Assembly: GCA_903830915.1 (NCBI GenBank)
Contig: CAIKVR010000237.1
Coordinates: 1 to 43,701, forward strand
DNA: 43,701 nt
DNA from: an uncultured Bacteroidales bacterium
Lineage (GTDB): Bacteria; Bacteroidota; Bacteroidia; Bacteroidales; Paludibacteraceae
Reading direction: 5' to 3'
The notes under the pieces were generated by a model, which saw nothing but the letters and a program-made list of their open reading frames with translations, was not told the origin of the DNA and did no database searches. The translations under genes and the position numbers were made by a program. Below are positions 1 to 43,701 of the stretch, piece after piece. Position 1 is the stretch's first letter, and each line of letters begins with the position of its first letter.

Positions 1-1097
1 ATACTTGAAACATTAGACCCTGCATAGTTTGAAAATGTCCTTCCATAATATGAACTTTCTGCTTCAATTACAATTTTTTTATTCCATGTTTCTGTTGCCG
101 TATAATTCAAAAGATCTGTTTTATAACAAGTTCCATTGCTCATTTCGTGTGATTGAGAACCACTAAACAATCGATCAGGACTTACAAATTCAGTTCCATA
201 AGTTGATAATAAGGAAGGAACTCCAACCGGTACTCTCAGATTTCCTCTGAAAAAAACATCCCGAACCAGCGTCCATTTTGTTATTTTATCCTGATAAATA
301 GCACCACTATCATTGGGTAATTTTTTATCCGGGAGACTATTGAAATAGGGTGATATTCTGCTATATGCTTCATTCCAGGCCGTATTTGTTGGGAATAAAG
401 CAGTATAAATACTATCCTCGTTCGACAATGCAGCGAGATTATCAGTTACTTTGTTTGTGTATTTGAAAACAGAGTCTACAAACACACCATTGTTATAACT
501 CAAATTAGTATTTAATTCTTTGGTAGTTAGAGAGTTGATATAGCTTTTAAATTCATCAATTCCAGTTGCTTCATTTAAAAATTCCCAAAAATTAGTTTTA
601 TATGGTACAAATTTATTTATTACATGTATAATCCCATTTTTCATTGCATGATCTGGCTCAACTATAATATTACCATCTAATGATAACTTTCCATTTGTCA
701 TCCCAAAAGTCAATAACTTCTTATTTATCATGGTCATAACCTTATTTGCATTGTGTATTTCAACTGTAGGGTGTGAATATTTAGTAATATGATTTTCTAC
801 TATTCTTCTGATAGCAACAGAATCATTCAGGTTCACATTTACCAGCGTTGAATCAAGCGGAACCCACACAGTAAAGGTTTGTGATTGATTAAGGATAGAA
901 TCATAACCCGTTCGGTGTAACATAGAATCAAATCTAGCAAAGTCTGGTCTTGAATGAATATATTGATATAAAGTCATATCGCTTTTCTGAAGTGATGTTG
1001 CAGAATAATGATCGTTCCATTCATCCTTACAAGAAAAAAATGTAATATTCATGAACAGAATTATGATTAAAACTGGATAATTATTTGTAAATTTCAT
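1..1097 (-). CDS. FAS1 (fasciclin) domain lipoprotein, C-terminus beyond window
   Basis: The reading frame starts at the ATG at 1097 and stays open to the window edge, so the C-terminal part is missing. The first 23 residues form a lipoprotein signal ending in FFSC, followed by acidic residues, as expected for an outer-membrane-anchored lipoprotein. The next roughly 170 residues look like a FAS1 domain: there is a 'TLYQYI' start region, a 'FTVWVPLDSTL' strand and a 'MKNGIIHVINKFV' end motif. A second FAS1-like stretch follows from about residue 190. It is the last visible gene of the SusC/SusD operon, 39 bases after the previous FAS1 gene, and is probably a surface glycan- or matrix-binding accessory protein. 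The binding partner cannot be read from the sequence. Confidence 0.8.
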   Translation of the reverse strand, partial: MKFTNNYPVLIIILFMNITFFSCKDEWNDHYSATSLQKSDMTLYQYIHSRPDFARFDSMLHRTGYDSILNQSQTFTVWVPLDSTLVNVNLNDSVAIRRIVENHITKYSHPTVEIHNANKVMTMINKKLLTFGMTNGKLSLDGNIIVEPDHAMKNGIIHVINKFVPYKTNFWEFLNEATGIDEFKSYINSLTTKELNTNLSYNNGVFVDSVFKYTNKVTDNLAALSNEDSIYTALFPTNTAWNEAYSRISPYFNSLPDKKLPNDSGAIYQDKITKWTLVRDVFFRGNLRVPVGVPSLLSTYGTEFVSPDRLFSGSQSHEMSNGTCYKTDLLNYTATETWNKKIVIEAESSYYGRTFSNYAGSNVSS

Positions 1098-1136
1098 ATT
1101 ATATAATTATTTAAGCATTGACATTTCTTTCACCTT

Positions 1137-3077
1137 TTAGTATATATCTTCGGCTTCTATTGCACTCGTTGGTATAAATTCCATATAATCGAACATAAAT
1201 TCACCTGTACTTAATCCTTTTACCATAAATTTATGATTTGTAGCAGTGGGGAAAGTATAAATACCGATAATTTTCCTTAATGCAGCACTACTATATCTCG
1301 CATTCTGACCCGAAGACCATCCGGTTACCACAACTTTAAAGCAAGCAGGACCTTTCATAAAGCCACGGTTTCTCATCATCTTATCATTTTCATATCCATT
1401 TGGATCGGCTGCATTGGTACCGGGTGATTCATAGCCTATTGATATGTTGGTGGCATAAGTATTCATATTAAGTGGAACACCGCATGGAACATCATCAAAG
1501 TACAATTGTGCCACACCTCTTTTACCATTTGTCAGGTATCCAAATCTTACTTCATAATTCCCTGCCGGAATTGGGGGCGTTGTAATTGTGAAGTTATACA
1601 ATTTACCGGATGTGGCATTCAGGAAAATCTCATCACCCTGATAATCCTGATACTTTGTATAGGGTGTAAGGTATCCTACAACAGTTTCGTCAGAACAACT
1701 GATACGTTCAACATACCCTTTTGGTAAAAGGAATTGACTATTCGGTGCAGTGTTACCTTTACCTCTCATATCATTGTTTGTAAGTTCGGGGAAGAAACTT
1801 GCTGCATCGAAACGCAATCTTTTACTTGAAATAACATTATGAAACTCCTTATTGTATGTAAGTATTCCTGTCAATTGGTGATACACACCATTAGTGGCAT
1901 CTTTGTCGGAGTTTGAAAGTAAAACAGTAACTGATTTATCCGTTTCCGGTATTCTGTTTATTAAATTTGTTTCATTAGTTCCACCTTTACGGGTAACTTC
2001 AATCAATGTACCGGGACACATCGTTTCAATATATTCATATATATTCAGCCCAGCTTTATCAATCATGTGTGAATTTGAATACATATTATATTTGTCAATC
2101 AATCCACTAACACTCAGTCTTTTATTAATTAAGTGATAGGATATAAACCTGTTTAAACTATTTCTGCGATCTGTCACATCTGATATTCCGGCATCTTCGG
2201 GATATACTTCATCATAAACAGTTTTGGCATAATTTTTCAAATCCTCCAACGTAAAAATGTTATAACTGTGATAAGTTTCATCACTTTCAATCAAAACTGT
2301 ATATCCATATTTTCTGGCAGTTGGCAATTGTTGAAAATACCAGTTGTTATTGGCTATTGCCTGTTCGTACGAAACGGATATTAAACTTGTGTAAAGCAAT
2401 GAATTATAACTTTTATCTCTGTCTTTCATCAAAGAATCAGACATGTGAGTTTCTATCAGAGCCCGATAAAATACTGTGAATAAAGAATTCTTAGAAATTT
2501 CTTCTACTATTCCAAAGCTTGTTGGATCCAATACATGATTTATTTTATGAATTATACCGTTATGAACAAGTATGTCATGTTTAATTATTTCTGCTGCATT
2601 ATTAATTTTAAGAGCCCCTGTAACACTATCGACTGATATAGTAAGGTATCTTTCGCCCATAGTTAGTTCGGGGAGTTGCCCTTTCCCCAAATCTGAGTAT
2701 TTCAATACTGAACCACTGATTAGATGATAGTATGCTATCAGTTTCATCGAGTCCAACGAAAAATCAGTCAACGCCTTTTTACCTTTTAAATGGTAATAAT
2801 TAAACATAGCCTGATTATCAGGAGCAAAACAAGTATATGTTCCATAAGAATTTAGCAATCCATTTACTTTAGTTGTATCCAGAAGTTTTGCAAATTCGGA
2901 GAAATCTGTTGAATCCTTAAGGTATTGTCCCATCATTTTGTCAGTAAATGTATAGAGGCTTTCATCTGCAATTTTAGGGTCGCAAGAAGAGAATAATCCA
3001 ATCATTAAAAACATTACAATCGAAATAAAACATAATGCTTTATTTGCTCCTATTAATTTTGAGATTATCTGTTTCAT
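1137..3077 (-). CDS. FAS1 domain lipoprotein with C-terminal binding-like module
   Basis: This 646-residue protein has a lipoprotein signal whose lipobox is LFSSC at about residue 32. Residues of about 40-190 form a clear FAS1 domain ('GTYTCFAPDNQAM' and 'VHNGIIHKINHVL'). A second, more divergent FAS1 unit runs from about 195 to 415. The last 220 residues are beta-rich and resemble the carbohydrate-binding-like modules found after FAS1 domains in SusC/SusD loci, but I cannot assign a family. It lies 19 bases after the SusD-like gene and 39 bases before another FAS1 gene. In a typical polysaccharide utilization locus this position holds a surface glycan-binding protein, so a binding role at the cell surface is inferred. 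Confidence 0.85.
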   Translation of the reverse strand: MKQIISKLIGANKALCFISIVMFLMIGLFSSCDPKIADESLYTFTDKMMGQYLKDSTDFSEFAKLLDTTKVNGLLNSYGTYTCFAPDNQAMFNYYHLKGKKALTDFSLDSMKLIAYYHLISGSVLKYSDLGKGQLPELTMGERYLTISVDSVTGALKINNAAEIIKHDILVHNGIIHKINHVLDPTSFGIVEEISKNSLFTVFYRALIETHMSDSLMKDRDKSYNSLLYTSLISVSYEQAIANNNWYFQQLPTARKYGYTVLIESDETYHSYNIFTLEDLKNYAKTVYDEVYPEDAGISDVTDRRNSLNRFISYHLINKRLSVSGLIDKYNMYSNSHMIDKAGLNIYEYIETMCPGTLIEVTRKGGTNETNLINRIPETDKSVTVLLSNSDKDATNGVYHQLTGILTYNKEFHNVISSKRLRFDAASFFPELTNNDMRGKGNTAPNSQFLLPKGYVERISCSDETVVGYLTPYTKYQDYQGDEIFLNATSGKLYNFTITTPPIPAGNYEVRFGYLTNGKRGVAQLYFDDVPCGVPLNMNTYATNISIGYESPGTNAADPNGYENDKMMRNRGFMKGPACFKVVVTGWSSGQNARYSSAALRKIIGIYTFPTATNHKFMVKGLSTGEFMFDYMEFIPTSAIEAEDIY

Positions 3078-3096
3078 TTAGAGTAATTATTGACGT

Positions 3097-4728
3097 TTAA
3101 CGAATTGAAGTACTGGTAGTTTGCTCGTAAAATGGATTCTGTTTCAATTTTGAATTTGCTTCCAATTCAGATTTTGCAACAGGCATATACATGGCATCTA
3201 ATGTTTGAGCTGTACTAGTTCCGGTTGTACCGGATGCTTTATGATTAATATAATCATTTAACGAATTTACAGATTTGTCACGTCGTGCAACCCGAACCAA
3301 ATCAAACCATCTCTTACCTTCAAACATTAGTTCTCTCTGACGCTCACGCAATACTAATTTTTCTACTTCCGGCTGGCTGGCATAATTCTCAAATCTCAAC
3401 GAATCCTGACCATCATTTGATCGCATATAGGTTTTATTAACACAAGTAACTGCAAGCTTAAGGTTATCCTGACCATCAAGTTGAGTAAGTGCTTCAGCTT
3501 TCATCAAGATGATATCTGATAATCGATAAATAATCCAGTTAGCCGTATTATTTCGATAATAATAGGATAGAGAAATACCACCGGTTCCGGTTAATTCTGT
3601 GCAAAGCCGACCACCATACTTGAAAATAAAGTATTTACCGGATGACCGTCCCATATTTACATTCAAGAAATCTCTTGCCCTGATATCAGTTGCACTTTCT
3701 GTTATAGATGAAGTTAACTTATAGCCAAAAGGACTGTTAGCTCCTGCAATTTTATCTTCATAATCGTATCCTAAGGTTGTTGGTAGAGCAATTTCACCAT
3801 AATTATCACCACTATAACCATACAGATTATTAACAGGATTATTAACTTGCTGCTTGTCATCAAATTGTAATTCAAGAATGCTTTCTGATGAATTTCCAAC
3901 GGAGAAAACCTGTGAATACATTATCGTACCATCAAGAAGTTTCAGTTTATTGTCAGACAAAACCAAATTACAAGCTTCAATACAATTGTTCAAATCATCG
4001 ATTTTTGTTGTGCTGTTTGTGTCAGAAGCTTTCCATAGATAAATATCAGCTAATAAAGAATTTACAGCATTCAGCGTAAATCGACCTTTGTTATTTGCTT
4101 TTGTTCCATATTCGCTGATTGCATATTTTTGGGCATATTTCAAGTCCATAATAAGCGAATCAATAATAACTGAGCCATCTGTTTTTGCAACATTGAATTC
4201 CTGAGTATCTTCTATTGAGGCTTGTGTTACGTATGGAACATCGCGAAATGAACGAACCAAATAAAAATAGGCTAATGCCCTCACTGACATAGCTTCAGCC
4301 TGAACTCTGTGTAAGTCATCAGTTGTAAAATTATTATCCCGATTTATAACTACCGGTGCATAGTGTAAAACAGTATTACAATAATTTATGACGTTGTAAA
4401 AAGAGCCCCATTTTGCAAAAGCATTATCGGGGGTTAAATCACCGTTCAACATCTTTTGCATGTCATAACGTGAATTAGCAAAACCGGTTCCGGATGTCAT
4501 GTTATCCGATCGTAATTCACCCCAAACAATCATACGATATACAGCATCGTCTACTGTCAAAGCTTTATAACAAGATGCCAAAACAGCTTGAACATCCGTT
4601 TCGTTTTTCCAGTAGTTCTCTAAAATAATCTGACTTTCTGGTTTCACATCTAACCAATCTGTACACCCGGTTATTCCCAATATTGCTATTAACGGAATGA
4701 TTTTTATATATAATTTGTTGATTTTCAT
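3097..4728 (-). CDS. SusD/RagB-family outer-membrane lipoprotein
   Basis: This 543-residue protein is a SusD-like nutrient-binding lipoprotein that caps its partner SusC barrel and captures oligosaccharide at the cell surface. The signal peptide ends in GITGC at about residue 22. Family features are visible: the 'TDWLDVKPES' start, a 'RALAYFYLVRSFRDVPYV' helix near residues 150-167, the 'RLSDIILMKAEAL' helix and 'ERQRELMFEGKRWFDLVR' near residues 460-480. The ending 'MYMPVAKSELEANSKLKQNPFY' region matches the usual SusD C-terminus. Length is normal for the family. It follows the SusC gene by 21 bases, so the two are co-transcribed. Confidence 0.95.
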   Translation of the reverse strand: MKINKLYIKIIPLIAILGITGCTDWLDVKPESQIILENYWKNETDVQAVLASCYKALTVDDAVYRMIVWGELRSDNMTSGTGFANSRYDMQKMLNGDLTPDNAFAKWGSFYNVINYCNTVLHYAPVVINRDNNFTTDDLHRVQAEAMSVRALAYFYLVRSFRDVPYVTQASIEDTQEFNVAKTDGSVIIDSLIMDLKYAQKYAISEYGTKANNKGRFTLNAVNSLLADIYLWKASDTNSTTKIDDLNNCIEACNLVLSDNKLKLLDGTIMYSQVFSVGNSSESILELQFDDKQQVNNPVNNLYGYSGDNYGEIALPTTLGYDYEDKIAGANSPFGYKLTSSITESATDIRARDFLNVNMGRSSGKYFIFKYGGRLCTELTGTGGISLSYYYRNNTANWIIYRLSDIILMKAEALTQLDGQDNLKLAVTCVNKTYMRSNDGQDSLRFENYASQPEVEKLVLRERQRELMFEGKRWFDLVRVARRDKSVNSLNDYINHKASGTTGTSTAQTLDAMYMPVAKSELEANSKLKQNPFYEQTTSTSIR

Positions 4729-4749
4729 AGAAATATATTGAATTTTGTA

Positions 4750-7700
4750 TTACAAACCTACTGTCACTCCAAGGGTAAAGTCTTTTGATCTGGGTGTTTG
4801 AGAGTTATCAGTGCTTAATCCTATTGAACCATACCCAACCTCCGGATCTACTCCTGTGTATTTAGACCAACAAATCAAATTATTAAATGTAAGATATAAG
4901 CTTAGTTTATTAACACTGAACTTCTTTAATAATTTAGGTGGCACTGAATAATTAAAAGTCAGATACTTAAATCGTAAAAAAGAACCATCTTCAACATAAC
5001 GATCACTCCCCAACCAGTTATAACCCCAATTATGTAATGCTCTCGGCATTTGAGTTTCGTCCCCGTCTTTTCTCCAACGCCAGTTTACTGCAATACTTTG
5101 ATTATTATCAAAATACATATTTTCAGCAGCCATCCGGGCAGCATTTATAATTTTATTCCCATACCTGAAATTGAAAAACATGGTACATGTCAGATTCTTG
5201 TATCGGAATGAAGGTCCAAAACCACCATTTATTTTCGGATTAGAGTTACCTAAATACACAATATCCAATTCATCAATACTTCCATCATGATTAACATCTT
5301 CATAAATTGCATCTCCACCCCGGAATTTATAGGGTGTTCCTCCATTTTTACCATAATAATTAAACCATACAGGTTTTGGATTTCCATCCCGATCAGTAAT
5401 CACATTTCCCTGTGCATCTTTTGCAACCGGTGCATTTGTGTGATCAGAGCTATATTGATCATATTTATAAACCCCTTTATATCTGAATCCATAAATGGAA
5501 CCAAAAGAATTACCTTCCTGTACACGCGTTAAATATGACCCATTTCCATAATTAAAGTCACCGTTGTAACTATCCAAAAGTCTTTGATCCAGCTCAACCA
5601 GCGTATTTGTATAATTAGCGAGATTAAATTTGAAGTCTATACTAAAGTCTTTTGTTTTGATAAATCTATTTGCATAAAAATTAATTTCCCAACCATTATT
5701 GTTCATTGTACCTCCATTAATATATGATTCTGATCCGAAACCTGAAGAGGCGGGAATCTGTACATTACTAAACAATAAATCTTTTGTTTGTTTTTTATAA
5801 AAATTGATATCAAATACATATTTATCATCAAACAAGCCTAAATCAATCCCATAATTAAAAGAAGTGGTTGTTTCCCATTTCAGGTTGCTCAATCGTAAGG
5901 TGGCAGGTTTAATGGCAATATTATCAGCATAAGTTCCATACGTTTCATAACGACTAAAATGCAGATATTCAGCACCGGGTTGATTTCCGCTAACACCCCA
6001 TGCCGGACGAAATGCAAGCATACTTAACCAGTCTTTTTTTGCTGAAGCCATAAATGGTTCATCTGAAAAAATATATTTAAGGGATATACCTGGAAAATTA
6101 CCCCATTTATTTGCAGCTCCAAATTTTGTACTCCCATCCATTCGGAAAGTTCCATCGATTATATACCTTGATTTATAGGCATAGTGACCTCGTAGCATAT
6201 ATGCTGCTGATCGCCATGGATAATGACTGGAATAAGCCGAAGCAAGATAGCCTGTACCGGATGCATCTATTGCTTCTGCTGAAGGTAAAGAATACGTTAC
6301 TATACCCTGACTTGCAGAATTCCCAAAATTTGTCTGAAATGAACCATACAAAAGCAAACTATGATCTTTATCTTCAAATTTAGGTTGCCAGGCAATATTA
6401 GCATCCGTATAAATTGTCAGATTTTCAGAATCATAATTCTCTGCCCTGTTTACTCCGGAGGTGTTCCAAACAAAGTTTGATACTTCCTGAGGAAGAAACA
6501 TGGTCGTTTTACTGTTATTAATATCAAACGAAACATACATGCTGTAACGTAACATTGATTTTTGTGGATCTAAAAGGTCGTATTGCATTCGGAATGTTGG
6601 TAAAATTCTGAATGATTGTAATCGATTTGTTGCTAGATTTGCTAATGCAATAGGGTTTTTCAAATTGCGTTGATCTGATGACAATGTCGACGTAACCGGA
6701 ATGTTATAGGATGTATTTGTATTAACTCCATTAGCATCCTGAGCATAAATGCTAACATTCGGCATTTTGCGATAAGCAATACTTAAAAGATTCTCATAGT
6801 TTCTGTAGTTATCTGAATTTGTCAACGAAAATTCAGAAATAAATTTGATTCGATCAGAAACCTGATACTCTAAGTACGCCCTTGAAGATATCCTTCTCAG
6901 TCTCTGCCCTATAACAGTTCCTGTCTGATCAAAATAACCACCCGAAACGCGATAAGTAGCCCTTTCGCCACCGCCTGATAGCGTAACATAATGATCATTT
7001 ATGTTTCCAACCTGAGCAACTTCATTTACCCAATTGATGTTGTTGTTATAATTTTGATAATCAGGGAAATTAGGGTCATAGTTATATTCATCAATGTCTG
7101 ATGCAGTTCTATCCTGTTTCGGATTAAAATAGGCCTGCTTCATCAACATCGTAAAATCTCCACCATTGAGCATATTCAATCCCTGAGGCTGCACAGTTCT
7201 GGTGAAACGATAAGAATACTCCAAATGGGTTGGCCCCGATGTACCTTTCTTAGTTGTAATCATTAATACACCATTAGCACCTTTTGAACCCCATATTGCA
7301 GAAGCAGCAGCATCCTTAAGAACTGTGATTTCAAGAATATCATCAGGATTAATACTTAACATACTTGCATATTGTTCCTGATTTGAGTTGGCAAAATCAA
7401 AATTTGGATCTACCTGAGCCTCATAAGGAACACCGTTCACTACAATCAACGGCTGACTATTTCCATTTATGGATGTTACACCACGAATTCTCATGGATGT
7501 TCCACTTCCGGGGTCGCCGGAATTTGATACAATATCTAACCCGGCAATACGACCCTGAAGAGCTTCATCGACCGATGAAACCTGCAAACCCTCGAACTCC
7601 TTTGCACTAATAGTTTGCATAGCTGTACCAATTTCTCGTTGAGGAATTGAATATCCGCCCTGACTTTGTTTTTTGCTGGCTACAACTTCTACTCCCTCTT

Positions 7701-8076
7701 TTAAATATGACTTGTCATCAAGAACTACATTAATAACATTCTTGCTGTTAATTTTCACAATTTGTTTTTCAAAACCTACATATTGTATTGAAAGACTGTT
7801 CTTTGGATTTTTTACTTTTAACACATAGTGGCCATTAATATCTGTTGTTGTTCCTGTCATAACACGGTTATTGATGTCAATTTCGGCAACTGAAACACCT
7901 ATTAAAGCTTCTTTGTCAAGGTTTGAGATTATTTTCCCCTGTATAATCATAGCAGACTGAGCATTTACAGTTACTGCAACAATAAATAAATTACAGAAGA
8001 TAAATATAATCTTTAAAGGCCTGATCCAAGTAAATTTATTGTCTTGAATATTTTCTTTTCTGTTCAAATGTATCAT
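4750..8076 (-). CDS. SusC/RagA-family TonB-linked outer-membrane transporter
   Basis: This 1108-residue protein is a SusC-type TonB-dependent transporter that imports oligosaccharides through the outer membrane together with the SusD protein encoded next. A signal peptide ends near residue 40 (VTVNAQ). A carboxypeptidase-regulatory-like domain follows at about 45-115 ('GHYVLKVKN', 'IQYVGFEKQIVKI'). The plug domain runs from about 145 to 270 ('VDEALQGRIAGLDIV', 'SMRIRGVTSINGN', 'VLKDAAASAIWGSKGANGV'). The rest is beta-barrel, ending in 'SKDFTLGVTVGL' with the family's terminal aromatic or hydrophobic strand. Its start lies 2 bases after the stop of the upstream FAS1 gene, which implies translational coupling. 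The likely substrate, beta-1,3-glucan, is inferred only from the GH128-type gene in the same operon. Confidence 0.95.
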   Translation of the reverse strand: MIHLNRKENIQDNKFTWIRPLKIIFIFCNLFIVAVTVNAQSAMIIQGKIISNLDKEALIGVSVAEIDINNRVMTGTTTDINGHYVLKVKNPKNSLSIQYVGFEKQIVKINSKNVINVVLDDKSYLKEGVEVVASKKQSQGGYSIPQREIGTAMQTISAKEFEGLQVSSVDEALQGRIAGLDIVSNSGDPGSGTSMRIRGVTSINGNSQPLIVVNGVPYEAQVDPNFDFANSNQEQYASMLSINPDDILEITVLKDAAASAIWGSKGANGVLMITTKKGTSGPTHLEYSYRFTRTVQPQGLNMLNGGDFTMLMKQAYFNPKQDRTASDIDEYNYDPNFPDYQNYNNNINWVNEVAQVGNINDHYVTLSGGGERATYRVSGGYFDQTGTVIGQRLRRISSRAYLEYQVSDRIKFISEFSLTNSDNYRNYENLLSIAYRKMPNVSIYAQDANGVNTNTSYNIPVTSTLSSDQRNLKNPIALANLATNRLQSFRILPTFRMQYDLLDPQKSMLRYSMYVSFDINNSKTTMFLPQEVSNFVWNTSGVNRAENYDSENLTIYTDANIAWQPKFEDKDHSLLLYGSFQTNFGNSASQGIVTYSLPSAEAIDASGTGYLASAYSSHYPWRSAAYMLRGHYAYKSRYIIDGTFRMDGSTKFGAANKWGNFPGISLKYIFSDEPFMASAKKDWLSMLAFRPAWGVSGNQPGAEYLHFSRYETYGTYADNIAIKPATLRLSNLKWETTTSFNYGIDLGLFDDKYVFDINFYKKQTKDLLFSNVQIPASSGFGSESYINGGTMNNNGWEINFYANRFIKTKDFSIDFKFNLANYTNTLVELDQRLLDSYNGDFNYGNGSYLTRVQEGNSFGSIYGFRYKGVYKYDQYSSDHTNAPVAKDAQGNVITDRDGNPKPVWFNYYGKNGGTPYKFRGGDAIYEDVNHDGSIDELDIVYLGNSNPKINGGFGPSFRYKNLTCTMFFNFRYGNKIINAARMAAENMYFDNNQSIAVNWRWRKDGDETQMPRALHNWGYNWLGSDRYVEDGSFLRFKYLTFNYSVPPKLLKKFSVNKLSLYLTFNNLICWSKYTGVDPEVGYGSIGLSTDNSQTPRSKDFTLGVTVGL

Positions 8077-8078
8077 GA

Positions 8079-10709
8079 TTATTCAAATTTCAGGATGTTA
8101 TCAATCTGATGAACTACAGCAGAAGCACTTGCTGTAAGAGTTGAACTACTAAATAATGCACCGGTAGCAGACCCGGTTCCATCTACATTTTTATATTGGG
8201 TTGTAACTGCACCACTGGTGTAATTTCCAAAAATAAAATCTTTAACTATCAAATTGTACAATCCATTGTCTTTGACAACATGAGCTTGCTTTGTAGTTCC
8301 ATCGTTTGTATCCATAGTTAATGTCAATGTATTGCCATCGCCATGAACACCAATTTTAAGAAATCTGGTTTTGGCTGTATTGTAATATGTAGTTGCATTG
8401 TCTTCTTTCAACGCTGCCGATTGATATTGACTATTGACAATCTGTTCTGTAAACACCGCGTTATCCTGAAAATGATATTTTAGGAAACGAATTAATTTAT
8501 GCATTGCAGCTTTCTGAGCTGTTCTTTGTGCAGCTGTTGAGATTGGCATAGCGTTGATTGCATCCCATGATTGAAGTTCACCTGTCTGAATCGCATTATC
8601 GATAACACTATTTAATGGCACATATACCGTGTAACGATAAGCATTAAAAAACCGGATACGATAATCAATTCCTTGTTGAGTAAAAATCGAGTCAGTAGGA
8701 GCTCCATTAAGCAAATTGAAGAAACTACTGAATTGAGGTTCGCTGAGTAATAATTTATAAACTGATTTTAGAGCAGGTTCAATCGGTTTATCAAGGAAAT
8801 AGGTATTACCATTGGTTTGTGAATAGAAGTTGGTTGTATTTGATACTGTGCTGTTAACCAAGTCGTTGCCGCCCTGAACTTTTAATGAAGAACCTGAACC
8901 TGAAACTTTTACGATGTCATTTGCTTTAGTAACATAGTAGTTGCTCCCCGACTCAACATTTCCTACAACAATATGACTATCTAATAAACTCCACAGACGG
9001 TTACGAACCAAATTAGCTACACTCCCACTTGCATTACCTGCAATAAATCCGACTGAGTCCCCTACTAAACCATTGGTTTTGTTGTACTTATATATGGTTG
9101 CATTTACAACATTATTCTTCACATCCCACCAAAATTTCAACATTCCTTGTACATCCTGTCCATAAGCTATTGGATCGATGTATTTTGAGAAATACTCATC
9201 TGTTGGAATAAATAAGCTGTATTTATTAGCCATTGAATTCAAATACAGTCTGTAAAACTCGAAGTTTGTTCCACTGGAACTTGTTTCAAAACATTTAATA
9301 GCCCATTTCATTATTTTGGTATTATCACTAAATAAAACCGGACCATACACTGAAATAAAGTCTACAGGGGGATAAACCTGATTAGTAACATAAACCTCGC
9401 CATTTACACCTGTGTATGAACTGGTTATATGACTTTTTTCAACCGGCAATTTATAGTTTTCGGCATCAACCATTAGGTTAAATTTGCTTGGCACAGTTTC
9501 TATAAGTGATGTCCGCATGTGACGTTTAATTAACGGTACAACTATTTCATCTGGAACATTATCCCAGGTAATAAAGCGCTCTTTTAATAATTTCCCGAGG
9601 GGGCTATTAAAGTAATTATTCATTGCATCATTTGATGGCACAAACATTGCGGCCATATCAGCCTCTACAGCTCCCTGAGTATAATCATTCCACCCCGGAT
9701 CATACGCTAACAGATTGGGAACCAATGTCACACCGTCTGGATAATATTTTGTTCCTGAATTTGATTTTGAAACTGTAAATGCATTAGGTCCCAAACTTGA
9801 AAAATAATGCTTCGTAAATATGGAATCCGTAAATTCAGGATGCAATTGTTTATAAACCAAGGTGTTGGCAGCATCAAAATAAGGAGCACAAAAACGATCA
9901 AGAAGTTTTGCAAATATTTTAGTATCAGGATTATTTTCGATATACTCAGCCATATTTACTGGCGGAATAAGTACCTTATCCAGAACATTAATGTATCCGT
10001 TCTTACAAACTATATCTTTTTTTGTAATTTTAATATTGAAAATATGAGAATCATAAAGTAAACGGGTTAAACCATGTGTCAACACTGAAAAATCCTCATT
10101 AGTGAAAGCATATTTGTTTAAGAATTTTTGAGTAAAAAAAACTAATGGGACAGTTGTGTTGTCCTTCATTAAATGAAGTCCTTTCGTTATATATTTCGCC
10201 CAAAATGGATTGTCCGGGAGTTTATCACCCGATTCGAAAGGAATGGTGTCAAGTGCCGAGAGTTCTGTTTCACAACGCATAGCCATACCTTCGTTTAGAG
10301 TTCCACCTAAATTGTAATTAGATAAGGTCTCATTTAGATATGCATTATTCAACATTGAATACTTAAATATCATTTTTTTTTGCGCCGGTGTCAGTTGACT
10401 ATAATTATCTATACCCCAGGAGTTGCTTTGATAAAAAACATTAAAAGCACTATCATTTGCAACAAACAATGTTTTACTTCCTGTAAGTTTCAAAACTTCA
10501 GTATAACCAAGATCATCAATCAATTTTATGTAATTAGTGAAATGACCGTCAGTTTTAAGATAATCATAAATATTTGAGCCTAACCAACTTGGCTCAGTTT
10601 TATCGTATAAATAATCATCCTGACAGGAATTAAACAAAAAAATATTGACAGCCAACATTATCAACAATAGTAGTCGTTGATAAAAAGCATTCTTCAAGTT
10701 GTTCTTCAT
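8079..10709 (-). CDS. Large multi-FAS1 domain lipoprotein
   Basis: This 876-residue protein starts with a lipoprotein signal whose lipobox is LFNSC at about residue 29. Repeated FAS1-like units follow, each marked by a short 'YKLLL..PQFSSFF' or 'FAKLLDRF' opening helix, a 'TLFVANDSAFN' or 'YSLFIPTDEYF' strand, and a closing 'vlnkVLIPP' or 'HQIDNILKF' segment. I count about four or five units, several divergent. Its place before SusC, rather than after SusD, is unusual. FAS1 domains elsewhere mediate adhesion to polysaccharide or protein. A role in surface binding for the adjacent SusC/SusD transporter is inferred, not shown. Confidence 0.85.
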   Translation of the reverse strand: MKNNLKNAFYQRLLLLIMLAVNIFLFNSCQDDYLYDKTEPSWLGSNIYDYLKTDGHFTNYIKLIDDLGYTEVLKLTGSKTLFVANDSAFNVFYQSNSWGIDNYSQLTPAQKKMIFKYSMLNNAYLNETLSNYNLGGTLNEGMAMRCETELSALDTIPFESGDKLPDNPFWAKYITKGLHLMKDNTTVPLVFFTQKFLNKYAFTNEDFSVLTHGLTRLLYDSHIFNIKITKKDIVCKNGYINVLDKVLIPPVNMAEYIENNPDTKIFAKLLDRFCAPYFDAANTLVYKQLHPEFTDSIFTKHYFSSLGPNAFTVSKSNSGTKYYPDGVTLVPNLLAYDPGWNDYTQGAVEADMAAMFVPSNDAMNNYFNSPLGKLLKERFITWDNVPDEIVVPLIKRHMRTSLIETVPSKFNLMVDAENYKLPVEKSHITSSYTGVNGEVYVTNQVYPPVDFISVYGPVLFSDNTKIMKWAIKCFETSSSGTNFEFYRLYLNSMANKYSLFIPTDEYFSKYIDPIAYGQDVQGMLKFWWDVKNNVVNATIYKYNKTNGLVGDSVGFIAGNASGSVANLVRNRLWSLLDSHIVVGNVESGSNYYVTKANDIVKVSGSGSSLKVQGGNDLVNSTVSNTTNFYSQTNGNTYFLDKPIEPALKSVYKLLLSEPQFSSFFNLLNGAPTDSIFTQQGIDYRIRFFNAYRYTVYVPLNSVIDNAIQTGELQSWDAINAMPISTAAQRTAQKAAMHKLIRFLKYHFQDNAVFTEQIVNSQYQSAALKEDNATTYYNTAKTRFLKIGVHGDGNTLTLTMDTNDGTTKQAHVVKDNGLYNLIVKDFIFGNYTSGAVTTQYKNVDGTGSATGALFSSSTLTASASAVVHQIDNILKFE

Positions 10710-10746
10710 TTTAAATCAATTCTTTAGATATGTAGTTTTTAATATA

Positions 10747-13461
10747 TCATTGTTTCTCAAATTTCAAAGGCGGATTTCCATGGCTTCTTATCAGGTAAAA
10801 TCCGGGAGTCAGATCACTTACATTAATTTTACTATTAATCAAATTTTCCTGTTTTAGTAGTTTTCCGTAAATATTAAAAATTTCAACAGTTGACTGTTCT
10901 GATATGTCGGATTTAATGTAAAGGACATCTTTTACCGGATTAGGATATATGGAAATTGTACTTTTTGTAGGATTAAAAATCGCGGTGTCATCATTTTGTG
11001 TGGTACTTATTACCATCCAACCTACCTGTTCGGCATAATTAGTGGTTATAACAGAACTGGTTGATTTCTCTCTTTGTTTTGTCACATTAGCATATTTTGC
11101 CGACAAAGAAACAATTCTGAGCGCAGCCGTAGAATCATCATTGCAGGTCTGCATTTGCGAAATAAAATTTGGATTCGCAATACTATCACCGAAATTTATG
11201 GTAAAATATGATGAGCCTACTATTTTATCTGCTGTTTTACCAACTATCACTTTTTTATTGTTGAATGTGCCTACACCTGGAATTATGGCCAGATAAGAAA
11301 CTGATTCTGTACCCATTACTGAAGTATTGGCTGTTTCTTTCATCGTTCTTGCTTCAAAACCTATTTTTGTAATGTTTCTAACTCTTACATTAGTAGCTAA
11401 AGTGGAGGCAGAAAGTAATTGATTGGCAAATACAACAGGAATTGTATCGAAAGGAGTAGCAAATGTGAACTTTGTCCATGCAGGACCAGCTGAAACTCGT
11501 CCGGTTTGAGCTTTCAATCCTCCGAAATTGTATGATTTACCGGATTCAAAAATAGCATAGGATATATTTTCATCCTTTGGAAATGTAGGACTTACCTGAT
11601 AACTCCATGGAGCAAGCTGCAAATTAAACCTGGTTTTATAACTTATTAACTTCACCCTTGGTGTGATAAGTGCAGAGCTGTTATTATTTGTTGGTGCTCC
11701 AGTTATTATTACCGGTATAGCGGAATAAGGTTTTCTGAAAATAACAGGATTTACGCCTATATTATTAAACGAAAGAACTCCGCATTGAATTGTATCACTA
11801 CCAGCAGTAACATCCCAACCTATTTCGTTGGTATATGCCGACAATGTACTACCGGGAAGCTTGGATTTTGCACGAAAACGCACTTTACTTCCCTTTGAAA
11901 AGTCAAGTGTATCTACACATGTTTTTATGGTGGATAAATCGGTAGTTGCAAATTGAGAATAGCTTCCGTTATCAACTTTCTTTTCTACAATATACCCGTT
12001 GTAATAATCTAAATTCGGATCAACTACTGACACCGTAATTTTTGTATCAGTGAGTGCCACCGATAGTGACGGATTTGAATAATTAAAGGTAGGAATCACT
12101 TCATATTTTCGATTAAAAGCAAAAGTAGGATTATCATTTGCATAATATTTTCCTGCAGGAGTCAGTGTATCTCCTAAAACCATTGCTCTACAATCCTGTA
12201 CCCAATTATAAATTGAATATCTTTCGATAAAGGATGCTGTGTCTAAAACATTGAGAATGCCTTTCAAATCAGACAATTGCTTAGCTGCATTTGCTGCTGA
12301 TAAGGTATGATCCGTTGTAGGCCATGTCTCAGTAGTCCAGTTAGCACCGTTATTCCATTCGGTTATCCATATCGGGCGACCAGTTTTCTGATAAACATAC
12401 TTCAAATTACTTAACCAACTTGCTGGAGATGTATTTCCCCAATAAGCATGAACAGCTACGTAATCAACCCGGTAGTTTTTTGCTTTACAGCTATCTATAA
12501 AACTATAAAGCCACGAGAAGTTCGTAGTTGCAGGAGCTCCTAATCTCAATCCGGTTCTCATCATGTCAGGCCACTGAGCTAATGCCTGAGATACTGTAAG
12601 GTTTGATTGTTCGGTATGATCCGGTTCATTGAACCCTAGCACATGCGACACATATTGTTTCGCATTAATTTCCGCCCAACCCGGCCAACCACCATTTTGG
12701 CGTATCGGAACATATTCTACATAATTCGTAGTGGTACCACCAGCACTCCAGTCGTAACGCCAATTTGCATTTACCAAATTATATTGTGTCAGGCTGCTAC
12801 CTGCCCAGCCTTTTTTTGAAACCCATTCCCAACTAGTAACTCTGATAAATGATATTTTCTGATCAAGCAGATTGGGCAATAACGTGACTTCAAGATTACT
12901 GTTATCGGCAATGTAAACCCTACTATATCCAGTTCCGTCAGTAGTAATAGCAAAGGTAGCCATATAGCCTTTTTTCAACTTAAAGGAACGAATTTTATTA
13001 TCCATTACTCCAAGCGAATTGTAAAATGTAAACATTGAATAAGAAGCGGAGTCACCTGTAAAGTTTGCACCTGTATATACTTTCAATGGTTGAAATCCTG
13101 AAGACTGCCCAACAACAACAGCCCCTTGTTTATATATCGATATCCGTGCATTTGTTTTCTGAACAGCCTGACTACCATTTACATAAATAAATTTCAACAA
13201 CGAATCTACCACTGTTTGAGGCCGTATATTGTCGAAATAAACAAATGCGTCTTCAGAGTTTAGATTTACAACAGAATTAATTAAAGGAGTTGTAGATTTT
13301 GTGAAATGTAGATTTGCATTTCCAGTCAGATTTATTTCTTTATCAGTTAATGAACTCACTGATGAAGTTCCTGTAGTCAGATTTAAAGGGGTTCTGGTTT
13401 GGCTTACAAGAAAAAGAGAAATGCACAAAAAAACAGAAAGAAAAGTATGTTTAATTTTCAT
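10747..13461 (-). CDS. Secreted GH128-type glycoside hydrolase with T9SS tail
   Basis: This 904-residue protein has a signal peptide (residues 1 to about 21), a beta-rich N-terminal region to about 200, a TIM-barrel catalytic region at about 201-440, Fn3-like and other beta modules, and a type IX secretion tail from about 830 ('ISIYPNPVKDVLYI', 'VEIFNIYGKLL'). The catalytic part matches the Asl1/GH128 family of endo-beta-1,3-glucanases: 'GFNEPDH' gives the probable acid/base Glu279 and 'WITEWNN' the probable nucleophile Glu368. 'VDYVAVHAYW' lies between them. It is the first gene of the SusC/SusD operon, 37 bases before the FAS1 gene, and would cut polymer outside the cell. The family call is firm at fold level; the exact substrate is inferred. 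Confidence 0.85.
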   Translation of the reverse strand: MKIKHTFLSVFLCISLFLVSQTRTPLNLTTGTSSVSSLTDKEINLTGNANLHFTKSTTPLINSVVNLNSEDAFVYFDNIRPQTVVDSLLKFIYVNGSQAVQKTNARISIYKQGAVVVGQSSGFQPLKVYTGANFTGDSASYSMFTFYNSLGVMDNKIRSFKLKKGYMATFAITTDGTGYSRVYIADNSNLEVTLLPNLLDQKISFIRVTSWEWVSKKGWAGSSLTQYNLVNANWRYDWSAGGTTTNYVEYVPIRQNGGWPGWAEINAKQYVSHVLGFNEPDHTEQSNLTVSQALAQWPDMMRTGLRLGAPATTNFSWLYSFIDSCKAKNYRVDYVAVHAYWGNTSPASWLSNLKYVYQKTGRPIWITEWNNGANWTTETWPTTDHTLSAANAAKQLSDLKGILNVLDTASFIERYSIYNWVQDCRAMVLGDTLTPAGKYYANDNPTFAFNRKYEVIPTFNYSNPSLSVALTDTKITVSVVDPNLDYYNGYIVEKKVDNGSYSQFATTDLSTIKTCVDTLDFSKGSKVRFRAKSKLPGSTLSAYTNEIGWDVTAGSDTIQCGVLSFNNIGVNPVIFRKPYSAIPVIITGAPTNNNSSALITPRVKLISYKTRFNLQLAPWSYQVSPTFPKDENISYAIFESGKSYNFGGLKAQTGRVSAGPAWTKFTFATPFDTIPVVFANQLLSASTLATNVRVRNITKIGFEARTMKETANTSVMGTESVSYLAIIPGVGTFNNKKVIVGKTADKIVGSSYFTINFGDSIANPNFISQMQTCNDDSTAALRIVSLSAKYANVTKQREKSTSSVITTNYAEQVGWMVISTTQNDDTAIFNPTKSTISIYPNPVKDVLYIKSDISEQSTVEIFNIYGKLLKQENLINSKINVSDLTPGFYLIRSHGNPPLKFEKQ

Positions 13462-13497
13462 GATTTTTCCAAATTTTAGATAACATTAATTCCGGCA

Positions 13498-13506
13498 GCA
13501 AATATA
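13498..13506 (-). promoter_or_regulatory. Bacteroidota-type -7 promoter box of the glycan-uptake operon
   Basis: Read on the minus strand this is TATATTTGC, a full match to the TAnnTTTGC box of the primary sigma factor of this phylum. It lies 36 bases before the ATG of the GH128-type gene, which would give a 5' UTR of about 30 bases. I see no clear TTTG at the -33 position, so an activator may be needed, as is common for polysaccharide utilization loci. Confidence 0.6.
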
Positions 13507-14074
13507 GTACTGATTAAGATTTCTTGGGGGTAAAATTCATTCAAAAATGTAGATTGCTTTTAATAAAAAAAAACAATTCAACTTAATTTAAATAGATCGT
13601 GCATTTCAACTCTTCTAATTTCTACATATATCTGTAATCAAATTAGTCATCAGCAAAGTGTCCTGTTATAATATTTAGATTTAAATCAAAGGAATTTGAA
13701 AAAACTAAAATACCTTGTTCACCATATATTATTCACTTAAAAACAACTTGCATTAAATTCACAGCACGATTCACTAAAATAGCACCAAAATACAGTTGCA
13801 AATGTATAATAACTTAGCAAAAAAAGTTGTCTTAAATCAGTCATAAACAATCTGCTAATTAAGCATTATTAGCAATCCAGCATGTTGATACTTTTTTTCT
13901 GAGAAACAACCTATATTCCGAAGTTACTTAAATTTACTGTCATTGTAGTTTATCACTAAAAGAATCAAAAAGTTGTGTTTGTTTAAACGAGATACAATAA
14001 TACTAATTAAACTGGTAAATCAGATTATACCCATTATTGAATTAATTTTACACCTATTAGTCATTTAATAGCTA

Positions 14075-14083
14075 TATTTTTGT
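14075..14083 (+). promoter_or_regulatory. Possible -7 promoter box for the LamG protein gene
   Basis: TATTTTTGT fits the TAnnTTTG consensus and would start transcription about 70 bases before the ATG at 14161. The surroundings are AT-rich, so a chance match is possible. No -33 TTTG is seen at the usual spacing. Confidence 0.35.
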
Positions 14084-14160
14084 ATCTGAAATTTCTATAA
14101 AAAGCGTATAAGTAAAAATTATTCTTTAATCTTATTAAACACAATAATTAAATTATCATC

Positions 14161-17100
14161 ATGAAAAAAAATTACTTTTTCAGATTCACGAAACTCTTTC
14201 TATTTATTGGAGGGTTATTTTTTAGTTCCGGTATATTAGCTCAGGATATTACTACCGGGCTTATTTTAAATTATGATTTTGAAACATTGAACGGAGGAAC
14301 TTCTGTTGCTGATGTATCGGGAAATAATAATGCAGGTACATTAACTGGTACAAGAGATACGGTTGGCTACAATGGACATGGAGTATTCTGTGGCGTTAAG
14401 ACCAATTATATTATGCTTCCTGCCAATATTAATGCAGGCTTAACTTCGTTTACTTATGCATCATGGGTAAAACTTGATGCATTAAAAAATGCAACTCGTT
14501 TTTTTGATTTAGGTAGTGGTGCCAATGCAACTAATAACTTCCTGGCTTTTGTGCCAAGTTATAATGTTGATAATGGATTTATGTGTTTACGTTACCGACC
14601 AGCTACAGGAACTGCTTATAATTTGGTAAGTACAACAAAATGTCCTGTAGGATCATGGGCACATGTTGCAGTTACTTATGACTGGAATGGAACTACCGGA
14701 ACTGCTACTATTTATCTGAACGGAGCAAATGTTGGTTCTTTAGCAAATCTAACCTATAATATAAGTACCTCATTGGGAATAGCAGGGGCAACAAGCGAAA
14801 ACTACCTTGGAATATCGCGATGGGCTCAGGATTTAAATGGATTTGACGGAACTTTCGATGATGTCCGTTTCTACAACAGGGCATTAACCGCAACCGATAT
14901 TTTGACCATGAATGGTCTTGCTGAATTGAATAATCAATATGCTAATCTGTCACTGGGTGACATAAGTGCAGTAACTTCTAAACTAACTTTGCCAACAACT
15001 GCCGGAACAAAGGGCGTAACAATCCGATGGGCTTCTTCAAAACCTGCAATTATTGATACATTAGGAAATGTTACACAACCTAGCAAATACGATGTTAGCG
15101 TTACACTTACAGCAACATTAACGCAGACAGTTAATGGGAAAGTATATAACCTTAACAAATCTTTCACAGCAAAAGTAATTGGAATTGAACCAACTCCGGT
15201 ACAAATTGCAACATGGAATTTCACCTCCAACAATATTACTCTTGAAAATGACACATTAAGAGTTCTTGATGTTGCAAGTGGATTTAAAGGTACAATAATG
15301 AATGAAGCACGTATTAGGACTATTGGTTCAACTGAACATGTAAATGTATTGGATTTAGGAAGTGGTAAAGGTTATTTTGACATGGGTCAGAATATTGGTC
15401 AGGCAATCTATGCTTTAGCCGACCATACTATCATGGGTTATTTCCGTGTTGATGATACATATACAAATATTGCTGCCGGTGGAAATTATTATTGGAATTT
15501 CAGTAATTCAGGCGATGTTGGAAAATATGCCAACGGTTTTATGTATGGACGGTTGAATGCTCAGGCTGCAGGTCTCTCTGCTGCAGGATCTCCAAGTACA
15601 TCAACAAGTTATGCAACTGCTGCTGCAAAAGGAGGATGGCATCATTTTGCCTATACTTTAAAGGGCACTACAGGCACGGTGTATGTTGACGGCGTTAATG
15701 TTGCCCAAAATGCTGCCATGCTGATACCATCTAACACACTTCCAAAAGATAATCTGTCGGGAACAATATGTAATTGGCTTGGCCGTTCAGGATGGTTAAC
15801 AGATGCATATTTACAACAAACTTTATTATTCGATTTTCGCGTATTAAGTGTTACTCTAACCGGTGATGATTTGAATTTTGGATTCGAAGGTTTTGACCCG
15901 GTGATCTCAACTCTGGACAAACTGAATACGGCTTATGCTGAAAATCCGGACTATTTGACTCCTGAATTACAAACTGAAAAAGACAATCTTTCTATTGGTG
16001 ATTTAAGCGCCGTTAAATCAAACATAATACTGCCTACCAAAGGAATCCTTGATCCGACAGTTTTTATTAGTTGGAAAACAACAAATAATAAATTAATTGA
16101 TATTAATGGAAACGTTATGCGTCCTGATTATTATAATTATAACGATACTCTGACAGCTGTTCTCCTGAAAAATGGTCAACAAACAACTAAAGTATTCGCA
16201 GCTACAGTTATCAAAAAAGACAATTCTGAGTTCAAAAACGATCTTTTGGTTAAATATGATTTTTCAAATGTTACCGATTCACTTGTAACTGATGTTGCCG
16301 AAAAACATTTTACCGGTACTTTGAAAAATAAAGCTAAAGTTCATTCAATAGGAGCTACTACCAAATATAATGTATTAAGCTTAGGTGATAGTATTGGTTA
16401 TTTTGATTTAGGTCCTGAAATTGGCAAATTAATATACAACCAATCGGATTATACCGTAGGAGCATATTATCGTATCGATACAGCTTATACAGAATTGAGC
16501 AAAAACGGGAACTTCCTATTTTCATTTGCAAATGGTACATCTCAGATGACAGACCAGAACGGATATATAATTGGTAGCTTGCTTAATCAGAGTGTAAGCA
16601 TCAGTCCAAAGTATTATACTGCTGCTTCAGGAAATGAAGCCGTAAGTTTTGCTACAGCAGCTTTACAAGGAGGATGGCACCATTTTGGATATACTCAAAG
16701 TGGAACTACGGGCACTGTTTTTGTTGATGGTATTCCGATTGCCACTGGTGTAATTAGCAATTTGCCTAAAACAGCACTTCCAAAACAAAACCTTTTAGGA
16801 ACTCCATATAACTGGATAGGACGTTCTTGCTATTCCTCGGATGTTTATTTGAGAAAAACACTTGTCTATGACTTCCGTCTATATAGCAGAGCATTGAATG
16901 ATACTGAAATTCAGAATGATGTTTTAAATGTTGGAAATACGATTTCCGCATTAGATGCAGCTTATCTTGAAGATCCTACAGAGGTTAAACAAATAAAAAA
17001 ATCAGATTATACAGTAACTTCCTCCCTGGGTTTAATTAAACTAATCGGATTAAACGGAAATGAGAAAATAACTATTTTTGATGTTGCAGGTCGCCACATA

Positions 17101-17190
17101 AATACTTTGCATAAAACCGCTATAGCTGTTAAGTCCGGGGTTTATATTGTAAAAATAAATAATTACATTACAAAACTTATTGTAAGATAA
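14161..17190 (+). CDS. Secreted three-LamG protein with T9SS sorting tail
   Basis: This 1009-residue protein has a signal peptide ending in ILAQ at residue 28. Three LamG/concanavalin-like beta-sandwich domains lie at about 33-243, 346-570 and 690-915. The pattern 'GSWAHVAVTYDW' or 'GGWHHFAYTLKGTTGTVYVDG' marks each one. Two 'atrophied Ig'-type domains at about 255-341 and 595-685 ('LSLGDISAVTSKLTLP', 'LSIGDLSAVKSNIILP') separate them. LamG 2 and 3 are clearly internal duplicates. A short type IX secretion tail ('ITIFDVAGRHINTL ... GVYIVKI') ends the protein. No catalytic domain is recognisable, so it is probably a secreted or surface-attached glycan-binding protein. It is divergent from the GH128 gene and may be co-regulated with it. 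Confidence 0.85.
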   Translation: MKKNYFFRFTKLFLFIGGLFFSSGILAQDITTGLILNYDFETLNGGTSVADVSGNNNAGTLTGTRDTVGYNGHGVFCGVKTNYIMLPANINAGLTSFTYASWVKLDALKNATRFFDLGSGANATNNFLAFVPSYNVDNGFMCLRYRPATGTAYNLVSTTKCPVGSWAHVAVTYDWNGTTGTATIYLNGANVGSLANLTYNISTSLGIAGATSENYLGISRWAQDLNGFDGTFDDVRFYNRALTATDILTMNGLAELNNQYANLSLGDISAVTSKLTLPTTAGTKGVTIRWASSKPAIIDTLGNVTQPSKYDVSVTLTATLTQTVNGKVYNLNKSFTAKVIGIEPTPVQIATWNFTSNNITLENDTLRVLDVASGFKGTIMNEARIRTIGSTEHVNVLDLGSGKGYFDMGQNIGQAIYALADHTIMGYFRVDDTYTNIAAGGNYYWNFSNSGDVGKYANGFMYGRLNAQAAGLSAAGSPSTSTSYATAAAKGGWHHFAYTLKGTTGTVYVDGVNVAQNAAMLIPSNTLPKDNLSGTICNWLGRSGWLTDAYLQQTLLFDFRVLSVTLTGDDLNFGFEGFDPVISTLDKLNTAYAENPDYLTPELQTEKDNLSIGDLSAVKSNIILPTKGILDPTVFISWKTTNNKLIDINGNVMRPDYYNYNDTLTAVLLKNGQQTTKVFAATVIKKDNSEFKNDLLVKYDFSNVTDSLVTDVAEKHFTGTLKNKAKVHSIGATTKYNVLSLGDSIGYFDLGPEIGKLIYNQSDYTVGAYYRIDTAYTELSKNGNFLFSFANGTSQMTDQNGYIIGSLLNQSVSISPKYYTAASGNEAVSFATAALQGGWHHFGYTQSGTTGTVFVDGIPIATGVISNLPKTALPKQNLLGTPYNWIGRSCYSSDVYLRKTLVYDFRLYSRALNDTEIQNDVLNVGNTISALDAAYLEDPTEVKQIKKSDYTVTSSLGLIKLIGLNGNEKITIFDVAGRHINTLHKTAIAVKSGVYIVKINNYITKLIVR

Positions 17191-17225
17191 TAAAGAATAC
17201 GATTAATAAACGATTTATATATTCC

Positions 17226-17260
17226 ACACCCCAAAAGTTAGTTAAAAACTTTTGGGGTGT
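17226..17260 (+). terminator. Strong hairpin terminator after the LamG protein gene
   Basis: A perfect 14-bp stem (ACACCCCAAAAGTT pairing with AACTTTTGGGGTGT) with a 7-base loop lies 36 bases after the stop codon. The following bases are T-rich but not a pure T-run. It separates the glycan locus from the housekeeping genes. Confidence 0.75.
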
Positions 17261-17461
17261 AGTTTATAGTTTAACTTCATTTTTGTTTTAATACTTTTCG
17301 TCAAAATAATTAGCTGAAGTACCTCCTGCTGACATACTAATTGCAATGTGTTGACAAACTGCTATATTGAAGCATATTATTTCAAAGGAACGAAAGTTTA
17401 TTGAACTACCCATCTAATCACGTGATTATCCGAATTTTTTCAACCTACGACTATTTTTCCG

Positions 17462-17470
17462 TATCTTTGC
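17462..17470 (+). promoter_or_regulatory. -7 promoter box that fixes the ClC channel start
   Basis: TATCTTTGC is a full match to the phylum's -7 consensus. Transcription would begin near 17476, only about 15 bases before the ATG at 17491. An upstream in-frame TTG at 17401 lies before this promoter and so cannot be the start. Confidence 0.7.
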
Positions 17471-17490
17471 AGCTAGTTTTATCCTTAGGT

Positions 17491-19269
17491 ATGGAAAGTA
17501 AAAGTTGGTATATCAGAATGATTGAGTGGCGGGAAACGCATATCAAAGAGCGCAATTTTATTTTGATATTAAGTTTTTTAGTTGGTGTTTTTGCTGCTGT
17601 TGCTGCTTTTCTTCTCAAATCGAGCATTCATCTTATACAGAATCTCCTGACTGATAGTTTCAGTAGGTATTCGGTAAATTACTGGTACCTGGTTTTTCCC
17701 GCCGTTGGTATTTCGCTCACCTATCTTTTTGTCCGTTTCGTGGTAAAAGACAATATCAGCCACGGTGTTACGCGGATTTTGTATGCCATTTCGCAGCGAA
17801 AAAGCATTCTGAAACTTCATAATACCTGGACTTCGCTGGTAGGAAGTGCCGTGACGATTGGTTTTGGGGGATCGGTTGGAGCTGAAGCACCAATTGTACT
17901 CACCGGAGCTGCTATAGGGTCTAATCTGGGGAATTTCTTCAAGATGGATCAGAAAACGCTGATGCTGCTGGTGGGATGCGGTGCTGCCGGAGCTATCGGA
18001 GGCATTTTCAAAGCACCCATTGCCGGACTTATGTTTACGCTGGAAGTGCTTATGCTCGAAATGACGCTTACCGCCATCGTTCCTCTGCTTATTTCGTCTG
18101 TTACGGCTACTGCCCTGTCGTATATTTTCTCCGGAAGTTCGTTTACCTTTGAGTTTGGCACGTACGAAAGTTTCAGCGTGGCGCGCATTCCACACCTTAT
18201 TTTACTGGGAATTGTTTGCGGGTTGGTTTCGCTGTATTTTACACGCGGTATGAACCGTCTGGAAGGCGTTTTCCGACTGGTAAAAAACCCATTCTACAAG
18301 TTGCTGATAGGCGGCGCAACACTGAGTTTGTTTATTTTCCTCTTCCCACCGCTCTATGGCGAAGGTTACGATACCATTGTGGCCTTGCTTAACGGTCATT
18401 CATCCACCGTTCTCGATCGAAGTTTGTTTCTTGGGTTAGGGAGCAGTCCGTGGGTAATAATTATTTATCTTGTATTAATTATAGTATTTAAAATATTTGC
18501 TTCGGCAGCTACAACCAGTGGTGGTGGTGTAGGAGGTATTTTTGCTCCTTCGCTTTTTGTAGGTTGCTTAACCGGTTTTGTAGTTTCGCATTTACTGAAA
18601 TTAGTGGGTTTTCCGGTACCTGAATCCAACTTTGCACTGGCGGGAATGTCCGGGCTAATGTCGGGAGTTATGCATGCACCGCTCACGGGAATTTTCCTGA
18701 TTGCTGAGCTTACCGGTGGTTATAACCTGTTTATGACACTGATGATTGTTTCCACGGTTTCGTACCTCACCATTATTATTTTCGAACCGCACAGCCTCTA
18801 TGCCATGCGTTTGGCACAAAAAGGCGAGCTTATGACGCATCACAAAGACAAAGCCATTCTGTCGATGCTGAAAATGGAGAATTTTATTGAAACTGATTTT
18901 ATAGTATTGAATCCCGAAATGACATTGGGTGAACTGGTGAAAAATATCTCACGTTCAAAACGCAACCTGTTTCCGGTACTTCACCCAATAACGAACAAAA
19001 TTATTGGCATTGTGCTGGTTGACGAAGTCCGAAACATTATGTTCAGGCAGGACTTGTACGACCGGTTTAAAGTAAACAAACTCATGACGTCCGTACCTGC
19101 CACCCTGAATGTGAATATGCCTATGGAAAAAGTGATGGATATTTTTGAAGATACAAATTCGTGGTATTTACCGGTGGTGGACGACGATAAAGTGTATCTG
19201 GGCTTTGTATCGAAATCGAAGATTTTCAACTCGTACCGCCATGTGCTAGTGCATTTTTCGGACGAATGA
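17491..19269 (+). CDS. ClC-family chloride channel/transporter with CBS pair
   Basis: This 593-residue inner-membrane protein belongs to the ClC family, which moves chloride, sometimes in exchange for protons. About ten hydrophobic segments span residues 20-440. Family signatures are visible: 'GGSVGAEAPIV' with the gating Glu at residue 132, and 'GVGGIFAPSLFVG'. The C-terminal 150 residues form two CBS domains, which usually bind adenine nucleotides and regulate gating. The start at 17491 is chosen because a consensus -7 box lies just upstream. The stop codon runs directly into a CCCCTAACCCC repeat. GC content and codon use appear higher than in the glycan locus before it. Confidence 0.93.
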   Translation: MESKSWYIRMIEWRETHIKERNFILILSFLVGVFAAVAAFLLKSSIHLIQNLLTDSFSRYSVNYWYLVFPAVGISLTYLFVRFVVKDNISHGVTRILYAISQRKSILKLHNTWTSLVGSAVTIGFGGSVGAEAPIVLTGAAIGSNLGNFFKMDQKTLMLLVGCGAAGAIGGIFKAPIAGLMFTLEVLMLEMTLTAIVPLLISSVTATALSYIFSGSSFTFEFGTYESFSVARIPHLILLGIVCGLVSLYFTRGMNRLEGVFRLVKNPFYKLLIGGATLSLFIFLFPPLYGEGYDTIVALLNGHSSTVLDRSLFLGLGSSPWVIIIYLVLIIVFKIFASAATTSGGGVGGIFAPSLFVGCLTGFVVSHLLKLVGFPVPESNFALAGMSGLMSGVMHAPLTGIFLIAELTGGYNLFMTLMIVSTVSYLTIIIFEPHSLYAMRLAQKGELMTHHKDKAILSMLKMENFIETDFIVLNPEMTLGELVKNISRSKRNLFPVLHPITNKIIGIVLVDEVRNIMFRQDLYDRFKVNKLMTSVPATLNVNMPMEKVMDIFEDTNSWYLPVVDDDKVYLGFVSKSKIFNSYRHVLVHFSDE

Positions 19270-19361
19270 CCCCTAACCCCTAAAGGGGGACATTGGGTAC
19301 TATTTTACTGAAACTTATTAAACAAATAATCACAACTATTCTCCCCTTTAGGGGTCAGGGG
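19270..19361. repeat. Inverted pair of CCCCTTTAGGGG-type palindromes
   Basis: Two copies face each other: 19270-19290 (CCCCTAACCCCTAAAGGGGG) and 19342-19361 (TCCCCTTTAGGGGTCAGGGG). They fill nearly the whole gap between the ClC gene and xseB and can fold into one long hairpin. The same motif pair recurs at 20252-20343 and, in a variant form, at 24810-24880. Confidence 0.85.
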
Positions 19362-19374
19362 TAAAGTCAAATTT

Positions 19375-19572
19375 ATGAAAAAACAAACCTATACCGAAGC
19401 TGTTGCCGAACTGGAACTGATTCTGTCAGAGCTCGAAAACAGTGGCGAGGTAAATATGGAACTGATTGCTGAAAAGGTAAAAAGGGCAGCTGTTTTGATG
19501 GAGTTTTGCAAAAAACAGCTTCACGAACTGGATACGGATTTGGAGAAAATTTTATCGGAACTGGGAAACTGA
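19375..19572 (+). CDS. xseB: Exodeoxyribonuclease VII small subunit
   Basis: This 65-residue protein matches XseB, the small subunit of exonuclease VII, which degrades single-stranded DNA in both directions in recombination and repair. The family pattern is seen in 'TYTEAVAELELILSELENSG' (one continuous N-terminal helix) and the following acidic helical hairpin ending 'ELDTDLEKILSE'. The length is typical. The large subunit gene xseA, often the neighbour, is not next to it or elsewhere in the window. The gene is convergent with the B3/B4-domain gene, with only 1 base between stop codons. Confidence 0.9.
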   Translation: MKKQTYTEAVAELELILSELENSGEVNMELIAEKVKRAAVLMEFCKKQLHELDTDLEKILSELGN

Positions 19573-19573
19573 T

Positions 19574-20233
19574 TTAGCCGATATATTCAACATCAAACGA
19601 AGCTAAACCGGCATATTTCTCAAGCAATTCGTGGCTGTGTTCAACAGCTTCTTGCAAGCCTTCATTACCTGAATATCCATTGATTATCATCAGCAGATGG
19701 GTCGTAGAATCAGTGATTTTGGTACGTTCATTGTCGCTGGTGGGTGTACCGATTCCTCCTGTTTCGTCGCGATAAAGCGGCAATCCTTCCACATTCAGCA
19801 AGCCCCGTCCGATCGCTTCAAATTCATCGTCCGCAGTCCCGACTCCCAGCACAACATCACCCTGAATTTTATCCGCATCAAAGCCTCCAATGGAAAAACC
19901 ACTGCGAATAGAAACCAGATTGATAATATCTACTAATGTACTGACTTTATAAATCTCAATCTCACGAACAATGCGACGACAAAGAGCTTCTGCGGATGGG
20001 CGGTAACGGTTGGGATCTTTCCCCAACGTTTTGTAAGCCTGCCGGGTAGCAGCTATTTCCGGACGTTTGTTTATTTCTTCAATGAGGTAAGTGCTCCGGA
20101 TTTTCTGCATTTCAGTCTCCATTTCCTCCCAGAATTCATCCGAAGTTACTCCATTCTGAACCCGGCAACGGATTACAGCCAGTTTCAAATCAGGACAAGC
20201 TTTTCGGATTTCAGAAGATATTTCTATTTTCAT
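19574..20233 (-). CDS. B3/B4 tRNA-binding domain protein
   Basis: This 219-residue stand-alone protein consists largely of a B3/B4 domain, the editing domain of the phenylalanyl-tRNA synthetase beta chain. Visible family features are 'TRQAYKTLGKDPNRYRPSAEAL' near residues 63-84, 'VDIINLVSIRSGFSIGGFD' near 102-120, and 'YRDETGGIGTPTSDNERT' near 155-172. Free-standing B3/B4 proteins occur widely, but their role is uncertain; trans-editing of mischarged tRNA is one idea. It lies downstream of pgeF in the same direction, separated by a repeat pair. Confidence 0.85.
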   Translation of the reverse strand: MKIEISSEIRKACPDLKLAVIRCRVQNGVTSDEFWEEMETEMQKIRSTYLIEEINKRPEIAATRQAYKTLGKDPNRYRPSAEALCRRIVREIEIYKVSTLVDIINLVSIRSGFSIGGFDADKIQGDVVLGVGTADDEFEAIGRGLLNVEGLPLYRDETGGIGTPTSDNERTKITDSTTHLLMIINGYSGNEGLQEAVEHSHELLEKYAGLASFDVEYIG

Positions 20234-20251
20234 AATAACAATGAAATGCCA

Positions 20252-20343
20252 CCAACCCCCTGAAGGGAACTATTAATTCGTTTCGTCTTTATTATTTTAT
20301 TACACACAAGCCATTTTTAAAGTTCCCCTTTAGGGGTTAGGGG
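20252..20343. repeat. Second inverted pair of CCCCTTTAGGGG-type palindromes
   Basis: The left copy is at 20252-20270 (CCAACCCCCTGAAGGGAAC) and the right at 20323-20343 (ending TTTAGGGGTTAGGGG), in opposite orientation. The right copy extends into the 3' end of pgeF and supplies its last codons and stop codon. Confidence 0.8.
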
Positions 20344-21115
20344 CCAATATAACGCCGCTCAACATTCTCCCCGATTTAATTCCCAGTCGACGTGCTGAGA
20401 AGAATCGCTCATGGTCGGTATAGGTGCAAATTCCGGCAACCTCGATGTGTTCGGGTAAAATTCCGGCTTTCAGCAACGATTGGCGGTTGGTTTTCCAAAG
20501 GTCGAGATGAACAGAGCCATTTCGTTCAGCAAAAATTTTATCGGTATCAAATCCGGCATTTTCAAAGTTTTCAAGTACTTCTTTCCCAACTTCATATACT
20601 TCGGCAGAAATGGAAGGACCAATTGAAACAAGGATGTCAGCAGCATTACAACCCAATTCATTGGTCATTGTCAACACCGTTTTCTCTGCAATACGTCCAC
20701 AGGTACCGCGCCAACCGGCATGTGCGGCAGCTACTATCTTTTTCCGGGTATCAAAGAAAATCAGCGGAACACAATCGGCCGTGCAGACTCCGATACAAAC
20801 TTTTGGAAGTTGGGTAATAAGCGCATCAACACCGTGCAGGTATTGAGTTTTTTCAGAAGTAGAAAGCCTGAAAAAAGCCTCGTCAATAATGCGGATTTCA
20901 GTTCCGTGCGTTTGAAAAGGAATGATTAATTTCGATGGGTCGATACCCTGTTTGAGGCATAAAATCTGATGGTTTTTGTCCAAGTTAACCCAATTATCAC
21001 CCGAAAACGGACTCATATTGAAAGATGCATAATTACCAACGCTTGCACCGCCGTAGCGGGTAGTGCAAAAATGGGCAATCTCATTGTATTTATCCAGTAA
21101 ACTGTAGGTAATCAT
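20330..21115 (-). CDS. pgeF: Peptidoglycan editing factor / laccase-domain protein
   Basis: This 261-residue protein is of the YfiH/PgeF (DUF152, 'multicopper polyphenol oxidase') family. Its members remove wrongly placed serine from peptidoglycan precursors or act on purine nucleosides. Metal-binding and active-site motifs are present: 'CTADCVPLIFFD', 'AAHAGWRGTCGRI' and 'HERFFSARRLG'. Length is normal. It follows obgE in the order hpt-adk-obgE-pgeF that I recall as common in Bacteroidales. The last residues, after 'SGVIL', are APNP and are encoded by a CCCCTAACCCC repeat that also gives the stop codon. A run of AAAG repeats sits 12 bases before the start codon. Confidence 0.92.
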   Translation of the reverse strand: MITYSLLDKYNEIAHFCTTRYGGASVGNYASFNMSPFSGDNWVNLDKNHQILCLKQGIDPSKLIIPFQTHGTEIRIIDEAFFRLSTSEKTQYLHGVDALITQLPKVCIGVCTADCVPLIFFDTRKKIVAAAHAGWRGTCGRIAEKTVLTMTNELGCNAADILVSIGPSISAEVYEVGKEVLENFENAGFDTDKIFAERNGSVHLDLWKTNRQSLLKAGILPEHIEVAGICTYTDHERFFSARRLGIKSGRMLSGVILAPNP

Positions 21116-21127
21116 ACCACCAACTAT

Positions 21128-21158
21128 AAAGAAAGAAAGAAAGAAAGAAAGAAAGAAA
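21128..21158. repeat. AAAG tetranucleotide tract just upstream of pgeF
   Basis: Seven full AAAG units plus AAA lie directly before the pgeF start codon (CTTT repeats on the coding strand). Such tracts change length by slippage. Here it would alter the distance between an upstream signal and the start codon rather than a reading frame. Confidence 0.9.
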
Positions 21159-21171
21159 CAAATAAAAAATA

Positions 21172-21332
21172 GAACGCTGAATTACGCAGATTAAGCTGAT
21201 TTTAAACGGATAAAAAAATGCAAGCATTTTTGATTTTACTCCTAATTCAATTTACGAAGTAAATTTTATATCCGTATTTTTTATCCGTTTTATCAGCGAA
21301 TGCCATCAAGACGGCATGTTCCATCCGCGTTC
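21172..21332. repeat. GAACGC-bounded repeat element, copy 1
   Basis: This 161-base element is bounded by GAACGCTGAAT and ATCCGCGTTC. Inside are a perfect hairpin AAAAATGCAAGCATTTTT and a smaller ATGCC/GGCAT hairpin. It shares its ends, an internal 'GCTGATtTTaAACGGAT'-like stretch and the ATGCAAGCAT core with the element at 23986-24160. It occupies most of the pgeF-obgE gap and holds no ORF. Confidence 0.8.
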
Positions 21333-21414
21333 AATTCTTTTTTTCTTTTGTTTCATTTAATTTTTAGATTGGTATTTCCAAACTGCAATGCTATAAACTA
21401 CCGACTATAAACTA

Positions 21415-22566
21415 TTACAGCTCGTCCCAACCGATTCCTTTGTATTTACTTAAATCATCATCTTCCTCTTCGTCACTCCATTCTTCATCCTCATCTTCAT
21501 CCCATTCCTCAGCTTCAATCAGGTTATGGCTTATCTCCATCGGGCGGTGGGAGAATTCCACTACTTTGTTGGATTCTTTATTTATTTCCGTCCAAATCAG
21601 GTCTTTCAATTCGGAAATTCCCAATCCTGAAACGGACGAAATAAATGCCGTCTGAATATCTCCTGGAAGCTCTTTTTTGAGTTCTTCTGTCAATTCATCG
21701 TCCAGCATATCGCATTTGCTAATAGCCAAAACCCGCTGTTTTTCCACTAATTCAGGATTGTATTGTTTTAGTTCGTTGAGTAAAATATCAAATTCTTTGA
21801 CAATATCGTCACTGTCAGCCGGAATCATAAACAGCAAAATGGAATTTCGCTCAATATGACGAAGGAAACGCAATCCCAATCCGCGACCTTCGGAAGCACC
21901 CTCGATAATTCCGGGAATATCGGCCATAACAAAAGATTTGCCATCGCGATACGAAACGATTCCAAGATTTGGAACGAGCGTGGTAAAAGGATAGTTTGCA
22001 ATTTCGGGTTTAGCAGCCGAAACAACCGAAAGCAGAGTTGATTTTCCGGCATTGGGAAAGCCCACCAACCCTACATCGGCCAGCACTTTGAGTTGCAGAA
22101 TAACGGTTTTTTCGATGGAAGGTTCACCGGGTTGTGCAAAACGTGGAGTTTGATTAGTTGATGTGCGGAAATGCCAGTTTCCCTGACCACCGCGACCACC
22201 CTGCACCAAAACAACTTCCTGACCATCTTCTGTAATGTCGCACAGATATTCACCGGTTTCGGCATCGTAAACCACCGTTCCACAAGGCACTTCAATTACT
22301 TTGTCTTCGCCTTCTTTTCCAAAACTGCGACTCTGACTTCCTCCATCGCCATCGCCTGCATGAATGTGTCGGGCATATTTCAGGTGTATAAGCGTCCAGT
22401 GATTTTTGCTTCCACGCAAAATGATATGGCCGCCACGTCCGCCATCACCGCCATCCGGACCACCTTTCATGGTCAGTTTATCGCGGTATAAATGCTTGGA
22501 ACCAGCTCCACCTTTGCCCGAACGGCAAAATATCTTTACGTAATCAACAAAGTTTGAACTTGCCAT
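21415..22566 (-). CDS. obgE: Obg/CgtA ribosome-associated GTPase
   Basis: This 383-residue protein is an Obg GTPase, which binds the large ribosomal subunit and helps its assembly and stress control. The glycine-rich Obg fold fills residues 1 to about 160 ('GGKGGAGS'-like repeats, '[10 protein letters not shown]'). The G domain follows with P-loop '[11 protein letters not shown]', switch region '[10 protein letters not shown]', '[16 protein letters not shown]' and 'SKCD'. The tail from about residue 350 is a highly acidic Asp/Glu/Trp stretch instead of an OCT domain. It is followed by pgeF and preceded by adk. Confidence 0.97.
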
Positions 22567-22573
22567 TATATTT

Positions 22574-22601
22574 AATTAAGAATTAATAATTAACAATTAA
22601 T
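22574..22601. repeat. Heptamer tandem repeat AATTAAN x4 between adk and obgE
   Basis: Four exact 7-bp units (AATTAAG, AATTAAT, AATTAAC, AATTAAT) lie in the 70-base adk-obgE gap. TTAATAATTAA here is inverted as TTAATTATTAA near 22614-22624, so the gap RNA can form a hairpin with CTCCTTTCGGG in the loop. Confidence 0.8.
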
Positions 22602-22636
22602 ACTCCTTTCGGGTTAATTATTAATATCTTGAGTTT

Positions 22637-23212
22637 TTATCTTTTTGAATCAATCACTTCGGAAATACGTCCGAAAATCTCATCAATAGTTCCCATACCA
22701 TCAATAGGCGTGTAACTGTTTCTGCTTTTATAAAAATCGTTTACCGGTTCGGTGAGTTTATGATAAACATCTAACCTTTTTTTGATGGTTTCCATATTAT
22801 CATCACTTCGTCCCGAGGTTTTTCCGCGAATTAAAAGTCTGTCAATCAACTCATCTTCTGTCACTTTTAAATCCACTAAAACCGAAATTTCTTTGTCCAG
22901 TTGCTTCAACATAACCTCCAACGCTTCGGCCTGAGCCACCGTACGTGGAAATCCGTCCAGAATAATTCCATTGCTGTCATCGTGTTGGTTTTCTACATAT
23001 TTCAACAAGATATCAATAATCATTGCATCTGGCACTAATTCTCCTTTCGAGATGTAGCTATCAGCAATAATTCCCAGATCACTTTTCATGGCAATTTCTT
23101 TTCGAAGCAAGTCGCCTGTTGATAAATGAGTTAATGAGTATTTCTTAACTATCAAATCACTTTGTGTCCCTTTTCCGCAACCGGGCGCACCGCAAATAAT
23201 AATGTTCAGCAT
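22637..23212 (-). CDS. adk: Adenylate kinase
   Basis: This 191-residue enzyme converts ATP and AMP to two ADP. The P-loop 'GAPGCGKGTQS' is at residues 7-17, 'LSTGDLLRKEI' follows, and 'GIILDGFPRTVAQA' carries the AMP-binding arginine. The LID is the short, non-zinc type ('LLIRGKTSGRSDDN'). Length fits the short bacterial form found in this phylum. It lies 19 bases after hpt and before obgE, in one minus-strand operon. Confidence 0.97.
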   Translation of the reverse strand: MLNIIICGAPGCGKGTQSDLIVKKYSLTHLSTGDLLRKEIAMKSDLGIIADSYISKGELVPDAMIIDILLKYVENQHDDSNGIILDGFPRTVAQAEALEVMLKQLDKEISVLVDLKVTEDELIDRLLIRGKTSGRSDDNMETIKKRLDVYHKLTEPVNDFYKSRNSYTPIDGMGTIDEIFGRISEVIDSKR

Positions 23213-23231
23213 ACCTGTATTCTCCTATAAT

Positions 23232-23771
23232 TTATTCCGAAACAACTGTATAAATATCTTTCAAGTTGCGACCATAACCGTCATAATCAAGCCCATAACC
23301 AACAATAAAATCATTCGGAATTTTCATGGCTATATAGTCTACCGTAATATCACGTTGCAACGCATCGGGTTTTTGTAAAAAAGTAGCTACTTTTATTTCG
23401 TTGGCACCTTTGGCGCGAAGCGAACTAAGAATTCGCTCCATAGTAATTCCTGTATCCACAATATCCTCAACCACCACCACATTGCGACCTACCACACTTT
23501 CGTTCAGCCCGATGATTTCCTTTACTTTGCCGGTGCTGTAAAGTCCATCGTATGATGAAAGTTTGATAAACGTGATTTCGCTGGGAATAGTCACGGTTTT
23601 CATCAAATCGCCCGCAAACATAAAAGCACCATTGAGTACACAGATAAAAAGCGGATCTTTGTCGGCCAAATCTCGATTAATAGCATCACCCACTTTGCGT
23701 ACAGCATTCTGAATTTCAACTTCGGGAATGGATAATGCGAATTTCTTGTCTTTAATCTGAATAATACTCAT
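23232..23771 (-). CDS. hpt: Hypoxanthine phosphoribosyltransferase
   Basis: This roughly 179-residue purine-salvage enzyme joins hypoxanthine or guanine to PRPP. The PRPP-binding motif 'VVVVEDIVDTGIT' is clear, as is the 'FIKLSSYDG' loop with the catalytic loop following and the 'GYGLDYDGYGRN' C-terminal metal/base region. I choose the ATG at 23771 (MSIIQIKDKKF) over an in-frame TTG 12 bases upstream because ATG is the normal start and the family begins there. It is the first gene of hpt-adk-obgE, with a consensus -7 box about 50 bases upstream. Confidence 0.96.
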   Translation of the reverse strand: MSIIQIKDKKFALSIPEVEIQNAVRKVGDAINRDLADKDPLFICVLNGAFMFAGDLMKTVTIPSEITFIKLSSYDGLYSTGKVKEIIGLNESVVGRNVVVVEDIVDTGITMERILSSLRAKGANEIKVATFLQKPDALQRDITVDYIAMKIPNDFIVGYGLDYDGYGRNLKDIYTVVSE

Positions 23772-23821
23772 GACTGGCTGCAACTTATTGGTTTAATGTA
23801 TAATGTTTGTTTTTGGGATTT

Positions 23822-23830
23822 GCAAAAGTA
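23822..23830 (-). promoter_or_regulatory. -7 promoter box of the hpt-adk-obgE operon
   Basis: On the minus strand this reads TACTTTTGC, matching TAnnTTTGC. A near-consensus TTTC lies 19 bases further upstream at the -33 position. The 5' UTR would be about 45 bases. Confidence 0.65.
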
Positions 23831-23985
23831 CAAAAAAACATTTGTCTGCGAAATAACAACGTCAGTCTTGTACTCTACCTTGTATAAGTTTTAAGATAAC
23901 TCTTTCCTGTTTTTCCGTATAAAATGTGTTACTTTGTGATATAAGTAATGGACATAATATAATGTCGTATTTTATCAAATAAATG

Positions 23986-24160
23986 GAACGCGGATTTTCG
24001 CTAATATAGCTGATATTTACGGATAATAATTATACTGATTTTAAACAGATTTTAGTCATGCAAGCATGACTGATAAGATTGTAAATACATGAAAATCATT
24101 CCGACATGTCGGAATTAAAATCCGTTTTAAAATCCGCTATATCAGTAAAAATCCGCGTTC
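23986..24160. repeat. GAACGCGGAT-bounded repeat element, copy 2
   Basis: This 175-base element has 13-bp perfect terminal inverted repeats (GAACGCGGATTTT / AAAATCCGCGTTC). It contains two nested perfect hairpins: AGTCATGCAAGCATGACT, and ATTCCGACATGTCGGAAT. It occupies the middle of the hpt-umuD gap and encodes no protein. It shares ends and internal motifs with 21172-21332. Confidence 0.85.
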
Positions 24161-24256
24161 TATTCTTTTTATTTTTTAAAGTGAATAATATATCATTATT
24201 TATTTCCCACTACTTAGAACTTCAAAAGATAAGAAGTTTTTCAATGAAACAGCACC

Positions 24257-24715
24257 ATGCAAAAAATCAATAAAATAGCAAGTTCATCAACCCTCGATTT
24301 TTATTCGGCAAACACCGAAACTGTGTTGGAATTACCGTTGGTTGTTGGGGGAATAGCGGCAGGGTTTCCCAGTCCGGCTCAGGATTATATCGACCTGAAG
24401 ATTGACCTGAACAAGGAGTTGATAACTAACCCGTCGAGTACATTTTATGGCCGGGTAAAAGGTGCATCGATGCAGGATGCAGGCATTGTTGATGGCGATA
24501 TTCTGGTGATAGATAAGTCTATTGTACCACAGGATGGCGACACTGCTGTTTGCTATATCGATGGTGAATTCACGCTGAAATACATAAAAATTGAACCCGA
24601 TGCAGTTTATCTTGTTCCTGCTAATCAGAAATTTAAACCTATAAAAGTAACCGAAGAAAATAATTTCTGTATTTGGGGTGTGGTCACGTATTCGATTAAA
24701 AGTCATAAGAAATGA
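24257..24715 (+). CDS. umuD: UmuD-like S24 self-cleaving protein, without adjacent umuC
   Basis: This 152-residue protein is of the LexA/UmuD peptidase family S24. The self-cleavage site is 'AAGFPSPAQDY' (Ala35-Gly36). The catalytic Ser71 is in 'VKGASMQDAGI' and Lys108 in 'DGEFTLKYI'. There is no N-terminal DNA-binding domain, so it is UmuD-like rather than LexA. UmuD' forms DNA polymerase V with UmuC for error-prone bypass. The usual downstream umuC is absent: 8 bases after the stop a 204-base inverted-repeat element begins, then unrelated genes. No LexA-type operator is obvious upstream. Confidence 0.92.
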   Translation: MQKINKIASSSTLDFYSANTETVLELPLVVGGIAAGFPSPAQDYIDLKIDLNKELITNPSSTFYGRVKGASMQDAGIVDGDILVIDKSIVPQDGDTAVCYIDGEFTLKYIKIEPDAVYLVPANQKFKPIKVTEENNFCIWGVVTYSIKSHKK

Positions 24716-24722
24716 TCCCTAA

Positions 24723-24926
24723 TTCTACTTTACCAAATTAAAGAATGGATAACAAAAGTCGAAGAAAATAACAAAACGGTTGTAACTTCAAGTCCCGCAA
24801 TTTATTCCGATATATCGGAAGGGGATTTAGGGGCGGTTGAATTGAAGTATTACCCGCCCCAAGTCCCTAAAGGGGATGTTAATTACCATCGTCAATCATA
24901 AACTTTTCTATTTTAGTAAAGTAGAA
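24723..24926. mobile_element. MITE-like element with terminal inverted repeats
   Basis: The 204-base stretch is bounded by TTCTACTTTACCAAAT and ATTTTAGTAAAGTAGAA, which are inverted repeats apart from one substitution and one extra base. CTAA flanks both sides and could be a 4-bp target duplication. Inside are the hairpin TTCCGATATATCGGAA and a GGGGATTTAGGGGCGG / CCGCCCCAAGTCCCTAAAGGGG inverted pair. No ORF is present, so any transposition would need a transposase from elsewhere. Confidence 0.5.
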
Positions 24927-24964
24927 CTAACACCTTAGGGCAAATAAATTAGTCCTACTTGTAT

Positions 24965-25954
24965 ATGCTTAACTATATGAAAAATAAAGAAAACACTGAA
25001 AATTACACAAACCTCGACAACCCTTTAGGTTTAAGTGATTTTTTTTTCGAGCAGGTTAGCAATTGGGAGCTTGCCCGAAATAACTATGAGGGATTAAAAG
25101 CCGTTCAAACCAAATCGTTCGATTTTGGAGATTATGAGGTGAAAGTACAATTTAATCCTGCCCGTATCGTATCATCTGGAGCTAAGATGGATGCAAAGAC
25201 CATTGCCGAACGTCCGTGTTTTTTGTGTGTAGCTAACCGTCCGAAAGAACAAAAGGCGATTCAATTTGGCGATTACGAGATTCTGGTCAACCCCTTCCCT
25301 ATTTTCCCGGAGCATTTCACCATTCCACGCCGTGAACATGTAAAGCAGCAAATTAAACCATTTTTCAAGGATATGCTGGAGTTGGCAAAGGCGATGGATA
25401 ACTATGTGATTTTTTATAATGGACCACAATGCGGTGCTTCTGCCCCCGACCATGCACACTTTCAGGCAGGCACGAATGACTTTTTGCCATTGGTGAACGA
25501 CTATCACCGATTGAAAGATACACATACCGATTTGCTGGTTTCGACCGAAAAAATGCAGCTTTTCCAAATGAAAAACTACCTGCGAACAGTGTATTGCATT
25601 GAGTCCATTGATATTGAAAGTGCCAAAGATTCATTCGCAAAACTGTATAATCACCTCTCCACTTCGCTCTTACCCCCCTCTCCTCAAGGAGAGGGGTCGG
25701 GGGTGAGGTCAGGGGATGAAATCGAGCCGCTAATGAATATTGTTTGCACGTATGAGTCTGGTAAATGGTTTGTTTTCGTACTTCCCCGCAAAGCCTTCCG
25801 TCCTTGGCAATATACTGCCGAAGGAGAAAACCAACTGCTGGTTAGCCCCGCTACTGTGGAAATGTGCGGCCTTTTTATCACTCCGGTAGAGAGCCATTTT
25901 GAGCGAATCACTAAAGAAGATGTGAAAAGTATTTACAAACAAGTAAGTCTTTGA
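24965..25954 (+). CDS. DUF4922-family protein (HIT/GalT-like fold)
   Basis: The protein is about 330 residues and matches the DUF4922 family of Bacteroidota. It resembles nucleotidyl-transferase/phosphorylase members of the HIT superfamily: it has 'RPCFLCVANRPKEQ' (zinc-like CxxC), 'NPFPIFPEHFTIPRREH', and the HxHxQ-type 'DHAHFQAG' active-site motif. The substrate is unknown. A TTG at 24959, an ATG at 24965 and an ATG at 24977 are in frame; the first ATG is given but 24977 is equally possible. About 14 residues near 235-250 (LPPSPQGEG...) come from a GC-rich palindrome inserted in frame. The SpoIID-like gene begins 2 bases after the stop. Confidence 0.85.
   Translation: MLNYMKNKENTENYTNLDNPLGLSDFFFEQVSNWELARNNYEGLKAVQTKSFDFGDYEVKVQFNPARIVSSGAKMDAKTIAERPCFLCVANRPKEQKAIQFGDYEILVNPFPIFPEHFTIPRREHVKQQIKPFFKDMLELAKAMDNYVIFYNGPQCGASAPDHAHFQAGTNDFLPLVNDYHRLKDTHTDLLVSTEKMQLFQMKNYLRTVYCIESIDIESAKDSFAKLYNHLSTSLLPPSPQGEGSGVRSGDEIEPLMNIVCTYESGKWFVFVLPRKAFRPWQYTAEGENQLLVSPATVEMCGLFITPVESHFERITKEDVKSIYKQVSL
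25675..25715. repeat. GC-rich palindrome inside the DUF4922 coding region
   Basis: A perfect 10-bp stem with a 2-base loop (CCCCTCTCCT / AGGAGAGGGG) is followed by TCGGGGGTGAGGTCAGGGG. The composition is unlike the surrounding gene, and it keeps the reading frame. Confidence 0.75.
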
Positions 25955-25956
25955 AA

Positions 25957-27300
25957 ATGAATGAAAAAGAACCCACCATACAAGTCGGTATTCTCACTGC
26001 ACCCGAAATCAAATTTGTATTGAATGGCAATTTCAGCACACCGGTTGGAAAAGTTTTTTCAGGCAATCAACAGGCTCTTGCTCAGGACGGGAAAGTATGG
26101 TTTGACAATCAGCTATTCGATGAACTTATCATTGAACCAACGACTGAAGATGCGTCATTTGATTTGATTGATGTTGTGATTGGCATTGGATTCCATTGGG
26201 AAAGGAAGGAAAATCAACGTTTCCGTGGCGCAATTAAGTTGATAGTGGACAGTGGACAGTTGATAGTTATAAATCGGATTAACGTGGAAGATTATCTCAC
26301 CAGTGTTATTTCCAGCGAAATGAGTGCCACCGCCTCCGACGAATTTTTAAAAGCACATGCTGTTATTTCGCGAAGTTGGTTGTTATGCCCGTTGCAAGAA
26401 CAAAGAACAAAGAATAAAGAACAAAGACAACTTTCTGAGACAAGAACTATAAACTATAAACTATCAACTATCAACTACACGAAGTGGTACGAACGCGATG
26501 CCCACATCCATTTTGATGTTTGTGCCGATGACCATTGCCAGCGTTATCAAGGTATTACCCGTGCCACTACCGCAGCGGTTGAAAAAGCCATAGAAGCAAC
26601 TCGTGGCGAAGTATTGATGTATGATAATAAAATCTGCGATGCCCGTTTCAGCAAATCGTGTGGTGGAATTACTGAGACTTTTGAAAATTGCTGGGCGCAC
26701 GAACATCACCCCTACCTCACAAAAGTTATTGACAACCCCAATAAACCCAAGAGCTTTGAAATGGATTTGACTATAGAAGCCAATGCCGAAAAATGGATTC
26801 GTAATAGTCCTGATGCATTCTGTAATACTACAGATAAAAAAATTTTGTCGCAGGTACTGAATAATTACGATCAGGAAACCACCGACTTTTACCGTTGGAA
26901 GATAGAATACACACAAGCAGAACTTGCAGAAATAATCTCCCTTCGCTCCGGCATTGACTTTGGTGAAATTATGGATTTGATACCGGTAACACGTGGAGAA
27001 TCCGGTAGAATTATCGTACTGAAAATTATCGGAACTAAACAATCTGTGATGGTGGGCAAAGAGTTGGAAATCAGGAAATGGTTATCAAATTCACATCTCT
27101 ACAGTTCGACTTTTGTGGTGGATAAAGCAGACATTATCAACGGAATCCCGCAACACTTTACACTAACAGGAGCCGGATGGGGGCATGGCGTGGGGCTTTG
27201 CCAGATTGGTGCTGCTGTGATGGGCGAAAAAGGTTATTTATACAATGCTATTTTGTTACATTATTTTAAAGGCGCGGAATTGAAGAGAATATACTCCTAA
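25957..27300 (+). CDS. SpoIID/LytB-domain protein
   Basis: This 447-residue protein carries a SpoIID/LytB domain. Such domains act on peptidoglycan: SpoIID is a lytic transglycosylase and LytB an amidase enhancer. Typical motifs are present: 'VEDYLTSVISSEMSATA', 'LKAHAVISRSW', 'WYERDAHIHFDVCADDHCQRYQG', 'FSKSCGGITETFENCW', and 'GAGWGHGVGLCQIGA' near the end. No signal peptide is visible, which is odd for a cell-wall enzyme. The ATG at 25957 lies 2 bases after the DUF4922 stop, and the pair recurs together in Bacteroidales as I recall. Two blocks of 7-bp tandem repeats lie inside the gene (near residues 96-104 and 148-175) and are translated as low-complexity linkers. Confidence 0.88.
   Translation: MNEKEPTIQVGILTAPEIKFVLNGNFSTPVGKVFSGNQQALAQDGKVWFDNQLFDELIIEPTTEDASFDLIDVVIGIGFHWERKENQRFRGAIKLIVDSGQLIVINRINVEDYLTSVISSEMSATASDEFLKAHAVISRSWLLCPLQEQRTKNKEQRQLSETRTINYKLSTINYTKWYERDAHIHFDVCADDHCQRYQGITRATTAAVEKAIEATRGEVLMYDNKICDARFSKSCGGITETFENCWAHEHHPYLTKVIDNPNKPKSFEMDLTIEANAEKWIRNSPDAFCNTTDKKILSQVLNNYDQETTDFYRWKIEYTQAELAEIISLRSGIDFGEIMDLIPVTRGESGRIIVLKIIGTKQSVMVGKELEIRKWLSNSHLYSSTFVVDKADIINGIPQHFTLTGAGWGHGVGLCQIGAAVMGEKGYLYNAILLHYFKGAELKRIYS
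26241..26268. repeat. In-gene heptamer repeat GAYAGTK x4
   Basis: Four 7-bp units (GATAGTG, GACAGTG, GACAGTT, GATAGTT) lie in frame in the SpoIID-like gene, encoding IVDSGQLIV. The unit is the reverse complement of that found at 26445-26479. Confidence 0.75.
26398..26479. repeat. In-gene heptamer repeats GAACAAA x4 and AACTATM x5
   Basis: Two consecutive 7-bp arrays lie at 26398-26425 (GAACAAA, GAACAAA, GAATAAA, GAACAAA) and 26445-26479 (AACTATA twice, AACTATC twice, AACTACA). Together they encode a 28-residue Lys/Gln/Thr/Tyr-rich insertion between the SWLL and WYERD motifs. Confidence 0.85.
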
Positions 27301-27515
27301 AACTGTCACCCCATACCCTACCCGACCTCACGAATTTACTCTTTAATGTATAAAGGTTGCTCACAGCCACTGGAATTTGCTGCTCTACAAAGCCGCTTGG
27401 ACTAGCAAGAATTGAAAATCTACGTAGTCAAAGTGGAACGAGTGTGAGCTGTGATTGGTTTATATTGGCACACATTACAAATGTGCGCCGGCAGGTGAGT
27501 GGGAGTTTTCATCAC
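27301..27515. other. Non-coding region with REP-like inverted repeats
   Basis: GCTCACA at 27359-27365 is inverted as TGTGAGC at 27443-27449, enclosing a 77-base interval. A small hairpin CACATT-ACA-AATGTG follows at 27471-27485, next to GCGCCGGCAGG. The composition is less AT-rich than the flanks. I see no protein remnant that I can name. It may be a repetitive extragenic palindrome-type element or the decayed end of a mobile element. Confidence 0.4.
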
Positions 27516-27620
27516 TGCAAATGACTATCAGATTTTGTAGATTGTCATTTGTAAGGCTGCAAATGGCACACAGATTTTGTAGATTGGTAATTGTAAGCCT
27601 GCAAATGACAATATGATTTT
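27516..27620. repeat. 42-bp tandem repeat, 2.5 copies
   Basis: Units start at 27516, 27558 and 27600, each with TGCAAATG at the start and the first two sharing CAGATTTTGTAGATTG at the centre. The spacing is exactly 42 bases. The third copy is degenerate and breaks off. The remaining bases up to the EF-G-like gene at 27842 are AT-rich, with a weak GTTATTTC/GAAATAAC hairpin near 27776-27797. Confidence 0.85.
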
Positions 27621-27841
27621 TGTATAGCATTAAAATCATGTTGTAAAACATACATTCAGAACTAAAAAACTTCACACAGATTTCATACATTGCCAATCGT
27701 TTATTAAACAAAAAAATTATAGGTCTTTTTAGTATTAATCCTTTATATTTTAATATGATATGAAATGAGCATAGGGTTATTTCGGGAAAGAAATAACTGA
27801 TGCGAATTCCATACGACATTTAAAAACAAAAAAATAAGCGT

Positions 27842-30001
27842 ATGAAAGTGTATCAATCAAATGAAATTAAAAACATTTCATTGCTGGGTAGTTCCGGCTC
27901 GGGGAAAACCACTCTTGTGGAAGCTATGCTTTTCGAGAGTGGAGTTATAAAACGCAGAGGCACAATTGCCGCTCAAAACACAGTTTCAGATTACTTTCCG
28001 GTTGAAAAAGACTACGGCTATTCCGTATTTTCAACCATTATCCAGACTGAATGGCTGGAGAAAAAACTTAATTTTATTGATTGCCCCGGTTCCGATGACT
28101 TTATCGGTGGCGTAGTTACCTCACTCAATGTTACTGATACGGCTCTTATCCTTATCAACACACAGTATGGCGTGGAAGTTGGCACTAACAATCACTTCCG
28201 CTATACCGAAAAATTCAACAAACCGGTTATTTTCGTTACCAACCAACTCGATCAGGAAAAAGCTGATTTCGACAAAACGCTGGAATCGCTGAAAGAAAAT
28301 TTCGGCAGTAAAGTTGTTCAGATTCAATATCCTGTAAATGTAGGTCCACAGTTCAACGCTGTGGTGGACGTACTTAAAATGAAACTTTACCGCTGGAAAC
28401 CTGAAGGCGGTGTTCCCGACGTGTTGGAAATTCCTGCTGATCAGATTAATAAAGCACAGGAACTTCACAATATCTTAGTTGAAGCAGCTGCCGAACATGA
28501 TGAAGAACTGATGGAGAAATTCTTCGATCAAGGCTCGCTTACCGAAGAAGAAATGCGTATCGGCATCCGTAAAGGGCTGATTCACCGCGACATGTTCCCA
28601 GTTTTCTGCGTTTGCGCAGGAAAAGACATGTGTGTTCGCCGGTTAATGGAATTTGTTGGAAACGTTTCTCCAAGCGTAAATCAAACCGAACAACCACAAA
28701 CTGCTGATGGTAAAAAAATAGCACCTGATGCAAGTGGTTCTACCAGTATTTATGTATTCAAAACCAGTGTTGAACCGCATATTGGTGAAGTATCCTACTT
28801 CAAGGTAATGAGTGGAAAACTGAAAGAAGGCGACGATTTAGTGAATGTTGACCGCAGTTCGAAGGAACGTGTAAGCCAGATATTTTCAGTTGCCGGACAA
28901 ATTCGCACCAAAGTGGACGAGATAGTGGCCGGTGATATTGGTGCAACCGTTAAACTCAAGGATACCCGCACAGGCAACACACTAAATGTAAAAGGTTGCG
29001 AGTATGATTTCAAAGAAATTAAATATCCGGAACCTAAATACCGTCGTGCAATTAAAGCTGTAAGTGAGGCTGACGAAGAAAAACTTAGTGAAGTACTGAC
29101 TCGTATGCACGAAGAAGACCCAACCTGGGTGGTGGAACAATCTAAAGAGTTGAAACAAACCATTCTTTATGGTCAGGGAGAATTCCACCTCCGCACCTTG
29201 AAATGGCGTGTTGAGCACAACGATAAAATTCCAATTGAATATAAAGAGCCAAAAATTCCTTACCGCGAAACCATTACCAAGAATGCCCGTGCCGATTATC
29301 GTCACAAAAAACAATCGGGTGGTTCGGGTCAGTTTGGTGAAGTTCACATGATTATTGAGCCATATTTTGATGGTATGCCAGCTCCGGAAATGTTCCGTTT
29401 TAATGGTCAGGAATTCAAAATCAGCAACCGCGATACACAGGTTATTGACCTGGATTGGGGCGGCAAATTAGTGCTTATCAACAGTATTGTGGGTGGTTCA
29501 ATCGATGCTCGTTTTGTTCCGGCTATTCTGAAAGGAATCATGGATCGCATTGAGCAAGGTCCGCTTACAGGTTCGTATGCGCGAGATGTGCGTGTAATTG
29601 TGTACGATGGAAAAATGCACCCGGTTGATTCCAATGAAATTTCGTTCCGTTTGGCAGGTCGTCATGCATTCTCACAAGCATTTAAAGATGCCGGACCAAA
29701 ATTGCTTGAGCCTGTTTACGATGTGGTTGTTCAGACTCCTTCCGACCGCCTCGGTGATATAATGAGTGATTTACAAGGCCGCCGTGCAATTATTATGGGC
29801 ATGGAAAGTGAAAAAGGCTACGAAAAACTATCTGCCAAAATTCCGTTGAAAGAATTGGGTAGCTATTCAACCACACTAAGTTCGCTAACCGGAGGACGTG
29901 CCTCATTCAGTATGAAGTTTGCTAGCTACGAACTGGTGCCTATGGATATTCAGGATAAATTGCTCAAAGAATACGAAGCAACTAAAAAAGAAGAAGAATA
30001 A
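27842..30001 (+). CDS. fusA2: EF-G paralogue (EF-G2 type) with altered GTPase motifs
   Basis: This 719-residue translation factor has the full EF-G domain order: G domain, domain II ('ISKFKTSVEPH'-like), III, IV and V, ending 'GRASFSMKFASYELVP'. The P-loop is intact (GSSGSGKT, residues 16-23). Other GTPase motifs differ from ordinary EF-G: the RGITI of switch I is YGYSV (Ser61 for the Mg-binding Thr), DTPGH is DCPGS (Ser84 for the catalytic His), and NKxD is NQLD (134-137). I recall that the Bacteroides thetaiotaomicron paralogue EF-G2 supports translation without ribosome-stimulated GTP hydrolysis in carbon starvation; this gene looks like its orthologue. It stands alone between a long intergenic region and a bidirectional terminator. 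Confidence 0.88.
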   Translation: MKVYQSNEIKNISLLGSSGSGKTTLVEAMLFESGVIKRRGTIAAQNTVSDYFPVEKDYGYSVFSTIIQTEWLEKKLNFIDCPGSDDFIGGVVTSLNVTDTALILINTQYGVEVGTNNHFRYTEKFNKPVIFVTNQLDQEKADFDKTLESLKENFGSKVVQIQYPVNVGPQFNAVVDVLKMKLYRWKPEGGVPDVLEIPADQINKAQELHNILVEAAAEHDEELMEKFFDQGSLTEEEMRIGIRKGLIHRDMFPVFCVCAGKDMCVRRLMEFVGNVSPSVNQTEQPQTADGKKIAPDASGSTSIYVFKTSVEPHIGEVSYFKVMSGKLKEGDDLVNVDRSSKERVSQIFSVAGQIRTKVDEIVAGDIGATVKLKDTRTGNTLNVKGCEYDFKEIKYPEPKYRRAIKAVSEADEEKLSEVLTRMHEEDPTWVVEQSKELKQTILYGQGEFHLRTLKWRVEHNDKIPIEYKEPKIPYRETITKNARADYRHKKQSGGSGQFGEVHMIIEPYFDGMPAPEMFRFNGQEFKISNRDTQVIDLDWGGKLVLINSIVGGSIDARFVPAILKGIMDRIEQGPLTGSYARDVRVIVYDGKMHPVDSNEISFRLAGRHAFSQAFKDAGPKLLEPVYDVVVQTPSDRLGDIMSDLQGRRAIIMGMESEKGYEKLSAKIPLKELGSYSTTLSSLTGGRASFSMKFASYELVPMDIQDKLLKEYEATKKEEE

Positions 30002-30023
30002 AACACACGATTTTTTGCTTTTC

Positions 30024-30075
30024 AAAATCAGTAAAAGCAGTTATCCTAAATTGGGTAACTGCTTTTACTGATTTT
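30024..30075. terminator. Bidirectional terminator, 20-bp perfect stem
   Basis: AAAATCAGTAAAAGCAGTTA at 30024-30043 pairs exactly with 30056-30075, with a 12-base loop that can add three more pairs. A- and T-rich flanks on both sides suit termination of both the EF-G-like gene and the convergent TonB receptor gene. Confidence 0.9.
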
Positions 30076-30080
30076 AGCCA

Positions 30081-32000
30081 TCACAATCTCTTTCTCACGC
30101 CCACATTGAAATTAATTCCCGGTTGCGTCAGTCCGCCATAATCGGCATAATTGCTATTCAGGATATTATTCACATCCAGAAATACATCGAAACTTTTATC
30201 AGCCCACAGAAAACGGGTGTCAAGCAAAGCGTAAGGTGAATATGATTTGATAATCGATGGACTTCCTAATACCGTATTGGCGTCATACGATCCGGCACGA
30301 TCATAATATCCTATTTTCCACGAAGCGGATAATTTACTGAAAATGGAATGATTTACAGAAAGGGATATTTTATGTTTCAGATAGTCTAAAGCATACTTAG
30401 AATCCACTCCTTCAATCTTTTTGTCAAGACTTAGGTAAGAGTAACTGGCAGATATTTTTTTAAGGATAGACTGATGAAAAATGTATTCACAAGTAATATC
30501 ACCACCTAACGCATTCACTTTCGATAGGTTCATTGCCTCATATTTTGGGGAGGTTGAAGTGAGTTTTACCCAATCTATCACATTTTGCCCCATTCGGTAA
30601 TACACATCAACATTGAAATTCCAGTTGGTTTTGTTTGATTTAATTCCTATTTCGTAGGTTTCAGAAGTTTCAGGATTAAGAGTTGGATTGCCTTGCTGCA
30701 CCGTATTCACAAAGAATAAATCAGTAAAAGTAGGCAAACGGGTAGCCGTATTTGCTGAGGCAAAGAGTTTGGTGTCATCGGAAATAAAGTAAGCAAGATC
30801 TAATCCACCATAAGTTGTGAATTTGAAGTCCTGACTGTAGCTGGTTGCTATTCCACCCGATAAATACCAGTTGTTTAGTTTTAACGAATGGTCTATCATG
30901 GCAGAACATACCAGTCTGTTATATGAATTTTTAAAAAAAATGTTGTTTTCAAAAGGTGCAGCCAAAGAATCGGGCGATGTCATTTGAGTACCTAAAGCTG
31001 TACTGAAAATATGCTCATTTCTTATGCTTATACCCAAAGTTGTTTTTCCAATTTTTGAGGCATAACTACCATTCAATTTGCCGGTTATCACGTCGGTAAG
31101 GTGATATTTAAAACCTGTCGGTTTATCATGATCGAGTTCGTATCGGTCGTTATGGCTTCTCCAACTAACCTGTGCATTATAAGAGATATTTCCGTTAGTC
31201 ATATTCCAGTCTAACGCGCTAAAAAATGTTTTTGTTGCCTCCCGTTGATTGGGGAATTTCAACGAATAAAAGCCGTTTTCTCCCATGTCTTTTGTTTGAG
31301 CGGATAATTGCAACTCAAATTTTCCGTATTCTCCCGCATTCAGAACAGATTGTACAAATCCGTTGAGAATATTAAAGTTCGTGTTAGCCATATATCCATC
31401 GCTGCCGAAATGGGAAGCTGATGCGAAAGAGTGTATTGAGTTTAAACTGAAATTGCCAGAAAGTCCTTGTCCCAAAGTCATAAAACTCCCTCCGGTTAGC
31501 TCTGCTTTTAGTGATTGTTTGTCCGATACTTCAGTTACGATATTTATTGCACCACTAAAAGCATTAGGACCTAACACACGTGCTGCAGAACCTTCCAGTA
31601 TTTCTATACGACTGATATCCGAAATATTGACAGGAATGTCCAGATTGAAGTGTCCGGTTTGAGGGTCGGTGATGTTTACTCCATTCAACAGAACAAGCAC
31701 CTGATCGAAAGTTCCTCCACGAACCGAAATGTCCGCCTGAGTTGAGTTAGTTCCACGTTGACGAATGTCTATTCCTGCTACATAATCCAGTAGCTGGTCT
31801 ATACTTTGAACAGCTGCGCTTTTTATTTCTGATTTGTCGATTACGGTGAGGATGCGCCCCATTTCGGAGTAAAGTTTCTTTTGGGCAGCAGTTACCTGCA
31901 ATTCTGATAAATTAACTATCAGCGAATCATTTTCCTGAGCCGCTAAAGGATGTAAAACATAAAGTATAAATAACGAACAAAATAAAGCTATTTTTCTCAT
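30081..32000 (-). CDS. TonB-dependent outer-membrane receptor (BtuB-like)
   Basis: This 639-residue protein has a signal peptide (MRKIALFCSLF ... AAQ) and a plug domain: 'VQSIDQLLDYVAGIDIRQRG', 'ADISVRGGTFDQVLVLLNG', 'ISRIEILEGSAARVLGPNAFSGAINI'. A short C-terminal barrel follows. It lacks the SusC-type regulatory domain. The size and plug resemble BtuB/CirA-type receptors for vitamin B12 or iron chelates, but the ligand is unknown. I choose the ATG at 32000. An upstream in-frame GTG at 32039 would translate a terminator hairpin and is rejected. The gene begins only 16 bases after that hairpin, so its transcription must pass through it. No cobalamin riboswitch is seen. Confidence 0.88.
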   Translation of the reverse strand: MRKIALFCSLFILYVLHPLAAQENDSLIVNLSELQVTAAQKKLYSEMGRILTVIDKSEIKSAAVQSIDQLLDYVAGIDIRQRGTNSTQADISVRGGTFDQVLVLLNGVNITDPQTGHFNLDIPVNISDISRIEILEGSAARVLGPNAFSGAINIVTEVSDKQSLKAELTGGSFMTLGQGLSGNFSLNSIHSFASASHFGSDGYMANTNFNILNGFVQSVLNAGEYGKFELQLSAQTKDMGENGFYSLKFPNQREATKTFFSALDWNMTNGNISYNAQVSWRSHNDRYELDHDKPTGFKYHLTDVITGKLNGSYASKIGKTTLGISIRNEHIFSTALGTQMTSPDSLAAPFENNIFFKNSYNRLVCSAMIDHSLKLNNWYLSGGIATSYSQDFKFTTYGGLDLAYFISDDTKLFASANTATRLPTFTDLFFVNTVQQGNPTLNPETSETYEIGIKSNKTNWNFNVDVYYRMGQNVIDWVKLTSTSPKYEAMNLSKVNALGGDITCEYIFHQSILKKISASYSYLSLDKKIEGVDSKYALDYLKHKISLSVNHSIFSKLSASWKIGYYDRAGSYDANTVLGSPSIIKSYSPYALLDTRFLWADKSFDVFLDVNNILNSNYADYGGLTQPGINFNVGVRKRL

Positions 32001-32015
32001 AATGAATAAAATAAA

Positions 32016-32050
32016 AAACGGTTGAAGCAGGAAACCCACTTCAACCGTTT
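32016..32050 (-). terminator. Terminator-like hairpin between small ORF and TonB receptor
   Basis: On the minus strand a 12-bp stem (AAACGGTTGAAG / CTTCAACCGTTT) with an 11-base loop is followed by TTTATTTTATT. The stop codon of the small ORF (32041-32043) is in the first stem arm. The receptor ATG is 16 bases after the stem. It therefore either terminates or attenuates transcription into the receptor gene. Confidence 0.75.
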
Positions 32051-32364
32051 GGATGAATATTTAAATTTATAATTCTCGCAGCAACTTCATCTGTAGCAAC
32101 AGATGTCATGTTAATCGTTTCATTCAACTGAAATACAAGCTCATTTTCCATACCAACTGATTCATTATCAGCACATTTTTTGGTTGATGAAATAAAAGAA
32201 AGTGTATTTACCTTTGTACTTTTCTGAACAGATTTATCTGCTATAGAAACAGCCAGACAACCAATAGTAACAACAGTTCCAAGACTGCAAAACACGGCAT
32301 AATGCGCTCTGCTCCAGCGTCGGAAACGTATGATGTGTTGTTGTGTTTTGGTTTGCCTGAACAT
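32041..32364 (-). CDS. Small conserved-type protein upstream of TonB receptor
   Basis: The protein is 107 residues from the ATG at 32364; an in-frame TTG lies 27 bases further up. The N-terminus is basic with 'HIIRFRRWSRAHYAVFCSLGTVVTIGCLAVSIADKS', one hydrophobic stretch of about 16 residues. I recall short proteins with this 'FRRWSRxxYAVFxSLG' pattern in front of TonB receptor genes in Bacteroidetes, but no function is known to me. The stop codon lies inside a terminator-like hairpin. It could be a real small protein, a leader peptide that controls the receptor, or both. A partial -7 box (AACTTTTGC, minus strand, 32388-32396) lies just upstream. Confidence 0.65.
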   Translation of the reverse strand: MFRQTKTQQHIIRFRRWSRAHYAVFCSLGTVVTIGCLAVSIADKSVQKSTKVNTLSFISSTKKCADNESVGMENELVFQLNETINMTSVATDEVAARIINLNIHPNG

Positions 32365-32427
32365 TTTTTCTGTTTTGATTTGAAGTTGCAAAAGTTGGTA
32401 AAAAATCGATTAAAGGAATTTTCGTTC

Positions 32428-32458
32428 AAAAAAAGTGCTGATTTTTTAGTCAGCACTT
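32428..32458 (-). terminator. Intrinsic terminator of the DUF6242 gene
   Basis: On the minus strand a 9-bp stem (AAGTGCTGA / TCAGCACTT) with an 8-base loop leads straight into a T run (TTTTTTG). It lies 23 bases after the stop codon of the DUF6242 gene and isolates it from the small ORF. Confidence 0.85.
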
Positions 32459-32480
32459 CAGTATATTGTCTTCGATCAGA

Positions 32481-33998
32481 TTATTGACGAATGAAACTTT
32501 TACGGTTTAGTTTACCTGTCCATATATCGGTAGTTGGGATTAATGTGGTGTTGCTTTTTGAATTCCGGCGACCAGAGCTATATCTTCTTGCATTTTCGGG
32601 ATTATTATTTGCCTTCCCTCCGATAAGGAAAATCCTTTTGTTTGTATCATCCACCACAACAGACTGATAAATATGTGGCTGATAATAATTTGAATAGCTA
32701 ACAGTATCTTTATATGTTTTGGATGTTTTAAACTCTTCGCCGTGAGCAATTTGATTGTAGACCGTATCCGGAATATACCAACTCAACCCTTCATCTTTAG
32801 ATTCCCTATAATAACCTCTTACCAACTGACTCCCTTTTTTTACAGAACCGAAAAGTAGTAATTTATTATCATAAGATATTACGCTCGAACCTTCTGCTAA
32901 AGAGTCCAATGAATGATTTTCAGTACTGAAATCTACCCAATAAACACCATCTTCCGAACTCCAGCAATTTTTTAATGGAGTATTTGTATTTGTAGGAGAA
33001 TAACCTCCCAAAACTAATACTTTTGATTTTCCGGTAACTGTAGAAATTGTTATAGCTGAAAAATCAGTTACTGGAAAATTGTCAGGAATTTTCCCAATCA
33101 TTGTCCATACAACACCATTGGAAGTTGTTGCGAAATGATAAGTAGCATCTGAAACGGATTGAACTACAGCCCACAACTTATTATTCCAAACGCAAAGTAA
33201 GGAATTAAATGAAAAATCAGTAAAAGTACTTTTTGTCCAGTCATTTAGACCATTCGAAGAAGAGAAAACATTAAAACCATCATGCGAAACAAATAATTTT
33301 CCATTAAACTGTAGCATGTCGTTTAACGGGGTATTCACTGGTAAGCCATTTAAAGAGTTCTCTTGAATCCATGTTTTTCCATCGGACGAAGTAAAAAGAT
33401 AAGCAGCTAATCCATCATTCATGTAATAATAGATTTTATTATTCAGAAAAATAGCTTTCTGATATTTAGCATTGACAGAATTTACCTTATCAGTAAGATT
33501 CGCCCAAACATATAATTCTGGATGAACCTTATGCACATTTATTTTTATTTTATATGGGTGATTGTGTATTCCGTCACTTGCATATTTATTAACCCATAAT
33601 GCTGAATCCTTATTAGTCCACAATGCCTGTCGGAAATCAACTGTATCTTTACCGGTTATATAGATTGAGTCATTACCTTTCGAAAATTTATATTTATAAA
33701 TCGTACGATTTTTGGGAAAATAAAGCACAGCTTTTGCAGTACTTTTGAATGCAAATGTTGGATACAAACTGTCAATCCTCGTTCTGAAAGGCAAAGAATC
33801 TATATTTTCAATGGTTGTTCCACTTGCATCGAGAGCAAAAACTGCTGTTTTTGCCGAGTCATTACCCGCTAACGTCATTGAAACAAAACTTGCATCATTC
33901 GATTTAGCTGGAGTAGTGGTAGTTGTTGTATCTAAACACGAACTTAGAATTAGTAACGCGGAGAAAACTGAAAATAAACGGAAGAAATTGAATTGCAT
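32481..33998 (-). CDS. DUF6242-type lipoprotein, beta-propeller-like
   Basis: This 505-residue protein has a lipoprotein signal with lipobox LSSC at about residue 21, then a Thr-rich linker (six Thr). The N-terminal 150 residues ('SFVSMTLAGNDSAKTAVFALD', 'KGNDSIYITGKDTVDF') form a beta-rich domain. The rest has repeated strand-turn units such as 'LFTSSDGKTWIQE', 'FSSSNGLNDWTKS', 'FATTSNGVVWTMI' and 'SKDEGLSWYIPD', typical of sialidase/kelch-like propellers with Asp-box-like turns. I recognise it as DUF6242; its function is unknown. It is probably displayed on the outer membrane. It has its own terminator. Confidence 0.8.
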   Translation of the reverse strand: MQFNFFRLFSVFSALLILSSCLDTTTTTTPAKSNDASFVSMTLAGNDSAKTAVFALDASGTTIENIDSLPFRTRIDSLYPTFAFKSTAKAVLYFPKNRTIYKYKFSKGNDSIYITGKDTVDFRQALWTNKDSALWVNKYASDGIHNHPYKIKINVHKVHPELYVWANLTDKVNSVNAKYQKAIFLNNKIYYYMNDGLAAYLFTSSDGKTWIQENSLNGLPVNTPLNDMLQFNGKLFVSHDGFNVFSSSNGLNDWTKSTFTDFSFNSLLCVWNNKLWAVVQSVSDATYHFATTSNGVVWTMIGKIPDNFPVTDFSAITISTVTGKSKVLVLGGYSPTNTNTPLKNCWSSEDGVYWVDFSTENHSLDSLAEGSSVISYDNKLLLFGSVKKGSQLVRGYYRESKDEGLSWYIPDTVYNQIAHGEEFKTSKTYKDTVSYSNYYQPHIYQSVVVDDTNKRIFLIGGKANNNPENARRYSSGRRNSKSNTTLIPTTDIWTGKLNRKSFIRQ

Positions 33999-34020
33999 AG
34001 CTACAAATTTATTTGAACTG

Positions 34021-34029
34021 ACAAAGTTA
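34021..34029 (-). promoter_or_regulatory. -7 promoter box for the DUF6242 gene
   Basis: The minus strand reads TAACTTTGT, fitting TAnnTTTGY, 23 bases before the ATG at 33998. No clear -33 TTTG is seen. Confidence 0.5.
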
Positions 34030-34119
34030 AATTTATTTTGGTTTATCTGAACTGCTTACAGTAAGATTTATTGTTTTTTATCATTAAAAACAACATTTTT
34101 GAGAAAAGGCATGGCAAAA

Positions 34120-34884
34120 TTAATCATTTAGTTCTACAACAACCGGACAATGGTCGGAATGTATAGCATCCTGAAGGATTGCTGCCGATTTCAATTTAGT
34201 GCGAAGACTTTCAGTAACCCAATGATAATCAATACGCCATCCTGCATTTCTAAATCTTGCACCACCCCGGTAACTCCACCAACTGTATTGTTCGGCACGG
34301 TTATCGAAAACCCGGAACGAATCAACCATTCCTGCAGCTTCAAATTTATCGAGCCAGGCACGTTCCTCAGGTAAAAAACCGGAAACTCCATTCTGCCGCT
34401 CAGGATGATTAATGTCAATTGGTTTATGGCATATATTATAATCGCCGCAAATGATCAGGTTGGGACGTGTTTTACGAAGTTCTGCCACAAATGGAGCAAA
34501 TGCTTCCAGAAAATCCATCTTAAAAGCCTGTCGCTCTTCGCCCGACGAACCGGAAGGAATGTACACGCTTATAACCGAAATATCACCAAAATCGGCACGA
34601 ATTACCCGACCCTCGTCATCGTAACGCGGATTGTTCATACCAATAACCACATTATCCGGCGTTCTTTTGGTTAGAATGGCAACACCACTATACCCCTTTT
34701 TTTGTGCCGAATGGAGGTATGAAGTGTAACCCAGTTCAGCAAAAATCATTGTATCAATTTGGTCGGGCTGGGCTTTAGTTTCCTGAAAACAAATTACATC
34801 AGGGTTTTCTGCCTGCAACCATTCGGTGAAATTTTTGCTCAACGCAGCACGAATTCCATTAACATTATACGATATTATCTTCAT
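34120..34884 (-). CDS. xth: Exodeoxyribonuclease III (AP endonuclease)
   Basis: This 254-residue protein is ExoIII/ExoA, which cleaves DNA at abasic sites and degrades 3' ends in base-excision repair. Motifs are complete: 'IISYNVNGIRA' at the start, 'ICFQETKA' with the metal-binding Glu, 'VYIPSG', 'CGDYNICHKPID' (catalytic Asp/Asn), 'WWSYRGGARFRNAGWRIDY' and 'SDHCPVV' with the catalytic His. Length is normal. Its start overlaps the end of the MlaF-like gene by 4 bases, so it is translationally coupled to the transporter genes, a linkage with no obvious functional sense. Confidence 0.97.
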   Translation of the reverse strand: MKIISYNVNGIRAALSKNFTEWLQAENPDVICFQETKAQPDQIDTMIFAELGYTSYLHSAQKKGYSGVAILTKRTPDNVVIGMNNPRYDDEGRVIRADFGDISVISVYIPSGSSGEERQAFKMDFLEAFAPFVAELRKTRPNLIICGDYNICHKPIDINHPERQNGVSGFLPEERAWLDKFEAAGMVDSFRVFDNRAEQYSWWSYRGGARFRNAGWRIDYHWVTESLRTKLKSAAILQDAIHSDHCPVVVELND

Positions 34885-35639
34885 TGATTGGCTTTTTTTA
34901 CTTTTTTGTATAATTCCGATGCGAAAACAAAATCATTCAACGCCTCATTATGAACATGAAAAATATCACTATTGTTTCCTTCCCAGGCTTTTTCGCCTTT
35001 TTCAATAAAGATTATATTTTCCCCAATTTCCATAACCGAGTTCATGTCGTGCGAATTGATAATTGTTGTAATTTCAAATTCATGCGTAATTTCATGAATC
35101 AGTTTATCAATAACAAGTGAAGTTCTTGGGTCGAGACCTGAATTTGGCTCGTCACAAAACAGGTATTTAGGTTGTAGAGCAATAGCACGGGCAATTGCCA
35201 CTCGTTTTTGCATTCCACCACTGATTTCGGAAGGTGCAAGATGAAATGCCTTTTCTTCCAGATTTACCCGTTTCAGGCAAAAAATAGCACGCTCTGTCAT
35301 CTCTTCGGCTGAAGTTGGTGAAAACATTTCGAGCGGATACATCACGTTTTCAAGTACACTCAGCGAATCGAAAAGTGCTGAACCCTGAAAAAGCATTCCA
35401 ACTTCGCGGCGTAGAATACGGATTTCACTCATACGCATGTCAGGCAGATTACGTCCATCATATTCAATCTTACCGTTATCAATACGGTGCAATCCAATAA
35501 TACTCTTCATCAACACCGTTTTTCCCGAGCCGCTCTGACCAATAATCATGTTGGTTTTTCCGGTCTCGAAAACGGCTGAAACATTTTTCAATACATGATT
35601 GCCATCGAACGATTTATCTACGTTTTTTACTTCTATCAT
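34881..35639 (-). CDS. mlaF: MlaF-like ABC transporter ATPase
   Basis: This 252-residue ATPase powers an Mla-type phospholipid transporter at the inner membrane. Walker A 'GQSGSGKT' is at residues 34-41, the signature 'ISGGMQKRVAIARA' near 140, and Walker B 'YLFCDEPNSGLDP' near 163. The 'SGGMQKR' form, with Met and Gln, is typical of the MlaF group. It follows the permease gene by 61 bases and overlaps xth by 4. The substrate-binding MlaD (MCE) gene is not in the window. Confidence 0.93.
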   Translation of the reverse strand: MIEVKNVDKSFDGNHVLKNVSAVFETGKTNMIIGQSGSGKTVLMKSIIGLHRIDNGKIEYDGRNLPDMRMSEIRILRREVGMLFQGSALFDSLSVLENVMYPLEMFSPTSAEEMTERAIFCLKRVNLEEKAFHLAPSEISGGMQKRVAIARAIALQPKYLFCDEPNSGLDPRTSLVIDKLIHEITHEFEITTIINSHDMNSVMEIGENIIFIEKGEKAWEGNNSDIFHVHNEALNDFVFASELYKKVKKANQ

Positions 35640-35700
35640 TTTTAGTTCGTAAAGTCTGTAAAGTTTGAAAGTTGTTGAGTTGCTTACCGCTTACTGTCAA

Positions 35701-36441
35701 TTAGTTTAGCATAATCTTAGTAATGAGAATATTGAAAAACAGAATCAGAATACTTCCATTCACAACCGCATTGGTACTGGCTTTACCCACATCCAATGCA
35801 CCTCCGTAAGCATAATAACCATAATAGGCAGCTACTGATGATATTATAAATGCAAAAATCATGGATTTAAAAATGGAATAATAAACGTAAAACGGTATAA
35901 AAGCATATTGAATTCCGACCAAATAATCGCCGGTAGTTAGTATATTAGTAAAAACTCCTACAAAATATCCGCCGCCAACACCCAATGCCATGCTGAAAAT
36001 TACCAAAAAAGGCATCATTACCACAAATGCAATAATTTTTGGAAGAACCAAATAATTCGCTGAGTTTACACCCATAATTTCAAGTGCATCAATCTGTTCT
36101 GTAATTCGCATTGTACCAATTTCAGAAGCAATATTGGAACCTACTTTTCCGGCCAAAATAAGACATAAAATGGTAGAAGAGAATTCAAGCAACAAGGTAT
36201 CACGGGTAACCAAACCGGTAGTATAAATCGGGAGTAACGGATTTGATGTATTAAGCTTGGTTTGCATGGTCATTATAAATCCAATGAAAACTGATATTAT
36301 AGCTACAATCGGTAATGACTGAAGTCCCAGTTTTTCAAGTTCCTTAGGAAATTGCCGAAAAAACATTTTCCAACGGTCAGGCCATACAAATACCCTTTTC
36401 ATTAATAAAAAAAATCTGCCTGTTTCACTCAATAAACTCAT
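35701..36441 (-). CDS. mlaE: MlaE-like ABC transporter permease
   Basis: This 246-residue membrane protein is of the MlaE/YrbE permease family. Hydrophobic segments lie near residues 45-60, 95-115, 135-165, 185-205 and 220-242. Family motifs include 'IGFIMTMQTKLN', 'RDTLLLEFSSTILCLILAGKVGSNIASEIGTMRITEQIDALEIMG' in segments, and 'VGKASTNAVVNGSI' near the end. With the MlaF-like ATPase it would move phospholipids between membranes. A near-perfect promoter precedes it. Confidence 0.94.
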   Translation of the reverse strand: MSLLSETGRFFLLMKRVFVWPDRWKMFFRQFPKELEKLGLQSLPIVAIISVFIGFIMTMQTKLNTSNPLLPIYTTGLVTRDTLLLEFSSTILCLILAGKVGSNIASEIGTMRITEQIDALEIMGVNSANYLVLPKIIAFVVMMPFLVIFSMALGVGGGYFVGVFTNILTTGDYLVGIQYAFIPFYVYYSIFKSMIFAFIISSVAAYYGYYAYGGALDVGKASTNAVVNGSILILFFNILITKIMLN

Positions 36442-36480
36442 ATTCTGAAACTTTTTTTGATGTGTTTTTGAAATTTAGCT

Positions 36481-36512
36481 GCAAAGATACTCTTTTTTGG
36501 GGATAACTCAAA
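36481..36512 (-). promoter_or_regulatory. Consensus promoter of the mlaE-mlaF-xth operon
   Basis: On the minus strand TTTG (36509-36512) is followed after exactly 19 bases by TATCTTTGC (36481-36489). This matches the full Bacteroidota vegetative consensus. The 5' UTR would be about 33 bases. The rest of the 320-base gap to 36761 is AT-rich, with no gene or clear terminator that I can see. Confidence 0.8.
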
Positions 36513-36761
36513 TAAAGCTTCTTTATCCATGATTGCCAAATATAAGATATTCAAATAGTTAGCTTTATTCATTGCCCGTAAGTTACTTGATTTTCAGCAT
36601 AATTATAAATTGTTCTGAAAAAGTAATGCTATAGCAACTAACATTCATGTTGTTGCGAATGTTCTTGAAATTATATAATTAAGGGATTCGGTAGGTGTAG
36701 GTGGAAAATGCCGATATTTTTCACAAACTCCAAACAAAGACAGGATTAAAGCATGCAAATT

Positions 36762-39035
36762 TCAATTTCCCGAACATCCACAAAGATGTTTATCAAGCAT
36801 ATTTTTCAGATGATCCAAATCGATTGGTTTTGTCAGAAAATCATTCATACCGGCATTCATTGCTTTGTCTTTTTCTTCTTGCAATGCACCAGCTGTAAGG
36901 GCAATTATTGGTAGGCTTTTCGCTCTTTCAAGGTCAAGTAGTCTGATGTTTCGGGTTGCCTCCATGCCATCCATTTCGGGCATCTGAACATCCATCAGCA
37001 CTAAATCCAGGTGTTTTTGCTTCACAATTTCTAAGGCTTCCCTTCCGTTTCTAGCCTCAATTATTTCAACATTAGGTAGAATATTTGTTACCAAAACTTT
37101 GATTAACAGCATATTCATTTCAACATCTTCGGCAATCAGAATTACTTTTTTATCGGTTATCGTGCCTGATTCTATGTCTTCATTGCAATTTCTATCTGTA
37201 ACTGAAATTTTATTTTCAGCTTTTTCAGACCTGATTGAATCACTTACAAGTGCCAGTAAATCATCTGCTTTCACAGGTTTCATAAGTTTGTAGGTAATAT
37301 CCCCTTTTCTCAGAATATCGTTAATTTGATCTTCATCGGAAGCCTGATGCATAATTGCAATTTTCATACTTTCATTGGTAATCTGAAGTTTATTCCGGAT
37401 ATGTGAAATAATTTCCAATCCCCCTAAATCCGGCATTGCAAAATTACAGATAAACAACTCGAATTTATCTGCCTGAAGTTCAAAAAGAGCATTCAGGGAA
37501 CTTTCGCACAACGAATATTCAACACCCCATCTATCAAAATGTTCTGCAATATTTTTCAGATTATTGGAATTATTGTCAAGAACTAATACTTTTTTATGTT
37601 TGATTTCCAAACTATTAGCTATTATTTGTTGATTGAATTCGGTTTCGATGCTAAAATGAAAATTGCTGCCTTTACCCCATTCGCTGTCGAATAACAGTGA
37701 ACTATTCATTTTCTCAACCAATAAATTAGAAATAACTAATCCCAGACCTGTACCACCGAATTTGCGGGTTGTAGAACCATCGGCCTGAGAAAATGCCTTG
37801 AACAGCCTTTCTCTTTGCTCTTCAGTAATTCCAATTCCTGTATCGCGAACCGAGAAATGATATGTAATTTTATTATCGTCCTGAATGTTGAATGTAACTT
37901 TTATCTCCACCTCACCCTTATCTGTAAACTTGATGGCATTACTCAACAGGTTTATCAGGATTTGCTTCAATCGAAGAGGATCCAGCATAGCCTTTCGGGG
38001 TATGTCTGGTTGAATAGACAATAATAATTCAAGTCCTTTGTTGGTAGCCGAGTATTTAATTATATCAATTGTCTGATTAAGTACTTCAACTATATCGGTT
38101 TCAATAATATCCAAATCAAGCTTACCGGCTTCAATCTTAGAAAAATCAAGAATATCGTTTATTATTTCGAGAAGTGCTTTTCCCGCACTATTAACATTCT
38201 CGGTGTACTGTTTTTGCGATTTAGTCAAATCTGTTTTGAGCAACAATTCGGTAAAACCTAGAATTGAATTCATTGGAGTACGGATTTCATGACTCATGTG
38301 TGCCAGAAAATCGCTTTTTGCTCTGTTTGCCTGTTCAGCTTGCTGTTTGGCTTTTTCAATTGCCAGTGCTTTGTCTTCCAGTTCACGGTTTAGCGCAAGC
38401 ACCCCTTTGTTTGTTTCTTCCAGTTCTTTATTAATTATCTCAATCTCTTCGTTACGTTCCTGCAGGTTTTTAAGCAGGAAAAGCAATTCATTATTCTGAT
38501 TATTAATAGTTTCAACCAGACTGTTATCACCACGTTCGATGGTTTTGCTAAATGCAGTCTGAATTGCTTCTAATGTTTTTTCGGTGATGGAGATTGTGAA
38601 TGGGGCTAACCATTTGGCAATGGTAATTTCTGTTCCTTTACCGGCTTGTGTCTGAATATCAAAATCATCCATCAATCGTTGTGAACCACTCAACCCGACT
38701 CCCATACCTTTCTTTGAGACAAAAGAGCCGTTTCTGATTTCATCCAATTGCTGAATTCCCTGACCACGGTCTTTGAAAACAATGACCACGCCATCGCTGC
38801 TATCCCTTCTTTTGGCTACATAAAAATCGATTTGCCCGCCATTAGCATGCTCTATCATGTTTCTACTCAATTCAGAAACTGCAGTGCCAATGCGAATGCT
38901 GGATGTTTTATCGAACTTTATCTCCTGAGCAAGCAAGGAGCCCAAATTTCTGGCTCGTACCACATCCGACTCGAACTGAACCGGTATTGTACCTACTTTA
39001 TGAAGCGTGGCTGATAATAAGAACGGTGGCATCAT
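36762..39035 (-). CDS. Hybrid histidine kinase with N-terminal RsbT-like ATPase domain
   Basis: This 757-residue soluble protein has five parts: an RsbT/RsbW-like ATPase domain (about 10-145; '[16 protein letters not shown]', 'KDRGQGI', '[15 protein letters not shown]'), a coiled coil (about 170-240), HisKA with phospho-His249 ('[11 protein letters not shown]'), a HATPase domain ('[10 protein letters not shown]', '[10 protein letters not shown]'), and two receiver domains. REC1 (about 482-600) has Asn531 where the phospho-acceptor Asp belongs ('FICNFAMP'); REC2 (about 630-750) keeps Asp682 ('[11 protein letters not shown]') and Lys736. There are no membrane segments. The start overlaps the upstream fusion gene by 38 bases. 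It is the last gene of the stressosome operon and probably its output. Confidence 0.9.
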
Positions 39036-40059
39036 CGTTGAGTCGTGAATAATTATTGATCAAATAATCGGCTATTTTTTGGGGATGATCTTTCCAGTTT
39101 AGTTCATCCGTATTCCATCGGGTATTTATTCCGTCACTAAAAAGGCAAACTGAATCGCCGGCATTAAATGGAAATTCAAAAATCTGAGGAGTCCGGATAT
39201 TGTGTCCCAAAATTCCGCCAAATGAAATCAGACTCTTTTTCCCTGATGGAGAAAATACAAATCCTTCGATGTTACCAATACCCACAAAACTGAGTTTTGA
39301 AGTTTCTATATTGATATAAACTAACCCAATAACTGCTCCACGAGTACCACGTGCCGCCTGATGAATATAATTTATCAAATCAACAAGTGGTAGTTCGCTT
39401 TTCAGCAGTATTTGTTCTTTGATAATATTGGAAGCCAGATGCGCATCTTTGCCATGACCAAGACCATCAATTATAGCTGCAATTGTTTTCAACGGACTTA
39501 GGTTACAAATCACGTATGAATCACCATTCAGTGTTTCGCCGGGTTTGCAACGTGAAACTGCACCTGTTATCAGATTTCTGTTGGTTCCTTTCCAACGGTT
39601 TTCAGGAATCCATTTTACTATTCGAATACAATGTTTATAGCTGTTTAGTGATTTGATATCTATATCATTGAATGATTCACTCAGCTTTGGATTTACGTCA
39701 AAGATATCGGAAAACCGACGAATTGTTCCCAATCCTATACCCAATGTCTGTTTATTGGTGAATCCATCATGCATTGCCTTTTCCATATCGGGAATGCCAT
39801 TCCCTCTATCGAAGCACCATATTTCGATAGCTTTCCGGTTCTCACTATCCTGCAATTGACAAACCATTATCCTACCTTTGCCTCCACCATGTTTCAGCAC
39901 ATTGGTAACAAGCTCCGAAACCAGAATGGCAACTTCACCGGTTTTTACATCATCAAACCCAAGTTGTCCGGCCAGACTGACAGATTTTCGTCTGCATACC
40001 CCAACATCGGCTTCACTATCAATTTCCAGAACTAAAATTTGTTCACGGTTCATTTCCAT
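38998..40059 (-). CDS. RsbT-like ATPase fused to RsbX-like phosphatase
   Basis: This 353-residue protein joins two stressosome activities. Residues of about 10-150 form an RsbT/RsbW-type kinase domain ('[20 protein letters not shown]' with the N-box, '[10 protein letters not shown]', '[14 protein letters not shown]'). Residues of about 165-353 form a PP2C/SpoIIE-like phosphatase domain resembling RsbX, with metal-binding Asp198 ('[12 protein letters not shown]'), Asp309 ('FSDGI') and Asp342/343 ('NDDATVLII'). In Bacillus, RsbT phosphorylates RsbS and RsbR, and RsbX removes the phosphate. The fusion would carry both functions in one chain. It overlaps rsbT by 10 bases and the hybrid kinase by 38. 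Confidence 0.88.
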
Positions 40060-40475
40060 TTCATCACCCTCACAGTAGTTCCTTTGTTCAGCTCTGAAGA
40101 TATTTCAAATCTGTCAACCAGTCTTTTTGCTCCGGGTAATCCGTAACCCATTCCTCCGCCCGAAGTATATCCATCTGTCATTGCTAACTCAATATTATCT
40201 ATCCCCGGGCCTTTATCAATACAGGTAATTATCAATGTGGGCTTTTCTTCAATTATACCTTTTTCAATGAGTACTTCGCCTCCCGATGCATACGAAAACA
40301 TATTCCTGAAAAGCTCAGAAACAGCAGTGGTAATACGGGTTTGATCAACAATACCCATGCCTTCCTTTTTAGCAAATTCACGTACAATTTGACGTGCTTT
40401 CACTATGTCATATTCATTCAGAATAGGGCATTTTTCGAGCAATTCCCAACTTTTATCTGATACAATTTCCAGCAT
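40050..40475 (-). CDS. rsbT: RsbT-like stressosome serine/threonine kinase
   Basis: This 141-residue protein is a single-domain kinase of the RsbT family. It has the N-box 'TTAVSELFRNMFSYASGGE', 'CIDKGPGIDN' and the G2 lid 'SGGGMGYGLPGAKRLVD'. In stressosomes RsbT phosphorylates RsbS and RsbR and is then released to act on a downstream partner. The usual partner is RsbU, which is absent here. The gene lies 11 bases after rsbS and overlaps the fusion gene. Confidence 0.93.
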   Translation of the reverse strand: MLEIVSDKSWELLEKCPILNEYDIVKARQIVREFAKKEGMGIVDQTRITTAVSELFRNMFSYASGGEVLIEKGIIEEKPTLIITCIDKGPGIDNIELAMTDGYTSGGGMGYGLPGAKRLVDRFEISSELNKGTTVRVMKWK

Positions 40476-40486
40476 TGATTTTTAGA

Positions 40487-40861
40487 TTATGCCTTGTTTA
40501 ATCTTTTTTCAAGCATTTCCATGCCCAGCTCCATGTTTAGTGCAGTATCTACTCCCGGCATTTCGAGCCCAAGTTCCACAAGCGTGATGGCTACCGCAGG
40601 TTGCATACCTACAATAACAACTGCTGCATCCATGATAGCTGCCATCGATGCCATTCCTGACAGTACCCGACCAATAAATGAATCAACCATCTCGAGTGTC
40701 GAAATGTCGATTAGCACACCTTTAGAGCCGGTACGGTAAATTTCTTCCAGAATTTGCGTTTGCAACTGTAAAGCCAATCTGTCGTGCATATCCACCTGAA
40801 TGGAAACAATCAGGTAGTCACGAATCTTAATAATTGGTATTCTTTTTTCGTTGAAGTCCAT
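40487..40861 (-). CDS. rsbS: RsbS-like stressosome scaffold (STAS)
   Basis: This 124-residue protein is a lone STAS domain of the RsbS type. 'IPIIKIRDYLIVSIQVDMHD' opens it and 'DISTLEMVDSFIGRVLSGMA' carries Ser61, which lines up with Ser59 of Bacillus RsbS, the residue phosphorylated by RsbT. 'ELGLEMPGVDTALNMELGMEML' closes it. RsbS and RsbR build the megadalton stressosome core that holds RsbT. The gene is 11 bases after rsbR and 11 bases before rsbT. Confidence 0.94.
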   Translation of the reverse strand: MDFNEKRIPIIKIRDYLIVSIQVDMHDRLALQLQTQILEEIYRTGSKGVLIDISTLEMVDSFIGRVLSGMASMAAIMDAAVVIVGMQPAVAITLVELGLEMPGVDTALNMELGMEMLEKRLNKA

Positions 40862-40872
40862 AGCTATTATAT

Positions 40873-41556
40873 TTAATTATCGTCCAGGTCAACGTAGTTG
40901 GTCTTCACTTTTCCATCCACAAGTTGTTCATTTTTCTTCATCGAATAAATCATAGCATCCTGAAGTGTAGCTTTTGTAAGTATCTGCGACAGATTTATTC
41001 CTAAATGTACAATAGTTTGTGCAATGGCAGGGCTTATACCGCTTACAATACATTCTGCACCTAGTAAACGGGCAGCAGTAACGGTTTTCAGTAAGTGATT
41101 AGCTACCTGAGTATCCACTGTAGGAACACCTGTAATGTCGAGAATCGCAGTTGTACATCCGGTTGTAACAATTTTCTGCAACAGGTTTTCCATCATTATT
41201 TGAGTACGTTGGCTGTCTAACGTTCCAATAACCGGAAGAATCAGGATATTATCCCAAACTTTCGAAACCGGGCTCGACAATTCCATCAAATCTTCCTGCT
41301 GTTGAAGGATGGTTTTTTGTTGGTCTTGAATTTTATGAAGCTTTTCTTCCATTTCTTGTTTCATTTTCAGGCTCTTCTTCAATTCGTGAGTGAGGTCATC
41401 AATCAGCAAATTAATTGCCTGTTCTACACCGGTAAGATCGTCTTCAATGTCCGATTCAATTCTTAATTCAAGTTCACCTGCCGCAACCGACGACAGAACA
41501 TCTTCAATGTGTTCAATACGTGCTTTGGCGTTTTTAATTTCTGTGTTTGCTTCCAT
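40873..41556 (-). CDS. rsbR: RsbR-like stressosome sensor/scaffold with HAMP-like N-terminus
   Basis: This 227-residue protein ends in an RsbR-type STAS domain (about 95-210): 'SPVSKVWDNILILPVIGTLDSQR', 'LDITGVPTVDTQVANHLL' with Thr149 at the expected phosphosite, and 'GISPAIAQTIVHLGINLSQI'. The N-terminal 60 residues are not a globin or PAS domain but look HAMP-like ('VAAGELELRIESDIEDDLTG', then 'AINLLIDDLTHEL'). A coiled coil follows at about 55-92. So this RsbR has a short linker-type input and perhaps senses through a partner. It lies 3 bases after the second SpoIIAA-like gene. Confidence 0.9.
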   Translation of the reverse strand: MEANTEIKNAKARIEHIEDVLSSVAAGELELRIESDIEDDLTGVEQAINLLIDDLTHELKKSLKMKQEMEEKLHKIQDQQKTILQQQEDLMELSSPVSKVWDNILILPVIGTLDSQRTQIMMENLLQKIVTTGCTTAILDITGVPTVDTQVANHLLKTVTAARLLGAECIVSGISPAIAQTIVHLGINLSQILTKATLQDAMIYSMKKNEQLVDGKVKTNYVDLDDN

Positions 41557-41559
41557 AAT

Positions 41560-41925
41560 TTATTTCCTTTTACTTTTTAACCATTCTATTGCTTCGTCAA
41601 TACTTTTGAAGAAATCACCGTTTAATTTTACAATGCCGGTTTTAATTAGCACTTTTGCCATTATCCTGTTGTAAGCATTTCCACCCACAAAAGCTACTTC
41701 AGATAAATTTAACTTGCTCAATGTATCTGCAAGTGCTTCTCTTGTTTCGCGGTTTTCCACAACATAAACGTCGCTAATCATTGACACTAATTGCCTGTAT
41801 TTCTTATCTTCCAGTATAATTCTAAGATTGTCAGACAAGGGTTGAATATCAGTTAATCTTAAGTTCGCATTAGAACTAAGAACAACCACTTCATTTTGTT
41901 CGTCGTACTTTAATTCATGATCCAT
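41560..41925 (-). CDS. SpoIIAA/STAS-like small protein, paralogue B
   Basis: This 121-residue protein resembles the SpoIIAA-like/STAS-SEC14 family. It shares with the next gene the start 'M-D/E-HELKYDE', a central 'VENRETREA', 'LSEVAFVGGNAYNRIMAKVLIKTGI' and the end 'FFKSIDEAIEWLKSKRK'. That shared start fixes the ATG at 41925 instead of an in-frame codon 24 bases upstream. The two copies are about half identical by eye. No SpoIIAA-type phospho-Ser motif is obvious. Its place in the stressosome operon suggests a sensor, scaffold or cap role. Confidence 0.82.
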   Translation of the reverse strand: MDHELKYDEQNEVVVLSSNANLRLTDIQPLSDNLRIILEDKKYRQLVSMISDVYVVENRETREALADTLSKLNLSEVAFVGGNAYNRIMAKVLIKTGIVKLNGDFFKSIDEAIEWLKSKRK

Positions 41926-41995
41926 AATATTTAATTTTAAAATTGACAAATAGGGTTGGGTAGTGATTTACAATAATGCATGGTTTAAGAAAAAA

Positions 41996-42358
41996 TTACC
42001 GTTTACTTTTTAACCAGTTAATTGCTTCTTCGTAGTCTTTGAAAAAATCTCCATTTAATTTTATGATGCCTGTTTTCAATAAAACCCGGGCTATCATCCT
42101 GTTAGTGGCATTACCGCCAACAAATGCTACTTCTGTTATATTGAGTTTGGATAATTGATCACTTGTTGCTTCTCGTGTTTCCCTGTTTTCAACATTATGG
42201 CTTTCACTCATCACCACAAGCATTTGACGAATTTGCTTACCTTCGAGCATTTCCTTTACCCGCAAAAATAATGGATCTACATCTTTGTGAAGGAAGTGAT
42301 TTTTGAATGCAAGTACTACAATACTGTTTTTTTCGTCATACTTTAATTCATGTTCCAT
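41996..42358 (-). CDS. SpoIIAA/STAS-like small protein, paralogue A
   Basis: This 120-residue protein is the first gene of the stressosome operon and a tandem duplicate of the following gene. Shared features are 'HELKYDEKN', 'NVENRETREATSDQLSKLNI', 'TEVAFVGGNATNRMIARVLLKTGIIKLNGDFF' in segments, and a terminal 'EEAINWLKSKR'. The fold is inferred to be STAS-like from alternating strands and helices and the conserved 'FF...AINWL' end. The 70-base gap to the next gene has no clear hairpin, so both are likely on one transcript. Confidence 0.82.
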   Translation of the reverse strand: MEHELKYDEKNSIVVLAFKNHFLHKDVDPLFLRVKEMLEGKQIRQMLVVMSESHNVENRETREATSDQLSKLNITEVAFVGGNATNRMIARVLLKTGIIKLNGDFFKDYEEAINWLKSKR

Positions 42359-42417
42359 AATGCTCAGAATTTAAGAAAATAAAATAGATTTCAGGGAGGA
42401 TTTATTTTTACATTGAG

Positions 42418-42426
42418 GCAAAGATA
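42418..42426 (-). promoter_or_regulatory. -7 promoter box of the stressosome operon
   Basis: On the minus strand this reads TATCTTTGC, a full consensus match. It would give a 5' UTR of about 55 bases. A TTTG lies 15 bases further up, closer than the usual 19. One promoter appears to serve all seven genes, which are separated by at most 70 bases or overlap. Confidence 0.65.
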
Positions 42427-42526
42427 CTGAAAAAATTATGACAAAATACAATGAGGTTCAAAAGATTTTCATGAAGATGAAAAATTGATAATGTAGAGAG
42501 CAAAAAAAGAGTTTCTTTGTGGTTTT

Positions 42527-43462
42527 TTAGTAAGATTTGTTGCTCTTCTTACGTATTTTTTCAGCATCCAATTGTGCTTTTGATTTGCTTTGAGTTACGA
42601 TATACACACCAGCAAAAACCAACACACCTGATAAGGCTTTTTCAATACCAAAAAAATCGATACCAATAGCCACAGCAACCATCGAAGCAACTACAGGTTG
42701 TACATAATTATACATACTCAGTGTGGTGGGTCGAAGTACTTTTTGTCCAATAGGAATAAGTAAGTAACCTATGAATGTGGCAAAGCTTACTACATAAGCG
42801 ATGCGCCAGTACGTGCCGCTACTCAACATCGTGAAATCGGTTTGAGCAATAGATTTATAGCAAAATGGCAAACACGAAAGTGTACCAAACAGAAACATCC
42901 ACTTCATAACTGTTATCGATGAATATCGTGTAATAAGTTCCTTGAAAAGTGTCAGGTACAGGGCAAATGATCCTACTGCACTAAACACAATCAAATTTCC
43001 CCAAAAATTACTGTGTCCGTTATGAATTATTGGACTGTGGAATACCAACAATAATGCACCGGATGCTCCAACTAAAACGCCGACAGCTTTCATTATTGTG
43101 ATAGGTTCTTTCAGAATAATAGCAGCAAGTATCATAGTGACGATGGGTAGCATGGTAACCACAATCGACGCATCAATTGGTGAAGTTATTGAAAGTCCAA
43201 TAAAGAATGGTAACTGATTTAATGTCAGGGCAAAAAGCGAGGCGAAAAACAACAATAATAGATCTTTTGCCGGAACATGTTCTTTTTTTACAAACAATGA
43301 TACTGTCCAGAATAACAGTAATCCACCGCCCAGCCTGAAAAAAGTCAGTGTGTACGGACTTAAAATTTGAGGCATCAATGTTCGTGATATGGGTGCATTT
43401 AATCCGAAAATGATATTTGCCATAAACATGGCTATATGACCTGTAAGTTTATTTTTTTTCAT
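42527..43462 (-). CDS. EamA/DMT-superfamily transporter
   Basis: This 311-residue inner-membrane protein has ten hydrophobic helices in two EamA repeats, about residues 8-140 and 155-295. Typical features are 'HIAMFMANIIFGLNAPISR' at the start and 'LGGGLLLFWTV'. The basic, Lys-rich C-terminus (KSKAQLDAEKIRKK) lies in the cytoplasm. Members export metabolites or amino acids, but the substrate cannot be predicted. It stands alone with its own promoter, divergent from the tRNA gene. Confidence 0.92.
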   Translation of the reverse strand: MKKNKLTGHIAMFMANIIFGLNAPISRTLMPQILSPYTLTFFRLGGGLLLFWTVSLFVKKEHVPAKDLLLLFFASLFALTLNQLPFFIGLSITSPIDASIVVTMLPIVTMILAAIILKEPITIMKAVGVLVGASGALLLVFHSPIIHNGHSNFWGNLIVFSAVGSFALYLTLFKELITRYSSITVMKWMFLFGTLSCLPFCYKSIAQTDFTMLSSGTYWRIAYVVSFATFIGYLLIPIGQKVLRPTTLSMYNYVQPVVASMVAVAIGIDFFGIEKALSGVLVFAGVYIVTQSKSKAQLDAEKIRKKSNKSY

Positions 43463-43478
43463 GTTGATGATTGAGCCG

Positions 43479-43487
43479 ACAAAGGTA
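43479..43487 (-). promoter_or_regulatory. -7 promoter box of the EamA transporter gene
   Basis: The minus strand reads TACCTTTGT, fitting TAnnTTTGY, 17 bases before the ATG. A TTTG lies 21 bases upstream of it. The 5' UTR would be only about ten bases. Confidence 0.6.
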
Positions 43488-43578
43488 GTAAATATGTAAG
43501 TAACAGTACAAAATCAACCATTGAAAAGCCAATTCAGTTCAACTCTTATGACTTTTTTTGTATTTTTCGGTTTGTTGC

Positions 43579-43610
43579 TTTGTGAATTCAAAAAAAGACC
43601 GTATATTTGC
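43579..43610 (+). promoter_or_regulatory. Consensus promoter of tRNA-Phe
   Basis: TTTG at 43579-43582 is followed after exactly 19 bases by TATATTTGC at 43602-43610, with the tRNA starting 18 bases later. The spacing is the same as at the mlaE promoter. Confidence 0.85.
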
Positions 43611-43627
43611 ACCCGCTAAGCAAAAAT

Positions 43628-43700
43628 GGTACCATAGCTCAGTTGGTAGAGCAAAGGACTGAAAATCCTTGTGTCCCCGGTTCGATTCCTGGTGGTACCA
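43628..43700 (+). tRNA. tRNA-Phe (anticodon GAA)
   Basis: The 73-base cloverleaf is complete: acceptor stem GGTACCA/TGGTACC, D arm GCTC/GAGC, anticodon stem AAGGA/TCCTT with loop CTGAAAA giving anticodon GAA, and T loop TTCGATT. The T stem CCCGG/CCTGG has one C-U mismatch in the middle. The base after the discriminator A is C at the window edge, so an encoded CCA end cannot be judged. Confidence 0.95.
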
Positions 43701-43701
43701 C

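Follow-up and report, generated by a model that had tools for sequence, protein, structure and literature searches.

The window (the whole 43,701-nucleotide stretch of DNA analysed here) comes from a Paludibacter-related Bacteroidales MAG that is 87% complete. At 36762..42358 it carries a cluster of seven co-directed open reading frames, all on the minus strand, encoding, in 5' to 3' order, two DUF7793/SpoIIAA-like proteins (a and b), RsbR, RsbS, RsbT, a fusion of an RsbT-like domain to an RsbX-type PP2C phosphatase, and a hybrid histidine kinase (Table 1). An ORF check and Pfam searches (DUF7793/SpoIIAA-like twice, STAS twice, HATPase, HATPase_c_2 plus SpoIIE, hybrid kinase) bear out the gene arrangement and protein identities of the original prediction. 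Genes a and b are separated by 46 bp (73 bp with the start of b at ATG 41922), the next three gaps are 3, 11, and 11 bp, the RsbT and fusion genes overlap by 10 bp, and the fusion and kinase genes overlap by 38 bp; the cluster is flanked by 168 bp ahead of gene a and 320 bp beyond the kinase gene. Judged by this spacing, the seven genes are probably co-transcribed. A Bacteroidota-type promoter pattern has 5 matches vs. 3.6 expected, none of which lies in the 168-bp stretch upstream of gene a; sigma-70-like sites (26 vs. 20.0 expected; sd 4.2) and terminators (4 vs. 3.6 expected) are near chance; and an Rfam scan of 33000-43701 matched tRNA alone. Across the seven genes and three pairs, pN/pS ranges from 0.01 to 0.24.

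Table 1. Genes of the cluster, in order of transcription
Feature	Position	Strand	Profile match
DUF7793/SpoIIAA-like protein a, 120 aa, STAS-like fold	41996..42358	-	
DUF7793/SpoIIAA-like protein b, likely start ATG 41922	41560..41949	-	Pfam DUF7793 32.3 bits
RsbR: HAMP-like helical N-terminus (1-94) + STAS	40873..41556	-	Pfam STAS 53.7 bits
RsbS: STAS scaffold protein, Ser61 in DSF motif	40487..40861	-	Pfam STAS 33.9 bits
RsbT switch kinase	40050..40475	-	HATPase_c 47, HATPase_c_2 42 bits
RsbT-like domain (1-150) + PP2C/SpoIIE phosphatase, RsbX-like	38998..40059	-	HATPase_c_2 38.2, SpoIIE 42.7 bits
Hybrid histidine kinase with RsbT-like domain 1-145	36762..39035	-	HATPase_c_2 + HisKA + HATPase_c + two Response_reg (Pfam)

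The cluster pairs a stressosome module with a hybrid histidine kinase

Among PDB sequences, RsbR matches V. vulnificus RsbR (7o0i; E 9e-34) and also Listeria RsbR. Alignment to Listeria RsbR chains places two candidate acceptors, Ser115 and Thr149, under chain residues 175 and 209, positions that we take to be those of the known acceptor residues Thr171 and Thr205 of B. subtilis. RsbS, which is 94-99% identical to its counterparts in two congeners (L019 and L020), has the DSF motif with a phosphorylatable Ser, as do all 13 aligned RsbS proteins, the window's included. RsbT has complete N, G1, and G2 boxes (Asn58, Asp87, GMGYGL), and it matches the anti-sigma F factor SpoIIAB in PDB (E 4e-5). 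The features that mark a stressosome R-S-T module at the sequence level, that is, the RsbS Ser, the RsbR STAS domain with acceptor positions, and the RsbT boxes, are all present.

The stressosome of B. subtilis and Listeria works with RsbU, RsbV, RsbW, and SigB. The cluster resembles that system in RsbR, RsbS, RsbT, and the acceptor positions, but differs from it in having RsbX fused to an RsbT-like domain and in its output. In the 87% complete genome, RsbU_N has 0 matches and the best SigB/F/G score is 107 vs. a cut-off of 234, as expected from the earlier claim that RsbU and sigma-B are absent; at the locus, there is neither RsbV nor RsbW. Genome-wide, HATPase_c_2 has nine matches, of which three, all from the cluster, exceed 30 bits, the others scoring at most 28 bits. 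The prediction that the stressosome module here is linked to a hybrid kinase and not to sigma-B is thus supported.

The N-terminus of RsbR is short and, in the predicted structure, helical. Pfam HAMP gives a best E of 4.4e-4 among six members; the window RsbR scores 13.7 bits against a cut-off of 25. A HAMP-like stretch stands in place of the usual RsbR N-terminal domain, which is probably not the stressosome input here; speculatively, the DUF7793 pair could supply that input. Proteins a and b are 59% identical, have a STAS-like fold, and are the sole two DUF7793 matches in the genome; the best E of the DUF7793 profile against PDB sequences is only 0.32. When the STAS acceptor position is located from secondary structure alone, 7 of 9 aligned DUF7793 sequences have Asn there and 2 have Ser, and a Thr three residues further on is kept in 9/9.

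The fusion and the kinase each begin with an RsbT-like domain

The PP2C aspartates are retained in 18/18 aligned fusions. M. tuberculosis Rv1364c is likewise a partner-switch fusion, with RsbW/RsbT-type kinase and PP2C phosphatase domains in one chain, but differs in domain order and context, the window fusion lying in an rsbRST operon.

The window kinase comprises an RsbT-like domain with all three ATP boxes intact, a linker with the motif ELEETNxGVxAL, HisKA (His249), HATPase_c, and two receivers, REC1 and REC2. With His249, the HATPase, and a receiver with Asp (Asp682, kept in REC2 by alignment), it is a hybrid histidine kinase. The RsbT-like domain is its most constrained part (pN/pS 0.12-0.14), with the HisKA/HATPase core close behind (0.14-0.17) and REC1 at 0.43. 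The RsbT-like domain of the prediction is real and has a Pfam match, and in the tree it groups with RsbT. A phosphorelay output is not supported as originally worded: a search of the genome (87% complete) for Hpt gave one sub-threshold match, Asn (Asn531 in the window kinase) replaces Asp in REC1 throughout the Paludibacter trio, and there is no separate response regulator at the locus.

The gene order recurs across phyla

The same seven genes in the same order, with different neighbours, are found in the two congeners, and the same order with one DUF7793 gene is found at L059-L061. Because the order is kept between unrelated flanks in L019 and L020 and again in L059-L061, we conclude that it is not due to chance. 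The gene-order search across Bacteroidota proposed with the original prediction gave the order R-S-T-(T.X)-kinase, where T.X is the fusion, in 9/9 genomes with a strong RsbS match among 395 in the class, own genome included; at L077, another kinase sits between the fusion and the T-kinase. The same core order occurs on plasmids of Deinococcus (including Deinococcus radiodurans R1, whose plasmid MP1 bears a copy with the three ATP boxes intact), Proteobacteria, Actinomycetota, and a haloarchaeon. The RsbT-like front domain is not private to the window locus and recurs in several phyla. In the class sample, a match to the T domain plus linker occurs in 2/395 genomes, both in stressosome loci (with up to seven candidates per genome scored). 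A search of the phylum for the fusion gave matches at 1e-3 in 57/395 genomes; seven of the matching places cover almost the full protein, and the others are pieces. One further candidate (G677, L070) was rejected: it is a 490-aa protein whose STAS match is weak, and there is no stressosome.

For comparison of outputs we used 34 loci found by similarity to the window module: 18 of the window's phylum (the window, L019, L020, and L059-L061, of the same order or genus; L063-L069 and L074-L077, of the same class; and L062, of the phylum only) and 16 plasmid-borne (L094-L098, L100-L109, L112), the plasmid sample resting on 21 regions hand-picked from 98 and 106 matching records so as to cover different genera. 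L107 is counted despite a partial RsbS match and no RsbR seen. Dropped before the count were L099, whose record ends inside the fusion, and L111, L113, and L114, which have a T-PP2C-like protein without a stressosome; L110, L090, and L071-L073, in which RsbX is unfused, were kept apart.

Half of the RsbT-like front domains have lost their ATP motifs

In this hand-picked set, an RsbT-like front domain is present in 30/34 outputs. In 15 all ATP boxes are complete (window, L019, L020, L059-L062, L077, L094, L095, L100, L101, L103, L107, L112), and 15 are degenerate (L063-L069, L074-L076, L098, L104, L105, L106, L109); in the other four, from two Variovorax, Xanthomonas, and Halobaculum (L096, L097, L102, L108), no such domain was detected. 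A script tested the box motifs of 26 outputs, 13 complete and 13 degenerate (L090 counted with the degenerate ones), and those of L019, L060, L064, L065, and L066 were read from the alignment; L095 and L107 pass solely with a shorter glycine box, GVG[IL].

The degenerate domains have lost the ATP motifs and retain the RsbT profile match. In hhalign comparisons with RsbT, a profile of seven degenerate domains gives 97.3% and five degenerate proteins compared singly, including L090 from outside the set of 34, give about 93-98%; comparison with the fusion domain gives 14%, a weak contrast, the fusion profile having three rows. In the tree, a split (100/99) separates the fusion domains from RsbT and the kinase domains, degenerate ones included; support within is modest (RsbT group 68/72; complete kinase domains 67/24, or 91/86 without the degenerate ones). 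The loss of the ATP motifs at 15/34 loci speaks for a binding role of the domain; in the 15 outputs with all boxes, the domain may be an active kinase instead of a plug.

The linker motif occurs in 17/34 outputs, which come from four bacterial phyla and one archaeon. It is absent from 12/18 Bacteroidota outputs and present in all four outputs without an RsbT-like domain, so that something besides this domain may couple the output. RsbU_N was found in 0/12 outputs scanned from 11 fused-RsbX loci vs. 3/5 from unfused-RsbX loci. A Vibrio sp. D1-like kinase (L110) contains PAS and Hpt domains plus two REC stretches, with neither an RsbT-like nor an RsbU_N domain detected; the impression by eye that its first 60 residues are a decayed RsbT was rejected, HMM scores falling among those of ten negative controls and hhalign giving 2.5% with a score of 18.7 vs. 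18.1 for the largest of 150 shuffles.

Discussion

Passages of PMC9237108 and PMC10014275 describe RSTX modules in many phyla, including Bacteroidetes, whose downstream modules include phosphorelay proteins, and a V. vulnificus RSTX stressosome with a two-component output, VvD1/VvD2. The claim that the gene set is uncharacterised is thus not supported for two-component outputs beside stressosomes, and may hold for the RsbT-like front domain. The cluster is like the Vibrio module in having RsbRST and RsbX followed directly by a kinase in place of sigma-B; it differs in that, per the same passages, the Vibrio RsbX is single-domain and its RsbR has a globin sensor, whereas here RsbX is fused and the RsbR N-terminus is HAMP-like. 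Stressosome-linked kinases and cyclases with RsbU_N, such as Moorella MtG and proteobacterial kinases, are described in a passage of PMC12143880. They share with the window kinase a swappable adapter domain and helical linker ahead of the output, but the adapter here resembles RsbT, not the receptor RsbU_N. Neither an RsbT-like domain on an output kinase nor an RsbT-RsbX fusion appears in passages of PMC9237108, PMC10014275, PMC7522486, PMC7647112, PMC12143880, PMC6848086, and PMC3999984, a limited check that leaves room for an earlier description (Pane-Farre 2005, 2017). As far as this check goes, the new part is an output protein that starts with an RsbT-like domain.

We propose, with a probability of about 0.5, that the output kinase uses RsbT mimicry to dock on the RsbR/RsbS scaffold, from which it is freed when RsbT phosphorylates that scaffold. 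In this proposal, RsbR and RsbS would form the STAS scaffold, RsbT would be the switch kinase, the T-PP2C fusion the resetting phosphatase, and the hybrid kinase the output. At rest, the RsbT-like domains of RsbT, fusion, and kinase would sit on the scaffold STAS faces; upon stress, RsbT would phosphorylate RsbS Ser61 and RsbR Ser115/Thr149, freeing these domains. The freed kinase would be activated in cis, its own RsbT-like domain setting the linker coiled coil in an active register, in parallel to the action of RsbT on RsbU, where, in the passages of PMC12143880, RsbT acts on the N-terminal domain and linker and the linker forms a coiled coil. REC2 would be the phosphate receiver, and the fusion would rebind the scaffold and dephosphorylate RsbR and RsbS. 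The conserved gene order, the front domain of 30/34 outputs, its retention where the ATP motifs are gone, its place in the tree, its constraint, the confinement of T-domain-plus-linker matches to stressosome loci, and the lack of RsbU_N in outputs of fused-RsbX loci speak for this proposal; the four outputs that lack the domain and the Vibrio D1-like kinase speak against it.

The original prediction had released RsbT either activating or competing with the kinase domain. Competition, for the scaffold, fits the proposal; activation is a live rival. According to it, released RsbT acts in trans, binding the kinase at its linker or RsbT-like domain, or phosphorylating it, and so turns it on. RsbT contact with the RsbU linker (passages of PMC12143880), the RsbT-dependent kinase phosphorylation proposed by Heinz et al. 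(passages of PMC9237108), and the linker motif of half of the outputs, all four domain-less ones included, speak for trans action, which we nevertheless consider unlikely: the genome has no RsbU_N match, most Bacteroidota outputs lack the linker motif, and the retention of an RsbT-like domain in nearly all outputs is left unexplained. Passages of Heinz et al. 2022 (PMC9237108) also report no positive VvRsbT-VvD1 interaction, which neither supports nor excludes docking, and state that most downstream proteins considered lack RsbU_N, the signal route to them being merely suggested.

It is still less probable that the RsbT-like domain acts as a functional Ser/Thr kinase towards its own STAS partner, perhaps the DUF7793 pair, in a second partner switch. 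The intact ATP boxes of the window kinase, and the STAS-like fold and exclusive location of DUF7793 at the cluster, would suit such a switch, but no DUF7793 was seen at six complete-T-kinase loci (L062, L077, L094, L095, L100, L103), the DUF7793 acceptor position is mostly Asn, with only the displaced Thr invariant, and the ATP motifs are lost in 15/30 front domains. That the hybrid kinase merely lies next to the module, with a relic RsbT-like domain and an independent signal, as the decayed REC1 and the lack of a phosphorelay partner above threshold might suggest, is very improbable given a gene order kept across phyla and an RsbT-like domain that is the best conserved kinase part.

The docking proposal may extend beyond this locus. 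At somewhat less than even odds, an RsbT-like docking domain, active or pseudo-RsbT, would be a general second stressosome adapter in several phyla, replacing RsbU_N, that holds and releases histidine kinases and, in Streptomyces, PP2C phosphatases, with switch kinase, phosphatase, and output competing for the same sites. Deinococcus radiodurans R1, a laboratory strain, carries the copy with three ATP boxes, which makes docking testable there; if ATP-dead copies still dock, the binding role of RsbT would be separated from its kinase role. The RsbT-like front domain would offer a concrete, testable signal route for one large set of outputs, the RsbT-RsbX fusion would be explained by the same docking principle, and the same layout in several phyla suggests how stressosomes may signal without the sigma-factor pathway.

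Seven-gene cluster and its conservation

The original prediction of seven co-directed stressosome genes ending in a hybrid kinase is borne out by ORFs encoding, in transcription order, two DUF7793/SpoIIAA-like proteins, RsbR, RsbS, RsbT, an RsbT-like/PP2C fusion and, last, a hybrid kinase in which residues 30-141 match HATPase_c_2 (50 bits). The source genome, a MAG of 4.7 Mb in 436 contigs of which the window is one entire contig, yielded no Hpt above cut-off at 87% completeness, and the window locus contains no separate response regulator; receiver proteins adjoin the L062 (same phylum), L077 (same class) and L097 (plasmid) loci.

Coordinates of features in the window and in compared loci
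Locus	Feature	Coordinates	Strand	Basis or remark
Window	Seven-ORF cluster	42358..36762	minus	ORF reading and domain matches
Window	Kinase first receiver domain, REC1	37221-37604		Fastest-evolving kinase part
Window	tRNA-Phe	43628-43701		Extreme contig end
L090 (genome G747)	Stressosome with unfused RsbX	2358-6123		Kinase front is a degenerate RsbT-like domain
L094 (Deinococcus radiodurans MP1)	Module in a well-known organism	5117-10921		Transposase genes upstream, partition gene downstream
L097 (Halobaculum halophilum plasmid)	Full R-S-T-(T.X)-kinase-regulator stressosome operon	3398-7796		Haloarchaeal plasmid
L104 (Streptomyces)	SpoIIE-type phosphatase, gene five, replacing the kinase	8065-9435		Degenerate RsbT-like front
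L109 (Streptomyces)	SpoIIE-type phosphatase, gene five, replacing the kinase	8062-9438		Degenerate RsbT-like front

The working parts of the proteins are retained: the DSF serine of RsbS is present in 13/13, the N, G1 and G2 boxes in all of RsbT, fusion and kinase, and the PP2C aspartates in 18 of 18 aligned fusions; Ser115 and Thr149 of RsbR align with residues 175 and 209 of the Listeria RsbR chain. The window RsbR lacks the usual N-terminal domain and has instead a HAMP-like helical stretch, with a HAMP score below the curated cut-off, whereas the RsbR of L065, from the same class, has RsbRD_N. The modelled fold of the DUF7793 proteins resembles RsbS and SpoIIAA.

The fusion (E up to 1e-3) occurs in 3 of 40 close genomes, own counted, all three within the 24 same-genus genomes; two named relatives were found, one being an uncultured Bacteroidales MAG and the other a MAG called Paludibacter jiangxiensis. 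The congeneric loci L019 and L020 keep all seven genes in flanks that differ from the window's, and in L059-L061, three more genomes of the order, the arrangement recurs with a single DUF7793 gene. RsbS profile matches occur in 5 of 295 genomes of the order, own counted; G677 was rejected as a stressosome genome, its match being weak and no stressosome being present there. Identity is highest for RsbS (94-99%) and lowest for the kinase (71-73%), and pN/pS across genes and pairs is 0.01-0.24. Within the kinase, the two pairwise comparisons that include the window give a pN/pS of 0.12-0.14 for the RsbT-like domain, 0.14-0.17 for linker plus core, 0.22-0.26 for the second receiver domain and 0.43-0.44 for REC1, where the phospho-Asp is Asn in the Paludibacter trio (window, L019, L020) only and is retained in L059-L061.

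Distribution of the gene order

A search for the gene order across Bacteroidota had been proposed. Within the class, a broad RsbS profile matches nine of 395 genomes at 1e-20, own counted, and in 9/9 of these rsbR, rsbS, rsbT and the fusion, R-S-T-(T.X), are followed by a kinase fronted by an RsbT-like or degenerate domain; at L077 an additional kinase intervenes. The profile was derived from such loci, and therefore divergent stressosomes can escape it, as exemplified by G747 (L090). The L090 RsbR is short (135 aa), hardly more than a STAS domain.

R-S-T-(T.X)-kinase also occurs on bacterial plasmids of Deinococcus radiodurans MP1, another Deinococcus, Paraburkholderia, Caballeronia, Variovorax, Sphingomonas, Phaeobacter, Alloyangia, Xanthomonas, Embleya and Nonomuraea, and on one archaeal plasmid record, Halobaculum. 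Two Streptomyces plasmids carry R-S-T-(T.X) with a PP2C output. Three plasmid regions (L111, L113, L114) have RsbT-PP2C-like fusions without rsbR or rsbS nearby.

RsbT-like front domain of the output protein

Among 34 R-S-T-(T.X) loci, chosen by hand and found by similarity to the module (18 from the phylum, window included; 16 on plasmids), the output's RsbT-like domain is complete in 15, degenerate in 15 and undetected in 4. In degenerate domains the N-box Asn, the glycine box and the DxGxG motif are all gone, yet profile comparison still matches these domains to RsbT. In a tree, RsbT, kinase and fusion domains each fall on one side of a branch, with long branches meeting; kinase domains, degenerate ones too, group with RsbT, separate from fusion domains (support 100/99). 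As groups, RsbT (68/72) and the complete kinase domains (67/24, or 91/86 after omitting degenerate ones) are modestly supported. A scan for RsbU_N was negative for all 12 outputs covered, which came from 11 fused-RsbX loci, and positive for 3 of 5 outputs of unfused-RsbX loci (L071-L073 yes; L090, L110 no).

The original prediction took the gene set and its fusions to be, so far as known, uncharacterised. As worded this is too broad: PMC9237108 and PMC10014275 describe stressosomes with two-component outputs, Bacteroidetes among them, and PMC12143880 describes kinases with RsbU_N; what stands is the RsbT-like domain on the output protein, for which a limited literature check, with key reviews outside its scope, found no earlier description. 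Within that check, this front domain is the apparent novelty relative to published stressosome/two-component pairings.

Proposed coupling of the kinase to the stressosome

The existence of versions without ATP motifs argues that binding is the function retained by the RsbT-like domain, and our preferred reading is that the kinase docks by RsbT mimicry. Alternatively, released RsbT itself may act on the kinase, via the linker or by phosphorylation. A linker motif, ELEETNxGVxALxxEL, is present in 17 of the 34 outputs (phylum 6/18, plasmids 11/16) and was not found in the second kinases of L062, L094 and L103, nor in the Vibrio kinase; its retention in all four outputs without an RsbT-like domain (L096, L097, L102, L108) favours direct RsbT action in those outputs. 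According to the preferred reading, mimicry of RsbT, the kinase would be held on the scaffold by its RsbT-like domain and let go upon scaffold phosphorylation, and the RsbT-like domain of the freed kinase would then act in cis on the linker, on the model of RsbT acting on RsbU (PMC12143880).
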